A program made the translations under genes and the position numbers. Shown one piece after another: positions 1 to 64,000 of a DNA stretch of 64,000 nucleotides (position 1 is its first letter; each line of letters opens with the position of its first letter). The notes beneath the pieces were generated by a model that saw only the letters and a list, made by a program, of their open reading frames with translations, was not told where the DNA came from and ran no database searches. This DNA comes from Limonium bicolor (lineage: Eukaryota > Streptophyta > Magnoliopsida > Caryophyllales > Plumbaginaceae): positions 121,105,000 through 121,168,999 of the forward strand of contig CM041776.1 in assembly GCA_023374045.1 (NCBI GenBank), in the 5' to 3' direction.

Positions 1-1059
1 TATCAATATACACAACTACTTAGCAAGCATTTTATACTAACCCTAGAATTTAGGTTTTAGGGTTTAGAAAAGAATGTTACCTTCCAATGGATGAATGGAG
101 TTCTTGACTAGCAAGAGAAAAATATTCCTAGCCCAAGAGGGAGCCAAAATCGGCTGAAGCAACAAGGAACCAAGAGTTTAAAAAATGAAATTTCTTATAA
201 TGCAAACAAGGGCTAGAAATGATGGATTTTCGGACTTCTTTTTACCTCAAAGTCACAAGGAGGTGAAGGTGCTTCTAATGGTGGACTTGAATCTTCAAAT
301 GGAGGATACCCATAAAAACGAAAGTTGAGCTTTTGAGTTTTTGAAAGGAGGGAAATGTTCTCCTTTGCAAGGGGATTCCAATGGTACTAATTTGTAATTT
401 TTGGAGCAAGATTAATGGGTTAACAAGAGGAGAGAAGGATGGAGTTGTGTGAGTTCTTCTAATTCTCCATGGCTGTCGCAAGGTAGAAGAAGAAGGAGAA
501 AAAGAGAGAATAGAGAGGGTGTGTACGTGAGGGGAAGAGGGGAGTGAGGAGAGAGAGTCTTTTTTGCTTTTTGATTTAGTTAATAGGTTTGTCTTTTAGC
601 AAATAAGAGAGAGTTATGTGAGTGTGAGAGAGGAGGAGAAATCGGTCCCCCTATACACTCCTCTACAGATTTTTAATTTTTATTTGCAAAGTGGACACAC
701 CAAGTTTGTTTATTTGCATTCTCACCCAACAACTTCCCGGTTGTTACAGTCCTTACTACACCCGGTACCCGTTTTTCCGGAATTTCTCGTTTAATTAATT
801 TTATTGGTTCTAAAGCTCCACTAATATTTATTAGTGACTATTTAGTTGACCAAAATTATTACGAGTCTATTTGACACACTTAAAGTCGCGTTTTCCCGGT
901 TTCCTCGAAAAACGCGCTTTAAGGTTCGTTTATGCTTTTAACCCATTTTAAAGGTCCGTTTTCTTCGGGATTTGTTCCCTCGTATTTATTTAAGTGTAAT
1001 TAAGCCTTTAAATTATAATTAGCCTAATTAATCACTGTTTTTAATTACGAGGTATTTCA
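1..1059 (-). mobile_element. Partial LTR (A), Tekay-like Ty3 family, runs off window
   Basis: The right end is GGTATTTCA at 1051-1059, the reverse complement of the TGAAATACC start seen in the other Tekay-like LTRs here. Internal blocks match element G's LTRs by eye, for example CTCGAAAAACGCGCTTTAAG at 904-923 against 49135-49154, and the nearby CCGGAATT/TTTCTCGTTTA block. The other LTR end lies left of the window. It interrupts LTR I' at 1060 (candidate target duplication GTACC, 1060-1064). No coding sequence; the A/G-rich stretch at about 470-650 resembles the G LTR stretch near 48600-48800. Confidence 0.7.
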
Positions 1060-2773
1060 GTACCTAATCATTTTGCGGAATAGTGGATATGGGGTTGTCG
1101 TACTCTTGGGGACCTCACTGTGGATAACTGATAGTGTAGTAAATTGACTGAGAATTCTATTAAAAAGAGATTTATCTTTTTTAGGAGAAGATTAACAGCT
1201 AACTCATAAGACAATAATAAAAACAATAAATCAAAACAGAAAAGAAATAGAAATTGTAAATCTTTTTGTGTTTTAAAGAAGCATCCCGGGTTACTCTACT
1301 TACCTATTATTTAATCATATTAATATAACTTTCCCACTTTAGCAATAAACTCAAGAATCTTAATTAGTTTATTGACCGTTCCCTGTCTAATAAACCCTGA
1401 TTAATTTAAACAACAAGCGCAATTCCTTGTTCAAGTTATTAAAAATTAATCGCATTATTAATAATCCCTATTGGAGATAGATTAACCTATACGACGAGAA
1501 ACTCGCTTCTAGTCGTTAACCATTTGACTTCTTATGTCTAGAACTTTGTCTCAGCACTGCATTTTAACAAAGAACTACAAATATCACTTTAATAATTGTA
1601 CAAGAGAATAAAGCACATTAAGGACAAAAATCAAAATACTGCTTAGATAAATTATACTGGAAAGCTTACATAAATCAATTATATAAAACAGGCTTGCTTC
1701 CAACCGGGAAGCTAAGTTTATTATTCATACATAATAAAAACAAACATAATAATAAGATAGTCAAACAGAACGAAGAAGAACGATCGTACGCGGACATAGA
1801 TCAGGATATGGACTGGTTTTGTGCAGATCGTCTTCTTCGTTGGTTGTCTGGAAAGTAACAGCGTAAGGCTGATGAAGAAAGAAAATAAAATGGAGAAGTG
1901 GGGGATAAGAAGATGGAATGGATCGTAGGTGTGAGCGATGGTTTGTGGAAGAGATTGAATGATTTGAGCAGAAGGCTCGTGGGTTTTATAGAAGAAGGAG
2001 AAGAAGAGGAAGGAAGGAGAAGGAAGAGACAGGTTGGATCACGCGTGCTAGTGGGTGAACAAGATAAGGGGGGTGCCAGTTGATGGAGTAGATGGATAAG
2101 TTGCAGAACGCGTGAGGATTTTCAGGAGTGTTGGCCGCGCCTGATATTACTGTCTGTAGGCGCCGCAAAGAAGAAGATAAACAGCACCCAATTCTATCGC
2201 GTGCGTTAAAATCCGGATCTGGAATTTACATGCGTCCGCCTCTGTGTCGGCCATATATGGGCGGACGTCTCTGAGTTGTCCGGCCAAAAATCCTCGGATA
2301 GGCCACGGTTGTGTCTCTGTCCGGCCTTTGTCCGCTCTTTATTCCACGGACGTCACTCAAGCTATTCTTCTCTTCTTGTCCGAGTCATGTCCGGCCTTAA
2401 ATCCACGGACGTGGCTACTCATGTCCGCTCCGTGTCCAGCCTTAAATCCGCGGACGTCACACACGGAGTCCGGCCTTTGTTATCCGGACAAGACACGGAC
2501 GCATGTTTGACTTGTCCTGGTTTCGGGCGATAATTGTTTTGCTCCAAAAAATTCGTTTCAGCTCCGATTTAAGATCCGTTTGCGCCCACTCGTTCGTCTC
2601 TTCGTCTACTTTGCTTCTAGCTTGGTTTCCTCATGTTTAACCAATAAATGTGGAGATATCCAATAAAACATAAACTAGATGAAAAACATACGATAAGTGA
2701 GAAATGAGCAAGAAAAGTGCTAATATAATATACGAAATACACCCATAAAACATGCTCATTTGGACACTTATCA
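1060..2773 (-). mobile_element. Partial LTR (I'), Athila-like TGATAAGTG family
   Basis: In minus orientation it starts TGATAAGTGTCCAAATGAGC at 2773, matching the plus-strand LTR start at 29064. It runs left until interrupted by LTR A at 1060, so its 3' end and element body are not visible. The stretch at 2222-2530 is dense in GTCCG/CGGAC dyads, as is the 29064 copy. Inserted in LTR B, with candidate duplication CATCA at 2774-2778. No real ORF; open frames at 2244-2533 come from the GC-rich repeat. Confidence 0.7.
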
Positions 2774-4316
2774 CATCACAATATAGTGCATAATTTAAAT
2801 TGCTTGGCACTTAGGCCCTTAAATAGCATGGCTCTTAGGCCCTTAAGATGCATAAATCATAAACACTGAATTTCCCACATTATATTTGCCTTTGACCTGC
2901 AAATACACACAACATACATATGTCCTTTAATAGTCTCCTTGAGAACATTTACTAAGTCATTCACCATTGGCTCCTTAAGTAATTTTAACAAGCAACATAA
3001 GCTCATTTATCCTAAGACATTATAAGCCACACTAGGTTAGCATATTTACCTCTTTTCCTCACAAACTTCTTTCTTGTTTCCTTGATTAAAATCGGCAAGG
3101 ACTTAGGGCTGCTTGTCAACTTCTAAATAATATACAAGCAAGGTAATGAGTTTTCAAGCTTTATGCTTCATCTCATTATAAACCCTAGTTACATATATTG
3201 TCTTAGAACATTAAGATAGTTGTTTTACCTTGGTAATGAAAGAGAGTTTGAATGAGTAGCAAGAGAGGACTCCACCAAGTCCTTGAAAGGTTGGGATGAA
3301 GCTAGAAACAAGCAAGGTAAAGACACCATTAATGGTGATTTCGGACAACACTAAAACATGAAGAAAATGTTATTTTCTTTTGAGTTTCCTTACCTAGAAG
3401 CAAAGGAGAAACAATAATATGTGAAAAGATGAGCTCAAGCTCCTCCCATGGAGATTCCTCTTGGCACCGAAATGGAGCTCTTGGAGTTTTAAAAGGATGA
3501 AGTTGAAGACCTTGGCAAGACAAGGAGAATAGTGGTCTTGGTTTTTGATTTGGCATAGGGAGCTAGGAATTACAAGAGAATGAAGATGGGGTGGTGTGTG
3601 CTGTAGCAACCGTAGAAGAGAGCAAGAAGGAAGTTGAAGACGGTGGGAACAAGGGAATGAGAGAATGAAGAAGACTTAGCTTGTTTTAGATATTGTAAGT
3701 TAAAAGTAAATAGTAACTTGCTTTATCATTGTTTGTTTATTTGTTAACTTGCAAGGTGGTGACTCACCTCATAAAAACCGGCCCCCATTAGTCATCTAGG
3801 GGTGCTTTAGTCTTTGTTGACCATTTAACTCATTTATATAGACTTATGTTATAAATTAGCTTATTTTAGTACTATTCATAAAACAAGGCACATATTTGTG
3901 AAAATTTGATTTCCCCTTGATTTAGACTTCCTAATGTGATACTAAGTAGTAAACAGTTAATTTAAGAGTAATGATGGACATTTAGCCATTCAAAACTCAT
4001 TTACAAGACAATTTTCAAAAATGTGCTTTAAGACTCCTTAAAGCACATTTTGTGTTTTGACTTGTTTTCAAGTTTGGTTTTCTTTGGTAATTGGTTTAAT
4101 ATTTATTAATATATAAATAAGGTAAGTCTTGGTAAGCTCTTTGGGTCTTAACCAAACTTATCCCAAGCTTAGAGCACATTTTAGCCTTATTGACTTTAAG
4201 GTAATTAATTGTGTCTTCTATGGTTTAAATTGTTTACTAATGTTTCTAAGACACTTTTAGTCTTATTATACCTTATTTTAATGTTTAAACAACATACCTA
4301 GGTTTGGGTTATTTCA
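2774..4316 (-). mobile_element. Partial LTR (B), Tekay-like family
   Basis: The right end is GGTTATTTCA at 4307-4316. The sequence is the reverse complement of LTR H (62307-64000): both hold the doubled TTAAGGGCCTAAG-type block (2808-2850 here), the AAAGCACATTTT block and the ACCGGCCCCC box. LTR I' cuts it at 2773. A bZIP-type TGACTCA lies at 3760-3766. No gene. Confidence 0.7.
3760..3766. promoter_or_regulatory. GCN4/AP-1-type TGACTCA core in LTR B
   Basis: TGACTCA lies inside the imperfect dyad GGTGGTGACTCACC, followed by the conserved CCGGCCCCC box. The same arrangement recurs in LTRs C (both), E and H, and degenerately in F. TGAGTCA is the classical core for GCN4-like plant bZIP factors; use by this element is inferred. 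Confidence 0.45.
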
Positions 4317-5230
4317 CGTACAGTAGGCGAACATTATTTAGGCTTGTATGCCAAAGACGAGAATCTATACTTGTTTATAATCCTCGTTGTTTCACCTTGT
4401 TGTTCATTAATTATGCTATGTGGTTATGTGATGTATGTTTGTGGATTTTTGGAATTGAGTCGCTGTACTCGTATGTGTGTTTGTGAATTGGTTGAATTGA
4501 GGCGTCGTACTCATATGTATGTTATGAATTGGTTGAGTCGAGTAGCTGTTACTCGTGTGTGGATTATTGTGTGTTTGGTCGAGTGAGTCGCTGTACTCAA
4601 ATATGAACGAAATTAAGTGTTTGGTGGAGTGGAGTCTACGTACTCATAAATGCATTGTGACGCTTTCAGTTGGTTTACTGTGTGTGATATGTGAAGCCAT
4701 GGGCTTGTTTGCTATTTGAGTTACTGCAAAATATTTATTGCTTTACAGTTATTATTTTAAACTACATGCATGAAAATGAATTGCATGCTCTCGACCAATT
4801 ACTGAGGGTTGAGGGGGCATGACAGTCATGTAGTAACATACTCAGTAGGGGCTGATTCCATACCACAAACAAATATTTTGTAGGTATGCAGCTTCCGGTG
4901 TCGACAGAGAGTGCGACGTGCGGGTGTAATGTGTAGTAACCGTTGTTTAGGATTGTACTGTCATATTTCGATACGAACATAGAAACATGTATAGGACTGG
5001 GATACTTAGAATGCTCACTTGGGTTGTATTTATGTTGGATTAGAAAGTCAAATCTATCTCTTGTTGTCACTGTGAGAAATTGTTTCGTATTATGAATATA
5101 TCAGTAAGCACGTTATTACTCGTATGGGCGAGTGAGAACGGTGACACCAGTAGTTCGATTGTTTAGATTACTGCTGTGATTACTATGTTAAGTAAGACGA
5201 TTAGGAGTCGATTAGAGTAGGGGTGTTACA
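4317..5230 (+). mobile_element. 5' LTR remnant of old Ty3 element D
   Basis: It ends GGGGTGTTACA (5220-5230), the same LTR end as elements C and G, followed after 4 nt by a tRNA-iMet-type PBS. The left end abuts LTR B at 4317, so the LTR start is missing. It contains five GAGT...ACTC dyads at 4457-4645. I could not align it by eye with a right-hand copy. Confidence 0.6.
4457..4645 (+). repeat. Five GAGT-N6-ACTC dyad units in the D LTR
   Basis: Units start at 4457, 4499, 4540, 4585 and 4632. Four are 14 nt and the third is 15 nt; the second begins GAGG instead of GAGT. Each can form a 4-bp stem. Intervening sequence also repeats (TATGTGTG/GAATTGGTTGA), so this is a diverged tandem array with a 41-47 nt period. 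Confidence 0.65.
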
Positions 5231-5234
5231 AATG

Positions 5235-5246
5235 TGGTATCAGAGC
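5235..5246 (+). promoter_or_regulatory. Primer binding site of D, tRNA-iMet type
   Basis: TGGTATCAGAGC, 4 nt after the LTR end, is the usual PBS of chromoviruses and many copia elements, complementary to the 3' end of initiator tRNA-Met. Its last eight bases form one arm of a perfect 10-bp hairpin (5239-5248 with 5253-5262, loop AGTA). Confidence 0.85.
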
Positions 5247-8200
5247 GGAGTACCGCTCTGATGACAAGAGATAGTAGGATTTAGACAGTGAGCATTGGTT
5301 TTTGGGAATACGGGAACGTTGTGAGGATGCGTGACCTTGCGAGGTCGATGCAATGCTTAACGCTTGCACACAATAGCCGTAGAGGCACTTCAATATTAAA
5401 CGACCGAGACTGCGGTATGAGACCGAGTAAGGGTCTAACCCGTCCTCTTGACATACGTCAGGGAGAGGTCCGGGTAAGTGTACTAAGGAAGGACGAGGCG
5501 CAGCGGAAGGTGGTGAAGGTCCAGTAACCCCAAGTAACGCGAAGACGGTAGGAACCACTCACACTTGATGGGAGAGCATCCCAGGAACTTGCAATGGTAC
5601 CCCACCCGCCGCAGCCCGTACCTCGAGTACCGCCTAGGGAGGCAATGAAATGAGAAGCACCATGGAGAAGGACAATTCCTCCGGATCGGGAAGACCCGAT
5701 GTGGTTACTATGAGAATTATGATGATTGTGAAAGATGAGAACTTATGATGTGATGAATTGTTTAGGACCGGGGGTCTGGTAATGACATAATGTCTACCAT
5801 ACCAAGTACGAGCTGAATATGAAACCGAGGTTGAGGAGATAATTCCCATAGGACTAACAGGGTCAGCTTGCATAATCGAAGCAAACCTGTCTTACATCCA
5901 GGAAAGCACTGATAGTGGCCTAGGGGAAAGAAGGTGGAACAACGAGTCAAGATTAGTTTATGAGATAAGTAACAGACGGAAATGATGACCTTTCAAAGTC
6001 TCACCCAAAGAGAGTGACTCTAAACCCATGCAACACTGAAGGTTCAAGATGACCCGACGTGCATGTGGAGAGATCACGAGAGCCGTAGAAATAAGAACTC
6101 GCTAAAATGCTACCATGCAACAGCTCGGAAGGGAAGTAATACCTTACTACCACAGTAAACTTGTGGGAACAAGTGAGGGAATGAGACTGTATTAATCTGA
6201 ACAAGAGCCTCCTCGATAGGAGTGGAAACCCGATTAGGGAATAGCACTGCAACTGACACGCACCGTACCGGTGGCTCAGTCTGCATGACGCACTTGCCAC
6301 GACAAGTGCAAAATTAACCAAAGTACTAAATTTCAACCTGCCTTGCGCACTTGCTACAGAAATGACCAAAATTGTAACGTATAATTTCCTGAAAAAAAAA
6401 ACTCAGGAAGACACGCAGCGGAAAACACTTAGAAACATTCAAGCAAACACACATGCGCACAGAAACATTGAACACATGCGTTAAGGCAAACAAGCATTCG
6501 CATACTAACAACGACAAGCACTTAGCTGACAGCCCTAAGGGAATTTACCCCCGGGCTCCGGCGATGGCTGCGCTTTACCAGCATACTGGAATGCGCCACT
6601 CATAACCGCAGGGATGAGTTGGATTTGGGTGGAGATAAGTGTGTGGTATTCGCCCGATGCCTCACCTCGGTCATCGGTGCTTGCACTAGCTGTGTGGGTG
6701 AACCTCGTGGTTTCCCGAGCACAGGCATTACTTGTACTTGGGCTGCGCACTTGGGCAGGAGTTGCAAGTGGTGCGTAGAGCAGCGACAGTAAATTATCCC
6801 CAGAGGACCGAGTAGTCGGGTGGTTACCAATAAACACTAAACTTTCAGGTGAGTCCGTAATGCAATGAAGCAAGGACATAGCCTTTTTAAAGGCAGGGTT
6901 ACAAAACCTTGGGTTGGAGGTCGATAAAAACCTCGGGAAGACCTAGCCGGTCTGACCATTAAACCTAAAAAGAATACACCATTTAGCAAAATGTGAAAAG
7001 GGAGTTAATGAGAACAATGGTAATTAGTTCCTATGAGCCAAACCCTAGTGCCGGTACAGACATTAAACGTCATGTAATACCGATAGGGAGTGTCGAGTCT
7101 TCAGGACAAGCACAACCATACTTTGGGAGTGCGCGACACGTGCGGTTAACCCGCTACCCTTAAATATTGTGGAAGAGCAAAGAGTGGGCTATACAAGCAA
7201 AAGATGAAATGAAAACCCATCCAACTGAGTGAAGAGAAGTATAGACAAGTGCCTAGAGGGCAAATTATTTTTGAGTGATAAGAGAAGAATAGGCAAATGC
7301 GAACGTGCAATGAAGGGCCTGATGTTATGCCGTACCGCACACACCGGAGGTGTTGTGAATCCATTATGCTGCTAGACCCCGTACGGAGGGCAGTGGATAT
7401 TAACCGGAACAATGAATTTACCTGAGGACAGAAGATACTGTGACCTCGAAGAGGATGGAGGTGATACGAATTGAATAAGAGTTAGGACGACACAACAAAG
7501 AGCGATGATCAGCAGAAAACCCACTAAGTTTGTGGGTACCGAATTATAACCTTAGGATAAAGTATTAGACAACCACTAGGATTAATTAAATGCAGAGACC
7601 AACAATCATTTAACTATCCAGATTAGGCATTGAGCCTAAATACCATATGGCATAGGCCTACGGAAGGATACATTAATACCACCATAATGACCCAAATCTA
7701 GGAGAGCAAAGGTGATAAATCATGAACACTGATTAATATCAGACCAAAGAGGGACTACCAAAGGACGGGGAAAACACGATGTGTCAACCCTTCATGGAGT
7801 CCAGACTACACCAGAAGGTTAACCCAATGAATGGGTGGAGTTCGAGGACCGAAAACCATATCTAAACGGCGTCATTTGCCTAGGAGTGAACGGGAAAGAG
7901 ATAGTAAACAAATACTAATCCCCACTCATAGATACCAGATAACGAGCATGTGAAACCAATATTAAGGACGCTAGGTCGCAAACACCTATCTTAGAGAAGG
8001 TAAGAATATACATATTAATAAAGGAAACCCATATAACCCATAGAACCCAGACAAACCCTCTAGGGCCATTCTAACACTAAAGGTTAAGAATTGGCAGCCT
8101 AGTTACTCCAACTTAAATTACGGGGATAAGGTGCGCTGATAACCACCGGGTACGAAACACTCGAGTGCACTAAATAAGACATGGGACGACCACATCTAGG

Positions 8201-8278
8201 AGTTGTGGGCTGACGAAACTGCTAAGTTAGGTAGGTAAGTAGTAATGTATCAGTATGGTACCCCATGTATGTAAACGA
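5247..8278 (+). mobile_element. Internal region of D, left part, no coding capacity
   Basis: No open frame here gives a recognisable gag, pol or other domain; the scattered ORFs of 60-120 codons look random. The region continues at 22793 after element C, so D's internal length is about 4.5 kb, close to G's 5.06 kb. Whether D is a decayed coding element or was always non-coding cannot be decided by eye. Confidence 0.55.
8274..8278. repeat. Left target-site duplication of element C (AACGA)
   Basis: AACGA at 8274-8278 is repeated at 22788-22792, directly outside the two LTRs. An exact 5-bp duplication fits Ty3 integration. Confidence 0.9.
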
Positions 8279-11200
8279 TGTAACACCCCATCCAAAGCCA
8301 TTCGTGGTTATCGCAAAACTGAACACTTAATCGAATACGTCGCAGCGGAAATAAATAACACCTGGACCTTGCCACGGTCTGATCGTTAGAATATACCGGC
8401 CTTAATTTACAATACTTATCCAAAGTACTTATCCAACTCAAAACATCACCACCACAATACCACAACCAACCGAGTACAAGAATCTTAAACATAATCTCAA
8501 CCTTACATCAGTTTAATATAAACAGTCGGGTGCACAGGGGCAACCCGAACTCAAAATAAACATCCCACCCTAAGTCTAACCGCTCCTACTCTCGTAGTGC
8601 GTCCTCATGGGTCTCTTACCTGCAAGTGTAAAAATAGCCCCCGAGGGGGTCAGCACGAATGCTGGTACACCCTCTCATGGCCCCAAGCTAACGGGGCTAC
8701 GACGACTAATTGTCGATAGCATGGAAATTGATTACATACACAAGCATAATATGAAGTGCAATAACAATAACCACAGATGAACATATATAGTTCACAAACA
8801 ATGAACGACTCAAGCGTTCCCTTATCAAGTGGGTTAGTAACCCCCTCCTTAGTCCTCATTTCCTTAATCTCAGTTCCTTACCTTACCTTAATCTTAATCT
8901 TAATCTCAGTATACAAACCTTCCTGGAAGGGATTGGTTGTAGCTTAATTCGAACCTGGGATTTAGGTGATCCCACCGCACCATCTTAATGCCACCTACTC
9001 TGGACGGGAGTCCAGCGTAGCTGAGCCGGCAACCGGCCCTAGGCTACAAGTCCGAAGACAAGTCCTTAAGCGGAGGGCGGATCTGATTCAGATACCGTCC
9101 CCCTTTTCCTTAGCATGCATGACCGGAGATCGGTCCCGGGTTTCCTCACTCAAGTTCCAGTTAGTCGACATCTTAATCACCATGTGCTAGCTAAGCCCTA
9201 ACGGGCATTAACCAACGACCATCAAACTTAACTCTTATCTTAACTCAGTAAGTACTAAACTTGGTTAGTAACAATCTCAAGTCTCGCGGGTTAGTGTAAA
9301 TATAACACAATCACAACGAGAACAATATAACCGGTTGCATGCTTTATCTTGTTTTAGTCATAGCAATTAAACAGATAGCACACAAGCCGAGGGACACCTC
9401 GTTAGCAAGCAGGTCACAAGAAGGATTGTACCGTTCACCGTCGATCGTTGTTTGTTTAACCTTCTTCGGGGTCCCAATTCACAAACCTAAAACATTCATT
9501 CATTTTTAGGTCATTAGTTATTTGCACCTTACTTAACTCACTTAGTCCCTAGGGATTCCCATTCAATAACCTCTCAAGTCTTTGCCACTTAACTTAAACT
9601 TAATTTTTAAACATTAAAACTTATACTTAATCTTAACTTAATTCTTAAGTTCTTAGGGTCCTAATCATTACCACCCTACCAAAGGTATACCTCATTACCT
9701 ATTACCATTCTTAGAATTCAAAATTTCTTTTTTTTTTAAGTGTTAAGGGTCGACCGACCCACCGACCGACCAACCCCTGGGTCGGTCCATTACAGAAACT
9801 CTTCCGTCTTTTGAAACCATCCGACCGACCAGAGCTAGACCGACCGACCCAAACCTCTGGGTCGGTCCATTGCAGAACCCATTTCCTACATTAAATCTTT
9901 GCCCGACCGACCCAAAGCTAAGTCGACCGACCCAAACCCTCTGGGTCGGTCCAGTCCAGAGACATTCGGCTGGCTCAACATGGCCCGACCGACCCAAAAC
10001 TGGGTCGGACCCTGGGTCGGTCCACTACAGATTTTCCTCTTAAATTGCTCTTTCAATTCCAAGCTCTTCCACAAGTGTCTAATAGGTCCAACACCATCTT
10101 GGCACCTTAAACCACCTTATAACCTCCACCAAACTCATTAAAACAACTTCCAAAGATCTTCTCAAACATTTACTCAACTTACAAAGCTCCCAACACTTAG
10201 CACTTATTTTCTTACATTTCTCACATGCATTCCTCCAAGAATTTCAATTAACAAATGCTCCTCCTTAAGAACTTGACCACACCATGTACACCACTCCCAG
10301 CCTTATTGCATTTACCAAACCTTCCTTAGATTCTATACTCTAGTTCTCACCTAACCATTTCAAAGTTTCACCTCACTTACATCTAACTTACCCAAGTTTT
10401 CTAGCTTCTTTTATCAACATTTACCTAAGTCCTAAATACCCAAGTACACTCTTTTTTTCCTAAATCCTTCACAGTGACGCCTAAGTCATTACAAGTCATT
10501 TAAACACCTAATCTCACCCTCTTTCATCAAGACCACCTCTAGAACTTCCTAGTACTTCCTTAGTCATGAAATCTCCTTAGAATATCTTAAACACTTAGGT
10601 TCTCTCTAAATTTTGCCATGGGTTCTCTAGTATATAGTGATCAAAACACTTGGTTTTTCTCCATCAAACAACCAATATCACTCAATTTCTCATCACAACA
10701 CCTTAACACACATTTACACCAAAACCACACCACATCATCATATAGTGCTTAAACTTAAAATGCTTGGCACTTAGGCCCTTAAATGACAATAATCTTAACC
10801 ACTGAATTTCCACATATATTGCCTTCAACCTGCGAATACACACAACAAAGCTCCCATTGAAATAAAATGCTTCTTGTAATTCACCTTGATGTTCTTAAAC
10901 TATCTCTTTTTCCTCATTTGCTCCTTAGTCACAAGTTCACAAATATGCTCATTGTTTCTCCTAGGTTTTATATAACCTTTTTCTAATGTAAACTCTACAC
11001 TAAACTCATCACATATCTAAATCCCATTCCCTTAAACAATAAAACACCTTAAGGTAAGTAATTTACCTTGTTCTTTACAAGCTTAAAAGCTTTCTTCCTT
11101 AGGTTTTCTTTGTTCAATCTCGGTCACCAATGTGTATCTCCTTGCCAATGTTCTAACCAATATCCAATGACTCCAATGAGTACTAGATAACACATTAACC

Positions 11201-12355
11201 CTAAGGAACAAACCCTAGGTTAAAAATATGCTTTAAGGTATTAAGGTGATTGTTTTACCTTGGTTTCTCAAGACAAGCTTGGATATGAAGCAAGAAGGAC
11301 CTCCTCAATCCTTTGAAGAGTAGAAAACAAGCTAGAACAAGGCATAAACATGGAGTCCCATGAGTGTAAATTTTCGGACAAGGAAGAAAATGGTGGGAAC
11401 CTAGATTTTCTTACACTTTCTTTACCTTAAGAGAATGGAGAAGCCAATGGAGTCTCCAAACTTGAATTTCCTCCTCTAATGGTGGTTTGACTTGGCACCA
11501 AAATGAAGCTCTTGAAGTTTTGAAAAGATAGAAAGAGAGAGCTTGAGCTAACTAAGAAGAATATGTAATTTGTTTTGGTTTTGGAGCTAAAATGAGTGAG
11601 TTGTGTGCAAGGCTAGATGGAGCTAGCATGGAGTTGCTCTTCACGTTAATGGAGAAGGGAGAGAGAGCAAGAAATCGTGAGAAACAAAGGAGAATGAAGA
11701 AGTGAGGAGAGAGAACTAATAAAGTGTGATATTTATGTAAAAGGTGAATAGTGCTTTTGCTTTACAAAACTTTATTTGCCTAATGAGTCATGAAGGTGGT
11801 GACTCACCTCATAAGAAACCGGCCCCCTAGTAACAAGGGGTACTTAAGTCATTGTTGACCAAATATCTCACTTATATTGACTTATGTTATAAACTAGCTA
11901 AATAATTTACTATTCACAAAACAAGGCACATTGTTGTGAAATTTTTGATTTCCCATTGATATAGACTTCCAAATGTGATATATATAGTACACATGTTAAT
12001 TAAAGAGTAATGATGGACATTTAGCCATTCAAAACTCATTTACAAGACAATTTTTCAAAAACGTGCTTTAAGACTCCTTAAAGCACATTTTGTGTTTTAA
12101 CTTGTTTTCAAGCTTGGTTTTCTTTGGTAATTGATTTAAAATGACCATTAGGATATTACTAAGGTCTTAGAACAATATTGGGTACTCTCCCAAGTCTCTC
12201 CAAGCTTAGAGCACGTTTTTGCTTAAACTGCTCTTTTGGTGTTTCCTTATATTTTCTTTGATTAGAAATGTTTCTTAATGTTTCTAAGGCATTATTTAGC
12301 CTCCTTATATCTTAGTTTATCATTTAAACACCATATCTAAGTTTGGGGTATTTCA
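8279..12355 (-). mobile_element. 3' LTR of element C (4077 bp)
   Basis: Bounded by TGTAACACC (8279) and GGTATTTCA (12355), so TGAAATACC...GGTGTTACA in element orientation. It aligns throughout with 18693-22787; visible differences are mostly 1-4 bp indels. It carries GACCGACCCA/TGGGTCGGTC hairpins (9751-10025) and bZIP-type TGAGTCA/TGACTCA cores at 11784-11790 and 11800-11806. There are no genes in it. LTRs of 4 kb or more are known in the Tekay/Del chromovirus clade. Confidence 0.92.
9751..10025. repeat. GACCGACCCA/TGGGTCGGTC hairpin array in the left LTR of C
   Basis: Clear hairpins lie at 9764-9787 (24 nt), 9842-9867 (26 nt) and 9925-9951 (27 nt): arms GACCGACC(CA) and (TG)GGTCGGTC around a 5-8 nt loop. 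A less regular unit lies near 9984-10021. The same array occupies 20166-20448 in the other LTR, where the first unit is 20179-20203 (25 nt). ORFs here only reflect repeat composition. Confidence 0.8.
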
Positions 12356-12391
12356 ATCTACCCCCTTAAAAGAACTTTGTCCTCAAAGTTC
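12356..12391 (-). promoter_or_regulatory. Polypurine tract of C with adjoining AGGA-loop hairpin
   Basis: On the minus strand, TTTTAAGGGGGTAGAT directly precedes the 3' LTR start, as expected for the plus-strand primer. Just upstream, GAACTTTG-AGGA-CAAAGTTC (12372-12391) makes a perfect 8-bp stem with an AGGA loop. Element G has the same structure with a compensatory T-A to C-G change. Confidence 0.85.
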
Positions 12392-12614
12392 ACATATGTG
12401 CTTAATCATTCCGGTACTCAATTCCCTTAATCTTACACCACACTTATATTCACATTCACACATCTCAAGACTCAAAGGTCAATCTCAAATACAATACATA
12501 AGTATTATACATAACTCAAACTTACACCGAAGTGTAGCAACTTACACAAATTCACATCTTAAACAACCAAACAAACGACAAACATGATCGTTTCCTAACT
12601 CAAAAGCGAGGAAG

Positions 12615-12650
12615 CTCTACCCCCCTTAAAAAGGGGTACGCCCCGTACCC
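12615..12650 (-). other. Second PPT-like box with adjoining hairpin in C
   Basis: About 250 bp upstream of the true PPT (element orientation), a TTTTTAAGGGGGGTAGAGC-type box follows a hairpin with 7-bp arms GGGTACG/CGTACCC. D (24261-24310) and G (50941-50979) carry the same box and hairpin with different but still paired arms. The function is unknown. Confidence 0.65.
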
Positions 12651-12662
12651 TATACAGACGAT

Positions 12663-13084
12663 CTAGTCAGTAAACAAAGAAGGGTACTTCGCCCTCATCT
12701 TATCCTCTAACTCCCACGTGGCCTCTTCGACATCCTGGTTAGACCAGAGAACCTTCACCAGTCGCACTGACTTGTGGCGAGTGTCCCTAGTCTTACTGTC
12801 CAAGATTCTCTGAGGAGTCTCCACGATCTCATATTCGGTTCTAAAGTCAACCTCTCAGGTTCTAACACATGGGAGGGGTGGTGCATGTATTTCTTTAGCT
12901 GTGAAACATGAAAAACATCATGCACTTTACCCAGCTCAGCAGGTAAATTCAACCTGTAAGCAACCGGGCCCACCCGCTCCGTAATCTCATAAGGACCAAC
13001 AAATTTCGGGCTTAATTTGCCCTTCTGCCCAAACCTGAATACACCCTTCATCGGTGAAACTCGCAGAAATACCTGGTCGCCCAC
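12663..13084 (-). pseudogene. Integrase C-terminal region with chromodomain (element C)
   Basis: The frame opening at 13084 contains the GPYEI-type integrase C-terminal module (GKLSPKFVGPYEITERVG) and the FHVSQLKKY motif. A frameshift near 12850 moves the reading frame, and the next frame (ending at the stop at 12663-12665) gives a chromodomain-like tail ending VEEATWELEDKMRAKYPSLF. Such tails define chromoviruses, where the module is thought to guide integration to particular chromatin. It belongs to the same polyprotein as the integrase core upstream. Frame breaks may be real or assembly errors. Confidence 0.85.
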
Positions 13085-14112
13085 TGCGAACTCCAGGTCC
13101 CGTCGTCGAACATCACATCAGCATACGACTTCTGCCTATCTTGAGCAGCTTTCATGTTCTCCCTGATTTGCTGAACTTCAGCCTTAACTTGTTCTAAATA
13201 CTCTGGTCCTATAATGACCGTCTCACTCGACTCATCCCAGCAGAGCGGTGTACGACATGGTCTACCGTACAACGCTTGAAAAGGTGCCATCTTGATCGAA
13301 GCGTGATAGCTGTTGTTGTATGAAAACTCGATCAGATGCAATCTGTCAATCCAACTGCCCTGGAAGTCTAAGGCACATGCTCTCAGCATGTCCTCGAGTG
13401 TCTGAATAGTACGCTCAGTCTGACCATCTGTCTGAGGATGGAACGCGGTACTCAGCTTGAGTTCTGTACCCAACGCTTCTCTGGTAGCTCTCCAGTACCT
13501 CGAAAGGAATCTGGTATCTCTATCTGACACTATGGTCTTTGGTATACCGTGATGTCTCATGATTTCTTTCTCAAATAACTCAGCTAATTTGGTCACCTTC
13601 CAAGTATCCTTCATCGGTATGAATCGGGCTACTTTGGTAAGGCGATCCACCACCACCCATATCATGTTGAGACCTCCCCTAGCAGGTGGAAGCCCAACTA
13701 CGAAGTCCATGGAGATATCATGGAACTTCCACTCCGGAACTGGCATCGACTGTACCATTCCGCCCGGTCGTCGGTGCTCGAATTTCACCTTCTGGCATGT
13801 GAGACACCTCAAGACGAACTCGGTAACATCTGTCTTCATCCCCGACCACCAGAAGTATCTCTTCATGTCTTTATACATTTTAGAGGCTCCCGGATGGATG
13901 GAAACTGAAGAACAGTGTGATTCTCTAAGTATACGGTCTTTCAGATCCGTGTTGCCTCGTGGTATGCATAACCGGCCCTTAAGTCTGATCAGATCATCAT
14001 CATGAAGTCTGAAGTCGTATTTCTGACTCTCAAAGGTACCATCTGTCAGCTTCTGTCTGACCTCTCTCATGTACTCATCTGTCCTCTGAGCCTCTCGCAC
14101 CTCATCAACCAA
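13048..14112 (-). CDS. Integrase core of element C
   Basis: A 354-residue open frame carries a complete retroviral-type integrase core. The zinc-binding HHCC is H66, H73, C103 and C106. The catalytic triad is D136 (in SMDFVVG), D197 (in SDRDTRF) and E233 (in [10 protein letters not shown]), giving the canonical D-35-E spacing. The enzyme joins element cDNA to chromosomal DNA. The frame begins inside the RNase H-to-integrase linker and is separated from RNase H by a frameshift near 14250. At its 3' end it shifts into the 12663-13084 frame. All catalytic residues are intact, so decay is limited. Confidence 0.93.
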
Positions 14113-14252
14113 GCTGGAGAAAGAAACTAGCGAATGGAGTGAGTGTGCTCGACGGCTCAGGGCATCTGCTACAACATTGGCCTTCCCCTCTTTGTATTGG
14201 AGGTCAATGTCATAGTCTTTCAGAAACTCTAACCATCTCCTCTGTCGAAGAT

Positions 14253-14753
14253 TTAACTCCTTCTGAGTGAATATGTATTTAAACTCTTGTGATCGGTGTA
14301 GATCGTGACACTAACCCCATATAAGTAGTGGCGCCATATCTTCAAAGCGAAGACTACAGCTCCCAGCTCTAAATCATGTGTGGGGTAGTTCTCCTCATGT
14401 TTCTTCAACTGGCGTGAGGCATATGCCACCACCTTGCCATGTTGCATGAGCACGCAACCCAGCCCTCTGCCGGATGCATCACAATAAACCTCAAAGCCCT
14501 CTGTACCGTCTGGAATGGTCAGAACCGGTGCAGTGGTCAGTGAGTCCTTCAAGCGCTGAAATGATCTCTCACAGTCAACTGTCCACAAGAATGGTGCGTC
14601 CTTCTTCATCAGACTGGTCATCGGTTTCGCGACCTTGCTGAAATCTCTAACAAACCTCCTGTAGTAACCTGCCAGACCGAGAAAGCTCCGGATGTCGGTA
14701 ACAGTCTTCGGCCTTGGCCAAGTACGTACGGCATCAATCTTTGCTGGATCCAC
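14253..14753 (-). CDS. RT thumb/connection and RNase H of element C
   Basis: The 166-residue frame starts in the Ty3 RT C-terminal block ([20 protein letters not shown], residues 20-39) and continues into RNase [16 protein letters not shown] with the first catalytic Asp, then [20 protein letters not shown] and YTDHKSL. RNase H removes RNA from the RNA:DNA hybrid and leaves the PPT as primer. It is separated from the RT palm (14826-15320) by a frame change between about 14753 and 14826. After the stop at 14253 the next frame continues the normal linker towards integrase. Confidence 0.92.
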
Positions 14754-14825
14754 TGCGATCCCAGCATCGAGATGACATGACCTAGGAAAGAGACCTGGTC
14801 AAGCCAAAACTCACACTTGGAGAAC

Positions 14826-15320
14826 TTAGCATATAGCTGGTTCCCTCAATATCTCCAATACCCTCCTCAGATGTTCCTCATGCTCAACCTTAGACTTCGA
14901 ATATATCAAAATGTCATCAATAAAACACACAACCGACTTGTCCAGCTGCTCCCGGAACAAGCGGTTCATCAGATCCATAAACTTCGCCGGTGCGTTCGAC
15001 AAACCGAACGGCATCACAGTAAACTCATAGTGGCCGTATCGTGTCCGGAATGCCGTCTTCTCAATGTCTCCCTCCTTAATGGCTATCTGATGATACCCCG
15101 ATCTGAGATCAATCTTGGAAAACACAGATGCTCCCTTCAACTGATCGAACAGATCGTCAATGCGGGGTAGTGGGTACTTATTCTTCACTGTTACTGCATT
15201 CAGCTCTCTGTAGTCGATGCAGAGGCGGAGGCTACCATCCTTCTTCTTCACGAAGAGGACTGGCGCTCCCCATGGTGACACACTTGGTCTAATGAATCCC
15301 TTATCCAACAAATCTTTCAA
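14826..15320 (-). CDS. Reverse transcriptase palm/fingers of element C
   Basis: This 164-residue frame carries Ty3 RT blocks in order: [23 protein letters not shown], then LCIDYRELN, then [13 protein letters not shown] with catalytic D71, then [12 protein letters not shown], then FIDDILIYS with catalytic D135 and D136 (an FIDD variant of YxDD). It copies the element RNA from the tRNA primer. The frame is broken from protease at 15320/15333 by what looks like a single-base deletion in a run of A's. No catalytic residue is lost. Confidence 0.94.
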
Positions 15321-15332
15321 TTGTTCTTTAAC

Positions 15333-15999
15333 TCAGTCATTTCTGCCGGAGCCATACGGTATGGTGCCTTGGCTATCGGTCCGGTACCAGGTAGAAGCTC
15401 GATGGTGAACTCTACCTCCCGAGTGGGTGGCATGCCGGGCAGTTCCCGTGGAAATAAGTCGGGGAAACTCCGACACTACCGGTAAGTCGGGGTCGAACTC
15501 AGGGTCTCTCTCTATGTCCTGTACATAGCAGAGGTATACTTCTTCCTTTCTCCTTAATTCTCTATACATTGCCATGGCGGTGATGATCCTAGTCGAAGGC
15601 TCTCTGGGCCTCTGGCGGTATGATATTGTTACCCCAGACGGACTCCTGAGCAGCAATCTATGCTCGGCGCAGAGGATACGTCCCTTGTGCCGCTCCAACC
15701 AGTTCATCCCGAAGATAACATCAAATCCTAGCTTACTGAACTCTATGAAACTGACTGGAAAGTCTTCTCCCTTAATTCTGACAGTGGCTCCTCGGTAGTA
15801 ACGAGTGCAACGAACCTTCTCCTTAGACGGGAGCGTAACCGTGAAGTCGGGTAGCTCATCAGCGTCTAGCCCCAACCTGCTCGCGAATGATGCCGAGACA
15901 AAGGTATGCGAGGCCCTGAGTCGAAGAGAACTGATGCCTCAATCCCATTAATCGGAAAGGTGCCGGTGAGGATAGTACCGCTAGCGTCGGCCTGTGCCT
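15333..15999 (-). CDS. Aspartic protease of element C
   Basis: Downstream of a candidate splice acceptor (TTACAG at 16000), the frame reads through [17 protein letters not shown] to the aspartic protease motif FDSG (DSG codons 15914-15922). It then shifts into the 15333-15875 frame, which has the [18 protein letters not shown] block typical of the Ty3 protease C-terminus. It would cleave the Gag-Pol precursor. In related elements this sequence follows the gag zinc knuckle within some tens of residues; here about 1 kb carrying an AlkB exon lies between. Confidence 0.85.
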
Positions 16000-16118
16000 C
16001 TGTAAGTATGCTTAACGCACCTTCCGTACCGAGTCCATAACCTAATTGTGTTCACAAGCTTCATGAGTATTGATGGTATAACAAGAGTCGTAACAATTTA
16101 TATGAACAACACTGTTAT

Positions 16119-16124
16119 TTTATT
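16119..16124 (-). promoter_or_regulatory. AATAAA about 70 nt after the AlkB stop
   Basis: Minus-strand AATAAA in an AT-rich context follows the AlkB stop (16196-16198). It could be a polyadenylation signal ending a short Gag/AlkB transcript, a relic of the captured gene's 3' UTR, or chance. Confidence 0.3.
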
Positions 16125-16195
16125 TATAACCATCCTTTTACAACATGAGCTTTAATCTTACATCTCATTCCTCATCTCATTCTAACATTACATGG

Positions 16196-16953
16196 CTAAT
16201 ATTGTCTAAAGGTTAGGTTTAATCTTCCTGGTCTCATATGCGTCGCATTGATTACTGCTGATGGTGCTGTATTCAGCTTGATTCTCTTAATCCCATGGTA
16301 TAACATCCTTGATTCTCCTCCCAAAATTAATACATCACCTGACTTAAGTACTATCTTATCTGCACGGTCCGCACGCTTCTGCTCGCCGTATAAAAACTCT
16401 GCATCATCCCCAATGGACCAAGACACTACGGGTATCCCTCTTTCGAGAGACTCCATGTCTCGTCCTTATCCTGGTGTAGTCCCAGTCTATCTTTTTCGTA
16501 GAAGTTTACAATGCAAATGTCTGCCTGGATGTCTGGAATCGGTTCAGCTTCCAACTGCTGAGCGATTTCCACGACTTGTGTAATAACTGGATGGAACTCT
16601 TCGGGTATTCCCGGTGGTGAGACTCCATCTTGCTCCCTCATGGTTTGGTAATTCTTGGCATACGGATTCCAATCCTTGCCCAAGCTCATCATTTTTAATT
16701 TCATCCGTGCTCCCCCTGGGTACTCCGGTGTGTAAAAACCTCCCGGTCCCATTCCTAGTTGATTGCATCTTCTGATGATGGCTATTTGTGCTTCGGGTGT
16801 CAGGTATCCCCTTAATAAAATCATACCTGGGCGGATAACCTGACATTGTTCGGTTGGAAAGTCTATGGTTTCGATGTCGGTGTGCTCCGGGTTAGGTGTA
16901 GATGGTATGGGTAGCAGATGTTGAATCTTCCTAAAGTGGTAGTAGGTTATATC
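16196..16953 (-). CDS. AlkB-type 2OG-Fe(II) dioxygenase inside element C (frameshifted)
   Basis: Two overlapping frames (16426-16824 and 16196-16456) together span a complete AlkB-family catalytic domain. AlkB enzymes oxidatively remove methyl groups from nucleic-acid bases using 2-oxoglutarate, O2 and Fe(II). Visible features are an N-terminal block like plant AlkB homologues (RPGMILLRGYL, GPGGFYTPEY, MMSLGKDWNPYA), the substrate-lid region, and the iron ligands H (16474-16476) and D (16468-16470) in LHQDKDE. These are followed by SIGDDAEFLYG, SGDVLILGGES, the third iron ligand H (16295-16297) in MLYHGI, and the 2OG-binding arginine pair (16223-16225, 16205-16207) in RLNLTFR. Their order and R-x5-R spacing match E. 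coli AlkB H131, D133, H187, R204 and R210. One frameshift lies between about 16426 and 16456. The open frame starts after TAA (16954-16956) with no ATG before 16824, so a spliced Gag fusion is more likely than independent initiation. It has its own stop at 16196 and lies between gag and protease. Confidence 0.93.
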
Positions 16954-17401
16954 TTACTTAAGTTCTAATCTCATCTTATTCTTACTTAACTCATTTATTC
17001 ACCAAGCATGCATGATAATGCGGTAAGCAGGTAGTTTTTATTACTAAATGGTTATAGTGGTACCTGGCCTCGATGAGGGTTCAGGCTCATCGTCCCGGTC
17101 CACCATGTGTAAAGTGGGTCCCGACTTCTGGGTCACCGTGGGTTCTTGTCCGCCGGCTGCTGCACCTTCCTCTGACCGTCAGATCCAGCTCCCTGATCGG
17201 TCTTGCCCTTGCCCCTGGTATCGGGCCTATAGGCTCTGCTAGCAGGGTTCCGGTAACACTCATATGCCCGGTGTCCATAAACTCCACAAAAGTTGCACTC
17301 CACCTTACCTTTACAATCGAGCCCGGGGTGGTCCTTGTGACACCACCTACAAATGAAGCGTCGCTGGTAGCCACCACCGGCTCCCTTCTCAGTCTCAGAT
17401 C

Positions 17402-17480
17402 CTGATGATTCATAATGTCAATTCTCATATCTCAAATGGTTACTAATTTGTTTCTTAACTCATTAATATCAATTCCTTAC
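17402..17480 (-). other. Candidate 79-nt intron in gag (element C)
   Basis: On the minus strand GTAAGGAATT starts at 17480 and ATCATCAG ends at 17402. The segment is AT-rich with stops in frame, while both flanks read as gag (TPLRSRAPKG before, the zinc-knuckle region after). Confidence 0.45.
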
Positions 17481-17754
17481 CCTTTGGCGCCCTAGAGCGC
17501 AGGGGTGTAGCTGCATAAGCATACGTCAACTTCAGTGGCTCTTCCGGAGCCTTCTCCTTTTCCTCCTTCCCTTTGGTTCTGATTTTTCTGGGCCTGAGGC
17601 TGGTACTTTTGTTTCTTGTACCCTCCTTGCCCTTGACTTTCTGAGCTCTTACCAGCACTCTTCCTCTTAGCATTCTCCTCGTCCCTCAGCTGGACGGTTA
17701 TCTCAACCTTAGCAGCGGCATGATAGCACTCCTGCTTTTCCATAGTATTAGTCA

Positions 17755-17817
17755 CTCTTATTTCTCATAATCTAAATCTTACTCATTACTTACTCAAATC
17801 TCAATCATTCTTATTAC
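17755..17817 (-). other. Candidate 63-nt intron in gag (element C)
   Basis: On the minus strand the segment starts GTAATAAG and ends AATAAGAG. Removing it joins PTSYTTLQ to VTNTMEKQECYHAAAKVE, which restores gag colinearity. It is very short and AT-rich, near the lower limit for plant introns. Confidence 0.45.
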
Positions 17818-18659
17818 CTGCAAGGTAGTATAACTCGTCGGCCCCATGCCGTAGCGGAGTCGATGGCTAAGCCCGCCATAAAAGCGGTCCACCAGGATCT
17901 GGTCAGAATATCCAAGACCTGGCAGAAGACGGAGCAAGGCAGTGAACTCTGAGTAATACTCGTCCACTGTCATCTTGTCCGTCTGCTTAAGCGCATCTAA
18001 CTGTAAGCGCTTCTTCGTCTGGACATGGGCGGGGTAGTACTTTGCTCGTAGCAAAGCGGTGTACTGCTCCCAGCCGAACTCTGGATTGGCCACATGCTCG
18101 GCCCTCACCAGCTTCCACCAATCGCCTGCCGCCCCCTTCAGATAGAAAGCAGCTAGACGCACCTTGATCCCAGCAGGGACATCAAGGGTCTCGAAGGCGG
18201 TCTCCAGCTCGGAGATGTACGCCTCAAGCTTGGCGGGATCGGTCTCCCCCTTAAAGTGCGGGTCGAAGATCTGCTAGACTCTTCACCCAGTTTGGTTCCC
18301 TAGGTTGTGGCGGTGGAGGTGGTGCACCCGCACCAGGCTGATAGCCCATATGCCCTAATGCGGCAGCTACGATCTCCGCGATCGTCTGCCCTCCAGGTAT
18401 TCCTGAAGTATCCTCACCCTGGCCGCGACCTCGGCTTCCCCTAGGACGTCCTGCCATCTGAATAAGCATAACTCACATTAGATTTGTATTCACCACTGTT
18501 TCGGTTAACGAATTTATAACGTCCGTAGACGATAAAGACGGTCCACGCTTATTAGTGGTCATCTGACTCTACTCACTCTAACTTCTCACACCCTTAACCC
18601 ATCACTTATTCCTTAACTTATATCCTAACTCGGTGGTTACTCATGTCCGGTATTTCTTG

Positions 18660-18687
18660 ATCAGAGCGTAACTACGCTCTGATACCA
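18660..18687 (-). promoter_or_regulatory. PBS of C embedded in a perfect hairpin
   Basis: TGGTATCAGAGC (minus strand, 18676-18687) lies 5 nt from the 5' LTR end and matches an initiator tRNA-Met primer site. ATCAGAGCGT pairs with ACGCTCTGAT across the loop AGTT (18660-18683), so most of the PBS is in one arm. D and G have the same fold with a changed closing pair. Confidence 0.9.
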
Positions 18688-18692
18688 CTTTT

Positions 18693-21600
18693 TGTAACAC
18701 CCCATCCAAAGCCATTCGTGGTTATCGCAAAACTGAACACTTAATCGAATACGTCGCAGCGGAAATAAATAACACCTGGACCTTGCCACGGTCTGATCGT
18801 TAGAATATACCGGCCTTAACATTTACAATACTTATCCAAAGTACTTATCCAACTCAAAACATCACCAACCACAATACCATAACCAACCGAGTACAAGAAT
18901 CTTAAACATAATCTCAACCTTACATCAGTTTAATATAAACAGTCGGGTGCACAGGCGCAACCCGAACTCAAAATAAACATCCCACCCTAAGTCTAACCGC
19001 TCCTACTCTCGTAGTGCGTCCTCATGGGTCTCTTACCTGCAAGTGTAAAAATAGCCCCCGAGGGGGTCAGCACGAATGCTGGTACACCCTCTCATGGCCC
19101 CCAAGCTAACGGGGCTACGACGACTAATTGTCGATAGCATGGAAATTGATTACATACACAAGCATAATATGAAGTGCAATAACAATAACCACAGATGAAC
19201 ATATATAGTTCACAAACAATGAACGACTCAAGCGTTCCCTTATCAAGTGGGTTAGTAACCCCCTCCTTAGTCCTCATTTCCTTAATCTCAGTTCCTTACC
19301 TTACCTTAATCTTAATCTTAATCTCAGTATACAAACCTTTCCTGGAAGGGATTGGTTGTAGCTTAATTCGAACCTGGGATTTAGGTGATCCCACCGCACC
19401 ATCTTAATGCCACCTACTCTGGACGGGAGTCCAGCGTAGCTGAGCCGGCAACCGGCCCTAGGCTACAAGTCCGAAGACAAGTCCTTAAGCGGAGGGCGGA
19501 TCTGATTCAGATACCGTCCCCCTTTTTCCTTAGCATGCATGACCGGAGATCGGTCCCGGGTTTCCTCACTCAAGTTCCAGTTAGTCGACATCTTAATCAC
19601 CATGTGCTAGCTAAGCCCTAACGGGCATTAACCAACGACCATCAAACTTAACTCTTATTCTTAACTCAGTAAGTACTAAACTTGGTTAGTAACAATCTCA
19701 AGTCTCGCGGGTTAGTGTAAATAACACAATCACAACGAAACAATATAACCGGTTATGCTTTATCTTGTTTTAGTCATAGCAATTAAACAGATAGCACACA
19801 AGCCGAGGGACACCTCGTTAGCAAGCAGGTCACAAGAAGGATTGTACCGTTCACCGTCGATCGTTGTTTGTTTAAACCTTCTTCGGGGTCCCAATTCACA
19901 AACCTAAAACATTCATTCATTTTTAGGTCATTAGTTATTTGCACCTTACTTAACTCACTTAGTCCCTAGGGATTCCCATTCAATAACCTCTCAAGTCTTT
20001 GCCACTTAACTTACCACTTAATTTTTTAAACATTAAAACTTATACTTAATCTTAACTTAATTCCTTAAGTTCTTAGGGTCCTAATCATTACCACCCTACC
20101 AAAGGTATACCTCATTACCTATTACCATTCTTAGAATTCAAAATTTTTTTTTAAGTGTTAAGGGTCGACCGACCCACCGACCGACCCAACCCCTGGGTCG
20201 GTCCATTACAGAAACTCTTCCGTCTTTTGAAACCCATCCGACCGACCCAGACTAGACCGACCGACCCCACCACCTCTGGGTCGGTCCATTGCAGAACCCA
20301 TTTTCCTACATTAAATCTTTGCCCGACCGACCCAAAGCTAAGCCGACCGACCCAAACCCTCTGGGTCGGTCCAGTCCAGAGACATTCCGGCTGGCTCAAC
20401 ATGGCCCGACCGACCCAAAATGGGCACCCCTGGTCACCCTGGGTCGGTCCACTACAGATTTTCCTCTTAAATTGCTCTTTCAATTCCAAGCTCTTCCACA
20501 AGTGTCCTAATAGGTCCAACACCATCTTGGCACCTTAAACCCACCTTATAACCTCCACCAAACTCATTAAAACAACTTCCAAAGATCTTCTCAAACATTT
20601 ACTCAATTCTTACAAAGCTCCCAACACTTAGCACTTATTTTCTTACATTTCTCACATGCATTCCTCCAAGAATTTCAATTAACCAAATGCTCCCTCCTTA
20701 AGAACTTGACCACACCATGTACACCCCACTTCCCAGCCTTATTGCATTTACCAAACCTTCCTTAGATTCTATACTCTAGTTCTCACCTAACCATTTCAAA
20801 GTTTCACCCTCACTTACATCTAACTTACCCAAGTTTTCTAGCTTCTTTTATCAACATTTACCTAAGTCCTAAATACCCAGTACACTCTTTGTTTCCTAAA
20901 TCCTTCACAGTGACGCCTAAGTCATTACAAGTCATTTAAACACCCTATCTCACTCACCTCTTTTCATCAAGACCACCTCTAGAACTTCCTAGTACTTCCT
21001 TAGTCATGAAATCTCCTTAGAATATCTTAAACACTTAGGTTCTCCTCTAAATTTTGCCATGGGTTCTCTAGTATATAGTTGCATCCAAACACTTGGTTTT
21101 CTCCATCAAACAACCAATATCACTCAATTTCTCATCACAACACCTTAACACACAATTTACACAAAACCAAAACCACACCACATCATCATATAGTGCTTAA
21201 ACTTAAAATGCTTGGCACTTAGGCCCTTAAATGACAATAATCTTAACCACTGAATTTCCACATATATTGCCTTCAACCTGCGAATACACACAACAAAGCT
21301 CCCATTGAAATAAAATGCTTCTTGTAATTCACCTTGATGTTCTTAAACTATCTCTTTTTCCTCATTTGCTCCTTAGTCACAAGTTCACAAATATGCTCAT
21401 TGTTTCTCCTAGGTTTTATATAACCCTTTTTCTAATGTAACTCTACACTAAACTCATCACATATCTAAATCCCATTCCCTTAAACAATAAAACACCTTAA
21501 GGTAAGTAATTTACCTTGTTCTTTTACAAGCTTAAAAGCTTCTTTCTTCCTTAGGTTTTTCTTTGTTCAATCTCGGTCACCAATGTGTATCTCCTTGCCA

Positions 21601-22787
21601 ATGTTCTAACCAATATCCAATGACTCCAATGAGTACTAGATAACACATTAACCCTAAGGAACAAACCCTAGGTTAAAAATATGCTTTAAGGTATTAAGGT
21701 GATTGTTTTTAACCTTGGTTTTCAAGACAAGCTTGGATATGAAGCAAGAAGGACCTCCTCAATCCTTTGAAGAGTAAACAAACTAGAACAAGGCATAACA
21801 TGGAGTCCCATGAGTGTAAATTTTCGGACAAGGAAGAAAATGGTGGGAACCTAGATTTTCTTACACTTTCTTTACCTTAAGAGAATGGAGAAGCCAATGG
21901 AGTCTCCAAACTTGAATTTCCTCCTCTAATGGTGTTTGACTTGGCACCAAAATGAAGCTCTTGAAGTTTTGAAAAGATAGAAAGGAGAGCTTGAGCTAAC
22001 TAAGAAGAATATGTAATTTGTTTTGGTTTTGGAGCTAAATGAGTGAGTTGTGTGCAAGGCTAGATGGAGCTAGCATGGAGTTGCTCTTCACGTTAATGGA
22101 GAAGGGAGAGAGAGCAAGAAATCGTGAGAAACAAAGGAGAATGAAGAAGTGAGAGAACTAATAAAGTGTGATATTTATTAAAAGGTGAATAGTGCTTTTG
22201 CTTTACAAACTTTATTTGCCTAATGAGTCATGAAGGTGGTGACTCACCTCATAAGAAACCCCCCCATTAGTAACAAGGGGTACTTAAGTCATTGTTGACC
22301 AAAATCTCACTTATATTGACTTATTTATAAACTAGCTTAAATAATTTACTATTCACAAAACAAGGCACATTGTGTGAAATTTTTGATTTCCCATTGATAT
22401 AGACTTCCAAATGTGATACTATATCACATGTTAATTAAAGAGTAATGATGGACATTTAGCCATTCAAAACTCATTTACAAGACAATTTTTCAAAAACGTG
22501 CTTTAAGACTCCTTAAAGCACATTTGTGTTTTAACTTGTTTTCAAGCTTGGTTTTCTTTGGTAATTGATTTAAAAACCATTAGGATATTACTAAGGTCTT
22601 AGAACAATATTTGGGTACTCTCCCAAGTCTCTCCAAGCTTAGAGCACGTTTTTGCTTAAACTGCTCTTTTGGTGTTTCCTTATATTTTCTTTGATTAGAA
22701 ATGTTTCTTAATGTTTCTAAGGCTTATTTAGCCTCCTTATATCTTAGTTTATCATTTAAACACCATATCTAAGTTTGGGGTATTTCA
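18693..22787 (-). mobile_element. 5' LTR of element C (4095 bp)
   Basis: TGTAACACC at 18693 to GGTATTTCA at 22787, homologous along its length to 8279-12355. It starts and ends like the other copy and adjoins the PBS at 18676. It repeats the GACCGACCCA hairpin array (20166-20448) and the TGAGTCA/TGACTCA pair (22224-22230, 22240-22246). No genes. Confidence 0.92.
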
Positions 22788-22792
22788 AACGA
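22788..22792. repeat. Right target-site duplication of element C (AACGA)
   Basis: Exact match to 8274-8278, directly after the LTR terminal CA. Confidence 0.9.
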
Positions 22793-24664
22793 GTAGTGTA
22801 AGGACCCAGGAGGAAATCAACTCTGTGTCTAAGTCAGAGATTGGAATCCTGACTAGGTAAACCATGAATTGACGAGAGAGATCTCAGTCAAACCAACAAG
22901 GTTGAGGAAATCAAGAATAGCTTGATAGTAAAGCGACATAAGGTCGTAACTCCATGGAAGAGAAGTTAGAGCACAAGTTTTAGAGATTTTCGTAAACGAG
23001 GAAGCCAAAGGATGATTTAATGATAAAGGCAAGGGTACCCATTAATGATAAAATGATTTATGGTACCTTATGAGGTTGTGAGAGTTGCCCATGATAGCAC
23101 GATGATAAGCACTTTGAGAGGAATCTTTGTAATGTTATAGATGCTACCCAGGAAGGGGGCACAAGAGAGTTACATGATGCGCTGAGGGCGCAGCGATGGT
23201 TTCGCATTGAGTAATAATAACCACATGCTCAAGCTATAAAATGTTAGTACGTTAGTACCAATTAGGGTTGAACGGAAAACGTATGCCAAGTTAAACCCAT
23301 AGTCGTATTGTATGTTTACAATAAATGAAGGGCAAAGGCTAGCATTATAGGAGATACTCTAAGCTGGAGATTAAGTATTCCAGGCAAACTGCAATAGCGG
23401 ATAACCGTCTAATCGACTGGTACATGGTGCGCAACAAGGCGACCATTATAAAGGACTATTAACCAAATTTTGTTGGTGAGAAACAGAACGAGGAAGATCA
23501 GATTAACCAATGGATTCCCCTAATTGAGAGTAGGGATGAACCATATGTGTGTAGTAAAATACCAGTACACGAGGGATACGAGTTCACACCAATAAAAGAG
23601 GACCTACAAGGTACCTAATGAATGAACTCACCCCGTATAGAAATAACTTGGAGTCATGAGGCGCCCGTTAGTTGTGCATATCAAACTCATCTTGAGATTT
23701 TAGAGACAAATACTGCGAGCACTAGGTGCTCGAGCATAGCTCGATAACGCTTACACCGAAGGTTAGTTCGGTAGAGTAGCATGAACGCTAGGAATATACC
23801 AGGAGCATGTGTAGAGTTCAGAGAGGTTGAATAAAAGACCTAGTCAGAATAATTAGCATGTGTGACATTGATACCACACAGCGATATTTTTTCTCCATTC
23901 CCATACTTATGGAAGACCGTGTAAAAAACACCGTCACGTGGAGTTGAAACCAGCATGAAATGACTACTTAAAATGGTAAACTAACCCTAAAGTAGTTGGG
24001 TGTACTGCTTGTGGAGCGAGTGGGTCCATATTGCTTAGGTTTGACATACCTAGCAGGTTTGGGAAAACAAATGATGTGTTTACATCTCCCGATCAAACCG
24101 TATACGAATATACATACACCTAACCAAAATAGGCAGTATAGCCAGAGTGGCTAAAGCCCAACCCTAGAAAAAGGGGTAATGTAATATGTAGCACATTAGT
24201 GCACGAATATTCCACATGAGTGGAACATCTTGAACTTATTACTTCAAGATGAAGTATTCGTAGATTACGTGGGGGTAATCCCTTTTAAGGGGGGGGGGGG
24301 GGGTAGAGCGATTTCGCGCGCTTAAAATATACCGTACGTAGGAGTATGTAGCGCATGGTACACATGCTGCAAACTATTATTGTACGTAGAGTACAAGTAT
24401 TATGATTGTGTTATATTACTTGATGTAATATTGTGATGTATAATATGTATGAACATATATATATATTTAGTTCACATTAGTTATGGCGAATAGGAAAGGG
24501 AGAACAGATAAGAGTGTTCATACCCTAGTTCCGATTATTTACGTAAACATTGTGAACATTAGTCACATAATGCCTAGCTTGTTAGCTCTGAAGTGAGAAT
24601 TCAAGTAGGACTATCTTGTAGCTACGAGAGTGATTATTACGAGTTTAATGTGAGGGGTGTTACA
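22793..24664 (+). mobile_element. Right part of old Ty3 element D
   Basis: This continues D after the C insertion. No ORF of note. A GATTAC/GTAATC hairpin (about 24263-24280) leads into a CCCTTTTAAG box with a run of 15 G's (24289-24303) and GTAGAGCG, the same box as in C and G. The stretch ends GAGGGGTGTTACA (24652-24664), the family's LTR end. No TGAAATACC start lies between the box and this end, so the 3' LTR is truncated or rearranged. Confidence 0.5.
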
Positions 24665-24692
24665 CTCTATCTTTTCTCTCGTACTGGGCTTG

Positions 24693-25438
24693 TGTTACAA
24701 GGAACATTAAGGCACGTATTTATACAAGTTTAGTTGAGATGCCAACTAACAACCTGGGAGTTGTAGACTCTAAGAGTAGAATACTCATTCTTCTACGAAT
24801 ATAATATCCGCACCCTACTGTAGACTTTAGTCCAACTTGATCTGGAGCCACCAGCACACGCGTTGCCTTGTGAATGAGCAAGTTGGCGGCGCATCTCCCA
24901 AGTGGTTGGTCACCACTTGCACACTTCAACTTTTCAGAACTTGTCTGGCTCATTAATGCTCATAAATTCTCTCTTCTGAAGTATTACAGTTATGTAATGA
25001 TGTTCATCAATAGCCTTTGTTTATCTTGTTATCTTGCACAGTAATGTGATACACTTTTTGTTGTGTGTTTGTCATGAGCAAGTTGTTTGTGTGGTTGTGA
25101 ATAATCTGAGTGAGTTTGTCGACGTTGCTAACTCCGTTTGGTCCTTGTTTGATGTTTGATGTAAGAGATATGTGATGGTGTGGTTCTTGACTGCTTGTGT
25201 CTTGCTAGATGTTCTCCGGAGCTCTCACCGGCAGGTGCCCGACTGGTAGAGCACATGTCGTGGATTGAGCGTGCTTGCAACCTTGCGTGCTAAGCCACTC
25301 ATGACTTAAGTGCGCTTGCAACCTTGCGTGCTAAGCCACTTATTCACCTGTCTATCTGAAATCATGAATCTTGACAAACACATTAGATAGACACCACAAT
25401 GTTTGCTATCATCAAAACTAAAGGATCTTGTCTTAACA
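24693..25438 (-). mobile_element. Sirevirus-like (Ty1/copia) 3' LTR, 746 bp
   Basis: In minus orientation it starts TGTTAAGACAAGATCC (25438) and ends CTTGTAACA (24693), giving TGTTA/TAACA inverted ends. This start, preceded by ATCATCAAAAAGGGGGAAAT, is typical of SIRE/Maximus elements. It contains a diverged direct repeat of about 31 bp at 25269 and 25310 (GCTTGCAACCTTGCGTGC core). The left flank GCTTG (24688-24692) is the candidate target duplication. The other LTR is not in the window. Confidence 0.7.
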
Positions 25439-25700
25439 ATTTCCCCCTTTTTGATGATGGCAACCTATATACTTATATGTACTTGGCAATCAAAAATTGA
25501 GAGATCCCCCCTAAGAAGGATTCCCCTAAGTTTATTAAGGGTGTTTTAAGAATGAAATTTTTTTTAACGAATGATAGCATAAGTGACAGCTTTTATGTTA
25601 TATCATAGATAAAGTTTCATTCAGATGATACATAATACAAGGACGACATACATACTCTCACAAGTATATATACTTTTCTTTCCCCCTTTGCCATACAGCA
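25439..25700 (-). promoter_or_regulatory. PPT and repeated PPT-like tracts upstream of the copia LTR
   Basis: AAAAAGGGGGAAAT directly precedes the LTR. Similar purine tracts recur at about 25505-25530 and 25678-25690 (GGCAAAGGGGGAAAG). Multiple PPT-like tracts before the 3' LTR are a described Sirevirus feature. Confidence 0.55.
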
Positions 25701-25786
25701 AAATAGGGAGCAACTACACGACATAAGATGTTGTAAAGGCCATGACATTCCATAGATTACAAACTACAAAATATGATCAAGATAAT

Positions 25787-26149
25787 CTAGATGGAGTGAC
25801 ATAGTTGGGTATCCCATTCATAATCCTCTGAGCAAGTAGGCTCTTCCTCCGAAAAACCCGCTTTGATCCAAGAAGGTTTGGCTTTTGTTGGGTTGATCAT
25901 GGGTGATTCAGCTATGGTAGAAAGGTCAGACTCGTCAGAATCTATGGAGAACTCCATGTAGTGTGGAGAACGTGATTGTGATAGAGTGATACTTGAGGTG
26001 ATAGACCAAGCTATAAGGGAGTCGGAGTCTGGTTGAACATAGCTTTGGGCGACGTATTTCTTTGGGTGTTCGGTGGTCATGAACTTGCGAATGGTGGAGT
26101 GAATGGTTTGCTCATTCGAGTGGGATGAGCTTTGTGGGTATTGAGCCAT
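25787..26149 (-). CDS. Unrecognised 120-residue ORF next to a Sirevirus 3' region
   Basis: The open frame begins MAQYPQSSSHSNEQ and is rich in Ser, Thr, Glu and Asp (for example SIDSDESDLSTIAESP), ending in an acidic stretch with Trp and two Cys. I recognise no domain, signal peptide or membrane segment. A TATAAAA sequence lies on the same strand at 26189-26195, about 40 nt before the ATG. The position, upstream of the copia PPT and 3' LTR, is where some Sireviruses carry an extra ORF, but I see no membrane segment suggesting an envelope-like protein. It may be chance; 120 codons is modest for this AT content. Confidence 0.3.
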   Translation of the reverse strand: MAQYPQSSSHSNEQTIHSTIRKFMTTEHPKKYVAQSYVQPDSDSLIAWSITSSITLSQSRSPHYMEFSIDSDESDLSTIAESPMINPTKAKPSWIKAGFSEEEPTCSEDYEWDTQLCHSI

Positions 26150-26195
26150 TTAGTGAGATGATTGTGAATGGTAAAATAATTAAGCAAGTTTTATA

Positions 26196-26483
26196 GACAC
26201 TTTGGATATGCTCAACGACTGATCGGTGAGTGGCATTTAATTCGGTGCTACGTCTTGTGGGCTATGTTTGTAGGCTTTTGAGGTGTCAAGGTCAGAGTTT
26301 GGATTAGTGGAATGGATGGGACTAAATATCTCAGATCATTTTATAATTTTTAATCAAGGAAGAAGCAGCCAAGACAATAAATTATTTCGTACCCATCTTA
26401 AGCATTCAAGTAACAAAAATCAGTTGCATTTTCATTGATATCCACTCGTCTAAACACCTTTAGAGATATCAAAAATGACATTT
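26196..26483. other. Unassigned sequence between copia remnant and LTR E
   Basis: AT-rich, with no ORF, repeat or recognisable element end. Confidence 0.4.
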
Positions 26484-29063
26484 TGAAATACCCCTAACCT
26501 TTAAAAAATTAAATAAAGGTAAATAAATATTTTTTGGGGGATTATTAAGCCTGATAAAAGTATATAAACACTTGGGCGATAAAACGCACCTAAACTCCTT
26601 AAGGTCAAAAACGTGCGTTAAAGCCCGACCTTAATCTAAACAAATTATATAAGCTATGAACATCATATGAAGTTAATGAAGGATCATCTTATGACCTTTA
26701 AGATACAAGTTCTCAATTAGAACTGAGTAAAAATACAATATACCCGGGAGTACCCTTAAGGGCCCCTTAAGGCCCGAAAGTCCCGGAAATACTTTATTAA
26801 ATAAAGTAAAGCATTATACTTCATTATATATGCACAACAACACTATAATGAACATTTAAGATGAAAGTCTCAAGATAAAGTCTCAGTTAAAGACAAAGTT
26901 CTCGGAGGTTCCCGAGGAGGGCCCCATAAACCCACGGGAGTGCCTCGGAGAGGTACCGAAGCGGCACAAACTCCAAAATAAATTATTCTAAGAGTTCCTA
27001 ACATTAATATTCACCATTCTAAAGAGAAACCTCGAGATACTTCTTGAAAAATACACAAAGTGCTCGGGGGAGTTTCTTAACGCTCCTTTTTGCCCCGGGA
27101 GTGTCCAGGTAGCCCGAAAATTGAGTTACGAGTTTATATAACCCCATATAACTCAATGTAACACCTTAACATATTATTATTGAATATAAACAATGTCAAT
27201 AAATACTTGGAACTCATAGCGACTAATTGTTTCCTAGAAAAATCCTTAAAGCACAAAAACGCACCTTCGGGTGTCATAAAAATGTGTTTTACGCAATTGG
27301 CTTGAAGCTTTTGAGGAGCCAAGAGTTGATAATCTTAAAAGGGGATAAATTTACCATCTAAATCAATTGATGGCAGTACTAAATTCATAGTACAAGTGGG
27401 GGCGATTTTACCATCAAAAGGTACCTAAAATCAGCATTTTTACCTTAAAACCTTCATCTTTTTCCATCATATAAATGTACCAATTAAATGCTGGAACCTA
27501 TTACACATATTAGTATGGTCTTAGAACAATATATTGTACCAAAAATCAAGTTAAAAATCAACTCCATCTGATCTCCAATGCATGCGCCAATAAGAGTCAA
27601 TTTTGACTAGTTTTTGGTTTAAAAATTGTCTTATGGATGGTGAGTCATCTTAGCATGTATTATATGATGTTATAGCAATCAAATACTGTCAATGAAGCCT
27701 CCTCCACCGTGTGCCTACACAAAGAAACAAGAATAAGAATTAATATAAGAAAAGCAAGGAGAATTAGTCTAAGCAAAGTAATGAAATCAAATACAAAAAG
27801 AAGATCTCGCTTTTACAAGAATATAAACTAATGGAGCAGCCCATGTGCTGTCTATTAACTACCGATTCCTTGCAATTGAATGGGGGATTGATTGTTGTCT
27901 ATCTAGCTAAATAATACACCACCTAACTAGCATGATCTATTGTCTAACATTAATCAAAAATCCATTGTCTTATACTAACTAGTGTGTCCGATTTATATAC
28001 AATAAAGAGGGCTGGTTGCCTTATAAAATTCAAGCTAAATTGTCTACCTACCAAGCCATGATATGTGGTCATCAATTATCACAAAAATCTGTAGCCTATA
28101 CCCACATGTACTACCGTAAAACACAAGGAGAATCAAAGACAATCAATGTAGAAAATTCAAAAGAAAACACTTACCTATATCTACTCTTGTCTTCTAGTTT
28201 CAAGTGGCCAACAAAGCTCCATTATTTCCCTTCTAATCAACCGATTTCTTGCAATCAATTAAGGACTTTAGTGAGCCAATAATGAGAGCAATAAACTAAG
28301 AAAAGAATGCCTAATCAAATAAACAATAAACAAGCCAATCAAAATTTGAATTCACTTTCCATTGCCTTATTCATACGTGAGTTAGACTCATTCTTCCTTT
28401 GCCATTCTCCATGGCTGGTTGGTAAGGCTTCTCATCCTCTCTTTTATTTCTTCATTTGCTAAGTTCATTCCTTAGAGCTCCAAAGCACCATTAATGGTGA
28501 ATTAAGTTCTAACACCATTTCTATGTAAATTCCTATTTAAATCTCCTAAGTCTCGAAGCAAGAAATCGTCCTTAGAATCTTACAAGATTTCGCCAAGCAT
28601 TAGTACTCCAAGGAGGTTCCTAAATTCAACAACAACACAAGGAACAACAAGATCAAGTTAAGGTATATTTTCATGTTGAAAATCCTAGCAAAATGCTTAA
28701 TTTCAATTCCGAAAATTCAAGATTCTAAACCAAGGTTCTCTTCATTATTTCATGAAGGAAATCTAGATCTACAATCATCTCAAGGTCTACCAAAAATTCC
28801 TTGAAAAATTCCTAAGGTAAACTCTTGTAAAACTACTCCAAATCTTATTTATAATTTTGTTAGAAGTCTAACAAATGGATCTCCTAAATATATACAAGGA
28901 GGCTGAATTCTCTACATCAATATAGCATTTGAGGAGCTTGGAATTCAAGGAGAAATCAAGTACAAGAATTGTCTTGATTTAAGGAGTAAGTTTATATAAT
29001 TAAGGTTTATTAAGTTTAAGCTTGATTTAAGCTTCAAACTTTGGTATAAAAATTATGTATAAC
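26484..29063 (+). mobile_element. Partial diverged Tekay-like LTR (E)
   Basis: It starts TGAAATACCCCTAACC at 26484 (candidate target duplication CATTT at 26479-26483). Like its relatives it has a GTGCGTT-type block near the start, a TGAGTCA core at 27641-27647 and, in the second half, the CCATGGCTG and CACCATTAATGGTG blocks also found in other LTRs here. It is cut at 29063 by element I. No gene; open frames at 27134-27322 and 28016-28282 show no known domain. Confidence 0.55.
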
Positions 29064-29218
29064 TGATAAGTGTCTAAATGAGCATGTTTTATAGGTGCAA
29101 GTCCCGGACCACATGTAATTTTAAAGCCGAGAGATTTGCCTGCATTATGGTCCAGGACCTAACTCCTGCAAGAAGTCCCGGACCAAGTGAAATAATGGTC
29201 CGCTCCATCCAGTCACGA

Positions 29219-29352
29219 CCGCGTGGATTTCAGGCGGGCACGGGAAGCGGACGGCTCAGTCACGACCGCGTGGATTTCAGGCGGACACGGGAAGCGGACG
29301 GCACAAGTGGCCGGGCGGACGGCTCAGTCACGTCCGCATGAGTTTTAGGCGG
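29219..29352 (+). repeat. Three 19-nt CCGC-N11-GCGG dyads in LTR I
   Basis: Each unit is exactly 19 nt, and the third differs at several inner positions. Starts are 47 and 68 nt apart, embedded in a tandem block with GGCTCAGTCACG. All three lie upstream of the TATA box. Confidence 0.7.
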
Positions 29353-29582
29353 ACGCACACGCGGACGCGTGTATATTTACACAAGCGCGACAGTTTTCTT
29401 CGCTCGTCTTCGTCTGCAACTTGCCTTCCCCCGAGTGTCTGCAACTTCGCTTCTGCCATATCCATCTACTCCGCCGCACCGCCTACCTTAAATCTCTCAC
29501 GCGTTTCATTTCTGTCCCCTGCAATCAATGAGAGCAATCAACCGGCAATCAAAATCGTACGGACCTTCTTCTCCTCTGCCTC

Positions 29583-29590
29583 TATATAAA
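29583..29590 (+). promoter_or_regulatory. TATA box of LTR I
   Basis: TATATAAA, about 520 bp into the LTR, followed by CTCGCCCC; it has the right position for a U3/R boundary promoter. Confidence 0.6.
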
Positions 29591-30466
29591 CTCGCCCCTT
29601 CAACACCAAAAATACACACGCACGACGGGAGTCTGAAGAATATTTTCACCACACTCATCCATTCGCTTCCACTTATTTTCCTCCCGTAACACCACATCAT
29701 TCCACACTCACGCAGTAACAAAAGAAATAGAAGAGCAGCAGCGAGAGCGAGAGCAGACCAGTTCTTCCTCTGAAATAATGTCAAAATCTGTCTGTGCTAT
29801 CTTCTTATCTCCGTTAATGTCTGAGTAATTTTCTTTTGTATCCTAGGATGGGGGTTTGATTTCTAATATTACGTAAACTAATATTTATCACCTGTCTCTC
29901 TCTTTTAACTTGTTTTAATTCCTTTCAGCAAATATTGTTAAATGCTTTGCGTGACAAACAACTGCATTTATTTGGTAACTATCAACATATGATTTTGAGA
30001 TAGTCTAAGTACCACAAAGGAATTAATCTTAGTATTTACACTCCGGATTGAGCAGGAAAATACTAAGGCTTTTAATAAGAGTTCGTAACTGACAATTAAT
30101 AACTCTAATAGGCAATAAATAATTGAGACAGGGTTATAAATCTGTTTAAGTAATTTAGGAAATTCCCCCGCTATCCTAGGATACATTTTTCCATTCACAT
30201 CAATTAATTCACCTTTTTACTGTTTTTATTATATTTGCACTGATCAAACAACAAATCAAGCTTGCCTCCGGCTAAACCCCTTTTTACAGTTTTTAAGTAA
30301 CTACCAAGACTAGGATAAATTGAACAATCTCCCTGTGGATACGACACTTGTTTTACTAACTACGACCGGGATTTGTTTGCAGCCCGACGTTTAATTTGAG
30401 TTTTTAATTTCTTTTCTTTTTAATTTTACACCAGTTTAACCACTCAGAAAATAACCTTCTGCAAAT

Positions 30467-30484
30467 TGGCGCCGTTGCCGGGGA
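30467..30484 (+). promoter_or_regulatory. PBS of element I, tRNA-Asp type
   Basis: TGGCGCCGTTGCCGGGGA, 3 nt after the LTR end; this is the PBS commonly reported for Athila elements (complement of the tRNA-Asp 3' end). Confidence 0.85.
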
Positions 30485-30568
30485 GATTGATTCCATCAAT
30501 TTCCCTAGTTTCCGGTAGTTCACTCGCTATATTGTAATAATCTGTTAATACTATTAAATTGTTAATCT

Positions 30569-30885
30569 CGGACATCTGAATTGGACATCTGACTTGGACA
30601 TCTGACTTGGACATCTGACTTCGGACATCTAACTTCGAACATCTAACTTCGGACATCTTAATATTATTGTTATTATTTCTGTCATTTCTTTCCATTGTCC
30701 TTAACTACAAACTTAAAATTTCCTGTCATCTCTTTCCATTGTCCTTAACATTTAATTTCCATTGTCCTTAACATTTCATTTCCATTGTCCTTAACTTTTC
30801 ATTTCCATTGTCCTTAACATTTCATTTCCATTGTCCTTAACTTTTCATTTCCATTGTCCTTAACATTTCATTTCCATTGTCTTTC
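30569..30885 (+). repeat. Two tandem arrays in the element I leader
   Basis: First array: about six copies of a 13-14 nt unit GGACATCTGACTT (30569-30660). Second: about seven copies of a 22-nt unit around TTTCCATTGTCCTTAAC (30680-30885). Both lie between the PBS and the gag start at 31131, so they are in the RNA leader. Confidence 0.75.
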
Positions 30886-31130
30886 AAATTTCTGTATACT
30901 AACTACTAACTTATAATTTCCAGTATACTAACTCCTAACTTTAATTTTCTGTCATTTCTTTCCCTTGTCATTTAATATTCTGTCATTTTACTCTTGTTAA
31001 AAAAAAACAAAAAATATACATCAGTGTTGTTTAACTAACGTTTATCAGCCTAACCAATATATTTGCTTTTCTTTATCTATTTACTAATTAATTTTGCAGT
31101 TTCTCACAAACCACAAGTTATCTTTTGTGC

Positions 31131-32805
31131 ATGCCAAACACTCGAACCCGAGGTTCTCCACCAATCAGTCCGAGCCCCGAACCCGAGCGCACTTTATTAC
31201 AAGCACAAAGAAACCTGAGAAATCAAGCCATGGCCAATAAAAGTTATAAATGAAATAGACCATGCAAATCAACCAGAACACCGTGCACTATCCGATTACC
31301 ACCAACCGAACACCGAAGGAAGAGCATCAGCCATAGTTCTCCCTGAACTAACACCAGAAGAAGCCGGACGATGGGTTTTCAAAACCCACTACATCACCGC
31401 CGTCCGGGATCTAGGCAAGTTTAGTGGAGCGAACCCAGATGAAGCCCCAAATCATCTGAGTCTCTTCCTAGACTTCTGCAATTCCTTTGGTCAGACCGGC
31501 AACGTCAAAGAAAGAATCCGTCTACAACTATTTCCTCACTCGTTGTCGGATTCAGCAAACAGGTGGTACAGAAGCCTTCCCTCCCGATCAATCACCACAT
31601 GGCTGCAAATGGCCCAAAAATTCCTTGCCAAATACTACCCAACCAGTAGAACGAGGCAATTGATCGGTGAGATCAACACTTTCTGTCAGGAGCCGGGAGA
31701 AACGTTGTACGACGCATGGGACAGATTCAAGGATATGCTAATGAAATGTTCCCACCATGGTCTTGATGATCAATCCCTCTGCCTGTCATTCTTCAACGGT
31801 CTGGATGATGGGAACCGACTACTCGTCAATTCCACTGCAGGAGGAAGTTTCATGATGAAATCTCCTAAAGAAGGAATGGACCTTCTCGAAACCATGACGA
31901 GCAATACAAGACAGTGGACGAGATCCAAAGGAAGAACGCCACGAGCAGCAGGCCTACTCCACGTTGAGCCTACGGATCATTTATCAGCTCAGATCTCGTC
32001 CCTTGCAAAGATGGTGGAAAAACTAACAACATCACAAAACGAAATTGTAAAAACAATAGCTTCTCCACCTATAAGTTCACCACCAGCTCCACCTACAGAA
32101 CCATGTGTCATATGCGCCGGTCCTCATGAAACCCATCAGTGCGAAGGTAAAGGCCAGTACGAGGAAGTACAATTCATAGGAAACCGCCCCGGTAATTCCT
32201 ACAACAATAACATCAACAACAACTACCCATGGAGAAATCACCCAAATTTCTCATGGAAAAATAATGATCAGAACCAAGGAGGGCAGAACAATAATTCCAA
32301 TACCTATCAGGGGAACAGACCCCAACCAAATTCTAATATGGGTTATAGAGCACTAGGTGCCCCTCCGGGTTTCCAACAACAACCATCTTCATCCTCTTCT
32401 GATCCAAATGCAGAACTTAAAGAGATGATGAAGGGATTCATGTCCATAACTCAAAACCAGCTTTCTGTGCAAGAAGCCTTCAACCAAAAAATTGAAGGTA
32501 AATTCAATCAACTTGCAGAACATCTTGCTCGAAGACCACCAGGGGCTCTCCCCAGCCAAAATGAACCAAATCCAAGAGAGCAAGCCAAATGCATCTATGT
32601 GAAGGAGCACGATGAAGAAAAGACGGAGGTGACTGAAACAGCTAAAGTTCCAGAACTACACCCTTCCCTCCAAGAGTGGGTTGTAGCGATCGAAACTTCC
32701 AAAAGGAATGTAGCTGAACTTGAAAGCACCGCCTGTTATACCCAAAATTTTGACCCCCTGGTTAAGGTCTACGAGGTTGTGAGAGCCATCTCCATCAAAC
32801 AGTAA
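31131..32805 (+). pseudogene. Athila-like gag of element I, interrupted by element J
   Basis: The likely start is ATG 31131 (MPNTRTRGSPPISP). The frame hits TGA at 31251-31253 and resumes in another frame, including the long open frame 31543-32805. The latter has the Retrotrans_gag core (NRWYRSLPSRSITTWLQM, CQEPGETLYDAWDRF, CLSFFNGL), an Asn-rich linker, and a zinc knuckle CVICAGPHETHQC (32104-32142, CX2CX3HX4C) as in Athila/Tat gags. The protein binds element RNA and forms the particle. The last gag codons read directly into the inserted J LTR at 32778, so the C-terminus and all pol are displaced beyond the window. Confidence 0.85.
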
Positions 32806-33238
32806 GAGACTCCGGCCCGATCGGCGTGTTCCAGGGCCTGAGGAGCAGTTTCGTCATTGTCAGGGGCGTTTTCGTAATTTTTAATGTTTCTGAGTTCTCC
32901 TATAGGCTTTCTCTCTCCTCCAAAGGGTGCCCAAATCAGCTCGAAATGCTTTGATATTTTAACCCATGATAGAGGATGACATTTTAAGCATAATGGCGTT
33001 GGAATTCTGATTTTTCGAATTTCCAATAATTTTCTAGCAATTTCTGACTGAATCTGACGAGAAATTCAATTTAAAAATGCTCCAGCATTTAAAAAATTCG
33101 TTTCCACCTCAGAAAATTCATAATATCCATTCTTGACATGTGGTTAAAATTTCATAGCAAAATTCCTTTGGGAAGTTACTTAGTTAAAATATCGAAAAAT
33201 CTTACTTTTACTAGATTCTCTTTATCTTTAAGAAAGTC

Positions 33239-33246
33239 TATATAAG
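33239..33246 (+). promoter_or_regulatory. TATA box of LTR J
   Basis: TATATAAG, 461 bp into the LTR, in an otherwise AT-rich promoter-like stretch. Confidence 0.55.
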
Positions 33247-33839
33247 GGGATAGGTTTTTGGATAAAATCAGAACCTCACATACTGAAGAACCCTAGAGAG
33301 TCAGAAAACACGGCCTCCTCTCTCTCTCTCACGTTTTCCAACACCCGGCCACCCAAATCATACTGAAAATCCCCCGAAATCACCATCTAAACACGTTTTC
33401 CAATCCCCAAAGCACCAATAATCATCAAAACCTCACAAAAACACCTCTAAAGCGTGAAGAACAGCAAGAACAACCAACAACCAGAAGCTTGGGTCGAAAT
33501 CCTCTCGGGTCTGCCATCAACGGAGCACTCGACGAGTCCCGGTGTGAAGAAACGTTGTGAATCCGAAGGTAAAACAGGTAGAAACTCCACTTTCCTGATT
33601 CACCACGGTATTATCTGTCTTGCCTCAAAATTTGGGCTCAAACTAACCTTCGTAGGCTTCTGTATTGCTGTTTATTTAAGCCTCTGTCAGATGACTTGTT
33701 TGCTAAGTTTCGTGCTTAATTCGAATTCAAATTGAAAACTTTCAATCACTAACGTCTTGTACATCTTTCAGGCTACGCACCCATAAAATTTGAGCTCAAA
33801 ACACCCTCGGGAACCTTCTGAAAACCCTGTCCGTGGGTG

Positions 33840-34023
33840 GTCCGTGACCTCGGACCTATGGTCCGGGACCTCGGACGCGTTGTCCGAGACCACGGACGCC
33901 CACGGACATCCTGTCCGTGGCCCCGGACTTTGCAAATTTTTGTTTTCCTTTAATTTCGACTTTTCTGTATATTTAGGTTAACTGGGGTCCGTGGTCTCGG
34001 ACGTTTGGTCCGTGGCTACGGAC
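33840..34023 (+). repeat. Six 16-nt GTCCG-N6-CGGAC dyads in LTR J
   Basis: Units lie at 33840-33855, 33861-33876, 33882-33897, 33913-33928, 33987-34002 and 34008-34023, all exactly 16 nt with varied centres. The first three are spaced 21 nt start to start, as are the last two. They lie after the TATA box and so are probably transcribed. Confidence 0.85.
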
Positions 34024-34454
34024 GTAAGCAAAATTTGACCTAATTCTGCCTCCGAAACCCTAGTTTAGGTAGCTTTTAATTTCACTTTAATTCTCTGTCA
34101 AAAAATGCTAAAAACAAAAAAAAACAGAAGCTCGCGCATTTAGGTTAAAACGACTCGTAATAAGCCGTAAATAAACTAAGTAGAGGAAAAACGACCTAGG
34201 AGGGGTAATGAAAGTAATTGAACCCTAATTAAGTCGAATATCAAGCCCCCGAACCCGAACTCCTTTCCTAATTTGATCCAGGTTAAAATTAGGTGGCGAC
34301 TCATAATAGGTTCCAGTGAGCTAGCTTAGGTTTTAATAATTATTGTTTTATGACATAGTTATTAATCTTAGGCTATAAGTGGACCTAAAACCCAATCAGA
34401 TCCCAATCAACTTTATTCAACATAGGATAGGGTTTAAAATCGAGGCTCACAGAC

Positions 34455-34472
34455 TGGCGACTCTGCTGGGGA
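34455..34472 (+). promoter_or_regulatory. PBS of element J
   Basis: TGGCGACTCTGCTGGGGA, 3 nt after the LTR end; this sequence is typical of Tat/Ogre elements, for which a tRNA-Arg primer has been reported. Confidence 0.75.
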
Positions 34473-35233
34473 ATTACTTCTTAATTTTAACTTGTTTAAT
34501 TTTAAGAAAGAGGGCTTAACTTGAAAATGTTTATTTATGGCCTTTACTATGTTGCTTGTTTACTTCTGTGCGCACTTTAATTTTTGCACCCTTGCATCAT
34601 ATGAGAGCGAGGGTCCACGCAAACCAGTTTCACCCCGGGACCCGTTTGAGGGTCCCCTGTCAGGGACTCACACCTTTTAGGTGATGTGAATAAGCGGGGG
34701 AAAAGAGGAGGATGTCGTCTAACCACATCCCCTTAATACCTGGGCTTTAGCCCCAAGCGTTTTCTTGGCAGTGCCCTTACCTAGCCCATTGTTTGGTCAG
34801 TCAAAGACCCGACCGTAGACGCACACCTTCAGGTGATGTGAAAAAAGTGGGGAAGCCCAAAGAGAATAGCGTGCAAGCCCTATTCCTTTGTGGCGACCTG
34901 GGCCCATGCCCCAAGCACCTCTCCGGATCGATCCGTACCTGGTTTAATCTTAACACTAGTGAGGACATGTTGAATTTGTGTGGGCCTTGTTTACCTGCAT
35001 GATCAGCCCACTACCCAGCCTAGAAATTGATAGGAATTTCTCCTACATCAACTCAGCCCAACCCAATATCACGGCTTTATTGTTTGCGGCCCAAAGACCC
35101 TGCTTGATTTGAATGTGTGAGTTATTTGTTCGGGCTTCGGCCCAAAAGTTTAGATTTAGGTGATTATCTTTCAGCTCAATTTGAATTACCAACTTAGTTC
35201 TAGGCCCACGGAAAACAAATCCACTTGAAGCAA
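34473..35233 (+). mobile_element. Leader region of element J
   Basis: Non-coding 5' leader with two copies of a CACACCTT.AGGTGATGTGAA.AA block (about 34670 and 34822), each followed by a G-rich run. This looks like the long leaders of Tat/Ogre elements. It is cut at 35234 by LTR F (flank AGCAA). Confidence 0.55.
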
Positions 35234-36168
35234 TGAAATACCCCAAACCTAAGTATGCTAAGTAAACATCAAATCATGATGTAGTAAGGCTAGAATATGC
35301 CTTAGAAAGATTGGTAGACAATTTAAACTAAGGAAAACACAAGAAAATGCCTTAAGGGCAATTAGGGCAAAAATGTGCTCTAAGCTTGGAGAGACTTGGG
35401 TGAGTACCCAAATATCATGATAAGACATTAGTAATATTCTAATGGTCATTTAAATCAATTAGCAAAGAAAACCAAGCTTGAAAACAAGTTAAAACACAAA
35501 ATGTGCTTTAAGAAGTCTTAAAGCACATTTTTGAGAAATTGTCTTAGAATTGAGTTTGAGTGGCTAAATGTCCATCATTACTCTTTAATCAACATGTGTA
35601 CTAATTAGTATCACATTAGGAGGTCTAAATCAATGAGAAATCAAAAATTTCCCGATTATGTGCCTTGTTTAGTGAATAGTAACTATTTAGTGCTAGTTAA
35701 GGCTTAAGTCAACATAAGTCAATGAGATGGTCAACCAAGACCATAAATATCTCTAATTACAAGAGGGGGCCGGTTTTTGATGTGGGGAGTCACCACATGA
35801 CTAAGAAAATAAGGGAAAAAGAAGAGTAAGTAAAGAAAGTTACTATTTGCTTTTATAAAGCAAATCCTTATTAGCCTACCTCTCTCCTCTCTTCTTCATT
35901 TCCCCTTCTTCTTCCACGGTTTTCTTCTTGTTTTCTCTGTTCCAAACCGTGCCCAGCCAGCTCCATACTTGTTCCATCTTCAAATGTCCATAACTTGCTC
36001 ATTTTAGCTCCAAATCAAAAACTAAGCATAGATTTCTCTTAGTTAGACCAAGGCCTTGCTTCCTATCTTTTCAAAATTTGAAAAGCCTCATTTTGGAGCC
36101 ATGGGAAATTGCCATTGAAGGGGGAAAAGCAAGTTTGAAGAGCTCATTAGCTTCTCCATTCTCTTAAG
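35234..36168 (+). mobile_element. Partial Tekay-like LTR (F) ending at the assembly gap
   Basis: It starts TGAAATACCCCAAACC and follows LTR H closely (GTGCTCTAAGCTTGGAG, the AAAGCACATTTTTG block, GGGGGCCGGTTTTTG). It has a degenerate bZIP core GGAGTCA (35786-35792) and TATAAA at 35854-35859. Sequence is lost at the gap. Confidence 0.7.
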
Positions 36169-36668
36169 NNNNNNNNNNNNNNNNNNNNNNNNNNNNNNNN
36201 NNNNNNNNNNNNNNNNNNNNNNNNNNNNNNNNNNNNNNNNNNNNNNNNNNNNNNNNNNNNNNNNNNNNNNNNNNNNNNNNNNNNNNNNNNNNNNNNNNNN
36301 NNNNNNNNNNNNNNNNNNNNNNNNNNNNNNNNNNNNNNNNNNNNNNNNNNNNNNNNNNNNNNNNNNNNNNNNNNNNNNNNNNNNNNNNNNNNNNNNNNNN
36401 NNNNNNNNNNNNNNNNNNNNNNNNNNNNNNNNNNNNNNNNNNNNNNNNNNNNNNNNNNNNNNNNNNNNNNNNNNNNNNNNNNNNNNNNNNNNNNNNNNNN
36501 NNNNNNNNNNNNNNNNNNNNNNNNNNNNNNNNNNNNNNNNNNNNNNNNNNNNNNNNNNNNNNNNNNNNNNNNNNNNNNNNNNNNNNNNNNNNNNNNNNNN
36601 NNNNNNNNNNNNNNNNNNNNNNNNNNNNNNNNNNNNNNNNNNNNNNNNNNNNNNNNNNNNNNNNNNNN
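36169..36668. other. Assembly gap, 500 N
   Basis: Exactly 500 undetermined bases, probably a placeholder of arbitrary length. Linkage across it is not shown by the sequence. Confidence 0.98.
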
Positions 36669-36821
36669 CACTGGTGGAACGCGAGCTTTTAATTACGGTC
36701 CAAAACCGTGATACATTACGGTTCTGGACCGTAATCTACGCGGGCGTCAATAAAGATGGCGACGTCTTTAATTACGGTTTTAAACCGTAATTAATGGCCC
36801 TTTTCCGGCCCGCGTGTCATT

Positions 36822-37034
36822 GACTTTACATTACGGTTATTTGTAAAACCGTGATCTAAAGTCCTTTGGCGCGCGCGAACCAAAGGACTTTAGATCACGG
36901 TTTTACAAATAACCGTAATGTAAAGTCGACACTTTAGATTACGGTTCTAACAATAACCGTAATCTAAAGTGTTTTGGCGCGCGCGCCCAAAGGACTTTAG
37001 ATTACGGTTATTGTTAGAACCGTAATCTAAAGTG
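36822..37034. repeat. Two perfect long inverted repeats with CGCGCG centres
   Basis: Arms 36822-36869 and 36880-36927 are a perfect 48-bp inverted repeat around a 10-nt CGCGCGCGAA spacer. Arms 36930-36970 and 36994-37034 are a perfect 41-bp inverted repeat around a 23-nt spacer with GGCGCGCGCGCCC. Both are built of ATTACGGTT and CTTTAGATTACGG modules, the subterminal repeats on which CACTA transposition proteins usually act. Confidence 0.9.
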
Positions 37035-37171
37035 TAATTTTTTTTTATTATTTTTTTTTTACAAATCTACACAATTGCAACAGAGACAGAATTGTAACAG
37101 ATAAGCAACAGAGGGCAGAAACTGCACAATTGAACCACCTGAATCAAATACCAACAACACAAATTCATTCT

Positions 37172-37309
37172 AATAAAGCACCAGATCGAAAATCTGTAAC
37201 ATATTCAATCTGTTACACAATTGCAACAGAGATAACATCTAATAAAGCACCAGATCGAAAATCTGTAACATATTCAATCTGTTACACAATTGCAACAGAG
37301 ATAACAATT
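37172..37309. repeat. 69-bp tandem duplication (two copies)
   Basis: Copies 37172-37240 and 37241-37309 are nearly identical (start AATAAAGCACCAGATCG). This explains an apparent ORF at 37130-37384, which is not a gene. Confidence 0.85.
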
Positions 37310-37521
37310 GCAAATTCATTTCTGCGCACAATTGCAACAGAAATATTCAATACAACAGCTAGAATCTGTTACAGCAGCAGCTAGCATAATTCATTACAAA
37401 CAGAATCAGAGCAACTAACAAAAAATATAATCTGTTACACAATATAATCTGTTGCAGCAGCAACTAACAGAATCAGAGCAGCAACTAAAAAAAATATATG
37501 TTACAGCAGCAGCTAGCTAGT

Positions 37522-38870
37522 CTACCACTCCATTCTCATAAACATGGCTGCCATGCTCTCTCTGACATGCAACAAGTCGGCAGGAGCATAAGTCTTGAAT
37601 CTGGCAAAATGCTCTTTAATCTGCAACAAGAAAAGGAATGGAACACATAATGAGATTAAGATAAAGACACAAAAAATCTGCCGAAAGAATTAAATACAAG
37701 ACAGTGTTCGTATTACCTTGTCAATATCATTCTTAAAACTTGGGAAGTACCCGCAGAACTCGTACATATACCGCATCACGTAGTACCCGCAACTCTTAGA
37801 ATCCTTTTGGGTAGGGCACTAAATCACCAAAATTCACAAATGTAAAACAATTGTACAAAGATAATAGCAGCACGAATGAAATACATGAATTACCAAACCT
37901 TGATGTAATCGACGGTCAAATCACCAAACTCTCCCAGAGGGGTTTTTTGTAACAACTGTTACATATATTAACAAAAGCGTTTAGCAAAATGAACAAGTAC
38001 ATTAATTTTGGTTCAAAAAACTTACAAACAATTAAATAGTAATAAAAACTTACTCTTTGATTAAGTCTTCAGTGTTGAATTCTTTCCACTGCCCTAGTGG
38101 ATCTAGAACGAGCAGAGTAGCGGTGGCAGCGCAGAATATAAACAAAGCCCAGTGGTGGCTACAATGTCAAATACAAAATGAAATGAGAAATGAAGGTAAC
38201 AAAGTTAGCTAATTAGTATGTAATTTTATATTAGAACTCACGTTTGGTGATACGGCATTAGAATGAATAATTTATTCTGTTGATCAACAACATTGAAGAC
38301 ATGAATCATGTAGTTACAAAACCTCCCAGGGTCCCTAGTGACATTGTCGTACGATAAACGCTCCGGGCACACCGCAGTAACGCATGTCATGTCCTTCTCA
38401 ACACATCTCTCAAGCAGACATCTATTATATCACATGTACTATAAAAAGTTAGCCAATGCAACTTCATAGATACTTATTCTATATGTTTTTACAGTATGAG
38501 GAAAGAACACTTACTTTAGATAAGCTTGAATAATGTTAATGTTCAGATAATCTCCACACATCATCTCTCTGATGTCCTCAAAGTTGATTGCCGTCATCAT
38601 ATTTCTTCGTAGTGAAACATCGACTTTGGAAGCGTCATCATGAAGTTGTTAGTTTGAGATGACTTCACCATGATCTTGTCGTAGAGATTCATCTGCTTGG
38701 CCCCCAAAACATTAACAAGTTTTTGTGGCAGTGCGAGCTTATTTTTAGGCGCCTCAGAAGTCCTGGTGCGACCCCGGACGGGCGCTGGATTCTTACCTTT
38801 CGCACCCGACTCACTGGATTCTTACCCTTCACACACAAACAGTAAAGCATAAATGTAAAGATAATTACTA
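37522..38870 (-). CDS. Ulp1-like C48 cysteine protease domain of CACTA element K
   Basis: Exon pieces on the minus strand read through AINFEDIREMMCGDYLNINI and CPERLSYDNVTRDPGRFCNY to the C48 core. The catalytic His is in HHWALFIF (about 38152-38157), the Asp in LVLDPLG (38101-38103) and the Cys in QKDSKSCGYYVMRYM (37789-37791); the C-terminus ends MRMEW with a stop at 37522-37524. AT-rich introns separate the pieces (about 37640-37715, 37815-38055, 38163-38240). Ulp1 enzymes cleave SUMO-like modifiers. Such domains occur in plant CACTA and Mutator-like elements, where their role is unclear. All three catalytic residues are present. A frame change near 38630 may be real or an assembly error. 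Probably one spliced gene with the exons at 39134-40944. Confidence 0.8.
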
Positions 38871-38921
38871 ATTGATTATTATAGTAACATTAAACATTAT
38901 CTAGAACATACCCTTCTGGCA

Positions 38922-39059
38922 GGATTCGTCGGCGCGCTGATCTCTTCTTCTCTGGGCCGGGATACGCGGCGAGGAACCTCAGGGATCTCAGGATTCGCCG
39001 GTGCGCTGGTCTCTTCTAGTCTGGGCCGGGTTACGCGGCGAGGAAGCTCAGGGATCTAT
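38922..39059 (-). repeat. 69-bp coding tandem repeat in the CACTA gene
   Basis: Copies 38922-38990 and 38991-39059 each encode a 23-residue repeat containing IPE(L/V)PRRV(T/S)RPR and SAP(A/T)NP. Length 69 is a multiple of 3, so the frame is kept. Confidence 0.8.
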
Positions 39060-39133
39060 AATAGATTAGATTAGACACTTAATGCTAAATAATGCATTTT
39101 ATTAGATACTAAATGGTTGTCAAACAGTCTTAC

Positions 39134-40944
39134 CTCATCGGTGACAACAATATAACATGCTGGCCAGGGCAATATGTCTCCCTTCGCTTCGATCAGCGTG
39201 CATTTGTTGTCAATCGCCATCGGAAGGTATGCATGCTCAAATCCATCAACTATCAGGTCCAAGGTCACACGCGCGTAGAATGGGGGTAGACGTACGAAAC
39301 TGATGAGCGTGAGTGGACCTGATGGCAACACCGTCCCGTAGGCCGCAGCTACAGGGTGCCCGTCTAATGGTATTTGGAGACGACATTTTTTTTGCTCCTT
39401 TAATAAACAGAGATAATACGTGAAATAAATAAGTGAGTCCAATCTAATACTATTTAAATAACTTTATTTTAGAAGAAAAATAGTTAAACAAAGTTAACCT
39501 GGATGTTGGCAAACGGGTACGGGTCAGCGGCCGGAGCACAACTAGACGAGGAAGACATTCGAGGAGGATCTAGCTGCTGCTGCTGAGTAGTCGCATGTGC
39601 AATCGCATTCAACGCTTCCTGCAGCCTCTCCTCGATAGCCCGGCGCTCAGCAGCATGTTTCTCGTCATTAGCTTGGCGCTCAGCAGCGAACTTACGCTCT
39701 ACCATCGCCTCGACTTCAGCAGCACTCATCTGACCCTTCCTAGCAGATGGCGGGAATACGTTCTTCTGACGTACTTCTCCCCCAAATCCTCTAACACGCC
39801 CCGGGTGATCCTTCTTCCCAAGCATTTGATTCAGCGCGTCGTCTTGAGAAGGAGGAGCGTGTAAGTCCACTTCTCCTCTCTGTGCCGCATCGTACTGTCC
39901 AATTTTCAAAGAAGTTAATGACGAGATTTAAGATCAACAAACACTTGAGTATATAAGTAAATTATTCAACAGCTACTTTCAAATACTTACAATTTGGTTT
40001 GCCAGTTGTTCCATCGCAGCATTAGGAAATATCCTCTGACCTTCGCTGGTCGTTTTCTGGCGTCCCAGTATGTACATCTGCACCCTCCTCGCCTCAGAGA
40101 CATCCTCGATCGGGCATTCACTTCCATCCTCGTTCCTCCGTGTCAGCAAACCAGCTTCTTTCCATCCCTCGAGGCTGCCCACATATCCCCTTCGTCCCAT
40201 GGTGTGGGGGTAGAGATTAGCTTCACGGTTTTGTCGTGCTTGTTCTTGTACTTGCTGTTAAGAAAGTACAACAGGAAATTAATTAGAAAATCAGGGATAA
40301 AGCATTATGAGCATTAATTAAGAAAAGAGTACACACAAACATACCCTGAACTCGGGGGTGGCGTGCCGCTCAACGAACTCCTTCCACTCCTCTTCAGTTA
40401 TCATGCCATTGTATACAACATACGGCGGAGGCTCACGTGGGGGCACCCTGTTGATCCAATGCTCAACCAAGTAGTGGCGGAATGATTTAGCTTTGCCGGC
40501 CACCAAAGAAAGAACGGTCTTCTTCACTTCTTCTGGGATCTTGTACCGTTCTTGCACCTTCTTCCAGATGGTCTCCTTTACTTTTTCCGGGACTTGTTTC
40601 CATGTGTGGTTGATGCAGCAATGTGATCTGGCCAGAGTCCCTAGCATACTAGCGAACTCTGACCTGCTGCCCCCACCATACCTCCCATACTGGTCCCACA
40701 GAAGACTAATCTGATCCGGTTTCTGCAGTTTCAACCCACGGGTCGGACCTCTACCTCTGGGTCTCTGAGTAGCACTCGTAGAAGGTGCACTCATGGAAGG
40801 GCCAACAGCAGCAGCGGCAGATGTGGATGGGGCAACAGCAGCAGCGGCAGATGTAGATGGGACCGGTACCATTTGCTGCTCATTTTCCTCCTCCTCACGA
40901 CAAAATAAATCGAACTCTTCATCAGCCATGTCCTGATCAGCCAT
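39134..40944 (-). CDS. Transposase_24-type (Ptta/En/Spm) gene of CACTA element K
   Basis: Four exons can be read. Exon 1 (40345-40944) starts MADQDMADEEFDLFC and has the family core GRGPTRGLKLQKP and KVQERYKIPEEVKKTVLS. Exon 2 (39991-40254) has PHTMGRRGYVGSLEGWKE. Exon 3 (39499-39894) has a charged, probably coiled-coil stretch (VERKFAAERQANDEKHAAER). Exon 4 (39134 to about 39395) starts near KKCRLQIPLDGHPVAAAYG. Donors GTATGT (40344), GTAAGT (39990), GTTAAC (39498), GTAAGA (39133) and acceptors AACAG (40255) and GACAG (39895) are in place. Proteins of this family are thought to bind subterminal repeats, like maize TNPA. The gene probably continues into the 69-bp repeat exon and the Ulp1 domain. 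Confidence 0.8.
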
Positions 40945-41066
40945 GCCTGCAAGGATTGAAATACAATTTGAATTAAATTAAGCATTTCATAATGGTCATA
41001 AACAAGCAATAAATAAAAGAGTGTTAATTTCATATAAATTTTTATAGTAATAACTTACATACACCA

Positions 41067-42535
41067 TTATCTCTCAACCCACATTCCCTCGTTATGGTCT
41101 GATCGTATATACTCACGATGACCTGTGACCTCAGCCTCTTCCAATGAAATAGGAACAGTTGGAGGTTCATCTTCTGCATCATACTCATCCTCATCAACCA
41201 CACCATCCACACCAACTATTCCTCTTCTCCCTTTAAGCACAACAGACCATCTAGGATTACAGGGATCAGTTACATAAAATATCTGCTTAACCTTCGTCCC
41301 AACAACGAATGGCTCAACCGTGGGAGTAGCTCTAGACAGATCAACCAGTTTCATACCATGCTCCTCCTCACGGTAGCCATGATTGTTGTTAACCCAGTTA
41401 CAGCGGAAAACACACATTTCGTAGCTGTTGTAGTCCAATACCCAGATGTCTTGTATAACACCGAAATATGATTGTTGTACCGAGACAGGACTATGACCCA
41501 CGACACCGATGTCATATAAGTTTTGATAAGCTTCAAGCTCTACACCACTGTTTTGATTCGTTGACTTCTGATCCTGACGTTCTGTGAAAAAGGTGAATCC
41601 GTTGACATCGTACCCCTCATAAGAAATTACATCCAGATTTGGTCCAAATGCAACTACTTTAATCAGTTCAGGCACATTCGTGGACTGATCGGACAACACT
41701 CTCTCTTTGAACCATCGGACAAATGTCCTATTCTGCTCATTTTGTAGTCTAACGTCACTCATGTTTGGATATTGTGCTCTTAAAACACACAAGTGTTCAT
41801 CAAAGTATGGTTCAACATCTTCAAGATGACTTAGCACAACTAAATGAGCTTTGTTAAGAGTGTCTATGTCAATTCTTTTCAGTTTCCTTCCAACCGTGCC
41901 AACACCCTTCAATCTGCCCTCGTGTCTAGAACGTGGAAGTCCAATGGTATCGACACCTTCTAGGTAATTGGTGCAGAAGTCTACAACTTCCTCTGTGATA
42001 GTGCCCTCTATAATACTACCCTCTGGGTGACGACGGTTCTTCATTTTCTTCTTCAGGACACCCATGTACCTTTCGAACGGATACATGTAGCGAAGGTACA
42101 AAGGACCACACATCAGAATCTCTCTTACAAGATGCACGAGGAGATGTATCATTATGTCGAAGAACGATGGAGGAAAATACATCTCCAGCTGGCACATTGT
42201 CACAATAAGATCCTTTTGTAATTTAGACAGAGTGTCCACATCAAGAACCTTAGACGAAATGGATTTGAGGAAGACACTGACGTTTGTGATTGTGTGTCTG
42301 ACAGCATCCGGCAAGATCCCACGTAGTGCAATTGGCAAAATTTCTTGAAGTAGGACATGATAATCGTGAGATTTCATTCCTACTAATTTGAAATCTGTCA
42401 TGGACACTAGGTTTCTTATGTTTGAGGAGTAACCTGATGGCACCTTGATGTTGTAAAGGGTACTGCATAGACTATGTTTCTCTTCTTTAGACAGAGTGTG
42501 ACAGGCAGGAGGCAAGAATGTGCGTTTTCCACGTT
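41067..42535 (-). pseudogene. TNP2-type CACTA transposase, C-terminal half (DUF4218/DUF4216)
   Basis: The open frame 41067-42515 (482 residues, open to about 42535) begins in the conserved block FLPPACHTLSKEEKHSLC. It carries a DUF4218-type region (GYSSNIRNLVSM, KSHDYHVLLQEILPIALRG, CQLEMYFPPSFFDIMIHLLVHLVREI, YMYPFERYMGVLKKKMKNRRHPEGSI) and a DUF4216-type C-terminus (YFGVIQDIWVLDYNSYEMCVFRC). The N-terminal half, which holds the DDE catalytic core in this family, is absent: the upstream sequence (42536-43355) is non-coding and unlike transposase. This copy cannot supply transposase. The retained part is open over almost 1.5 kb. Confidence 0.88.
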
Positions 42536-43355
42536 ACTTAGGTTACCATATACTTAATATTAATATTATGGTATTATATCAAGTAACTGTCTTGTCATCA
42601 AAATAACGTATATGTATGTTTATATAAGTCGATCTATAGTCGACGTAGTGTTAGTCCCGAGGGACGCTCGTGCATAAATAATTAATGCAGTAGCACATAA
42701 TCACATACATGTATCCAAAAAACTTAACACACAAGTGATATCAACCAAATCCAAGCCCAAGGAATTCCTTAGGTCAACCCGGATCAAACCCCTTTACATA
42801 CCGTTCACCAAGACCTATGATGCGCAGTGTAGACTACCAGCTCGTCAAGCGCCTCCGTTTGAAGTATGATCTAAACGGTAATAAAACTATAAGTCAGTCT
42901 CCATGACTAACTACATCCGGTATTTCTGAATAACAAGTAACCCCGACAGTTCATCCCCGGATTTCTACAGTTACTTGTTACGGGTTTCTCTAAACCGGTC
43001 GGCTTTATTACTAAAACTCGTATGACGACATATTTCGACTGTTAAGTTTAATTATTATATTCCTTTAATCTTATCCATTATTTAATTTAGTTATATAACC
43101 TATAGTTGCATGTATGCATGCATTACTTATTAAATTGTATTATTTTCCCACCATCCATTATAATACATTGTATTATATAATCCATTATCTTTAGTAATCT
43201 ATATTTCCATTCCAAAACTCATAACTTATAGGTTGTAACTATTTTTATGTAATAACCACCACCATTACATTATATGGTTTCCAACCATAATATATATTCA
43301 TCCTTATATACCTTATCCTTGTATAAGTATATATTTACCATATAGGTAAGTTCCA
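42536..43355. other. Unassigned AT-rich sequence between CACTA K and element M
   Basis: No ORF or element terminus recognised. The stretch near 42790-43020 (TACCGTTCACC, CCGACAGTTCATCCCCGG) loosely resembles parts of Tekay-like LTRs (compare TACCGTTCACCGTCG in C), so it may be an eroded LTR fragment. The junction at 42535 marks where the transposase was truncated. Confidence 0.35.
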
Positions 43356-43544
43356 TGATAAGCCACGGACTTATCATATTTTAGGCATTAGATTTAGTAT
43401 TATATTTATCTAAATAAGGTTAAATATATGTTATTTATGCTTATTATGTGTTAAAGTATAATATTTGTACAGATTTATGTTTTTATGAGTTTTCTGTGCA
43501 AGGAATGATTTCTAGGCAAAAGTTCAGTTGAAGCCGGATTCCAT

Positions 43545-44500
43545 GCCGGGTAGTTTCTGCACGGCATAAGCACAGAACAGAAAAGAGGCCTTGCCGGACC
43601 TAATGCCGGGTAGATTCCATCCGGCATAAGTGAAGAGTCACCATGGATGACCAAGCGATAGCAGTTATTGACCGTTGGTGAAAAGGATGCTGTCGGGTGT
43701 GATGCCGGGTATATCTTACCCGGCATATGCACTGTTTCGCGCGGAATTGACGGTTTCGACCGTTAACAGTTGGGCGCATTTATCACGTGTGCCGGCTACT
43801 GGTGATCCGGCACGACGCCCGGCAACGACACAATTAATGCCTATAAATAGGCCGAGGAAGGCTACAATTTGACACACTTCAACACCATATTATACTTCAT
43901 TCACATCTCAGTTTCCGCCCCACTCCAAGTGTTGGTGTCCAAGGACGTTTGCAGATCCATCCACGCAAGAGAAGAAGAAGACCTTGTCAGGGTTAAGGCT
44001 ATTAACATCTCCTTCTCCCCCTTTGTATTCTTTTCTTGTAGTTGTGTGGATGGTGATGCAGAATCCTTGTTAGGTTTTGGTTAGGGATGACTTCCTTGTA
44101 AAACTCTTATGATCATTTATGGAATTTTCAAGTTTCTTAACCCGAGTTCTAATCTTCTTACAAGTAGAATGAAGTAGCTATTCATTCTCTTATCTCTAAG
44201 TCCTATTTGATGTTCACAAGACAAGAATAGGATAGATTAGGATTTTGGTAATCTTTAACATTGTCTTCTGCGCCTCAGCGGGAGCAAGACTTAAGGTTTA
44301 GGGTTAATCTCTTATTTCCCATTATTCTGTTGTATTCGCGGCATTGGCTATGCACGATGCAAGTATGAATATTGAGTTCCTTTTGTCAGAACTGAATCTG
44401 GAAGTGTTGTTTACGAAATGTACGATGCCGGATGGCATGCCGGGTATAAGTTATCCGGCACGTTCAAGGCCATGAATCTGCCGGGTAGCGAGGATCCGGC
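43545..44500 (+). repeat. Six 21-nt GCCGG...CCGGC hairpin units in LTR M
   Basis: Units 43545-43565, 43605-43625, 43704-43724, 43791-43811, 44439-44459 and 44480-44500 are all exactly 21 nt. The best (43704) is GCCGGGTA-N5-TACCCGGC, extended by ATG/CAT on the outside. In 44439 a C becomes T, giving a G.U pair. The first unit has one mismatch in the outer stem. The array is also present in the right LTR, for example 61014-61034. Confidence 0.88.
43842..43849 (+). promoter_or_regulatory. TATA box of LTR M
   Basis: TATAAATA, about 490 bp into the LTR and conserved at 61311-61318 in the right LTR. Confidence 0.65.
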
Positions 44501-44864
44501 ATCACATCCGGCATATGCATTTTGCGAGACCAAATCCTCTTTGAGACTTGCCACCCTTGATCATTGGTCATACGAACCTTTGCATTGATAATCTTCCCAA
44601 ATCAAAGTTAGTTTATTTATTTATTTATTTAGTTTAGGATCACATTTTCAATTCCCCCCTTTTGTTATTATAGAATAGGCTTTTGCCCGGATTAGGACTA
44701 ATTTTCTATAAGTCCCTTGGGTACGATTCTCCTGGTTGTAATATATTTACACTATACTCCGACCGAGTTTTTATTTGCTACCCGTAGTAGAGTTGTAGGA
44801 TTAGTTATTATTTTATTTTAATCTTTTGTATATATTTTTCCTAACAATTTCTCGTTTAGCAAAT

Positions 44865-44882
44865 TGGCGCCGTTGCCGGGGA
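44865..44882 (+). promoter_or_regulatory. PBS of element M, tRNA-Asp type
   Basis: TGGCGCCGTTGCCGGGGA, 3 nt after the LTR end, identical to the element I PBS. Confidence 0.88.
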
Positions 44883-44941
44883 CTTGGAATTAGTCCAAGT
44901 CCTAAATTTGGTAAAACGCCCTATTCTTTATTCCCTATTCT

Positions 44942-44998
44942 TTATTCTTTGATTCTTTGATTCTTTGATTCTTTGATTCCTTCATTCCTTGATTCTTT
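44942..44998 (+). repeat. TTCTTTGA tandem repeat in the M leader
   Basis: About six imperfect copies of an 8-9 nt T-rich unit just after the PBS. Confidence 0.65.
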
Positions 44999-45047
44999 AA
45001 TTTATTTTCGCACTTAGTTTTGCAGATTTGAGTGTGCCGTGCGAAGT

Positions 45048-45128
45048 GCCGGGCATCTGTCACCCGGCAAACCCGGAGGAAGTCCGATGCCGGACAGGAT
45101 TGGCCCCATCATGTCCGGCATGTTCAAA
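45048..45128 (+). repeat. Leader hairpin module 1 of element M
   Basis: Contains a 21-nt GCCGGG-N9-CCCGGC unit (45048-45068), then GGAGGAAGTCC and a longer GCCGGAC...GTCCGGC dyad. The same module order recurs at 58646-58706 and 58873-58934, separated from this copy only by the G insertion. Confidence 0.75.
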
Positions 45129-45269
45129 TTGTTTTCAAAATTTCATACACTGTTGAGTTTTACAAATTTAAATGCATTATTGTCTACCCCTTCCGTTATT
45201 TCTCTATTATATTAGTTCCTATACTATAATTCTTTATTTTGAATTTCGAGTTTGCATTTGTCGTGTATT

Positions 45270-48200
45270 TGTAACACCCCAACTACTAACAACACACTTA
45301 ATAACGTATCGCAGCAGCGGAAATCTCAACTCACAACATCACTTAACTCTTTGGTGTTACACGCCGTTAGCCACCCTCGTGGCTAACAAGGCTAACATAC
45401 ATACATCGTACCGGTCTGATGGACTAAACTCCCGAGCAACTACACATAAATCCCGTTCCATGTCCAACAATCATTATACACTTACATTACAGCTATACCG
45501 AGTAATTACCAACTACCGCCGATACATTTTCGGTCTTCTACACCTATAATACATCCACAATTCTCATGACTACCACATACAAACACTACCCCGTCCTACT
45601 CTCGAACGGCTTCCAGTTCCTTGTACTTGAAAAGTATGGGAGCCCCAAAGGGGGTCAGCACCTTTGCTGGTATGGTAATCCCGCAGCCCGCATGCTACCG
45701 GGCCACGCACAACTATTTGTCGTCTTAGCATGCGGTTGATTTATTTCAAACATGCACAAACTCACACACATATCATGCTTATAAGCAAACATCCATTAAT
45801 AGAATACAGACACAAGGTTAGCACACTCAACACAAACAACTTCACTTTATAACATACACAACTTAATTTCACTCTTCTTAGAGTACATGAACTTCACTTA
45901 GGGAGTGCCGGGGTGATATAAGCCCGAGCACAACATACATACATTTCCTTTACTTGAGTGGCGGCCTCATATAGGACCGGTCACAACATACATAATTTCC
46001 CCCTAACTCCAATAGTGATGAGGTAGGTAAGCCTTGGTTAAGCTTGTGGGTGGTTGTAATTCCAGGAGGAAGAACAACCGTAACATAACAAAGAGGGAGT
46101 CGAAGCGAACTTAGGCATCGACACCCTACCAACATTATACTAATTTCCCTCCTAGCCCGATGTGGAGGTCGGGTAGGTAAGCTTTGGCTAAGCTAGTGGG
46201 AGGTCGAAATCCAATGAAGGAAAACAACCCTAACATAACAGGATGGGAGTTAATTCTCATATATGTATTAACTCCCAAACAACACGCGCGACCGGAACAA
46301 CCGGATTCCTCTCCATACATAACATATACTTATTAGTTAGAGGTTCCCTTATGGAACTTACCACATACATACATCACATAGTGTTACTAACTCGGTTAGT
46401 CACATATGGGGAGTAATATCCCTTTTTAACAAACATGAATAACTGTATCCAATAACAACAACAACATATCCAACAAGTCAATACATCACTCATAATAACA
46501 ACATACTAACGCACGGATAGCCGTAGTTAGAACGTTCCCATGGGTTGGGACGTTTATTCCGAATACCGATCTCTTATGTGAACCTAAAGTCGGTTAACTA
46601 CTATTTAACACATAACTAAGGTTAAGCGGTATCGGAATTAATTATGCCACAATAATGAATTACTGTAAGCTCATTTCATGCTTTATCTTGCAAGGTGGCA
46701 AACACACAGAAAAACACATTGGCATACAAGCCGGTGTAATCCAGTAGGACACAGGTTGCAAGAAAACCATACCTGTCACCGTGGGTTACTCTACCGTGTT
46801 CCCGAGGGTTCACTCCAACGCGTCATCTCACGCTCCCCGGGTAGTTTTTGAACAACTGATAGTAATGCAAATGTTTTATTAACAACAAAGTTTTACGGTA
46901 TGTTAACTTCTATATTCCCGTACTCACCCCGTTATCCCGTTATTTCGGTTTAACTTGTGTACTTAACTCACAACTTTCTCAATCATTTCCAACACTTGTT
47001 TATACCTTTATAAGTCACCAAACAACTCCTAAACATCATCTAAAACTAATACCATTCAATCCCCCATGTTTAGAACCCTTAAAAACACTTCTTAGGCACT
47101 TCTGGGGGTGGTCCGGGACTTGGTCCTTACCCAAGGTCCCGGACCAATCAAAGAACAAACTCTCGGCGATTTTTCATACCCTGGTTCGGGACTTGGTCCT
47201 GGACTAAGGTCCCGGACCACAACCTGGTTTAAGTCTCGAATTTTTTTTAAATGCGGTCCGGGACTTGGTATATATCCTAAGTCCCGGACCCTGCTAAAAG
47301 CTGCTATTAAGGACATTTTTCAACCCCTAACCAACCCTTAAACCACTCTCAAACTTTCCATAATATTTCCACAAGTTTCCAACATAATTAAACACCTCAA
47401 AACACACCTTAAACCACTCTAAATCATTGGTTTAATCCACCACCCAATTCTTGCTCAAATTCAACAAATTCAATTTCTCACATTTTGCATTTTGCACTCT
47501 TTTGCATTTCTAACTTCTTCTTGTTAGTTTTTACATCCTACCAACCTCACCAAATGCATCAATGACCCTTACACATCATTCCTAGACAATTGCATCCTCC
47601 AAACCCAAGTTCACTCCTTGTTTCACAAGTTATAAACACCAATTCTTTTTCTTTGGAATTCTAAGTTCCTATCACCATTATGCTATAGATTTTGTACCCT
47701 TCCAATATCATTCTCCTCCTACCATTACAAGGTCATCAAGTATCTCAACTCAGCCACATACACACCTAGCTCCTCCAGTTTACCAAGTCACCTTAAAACA
47801 CTTATTTTCTATCGAAATTTCACCATAACCTCCCCATAAACTTAACATCTCCAAAATCACCATCCTCATCAATTTTCATTCCTATTCTAGCCACACCCTT
47901 GAAGGGTCCTACCAGCACACCATATCAATCCAAATTCAACAATATCACAATCTAGCTCCAAAACTTACTGAACCACAATATAACTACAACTCAAATCATT
48001 TGGCTCCAAGGCCCTCAATTCAAACCAACATTTCACAAAATCCAACTAACCACAATCAAGCACATTTTTGCTCCAGATTTTATTTCATCTTTTATTTTTC
48101 CGAAACCCACTCCTAAAACAATTAATATAGGCATTTAAGGTAGATTCACCTTAATCCACAAGTTTCTCCTTAATCTCCTCTTGTTCCTCCTCTCCTCAAA

Positions 48201-49435
48201 ATCGGTCAAGATGAAAATGGAGTTTCCAAACTCCATTCCAACATTCAAGAAACACAAATACATTCCATTAATCTAAACCCTTATGATATCTCAATTCAAC
48301 AAAAGGGCTTAGAGCACAAGTTAGGGTTTTACCTTTGTTGATTTTTGAGTGGTTTTCAACTCTTGAATCTTAAGAGGGACTCCCACCACCATTTAAAGCT
48401 TGGAGAAAATCTCAAACAAGGAGGAAAAGCTAGTCATTACAAGGGCCAAAATCGGCCAAGGTGGGAAAATGGAGAAAACATGACTTTTTCATGGATATTT
48501 TTACCTTGATAGAAAGAGGAAGCTTCAAGCTTCAAAATGGTGTGCTTTTCTCTTCAAATGGCTAACACCCACAAAAATGAAACTCATCCTTTTCGAATTT
48601 TGAAAAGAGAGGGTGATAGAGGATGATGAGAGGATGAAGAATATGTAGTTATTTTTGTGATTAGAGCTTTAATGAAGCTTGGGCATGAGCTAGAAGATGG
48701 AGTAGCCATGAGAGGGGGGAAAGAAATCGCTGGCACCAGAGGGGAGGAGAAGAACGATGGAGGAAGAAAAGAGAGGAAAGAGAAAAGGAAAAGAAAGTGA
48801 GGGAGGAGAGAGGGTGGGGGCACCTTTTTATTTTTTTGTTTTTGCTTTTGACATATTTAATTTGTTAACTAGTCATGTGTGAGGGGCTATCTACATTAAT
48901 AAAAACCGGCCCACATAACTGTTATAGGCTGGAGCGTTTTTCATCTTTTTCAGAAAACGCTCGTTAATTTACCCGGTTTAGCACTATTCACTAACCGGGC
49001 CCGTTTTCCGGAATTTTCTCGTTTATTTAATTTTAATGGTTATTATACTCCCATTAATGTTTATTATAGTTATATGATCAACTATAATTTTTTACGGGGT
49101 CATTCGACTGTTTAAAGTCACGCTTTCGGGTTTTCTCGAAAAACGCGCTTTAAGATTTCGTTAGCATTTTAACGCATTATTTGAATCCGTTTTCTTCCGG
49201 AATTTTTCTCACATGTTCTTAATGTGTAATTAAGGTATAAAAATATATTATAACCCTATTGGAGGTTATATATCTCCTAAAATAATTGAATACGCGTTTT
49301 CACGTTTTGTGACTTTTACGTATTTTCTTTTTCTTTTTGGTTTTCATTTCTTCACCAATGATCTTAAGGACTTAATTAGCCTTAGAAAATTATAATTACA
49401 TAATTAATTAACACATTAAGGTTTGGGGTATTTCA
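45270..49435 (-). mobile_element. 3' LTR of element G (4166 bp)
   Basis: TGTAACACC at 45270 to GGTATTTCA at 49435. It pairs with 54492-58640; differences are mainly small indels. It carries three 36-nt GGTCCGGGAC hairpins (47110-47290). Reading A/G-rich tracts near 48584-48823 as ORFs gives only low-complexity peptides. Confidence 0.9.
47110..47290 (-). repeat. Three 36-nt GGTCCGGGAC hairpins in the left LTR of G
   Basis: Units 47110-47145, 47183-47218 and 47255-47290 are exactly 36 nt, start to start 73 and 72 nt. Each begins GG(T)(C/T)CGGGACTTGG and ends (A)AGGTCCCGGACC or AAGTCCCGGACC, forming a 14-15 bp stem, some with one bulge. The same three occur in the right LTR at 56323-56358, 56396-56431 and 56468-56503. 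Confidence 0.9.
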
Positions 49436-49472
49436 ATCTACCCCCCTTAAAAGAACTTCGTCCTCGAAGTTC
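49436..49472 (-). promoter_or_regulatory. PPT of G with adjoining AGGA-loop hairpin
   Basis: Minus-strand TTTTAAGGGGGGTAGAT abuts the 3' LTR start. Upstream, GAACTTCG-AGGA-CGAAGTTC (49453-49472) is a perfect 8-bp stem. Compared with C, a T-A pair is replaced by C-G. Confidence 0.85.
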
Positions 49473-50940
49473 ACATTTCCCACACATCATTGGTTAGAAT
49501 ACGGGGATTACTTGTAACATAAAACTTCCATAACAAACATATTTTACATCACAACCCCGGACTTAACGGTCCGGGTACATATACACATCCATACCTAACA
49601 TAACATACTTACTTAGTAACCTCGGACTTAATGGTCCGGGTACCTTATCAACATTTGCACATACATAACAACCCTTAGACTCTTAGGTCTGGGTAACATA
49701 ACAACATTTAGACTCTTAGGTCTTGATAGCAGAACACTTTCGGAACTTAACCACATTAGGACTCAAGGTCCAAAATAATAATTATTTCACATACCACACA
49801 ACATGTCTTAGCATGTATATCAACCGGAAATTCCTTTTCCATCTCTTCACGACTTCGAGACCCATGTAGAGTACATATACACTATGATCCCACAGAACCG
49901 GTCGCGATGGACACTCTGGTCCCCGTTCCTTTGGGAGATCAAAACAATTGCATACATCTTTAAAATATACTTCTCATGTCACCGGTCCTAAGACAAAGGC
50001 TCATACGCCTCAGCTCGTGATCAAGTATGAAAATACTCTCTACGAGGTTAAGTATAACGAAATCCTTTATTGGAAGGATCTTAATCGAAAATCCTTTACA
50101 AGGTCACATAAAAGTAGTCCTTCCTTTGAAAATACCGTTTAAGAATCTTAAAAATATTAATTGATGTCTTGAAAATACCAATTGAAAATTTGAAACCCAA
50201 TTTTAAAATTCTTTTGAAAATTCAATACAACTCCAAGTCCAATTATTGTTAACTGCATCTTATTCTTGATGTGATTATTTGTGACCACTTATAGGGAGTT
50301 TCAAGAATCATCCAACCCTAATGTGATCAGCATCAGAGTTGAACTATCTTTCCACCCCAATTTGTGTTCGGCTTCCCTTGATCTCATGATAATCAAGTTT
50401 CACCTCCCACTTCATTTTCAAACAACAACTAATTCAAGCATGTACCATTTTCTATCTTCTAATCCATCTAGTCGTAATCATTACATCTCCAAGGGTGGAA
50501 CTATGTCCATCAATCAACTTCCCGATTTATTTTAAATCAAGTTACCTAGGGAATTTAATTCTCACTAGGTTCTACGTTGGTGTCATACCTCTTCATAAAT
50601 CACAATACTGTATATATACATATATCCATATATATATTTTTTATCAAAATATAATACACAATGTTACATTTGGTATCCTATGAACATGCACTGTCGGGGT
50701 TTTAGTTCCCCGGGAGTTTTTTCTACTCCCTTATACTTATACTTTCACACACATTTGTTGACACAATAAACACACTTATCGCAAGGGTATTCGCATCTTC
50801 CGTGCGTAATTACCACAATTAACCATGAATGAATGTGTATGTTTATGTAACACACACACCAATCATCAGAACAAATCATTTTGTGCTATGCACATCATAG
50901 TTCACGTACACTTGTACGGTAAAACACACTAACGGTTTTG

Positions 50941-50979
50941 CGCTCTACCCCCTTTAAAAGGGATTACGCCCACGTAATC
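50941..50979 (-). other. Second PPT-like box with adjoining hairpin in G
   Basis: Minus-strand CCCTTTTAAAGGGGGTAGAGCG preceded by GATTACG/CGTAATC arms around a 4-nt loop. Corresponds to C 12615-12650 and D 24261-24310. Confidence 0.65.
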
Positions 50980-52356
50980 AATCACTTAATCACTGGTTTA
51001 AACGTTATACCGTCGTGAAGTGTTTTATCTCCACGCGGTTTATTACATAATGTGTTTTGATTAGAGGATCTTAACCATATTGGCGGTTTAGTCTCTAACC
51101 AAGAATTCTCCTTAGAGTTTATTTTAACTCTTAACTGGTTTCGATCCTGGCCTGTGAGGCTTTTAGGCATCATTAGTTTGCCATTCACTCATGTTCACTA
51201 TTCACATTCATCGTTTGACTCACTGGTTCAACAGTTTCTGCTGCGCAACTCTTGATAATTTAGAGCTTAGTTGCTCCATACATTATCCTTACTGTATTAT
51301 ACATCCCCGATTATCACCTTTATCTTGGTAATAACAGTTTCTCAACCGACGCGTGGTATTTCTTACCGTGAGCGAATTCGGTGAGTTACAAACTTTCTAT
51401 TCATTTCCACGATAATCTATTGTATTCTACAATAATTTACTTGGTTTCTTCCGACTTACTGTCGGTTAAGTTTGAGCTAGTACCTTTTGTGTAGTACTCT
51501 GTCGGTTTATTTCCAACACTTGAGGTATGTTCAATACCGATATTCAACAATCGTGCTACTGTAGTCACTTATGTCAACCAAGTACCCTTTGATTGGTACT
51601 ACCGTGCCTGTATCTTATGCATCGATTTTATCACCTTGAAGTCTTGTCCTTCTATCACATTTAACATTTCCCAAACTTCCTAGCTATCCCCTTGACAATA
51701 CCGCCAAGCGCAATACCAAAACACTCAGTCCTACAGAGTGCAGAGGCGTAAACTCTTGTAGAAATCTCTTATACGATTGCAATAGGAATTCACAGCTGAG
51801 TTCCTTATCACATAGTACCGACCGTTGGCTTATTGCCCGGTCTACGTATCATCACTTACTTGTATGTCCATTGAGTTTCACTCATAACTGGTCTTATTGC
51901 CACATTATCATTTAACAATACTTATGCAACGGTCGCTTACTGCGCGCCGTGCTATTACTCATTGTATAACATTAACTTACACTGCATCCGCTGTTATATT
52001 AGCTTCCGCCATTACACTATGTTTTGCCACTTATTTGGCTGATTATTGAATACTCTATTCTTTGAGTCTTTATGCTCCTTGAGCGTTGTTCATTACACAT
52101 TTAGCATCCCACACCTATGGTGGCTGCTATTAGACTTTTTACTCATCCGATCTCCATAACTGGTGCAAACACTTCCTTTCGTATTATTCCTACTCACCAT
52201 TCTTGGTAATAACAACATAGTCAACTCTTAACACATTCCCTGAACTTAGTTCACATAACTACCGCTGTTGCGGTCTCCCATATCAAGAGGTATCCCCACA
52301 CTTTAATCAGTGGTTCGTTATCCGCTTACCTACTTATATAACCTAAACTTCCATAA

Positions 52357-52635
52357 TCAATAAAATTTCCTTAACCATTTTACTTGTGGCTTATAAGCCC
52401 TATTGCCTCGAGCTTTGCTCATTGTAGGCTGTTCACACACACTACTTCTCCGTACTATATTCACGGTTCCTTTCATGGGATGCCCCTTCAATGATGTCAG
52501 ACTTCCTCCTGACGCCTTACGCTTAAACTGGGTGTTAGTTTCGACCCTTGCGTTTCTGTCACGTTTGTCGTTCAACCAATGTTGACCCAAATACCCTTTT
52601 AAGGATAACTCCTGGGTGTCGCTGGGTTCTGCCAT
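52357..52635 (-). pseudogene. Possible decayed gag relic in element G
   Basis: A 92-residue frame has LGQHWLNDKRDRNARVETN and NTQFKRKASGG, similar in character to the basic linker before the zinc knuckles in Ty3 gags. The knuckle cysteines are not recognisable. Its location, between the PBS and the middle of the element, fits gag. This is a weak call from composition and order only. Confidence 0.3.
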
Positions 52636-54458
52636 TACATCTGGCTTGCACTTACTGGTATGTTTAATTTACTACTTCGCCCTGCATTCTTTGTTGGGTT
52701 GAATATTCTCCTTAGTGAGATTCTTATCCCTAGTGATCATCTCGGGAGTCTCGTCCCGATCCTTGCACATTAATGTATCCATAGTAGGCATCTGCCTCAC
52801 CATATGTGGGCTGGGTACTTACTCCAGCTATTGTGTTCATCCATCCAGATCCTTAAGACATATGCTATGTCTTTACTTACTAACCAGTGCACTTCGCACT
52901 AGTTCACCTTTAAACATTTCCTTAAAATAAACTTACTAATTCCTTTAGTCTTCTTAACTGTGTTTTCCTTTACTTCAACCATACTTGGTAATCCATTGCT
53001 CTTGCTTGACTTTTACTTCGGACCGTAGTATGGAGTCGACTACTTCCCGTGTTCCAGACTTCACTCGTATATATACGTGGGGTACCCTGCTGACACATTG
53101 CTACTTGCCCGACTACCCCATAAGAAGGTTTGTCAGGCCCACAAGCTCCTATCGGAGTGCGGTCGTCCCATTTCAGTTGGTACACTCGTAGTGTCCGTCA
53201 CACGCCTAGGTGAAGTATTTTGTTGTCAACTCCTCTATATTATCCTATGATAATATGCATTCATGCTTCCCGAACTTAATCAAGGGAAGTGTATCCACTG
53301 TTGTATTATATGAACTCACTCCATTCCCTCGGGTTGTTACCCTTGGTTTACCGGTTTCCATCCGGTTGTTTAAAAGTAACTGGGTAAAACTTACCTACCA
53401 TGTGGCCTGAGGCCCGCGTAGGTCTTCTGGTTTGGTTTTAAGAAAAGAAGAATTTAAAGAACATGGGTTTGAAAGAAAATCTGGTTTTGGAAAAGAGTTT
53501 GACAGAAAATGATTTTAGGTTTAAAGAAAAATTTTCGTGTTTTACAACGTTTCCTGCCTTATCCAAGTCTGAGCTTCCTGCTGACTGTGTGTTTCCAAGC
53601 ACTGAGGTCAGGCTAATAAGCCCTTCCACGGTTTATAAACCCCACTTAACTTCATGGTACTTTACTAAGTACCTAATGGTGTTAAAATTTCCCGTACAAC
53701 CTTGTTATAGCAGCACTTGCCATAGCAAGTGCGCCATGCAATCTGGTTATCGGTTCAATCACATTGATTGCGGTACTGCTTTCGCCCGCTCTAACATCAG
53801 TGGCCTTGCTGGCCCTTACTCGACCTTACAGTCTTAACCGCAATTCCTTGGGTACTTCTCAGTGTCTTCGCATGACAACCACTAACTAGGGTGTTCCCAT
53901 TCTGGAGACCCCTTTTTACTTGTATATTAATCCTCCTCGTACTACGTTGTAGTTCCTTAATCGGGTTTGTATACCGTTGGTGTTTAGTTAACATTGTAGT
54001 CCCGTAGACACTCGTCTCGTTCTACTACTTCACTTCAACTGTTGCACGGTTTTGCTTGCAAGCTGGTTGTCCTCGACTGCTTCGCATGTCGACCCAGGGT
54101 GCTGGAAATTCCATTCCTTCATGCATAATCCTCACTTTTCGCTAACAAGAGTGGTTAATATTGTTAAAATGGAGACCGTCTTCGGGATTCACGCCTTTCG
54201 GGATCTACCGAAAGACTGGTTCTCCGTACTTTAAGGCACTTAACAACAGCCAGATCGGTATCCCCGATAAGAAGGACTTTCATCTCTCTGACGTTCTTTC
54301 TGAGTTAGAGAATAGGGTTTGTGGAGGGCGGGATGGATATCGTAGGTATCCAGTACACACTGGTATTCCCTAACTAGCGTACTTCTCACGCTATCACTCA
54401 ACCCTTAACCCAGTACTAAACTCTTAACTCGGTACTTCCTAAGCTCGGTATTTCAGTC

Positions 54459-54486
54459 ATCAGAGCGATACTTCGCTCTGATACCA
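54459..54486 (-). promoter_or_regulatory. PBS of G embedded in a perfect hairpin
   Basis: TGGTATCAGAGC (minus, 54475-54486). ATCAGAGCGA pairs with TCGCTCTGAT around loop AGTA (54459-54482). Confidence 0.9.
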
Positions 54487-54491
54487 CTTTT

Positions 54492-57400
54492 TGTAACACC
54501 CCAACTACTAACAACACACTTATAACGTATCGCAGCGGAATCTCAACTCACAACATCACTTAACTCTTTGTGTTACACGCCGTTAGCCACCCTCGTGGCT
54601 AACAAGGCTACATACATCATCGTACCGGTCTGATGGACTAACTCCCAGCACTACACATAAATCCCGTTCCACGTCCAACAATCATTATACACTTACATTA
54701 CAGCTGTACCGAAGTAATTACAAACTAACGCCGATACATTTTCGGTCTTACTACACCTATAATACATCCACAATTCTCATGACTACCACATACAAACACT
54801 ACCCCGTCCTACTCTCAACGGCTTCCAGTTCCTTGTACCTGAAAAGTATGGGAGCCCCCAAAGGGGTCAGCACCTTTGGCTGGTATGGTAATCCCGCACC
54901 CGCATGCTACCGGGCCACGCACAACTATTTGTCGTCTTAGCATGCGGTTTATTTATTTCAAACATGCACAAACTCACACACATACATGCTTATAAGCAAA
55001 CATCCATTAATAGAATACCAACAAGTTAGCACACTCAACATAACACACACTTCACTTTATACATACACAACTTAATTTCACTCTTCTTAGAGTACATGAA
55101 CTTCACTTAGGGAGTGCCGGGGGATATAAGCCCGAGCACAACATACATACATTTCCTTTACTTGAGTGGCGGCCTCATATAGGACCGGTCCACAACATAC
55201 ATAATTTCCCCCTAACTCCAATTATGAGGTAGGTAAGCCTGGTTAAGCTTGTGGGTGGTTGTAATTCCAGGAGGAATAACAACCGTAACATAACAAAGAG
55301 GGAGTCGAAGCGAACTTAGGCATCGACACCCTACCAACATTATACATAATTTCCCCCTAGCCCGATGTGGAGGTCGGGTAGGTAAGCTTTGGCTAGCTAG
55401 TGGGAGGTCGAAAGCCAATGAAGGAAAACAACCCTAACATAACAGGATGGGAGTTAATTCTCATATATGTATTAACTCCCAACAACATGCGCGACCAAAC
55501 AACCGGATTTCTCTTTATACATAACATATACTTATTAGTTAGAGGTTCCTTTGGAACTTACCAAATACATACATCACATAGTGTTTACAACTCGGTTAGA
55601 CACATTGGGGAGTAATATCCCTTTTTAACAAACATGAATAACTGTATCCAATAACAACACCAACATATCCACAATCACATACATCACTCATAATAACAAC
55701 ATACACTAACGCACGGATAGCCGTAGTTAGAACGTTCCCATGGGTTGGGACGTTTATTCCGAATACCGATCTCTTATGTGAACCTAAAGTCGGTTAACTA
55801 TTATTTAACACATAACTAAGGTTAAGCGGTATCGGAATTAATTACGCCACAATAATGAATTATTGTAAACTCATTTCATGCTTTATCTTGCAAGGTGGCA
55901 AACACACAGAAAAACACATTGGCATACAAGCCGGTGTAATCCGGTAGGACACAGGTTGCAAGAAAACCATACCTGTCACCGTGGGTTACTCTACCGTGTT
56001 CCCGAGGGTTCACTCCAACGCGTCATCTCACGCTCCCCGGGTAGTTTTTGAACAACTGATAGTAATGCAAATGTTTTATTAACAACAAAGTTTTACGGTA
56101 TGTTAACTTCTAATATTCCCGTACTCACCCCGTTATCCCGTTATTTCGGTTTAACTTTGTGTACTTAAACTCACAACTTTATCAATCATTTCCAACACTT
56201 GTTTATACTTATTAGGACCTTTATAAGTCACCAAACAACTCCTAAACATCATCTAAAACTAATACCATTCAATCCCCCATGTTTAGAACCCTTAAAAACA
56301 CTTCTTAGGCACTTCTGGGGGTGGTCCGGGACTTGGTCCTTACCCAAGGTCCCGGACCAATCAAAGAACAAACTCTCGGCGATTTTTCATACCCTGGTCC
56401 GGGACTTGGTCCTAGACTAAGGTCCCGGACCACAACCTGGTTTAAGTCTCGAATTGTTTTTAAATGCGGTCCGGGACTTGGTATATATCCTAAGTCCCGG
56501 ACCCTGCTAAAAGCTGATTAAGGACATTTTTCAACCCCTAACCAACCCTTAAACCACTCTCAAACTTTCCATAATCTTTCCACAAGTTTCCTACATAATT
56601 AAACACCTCAAAACACACCTTAAACCACTCCAAATCATTGGTTTAATCCACCACCCAATCTTGCTCAAATTCAACAAATTCAATTTCTCACATTTTGCAT
56701 TTTGCACTCTTTTGCATTTCTAACTTCTTGTTAGTTTTTACATCCTACCAACCTCACCAAATGCATCAATGACCCTTACACATCATTCCTAGACAATTGC
56801 ATCCTCCAAACCCAAGTTCACTCCTTGTTTCACAAGTTATAAACACCAATTCTTTTTCTTTGGAATTTAAGTTCCTATCACCATTATGCTACAGATTTTG
56901 TACCCTTCCAATATCATTCTCTCCTACCATTACAAGGTCATCAAGTATCTCAACTCAGCCACATACACATAGCTCCTCCAGTTTACCAAGTCACCTTAAA
57001 ACATTATTTTCTATCGAAATTTCGCCATAACCTCCCCATAAACTTAACATCCAAAATCACCATCCTCATCAATTTTCATTCCTAATCTAGCCACACCCTT
57101 GAAGGGTCCTACCAGCACACCATATCAATCCAAATTCAACAATATCACAATCTAGCTCCAAAACTTACTGAACCACAATAACCACAACTCAAATCATTTG
57201 GCTCCAAGGCCCTCAATTCAACCAACATTCACAAAATCCAACTAACCACAATCAAGCACATTTTTGCTCCAGATTTATTTCATCTTATTTTCCCAAACCC
57301 ACCCTAAAAAATTAATATAGGCATTTAAGGTTAGATTCCTTACCTTAATCCAAGTTTCTCCTTAATTCTCCTTTTGTTCCTCCTCTCCTCAAAATCGGTC

Positions 57401-58640
57401 AAGATGGAAATGGAGTTTCCAAACTCCATTCCAACATTCAAGAAACACAAAATACATTCCATTAATCATCTAAACCCTTATGAAATCTCAATTCAACAAA
57501 AGGGCTTAGAGCACAAGTTAGGGTTTTACCTTTGTTGATTTTTGAGTGGTTTTCAACTCTTGAATCTTAAGAGGGACTCCCACCACCATTTAAAGCTTGG
57601 AGAAAATCTCAAACAAGGAGGAAAAGCTAGTAATTACAAGGGCCAAAATCGGCCAAGGTGGGAAAATGGAGAAAACAAGACTTTTTCATGGATATTTTTA
57701 CCTTGATAGAAAGAGGAAGCTTCAAGCTTCAAAATGGTGTGCTTTTCTCTTCAAATGGCCAACACCCACGAAAATGAAACTCATCCTTTTCGAATTTTGA
57801 AAAGAGAGGGTGATAGAGGATGATGAGAGTTTGAAGAATATGTAGTTATTTTTGTGATTAGAGCTTTAATGAAGCTTGGGCATGAGCTAGAAGATGGAGT
57901 AGCCATGAGAGGGGGGAAAGAAATCGCTGGCACCAGAGGGGAGGAGAAGAACGATGGAGGAAGGAGAAAGAGAGGAAAGAGAAAAGGAAAAGAGAAAGTG
58001 AGGGAGGAGAGAGAGGGTGGGGGCACCTTTTTATTTTTTTGTTTTTGCTTTTGACATATTTAATTAGTTAACTAGTCATGTGTGAGGGGCTATCTACATT
58101 AATAAAAACCGGCCCACATAACTGTTATAGGCTGCAGCGTTTTTCGTCTTTTTCAGAAAACGCTCGTTAATTTACCCGGTTTAGCACTATTCACTAACCG
58201 GGCCCGTTTTCCGGAATTTTCTCGTTTATTTAATTTTAATGGTTATTATACTCCCATTAATGTTTATTTATAGTTATATGATCAACTATAATTTTTTACG
58301 GGGTCATTCGACTGTTTAAAGTCACGTTTTCGGGTTTTCTCGAAAAACGCGCTTTAAGACTCCGTTAGCGTTTTAACGCATTATTTGAATCCGTTTTCTT
58401 CCGGAATTTTTCTCACATGTTCTTAATGTGTAATTAAGGTATAAAAATATATTTATAACCCTATTGGAGGTTATATATCTCCTAAAATAATTGAATACGC
58501 GTTTTCACGTTTTGTGACTTTTACGTATTTTCTTTTTCTTTTTGGTTTTCATTTATTCACCAATGATCTTAAGGACTTAATTATCCTTAGAAAATTATAA
58601 TTACATAATTAATTAGCACATTAAGGTTTGGGGTATTTCA
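54492..58640 (-). mobile_element. 5' LTR of element G (4149 bp)
   Basis: TGTAACACC to GGTATTTCA, partner of 45270-49435, with the three 36-nt hairpins at 56323-56503. The right flank is ATTGT (58641-58645) and the left flank of G is GTATT (45265-45269); they do not match exactly, so the target duplication is eroded or damaged by an indel. Confidence 0.9.
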
Positions 58641-58645
58641 ATTGT

Positions 58646-58934
58646 GCCGGGTGTTCTTCACCCGGCATTTCGGAGGAAGTCCTATGTCGGACAGGATTTA
58701 TCCGGCATGTCACCCGGCATGCTCAATTTCTCTCAATATTTTTGTCTCAAATTGTAGGGACAGTTAGGAGTGATCTCCTAAAATCCCTTATTTACTCTTA
58801 CATTATTTTGATTATCCTTTACATTATCTTTTAATTAAGTTATGTTCGATTTTTGGTCACGCCGGGCAACATGCCGGTTTGTACACACCCGACATTAGTG
58901 GAGGAAGTCCACTGCCGGGTAAGAATCACCCGGC
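58646..58934 (+). repeat. Leader hairpin modules 2 and 3 of element M
   Basis: 21-nt units at 58646-58666 (8-bp perfect stem GCCGGGTG/CACCCGGC), 58686-58706, 58873-58893 and 58914-58934, with GGAGGAAGTCC between members as in module 1. All lie upstream of the gag ATG (59068). Confidence 0.85.
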
Positions 58935-59067
58935 CCAATGTCCGGCATAACCAAAAATTTGTTCATTCGTGTATTTTCATAATTTTAATTATGTCATTAT
59001 ATTATTTCTTTTATTATTACGAATATTATAACGTTTTCTCTTGCTCATCCTGAAGTTATCCAAGTGA

Positions 59068-60069
59068 ATGCTTCTTCGGTCAACGAGTACTCCTGACAAT
59101 TTAGCCAACCTTGATCCGGAGATCGAGAGAACCCTACTTCATACTTTAAGGCAACAACGAATTCTACAAGAAGCAGATCCTACACCAATGGCAGCACCTA
59201 CCGTCCGTAACATAAACCGGCCATCTAACCAAGGCCAGAAACCAGCAATCGACCTTCCTCTCCTTCCTCAAAACGAATACGATGAATGGCAAAAACTTAA
59301 GTCATATCATCAAATTAGATGCATAAAGGAGTTGGGTCTTTTCGACGGTACAAATCCGGACGATGCTTTGCTCCACGTCACTAAATTTCTACAGCATACA
59401 AACAGCCTAACCTCCACAAATAACATCCTCCAATATGCCAGGCTTTCCCTCTTCCCCCATAGCCTTACAGGGAATGCCAGCAAGTGGTACCACAGTCTAA
59501 CCCCCAGTACCATCACCACATGGGAGGACATGGCAACCAAGTTTTATGACAACTTCATGCCTCCAAGTCGCACCCTGGAGATGATCGCCGAGATATACAA
59601 CTTCAGACAACCCACCTCGGAGAACATCTGTGAGACTTGGGACAGATTCTAAGGGTTGCTACGCACATGTCCACACCACGACCTCACCAAGGAACAACTA
59701 TCTCAGTTGTTTTACAAGGGATTGGTCAACCAATGCAAGACCATGATCCTTTCCTCCCTTGGTGCAGACATATTGAAGAAGCCTGGAGATCAATTCCTTA
59801 GTGGAGTTGAATCTCTTTGCGAAGAGATTAGAGATTGGGCCACAGGTGGAACCAGGGGTGGTACCGCTGGTTTATTTCAAGTGGAAGAGGGTGACTCCAA
59901 ATTCGAAAAATTGATGCAAAGTCATGAGCAGTTATTGGAGAGTAATGCCCAGACGTCAACGAAGGTTAGTGCTCTACAGAAAGTGGTGGAGCAAATAAGA
60001 TTAGGAATGACTAAAAGCTTAAGTTTTGCGTTTTATCAATGTTTTACTAAACGTTTTGCATGTTTTTGA
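59068..60069 (+). pseudogene. Athila-like gag of element M with one in-frame stop
   Basis: ATG 59068 (MLLRSTSTPDNLANLDPE) opens 194 codons with the gag core (LGLFDGTNPDDALLHVTKF, GNASKWYHSLTPSTITTWEDM, RQPTSENICETWDRF). A TAA at 59650-59652 interrupts, and the same frame continues to 60069 (HHDLTKEQLSQLFYKGL). The stop replaces a codon that is usually Lys after DRF, so it looks like a single nonsense change. No zinc knuckle follows. The frame runs out after a 24-bp sequence that is repeated at about 60077, and there is no pol before the 3' UTR. The gag probably packages element RNA; this copy is truncated. Confidence 0.85.
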
Positions 60070-60823
60070 TCGAGATAAGATTAGGAATGACTAAAAGCTT
60101 GTTCTCTCAAGAGATAAGCTTTCTAATGACTTATAGATTCCTGTTTTAACTTTTTGATTCTCTTTATTAACATGAGTACATGATCTTTCTCCTAATTCTT
60201 TCCTTATTATACTTCTGGGTGTTATTCTTTTCTTTCCAAATGGTGAAAAATCTTTTGGGTACAAATCTTAAATAGGGTTTTTGTGAAAAAAAGAAAGAAG
60301 AAGAAGAAAAAAAGAAGAAAAAAATAAGAAAAATCTTCTTCTAAAGGAAAAGCAATATATTCCTTGAGGTTGCAAAAGTGCCTCTGAATAAAAGCAAGAA
60401 AAGAGAGTTTTTCCTTTTATTTTTCTCCTAAATTCCCCGTTCTTCAATGCAAAAAATCATGGTTGATTCAGAAACTCTTGCAAAATAGGGCTGATTCATA
60501 AAAACCATTGATGAGAGTCTTGGCCACATTCAGAAACTCTTGAAAAATAGAGCTGAATGATGGAAACCGGAAAAAGGAGAGATTAGAAAAATCCCTTATG
60601 CAAAATAGCCCAAAAGTTTTTGATCGATTTTGAAGATCTTTTTATACCCATTAGTATGTTTTGATAGTATAAGGTAGAGTAAGTGATACTTATGAATTAG
60701 AGTCATATAGTTGGAAATATTTATCTACATTTCATTCGAGAGTTTATCTGTTTTGTGCATAAGTAATTAGTCCTTTCTAATCTTGCTTTGCTCGAGGACT
60801 AGCAAAAGGTAAGTGTAGGGCCT
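60070..60823 (+). mobile_element. 3' untranslated region and PPT of element M
   Basis: Non-coding. It contains a nearly pure purine tract (about 60286-60348), two related CAGAAACTCTTG blocks (60466, 60530), and the Athila-type pre-PPT hairpin TTTGCTCG-AGGA-CTAGCAAA (60787-60806), followed by GGTAAGTGTAGGGCCT and the LTR start. pol is absent. Confidence 0.7.
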
Positions 60824-62306
60824 TGATAAGCCGCAGACTTATCATATTTTAGGCATTAGATTTAGTATTATATTTATCTAAATAAGGCTAAATATATGTT
60901 ATTTATGCTTATTATGTGTTAAAGTATAATATTTGTACAGATTTATGTTTTTATGAGTTTTCTGTGCAAGGAATGATTTTCTAGGCAAAAGTTCAGTTGA
61001 AGCCGGATTCCATGCCGGGTAATTTCTGCACGGCATAAGCACAGAACAGAAAAGAGGCCTTGCCGGACCTAATGCCGGGTAGATTCCATCCGGCATAAGT
61101 GAAGAGTCGCCACGGTTGACCAAGCGATAGCAGTTATTGACCGTTGGTGAAAAGGATGCTGCCGGGTGTGATGCCGGGTATATCTTACCCGGCATATGCA
61201 CTGTTTCGCGCGGAATTGACGGTTTCGACCGTTAACAGTTGGGCGCATTTATCACGTGTGCCGGCTACTGGTGATCCGGCACGACGCCCGGCAACGACAC
61301 AATTAATGCCTATAAATAGGCCGAAGAAGGCTACAATTTGACACACTTCAACACCATATTATACTTCATTCACATCTCAGTTTCCGCCCCACTCCAAGTG
61401 TTGGTGTCCAAGGAACGTTTGCAGATCCATCCACACAAGAGAAGAAGAAAACCTTGTCAGGGTTAAGGCTATTAACATCTCCTTCTCCCCCTTTGTATTC
61501 TTTTCCTGTAGTTGTGTGGATGGTGATGCAGAATCCTTGTTAGGTTTTGGTTAGGGATGACTTCCTTGTAAAACTCTTATGATCATTTATGGAATTTTCA
61601 AGTTTCTTAACCCGAGTTCTAATCTTCTTACAAGTAGAATGAAGTAGCTATTCATTCTCTTATCTCTAAGTCCTATTTGATGTTCACAAGACAAGAATAG
61701 GATAGATTAGGATTTTGGTAATCTTTAACATTGTCTTCTGCGCCTCAGCGGGAGCAAGACTTAAGGTTTAGGGTTAATCTCTTATTTCCCATTATTCTGT
61801 TGTATTCGCGGCATTGGCTATGCATGATGCAAGTATGAATATTGAGTTCCTTTTGTCAGAACCGAATCTGGAAGTGTTGTTTACGAAATGTACGATGCCG
61901 GATGGCATGCCGGGTATAAGTTATCCGGCACGTTCAAGGCCATGAATCTGCCGGGTAGCGAGGATCCGGCATCACATCCGGCATATGCATTTTGCGAGAC
62001 CAAATCCTCTTTGAGACTTGCCACCCTTGATCATTGGTCATACGAACCTTTTGCATTGATAATCTTCCCAAATCAAAGTTAGTTCATTTATTTATTTATT
62101 TAGTTTAGGATCACAATTTCAATTCCCCCCTTTTGTTATTATAGAATAGGCCTTTGCCCGGATTAGGACTAATTTTCTATAAGTCCCTTGGGTACGATTC
62201 TCCTGGTCGTAATATATTTACACTATACTCCGACCGGGTTTTTATTTGCTACCCGTAGTAGAGTTGTAGGATTAGTTATTATTTTATTTTGATCTCTTTT
62301 GTATAT
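60824..62306 (+). mobile_element. 3' LTR of element M, broken by LTR H
   Basis: TGATAAGCC at 60824; it aligns with 43356-44861 up to TTGTATAT and stops at 62306 where LTR H begins. TATAAATA at 61311-61318 and the 21-nt hairpin array are conserved. Confidence 0.88.
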
Positions 62307-64000
62307 TGAAATACCCCAAACCTTGGTATGTTGTGTAAATGTTAAACTATGGTATCTAAAGGCTAAAAAGTGCCTTAGGGACATCAGTGTACAATTTAAA
62401 CCATAGTAAAACACAATAAAACACTAAGACACGGTTTGAGCAAAAACATGCTCTAAGCTTGGAGTGAACTTGGCTAGGACCCAAAGAGCCTACCAAGATT
62501 TGATAATGCTTAATTATGACTTTATGAGGCTAATTAAGTCCTTAGGAAACTTTGGTAGACAATGAAACCAAACAAAACACAAATAAATACCTTAAGGTCA
62601 ATATGGGCTAAAATGTGCTCTAAGCTTGGGATAAATGTGTATAAGGCCTAATGGTCATACCTATGCCTTATTTATATGTTAATGAACATATTAAATCAAT
62701 TACCAAAGAAAACCAAGCTTGAAAACAAGTTAAAACGCAAAATGTGCTTTAAGGAGTCTTAAAGCACGTTTTTGAAAAACTGTCTTGTAAATGAGTTTTG
62801 AATGGCTAAATGTCCATCATTACTCTTTAATTAACATGTGTACTATATAGTATCACATTTGGGTGGCTATATCAATGGGAAATCAAAAATTTCACTTCTA
62901 TGTGCCTTGTTTTTGGTGAATAGTGATTTTTATAACTAGTTTGTAACATATAATGTTATAAGTGAGACAATTGACTAATAAAGTCTAAAATACCCCCTTG
63001 CTACTATTTGGGGCCGGTTTCCTCATAAGGGAATGAGTCATCCCTTTGTTAAATTGATAAGATAGAAATTGATAAAGTAAAACACTATTTACTTTACTTA
63101 AATATCTAAAACTAACAAAGCAAACTCATTTCCTCATTCTCTCATTCCTTTCTTCATTTCCCACGGTGGCTACCTTCTTCCTCCTCTCTCCATCGGTTTC
63201 CAACAGAACCATGTCATCTTCACCCTTCTTCACTTGTAACTTATGACTCCATGCTCCGAATTTAATTCCGGGACTACCGTTCTCTTAGTTGGAGCAAGCT
63301 CTTCATTCCTATCTTTCAAATCATCAAAACCACCATTTCGGTGCCAAGGAGAACTTCCATGGAAGGAGCTTGAGCTAATATTTTTATGCCTTGTTGATCA
63401 CCTTTGCTTCAAGGTAAGGAAAAACCAAAGAAAACTCCATTTCCTTCATTTTTGGTGTTGACCGAAAATGCACCTTGTAATGGTGTCTTCTCTTGTCTTG
63501 TTTTAGCTTCATTTAAATCTTCCAGGGGCTAGGAGGAGTCCTCTCTTGATACTCATTCAAGCTCTCTTTCCATTCAAAGGTAAAACAATTACCTTGATGT
63601 GTTAAAACAATATATGTAACTAGGGTTTACAATGAGATAAAGCTTAAAGCTTATATACTCATTTCAATGTTGGTATATTGTTTAGTTGTTGGCAAGGAAC
63701 CAAATGCCTTACCGGTTTTGTAAGGAAACAAGAAAGAAATTTGGGAGGAAAAGAGGTAAATATGCTATCTTAATGTGGTTTAATGCCTTAGGAGAAATAA
63801 GCTTATAATGCTTGTTAAAACTACCTAAAGAGCAAATGGTGAATGACCTAGTAAAGTGTTCTCAAGGAGACTAGTAAAAGAACATATGTATTGGTGTATG
63901 TATTTGCAGGTCAAAGGCGTTATTTATGTGGGAAATTTAGTGTTTAAGGATTATGCAATTTAAGGGCCTAAGAGCCATGTTATTTAAGGGCCTAAGTGCC
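62307..64000 (+). mobile_element. Partial Tekay-like LTR (H), runs off window
   Basis: It starts TGAAATACCCCAAACC at 62307 inside M's right LTR (left flank TATAT, 62302-62306). It matches B in reverse, including the doubled TTAAGGGCCTAAG block at the end of the window, and has TGAGTCA at 63034-63040 and GGGGCCGGTTTCC nearby. No gene. Confidence 0.75.

Follow-up and report, generated by a model that had tools for sequence, protein, structure and literature searches.

Within the window, by which we mean the whole 64,000-nucleotide stretch of Limonium bicolor DNA that was analysed, the minus strand carries at 8279-22787 a full-length 14.5-kb Ty3 chromovirus with an AlkB-type dioxygenase exon between its nucleocapsid and its protease (Table 1). 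This arrangement is conserved among copies of the element, the AlkB sequence is under purifying selection, and the splice signals around it and their phases are conserved as well. We consider it probable that a captured exon of the ALKBH1 type has been kept as an alternative terminal exon, such that Gag-nucleocapsid-AlkB (Gag-NC-AlkB) and Gag-nucleocapsid-Pol (Gag-NC-Pol) would both arise from one transcript. In the model that we deduce from sequence, predicted splicing would yield a Gag-fused demethylase that may be packaged and may act on nucleic acid in the particle.

The element is delimited by an LTR pair, a target site duplication, its domain order and a chromodomain. Both LTRs have TG...CA termini, differ by 34 substitutions in 4038 aligned positions, and are flanked by AACGA on either side, in agreement with the LTR-bounded retrotransposon described in the initial annotation. 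In the window copy, Pfam recovered Retrotrans_gag, two pieces of 2OG-FeII_Oxy_2, RVP_2, RVT_1 and two overlapping RNase H families. The 3' part of pol matched the integrase zinc domain, the SH3-like C-terminus and, below threshold, the integrase core rve (26 bits against its own cut-off of 32.6). Gag, protease, RT, RNase H, integrase and chromodomain all lie on the strand of AlkB and within the LTRs. This domain set therefore identifies a Ty3 chromovirus with AlkB between nucleocapsid and protease, and both the chromovirus identity and the AlkB position first proposed are borne out. From its motifs we guess that the element belongs to the Tekay clade, and its primer binding site is presumably of the initiator-Met type. 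Repeats of the GACCGACCCAAA type occupy 20151-20538 and a matching part of the 3' LTR (9882-9967); in the 5' LTR, ORFs are open on both strands.

Table 1. Parts of the AlkB-carrying element in the window (window coordinates; slash, splice border).
Feature	Position	Strand	Basis or remark
Ty3 chromovirus, entire	8279-22787	-	LTR pair, target site duplication, domain order
Target site duplication AACGA, copy 1	8274-8278		flank of element
3' LTR, 4077 bp	8279-12355	-	K2P against 5' LTR 0.0085
Polypurine tract	12356-12367	-	by eye, from sequence
Exon 4b (predicted), protease + RT + RNase H + integrase + chromodomain	12663-16041	-	alternative acceptor TTAG/GTT; starts at 16041
Chromodomain PF00385	12666-12839	-	2.3e-6, above cut-off; C-terminus of integrase
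AATAAA, poly(A)-like signal 3' of AlkB stop	16119-16124	-	sequence
Exon 4a (predicted), AlkB (ALKBH1-type), terminal, own stop	16196-16930	-	at least two frame breaks in window copy
Predicted intron 3, 3' end is AlkB acceptor	16931-17063	-	splice-site comparison
Exon 3 (predicted), nucleocapsid with CCHC zinc knuckle	17064-17401	-	splice-site comparison
Predicted intron 2	17402-17480	-	splice-site comparison
Exon 2 (predicted), gag-nucleocapsid linker (ECYHAA...)	17481-17731	-	splice-site comparison
Predicted intron 1 (GT..AG)	17732-17817	-	splice-site comparison
Exon 1 (predicted), gag capsid	17818-18458	-	PF03732 in ORF 18162-17794; start by eye; frame broken in window copy
Primer binding site TGGTATCAGAGC	18676-18687	-	sequence; directly inside 5' LTR
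5' LTR, 4095 bp	18693-22787	-	LTR comparison
Target site duplication AACGA, copy 2	22788-22792		flank of element

PF13532 matches two pieces of the window copy's minus strand, 16824-16426 (7e-16) and 16456-16196 (1e-23), in which HQDKDE, VNFY, LYHG and RLNLTFR are readable. The domain had initially been placed at 16953-16196; this interval contains the exon, which the splice-site comparison shortens at its 5' end. A count of one frameshift proved too low: comparison with four further copies of the window type reveals at least two breaks of frame within the AlkB exon, and the copy is damaged in gag and in other places as well. Judged from the gaps between its two LTRs, which form 57 runs (39 of them single-base), part of this frame damage may be assembly noise.

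The element is not confined to one locus. The host is a Limonium by its plastid matK as well: a matK reading frame of the assembly shows 97% identity to Limonium carolinianum, 93% to a second Limonium cluster, 88% to Popoviolimon and 80% to Plumbago, in each case over 92% of the query. A matK stretch on contig C31 (L064, G000:C31) runs into N. Searching this 2.92-Gb genome with PF13532 gave 150 scored candidates, all of which match the complete profile at better than the Pfam cut-off; in 149 the match is free of stops. First-look counts were 38326 for this search and 76612 for a search with RT; these are not copy numbers, and copy number is to be read as a lower bound. From the 150 AlkB-chosen places, on a list that favours good AlkB scores, 28 loci were examined for the neighbouring gag and RT that the initial annotation had proposed as a check. 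A CCHC motif lies upstream in all 28, gag in 27, and protease-RT lies downstream in 27, the exceptions being L007, where gag was not found, and L009, whose stretch ended at AlkB. The HxD...H and RxxxxxR ligands of the AlkB (2OG-FeII_Oxy_2) domain are present in these loci, with HQDKDE and RL[NS]LTFR in 28 of 28 and xYHG in 27 of 28; the 660-nt AlkB stretch contains a stop in three (L002, L007, L017).

Because the PF13532 list favours good AlkB, a second set of loci was picked with the RT of the window copy. These were the best 30 of 150 places. All of them fall near the window subfamily, and except in L045 their stretches stop short of gag. AlkB lies upstream of protease in 29 of the 30, the window copy being one of the 29. 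The sole locus without it, L045, has lost by deletion everything between the last part of gag exon 1 and the beginning of protease; gag exon 1 is thereby joined to protease, giving an AlkB-less derivative. Over 205 residues, AlkB is uninterrupted in nine of the 29 copies. The arrangement is common to three element subfamilies: the window type, the main subfamily, and a third comprising L001 and L008. At G000:C1:497439466-497470353, four AlkB places of equal score follow one another at a spacing of about 10.0-10.1 kb, possibly a tandem array of elements.

Selection on AlkB was estimated as dN/dS (Nei-Gojobori), in values that are rough because only open copies were taken and synonymous divergence (dS) from one subfamily to another approaches saturation. 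Within subfamilies, dN/dS was 0.159 for the window type (nine RT-chosen open copies, 36 pairs) and 0.123 for the main subfamily (22 copies, 231 pairs). Between subfamilies it was 0.095 for window against main (198 pairs, dS 1.87), 0.087 for main against L001/L008 (39 of 44 pairs computable, dS 2.09) and 0.068 for window against L001/L008, for which only 4 of 18 pairs were computable. The window copy's own two open AlkB pieces gave 0.07-0.21 against L003, L018 and L001 (four of six comparisons computable). The purifying selection for which the initial annotation had suggested a test is thus seen in all three subfamilies, at rough values of about 0.09-0.16. RT is under tighter constraint than AlkB, with dN/dS of 0.000 and 0.039 within subfamilies. 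Between subfamilies RT gave no value (0 of 117, 0 of 9 and 0 of 13 pairs computable), presumably because synonymous sites are saturated.

A captured exon of no use to the element would fit the interruption of AlkB in 20 of the 29 RT-chosen copies, among them that of the window. Such a passenger is scarcely credible in view of the low dN/dS within and between the three subfamilies, the retention of AlkB in 29 of 30 RT-chosen loci, and the survival of the catalytic motifs in almost every one of the 28 AlkB-chosen loci, a selection that favours good AlkB. On these grounds, a single passive capture was rejected. The initial annotation had held that AlkB in only one copy, or random decay of its catalytic residues, would point to that outcome; the copies are many and the motifs are kept.

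We aligned 27 loci and the window copy (28 rows) across the middle of the element. In this alignment the gag reading frame is broken by three short gaps with conserved ends: CAG/GT...AG/GA[GA]TG (phase 0), AAGG/GT...AG/ (phase 1) and CCAG/GTA...AG/GAA (phase 1). The acceptor of the third gap opens the AlkB exon, and a further phase 1 acceptor, TTAG/G[TC]T, opens the protease exon. Splice dinucleotides are present at donor 1 and acceptor 1 in 27 rows each, at donor 2 in 28 and at acceptor 2 in 25; donor 3, the AlkB acceptor and the pol acceptor have them in all 28. The three rows without AG at acceptor 2 (L001, L008 and the window copy) are out of alignment register and have an AG nearby. The predicted phase is open in 23 rows for the AlkB exon, 19 for exon 2 and 16 for exon 3; the pol exon, read over its first 26 residues, is open in all 28. 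Four further window-type copies also have GT and AG at the three predicted introns, with the AlkB exon open from its acceptor in all four, exon 2 in two and exon 3 in one; the pol acceptor is visible in two, the stretches of the other two ending before it. The zinc knuckle of exon 3 scored weakly against Pfam in L003 (0.0026, under the cut-off).

These gaps might be frame damage in place of introns, given an assembly rich in single-base gaps (57 gap runs against 34 substitutions between the LTRs). Damage of this kind is very improbable, however, since positions, phases and GT/AG ends are identical in all three subfamilies. The gaps also differ from the exons in composition and in their pattern of change. 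In L003 the three putative introns measure 94, 82 and 145 nt and are 65-68% AT, compared with 39-54% in exons. Diversity at codon position 3 is two to five times that at positions 1 and 2 in exon 2, exon 3 and AlkB, whereas no comparable codon-position pattern appears in introns 1-3 or in the stretch 3' of the AlkB stop. Diversity in introns 1 and 2 is roughly double that of exons 2 and 3, and intron 3 exceeds these exons only slightly. Frame damage was therefore rejected on shared positions and phases, AT content and diversity pattern. None of the 27 loci proved to be a clean intron-free copy; L024 is without most of intron 1, inexactly.

The AlkB and pol acceptors have the same phase, so that donor 3 would join either one in frame. 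Because donor 3 fits both, a choice between Gag-NC-AlkB and Gag-NC-Pol is the simplest reading of the predicted sites. In all 25 main-subfamily rows an AATAAA follows the AlkB stop at 107-113 nt, and the window type (the window copy and four extra copies) also has one shortly 3' of the stop. L001 and L008 are without it.

Alternatively, AlkB could be a free-standing protein, made from an internal start or cut out of the fusion by protease, whose targets would be host or element RNAs in the cell, outside particles; such a role has been proposed for orchid elements. Candidate starts precede the core, as MEQCQV in most main-subfamily copies and as PGM[IV]LL in the main and window types, and the orchid element discussed below offers a precedent, with AlkB in a separate ORF and a free protein active in vitro (PMC9289625, available text). 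We nevertheless judge a free-standing enzyme unlikely. In L001 and L008 there is no Met before the core, and a separate ATG-started ORF therefore cannot make AlkB there; in L012 and L020, Leu replaces the first Met. Both observations speak for production as a fusion. Furthermore, an ICYPIP-like extension upstream of the core has an open frame starting at the splice acceptor and is conserved from one subfamily to another.

Structural matches and trees bear on the kind of AlkB that was captured. Among 21 PDB matches at E 0.001, the best was 5xeg (1e-70), followed at a distance by E. coli AlkB (1e-22) and ALKBH1 entries (about 1e-11); ALKBH5 was absent from these 21. We take 5xeg to be a rice protein, and, as judged by sequence similarity to it, the fold is settled. 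Named plant homologues, among the matches listed (120 of 2797), are mostly called AlkB, ALKBH1-like or 2OG dioxygenase, with 44-52% identity over the domain. By PDB matches, and by trees that held plant ALKBH1 genes and bacteria without any ALKBH5 sequence, the element domain is assigned to the plant ALKBH1-type subfamily. It shares iron and 2OG residues with plant ALKBH1B/C/D and 5xeg; unlike these cellular genes, the element sequences form a clade of their own with six unnamed sequences of other samples (five in the tree that gave this clade a support of 98/93). This clade adjoins the sampled plant genes, apart from bacteria, and falls outside the sampled angiosperm ALKBH1 genes; the AU test did not firmly reject an origin beside the Saponaria gene (Caryophyllales; p-AU 0.056) and did not reject one within eudicots (0.185). 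One unnamed member, P0002, comes from a 26561-bp ENA contig and has the ICYP motif found just 3' of the AlkB acceptor in Limonium elements. A pol protein, P0165, matches the window type at 86% identity in the RT-RNase H part, and its source and contig size are listed as for P0002. From the equal size, AlkB and a chromovirus pol probably share one contig in that other sample as well.

AlkB enzymes differ in substrate. Several of the ALKBH1-type plant relatives, among the matches listed, carry the name DNA N(6)-methyladenine demethylase, which makes DNA an equal candidate substrate. On the strength of these names, and of the closest solved and host relatives being ALKBH1-type, the enzyme could serve in repair or as a DNA 6mA demethylase on new cDNA or at the integration site, with RNA not a target. 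Family names are annotations, however, and we regard an exclusively DNA-directed role as somewhat unlikely, although it would be compatible with a packaged fusion.

In the alternative-exon model that we favour, a Ty3 chromovirus lineage would have taken up the coding sequence of a plant ALKBH1-type dioxygenase and kept it as an alternative last exon. A single LTR transcript could then have three uses. Unspliced, it would be the genome and encode a Gag capsid protein ending in intron 1; spliced from donor 3 to the pol acceptor, it would encode Gag-NC-Pol; spliced from donor 3 to the AlkB acceptor, it would encode Gag-NC-AlkB, possibly ending at the nearby AATAAA in two subfamilies. Through its Gag portion, the demethylase would enter the virus-like particle together with genomic RNA and primer tRNA. 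There, AlkB could strip methyl or alkyl groups off packaged RNA, primer tRNA or new cDNA. If Gag-NC-AlkB is real, the enzyme would be delivered to packaged nucleic acid and its substrate (RNA, primer tRNA or cDNA) would become directly testable; the element would also be a multi-intron chromovirus in which splicing picks polymerase or demethylase.

The initial annotation took the arrangement to be undescribed, which holds only in part. According to the available text of PMC9289625, a Ty3 element with an AlkB ORF is known from Phalaenopsis: Gypsy_Pa_2799 carries a paALKBH5-like ORF2 whose product is an m6A RNA demethylase in vitro, and AlkB-carrying Ty3 elements were found only in two Phalaenopsis among 121 angiosperm genomes screened. 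Like the Limonium element, it is a multicopy plant Ty3/gypsy element that has gained an AlkB-family domain and retains the catalytic residues. It differs in being a 25-kb Ogre/Tat element with dual RNase H, a tRNA-Arg primer binding site, gag-pol in one ORF and a separate 565-aa ALKBH5-like ORF (PMC9289625, same text). The Limonium element, in contrast, is a 14.5-kb chromovirus with a chromodomain, an ALKBH1-like exon between nucleocapsid and protease, no start before the core in L001/L008, and predicted gag introns. Among the literature matches listed, AlkB in an LTR retrotransposon appeared only in PMC9289625, cited by the review PMC12786077, as far as the available texts go; the supplementary extra-ORF table of PMC6317226 might list AlkB. 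AlkB in a plant Ty3 element is thus already known, and what appears new in Limonium is the element lineage, the AlkB family, its position and the predicted expression layout.

Other known systems share single traits. AlkB domains also occur in the mobile genomes of Alpha/Betaflexiviridae and Closteroviridae, which are RNA viruses, neither retroelements nor Gag fusions (PMC9289625, available text). Plant LTR elements are described as generally intron-free, with Ogre and EVD as exceptions, in the accessible part of a 2025 review (PMC12786077). In Ogre and Arabidopsis EVD (PMC12786077), and in the spliced sunflower elements Tyran and Varan (PMC7730604), splicing makes different proteins from one LTR-element transcript; in sunflower, two introns occur in a short isoform. 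The available texts of both papers mention no AlkB exon in these elements, unlike the Limonium chromovirus with its three predicted introns and its predicted choice between two last exons. Melon gag-pol elements, P0198 among them, belong to the same Ty3 pol class, with 77% identity over RT-RNase H, but P0198 is a single uninterrupted frame of 1407 aa without AlkB. Its residues 214-269 match exon 3 and 272-692 match the pol exon; this adjacency of nucleocapsid and protease marks the AlkB insertion point.

Known support for action of a packaged enzyme is indirect: Arabidopsis ALKBH9B strips m6A from ONSEN RNA and permits its mobilisation (PMC12786077), and the orchid enzyme is active in vitro (PMC9289625), both as given in the available texts. 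A second AlkB capture, involving another AlkB family and a different Ty3 lineage, suggests that plant retrotransposons have repeatedly gained from the removal of methyl marks. We tentatively propose, as a possibility just short of an even chance, that two mutually exclusive last exons put Pol or AlkB on Gag, so that the demethylase would be packaged; that this would be a second, independent AlkB capture by plant Ty3 elements; and that nucleic acid methylation would be a repeated battleground of plants against retrotransposons. Among IMG/VR viral contigs searched for relatives, three stretches fit a pattern and none was confirmed.

The window holds further mobile sequence. An LTR-like pair of 4.2 kb, 96% identical (45268-49437 and 54490-58642), is enclosed by an outer pair of 98% identity (43353-44833 and 60821-62306), and these are probably nested elements. 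A 482-aa ORF at 41067-42515 (minus strand) contains DUF4218 and DUF4216, which we take to be domains of CACTA-type transposons. Another element is represented by a 420-aa open gag ORF at 31543-32805 (plus strand), without a match to the L003 gag at 1e-4. Finally, three stretches (3753-4316, 35234-36168 and 62666-63021) resemble the AlkB element's LTR at 77-88% similarity and represent older LTR relatives or pieces.
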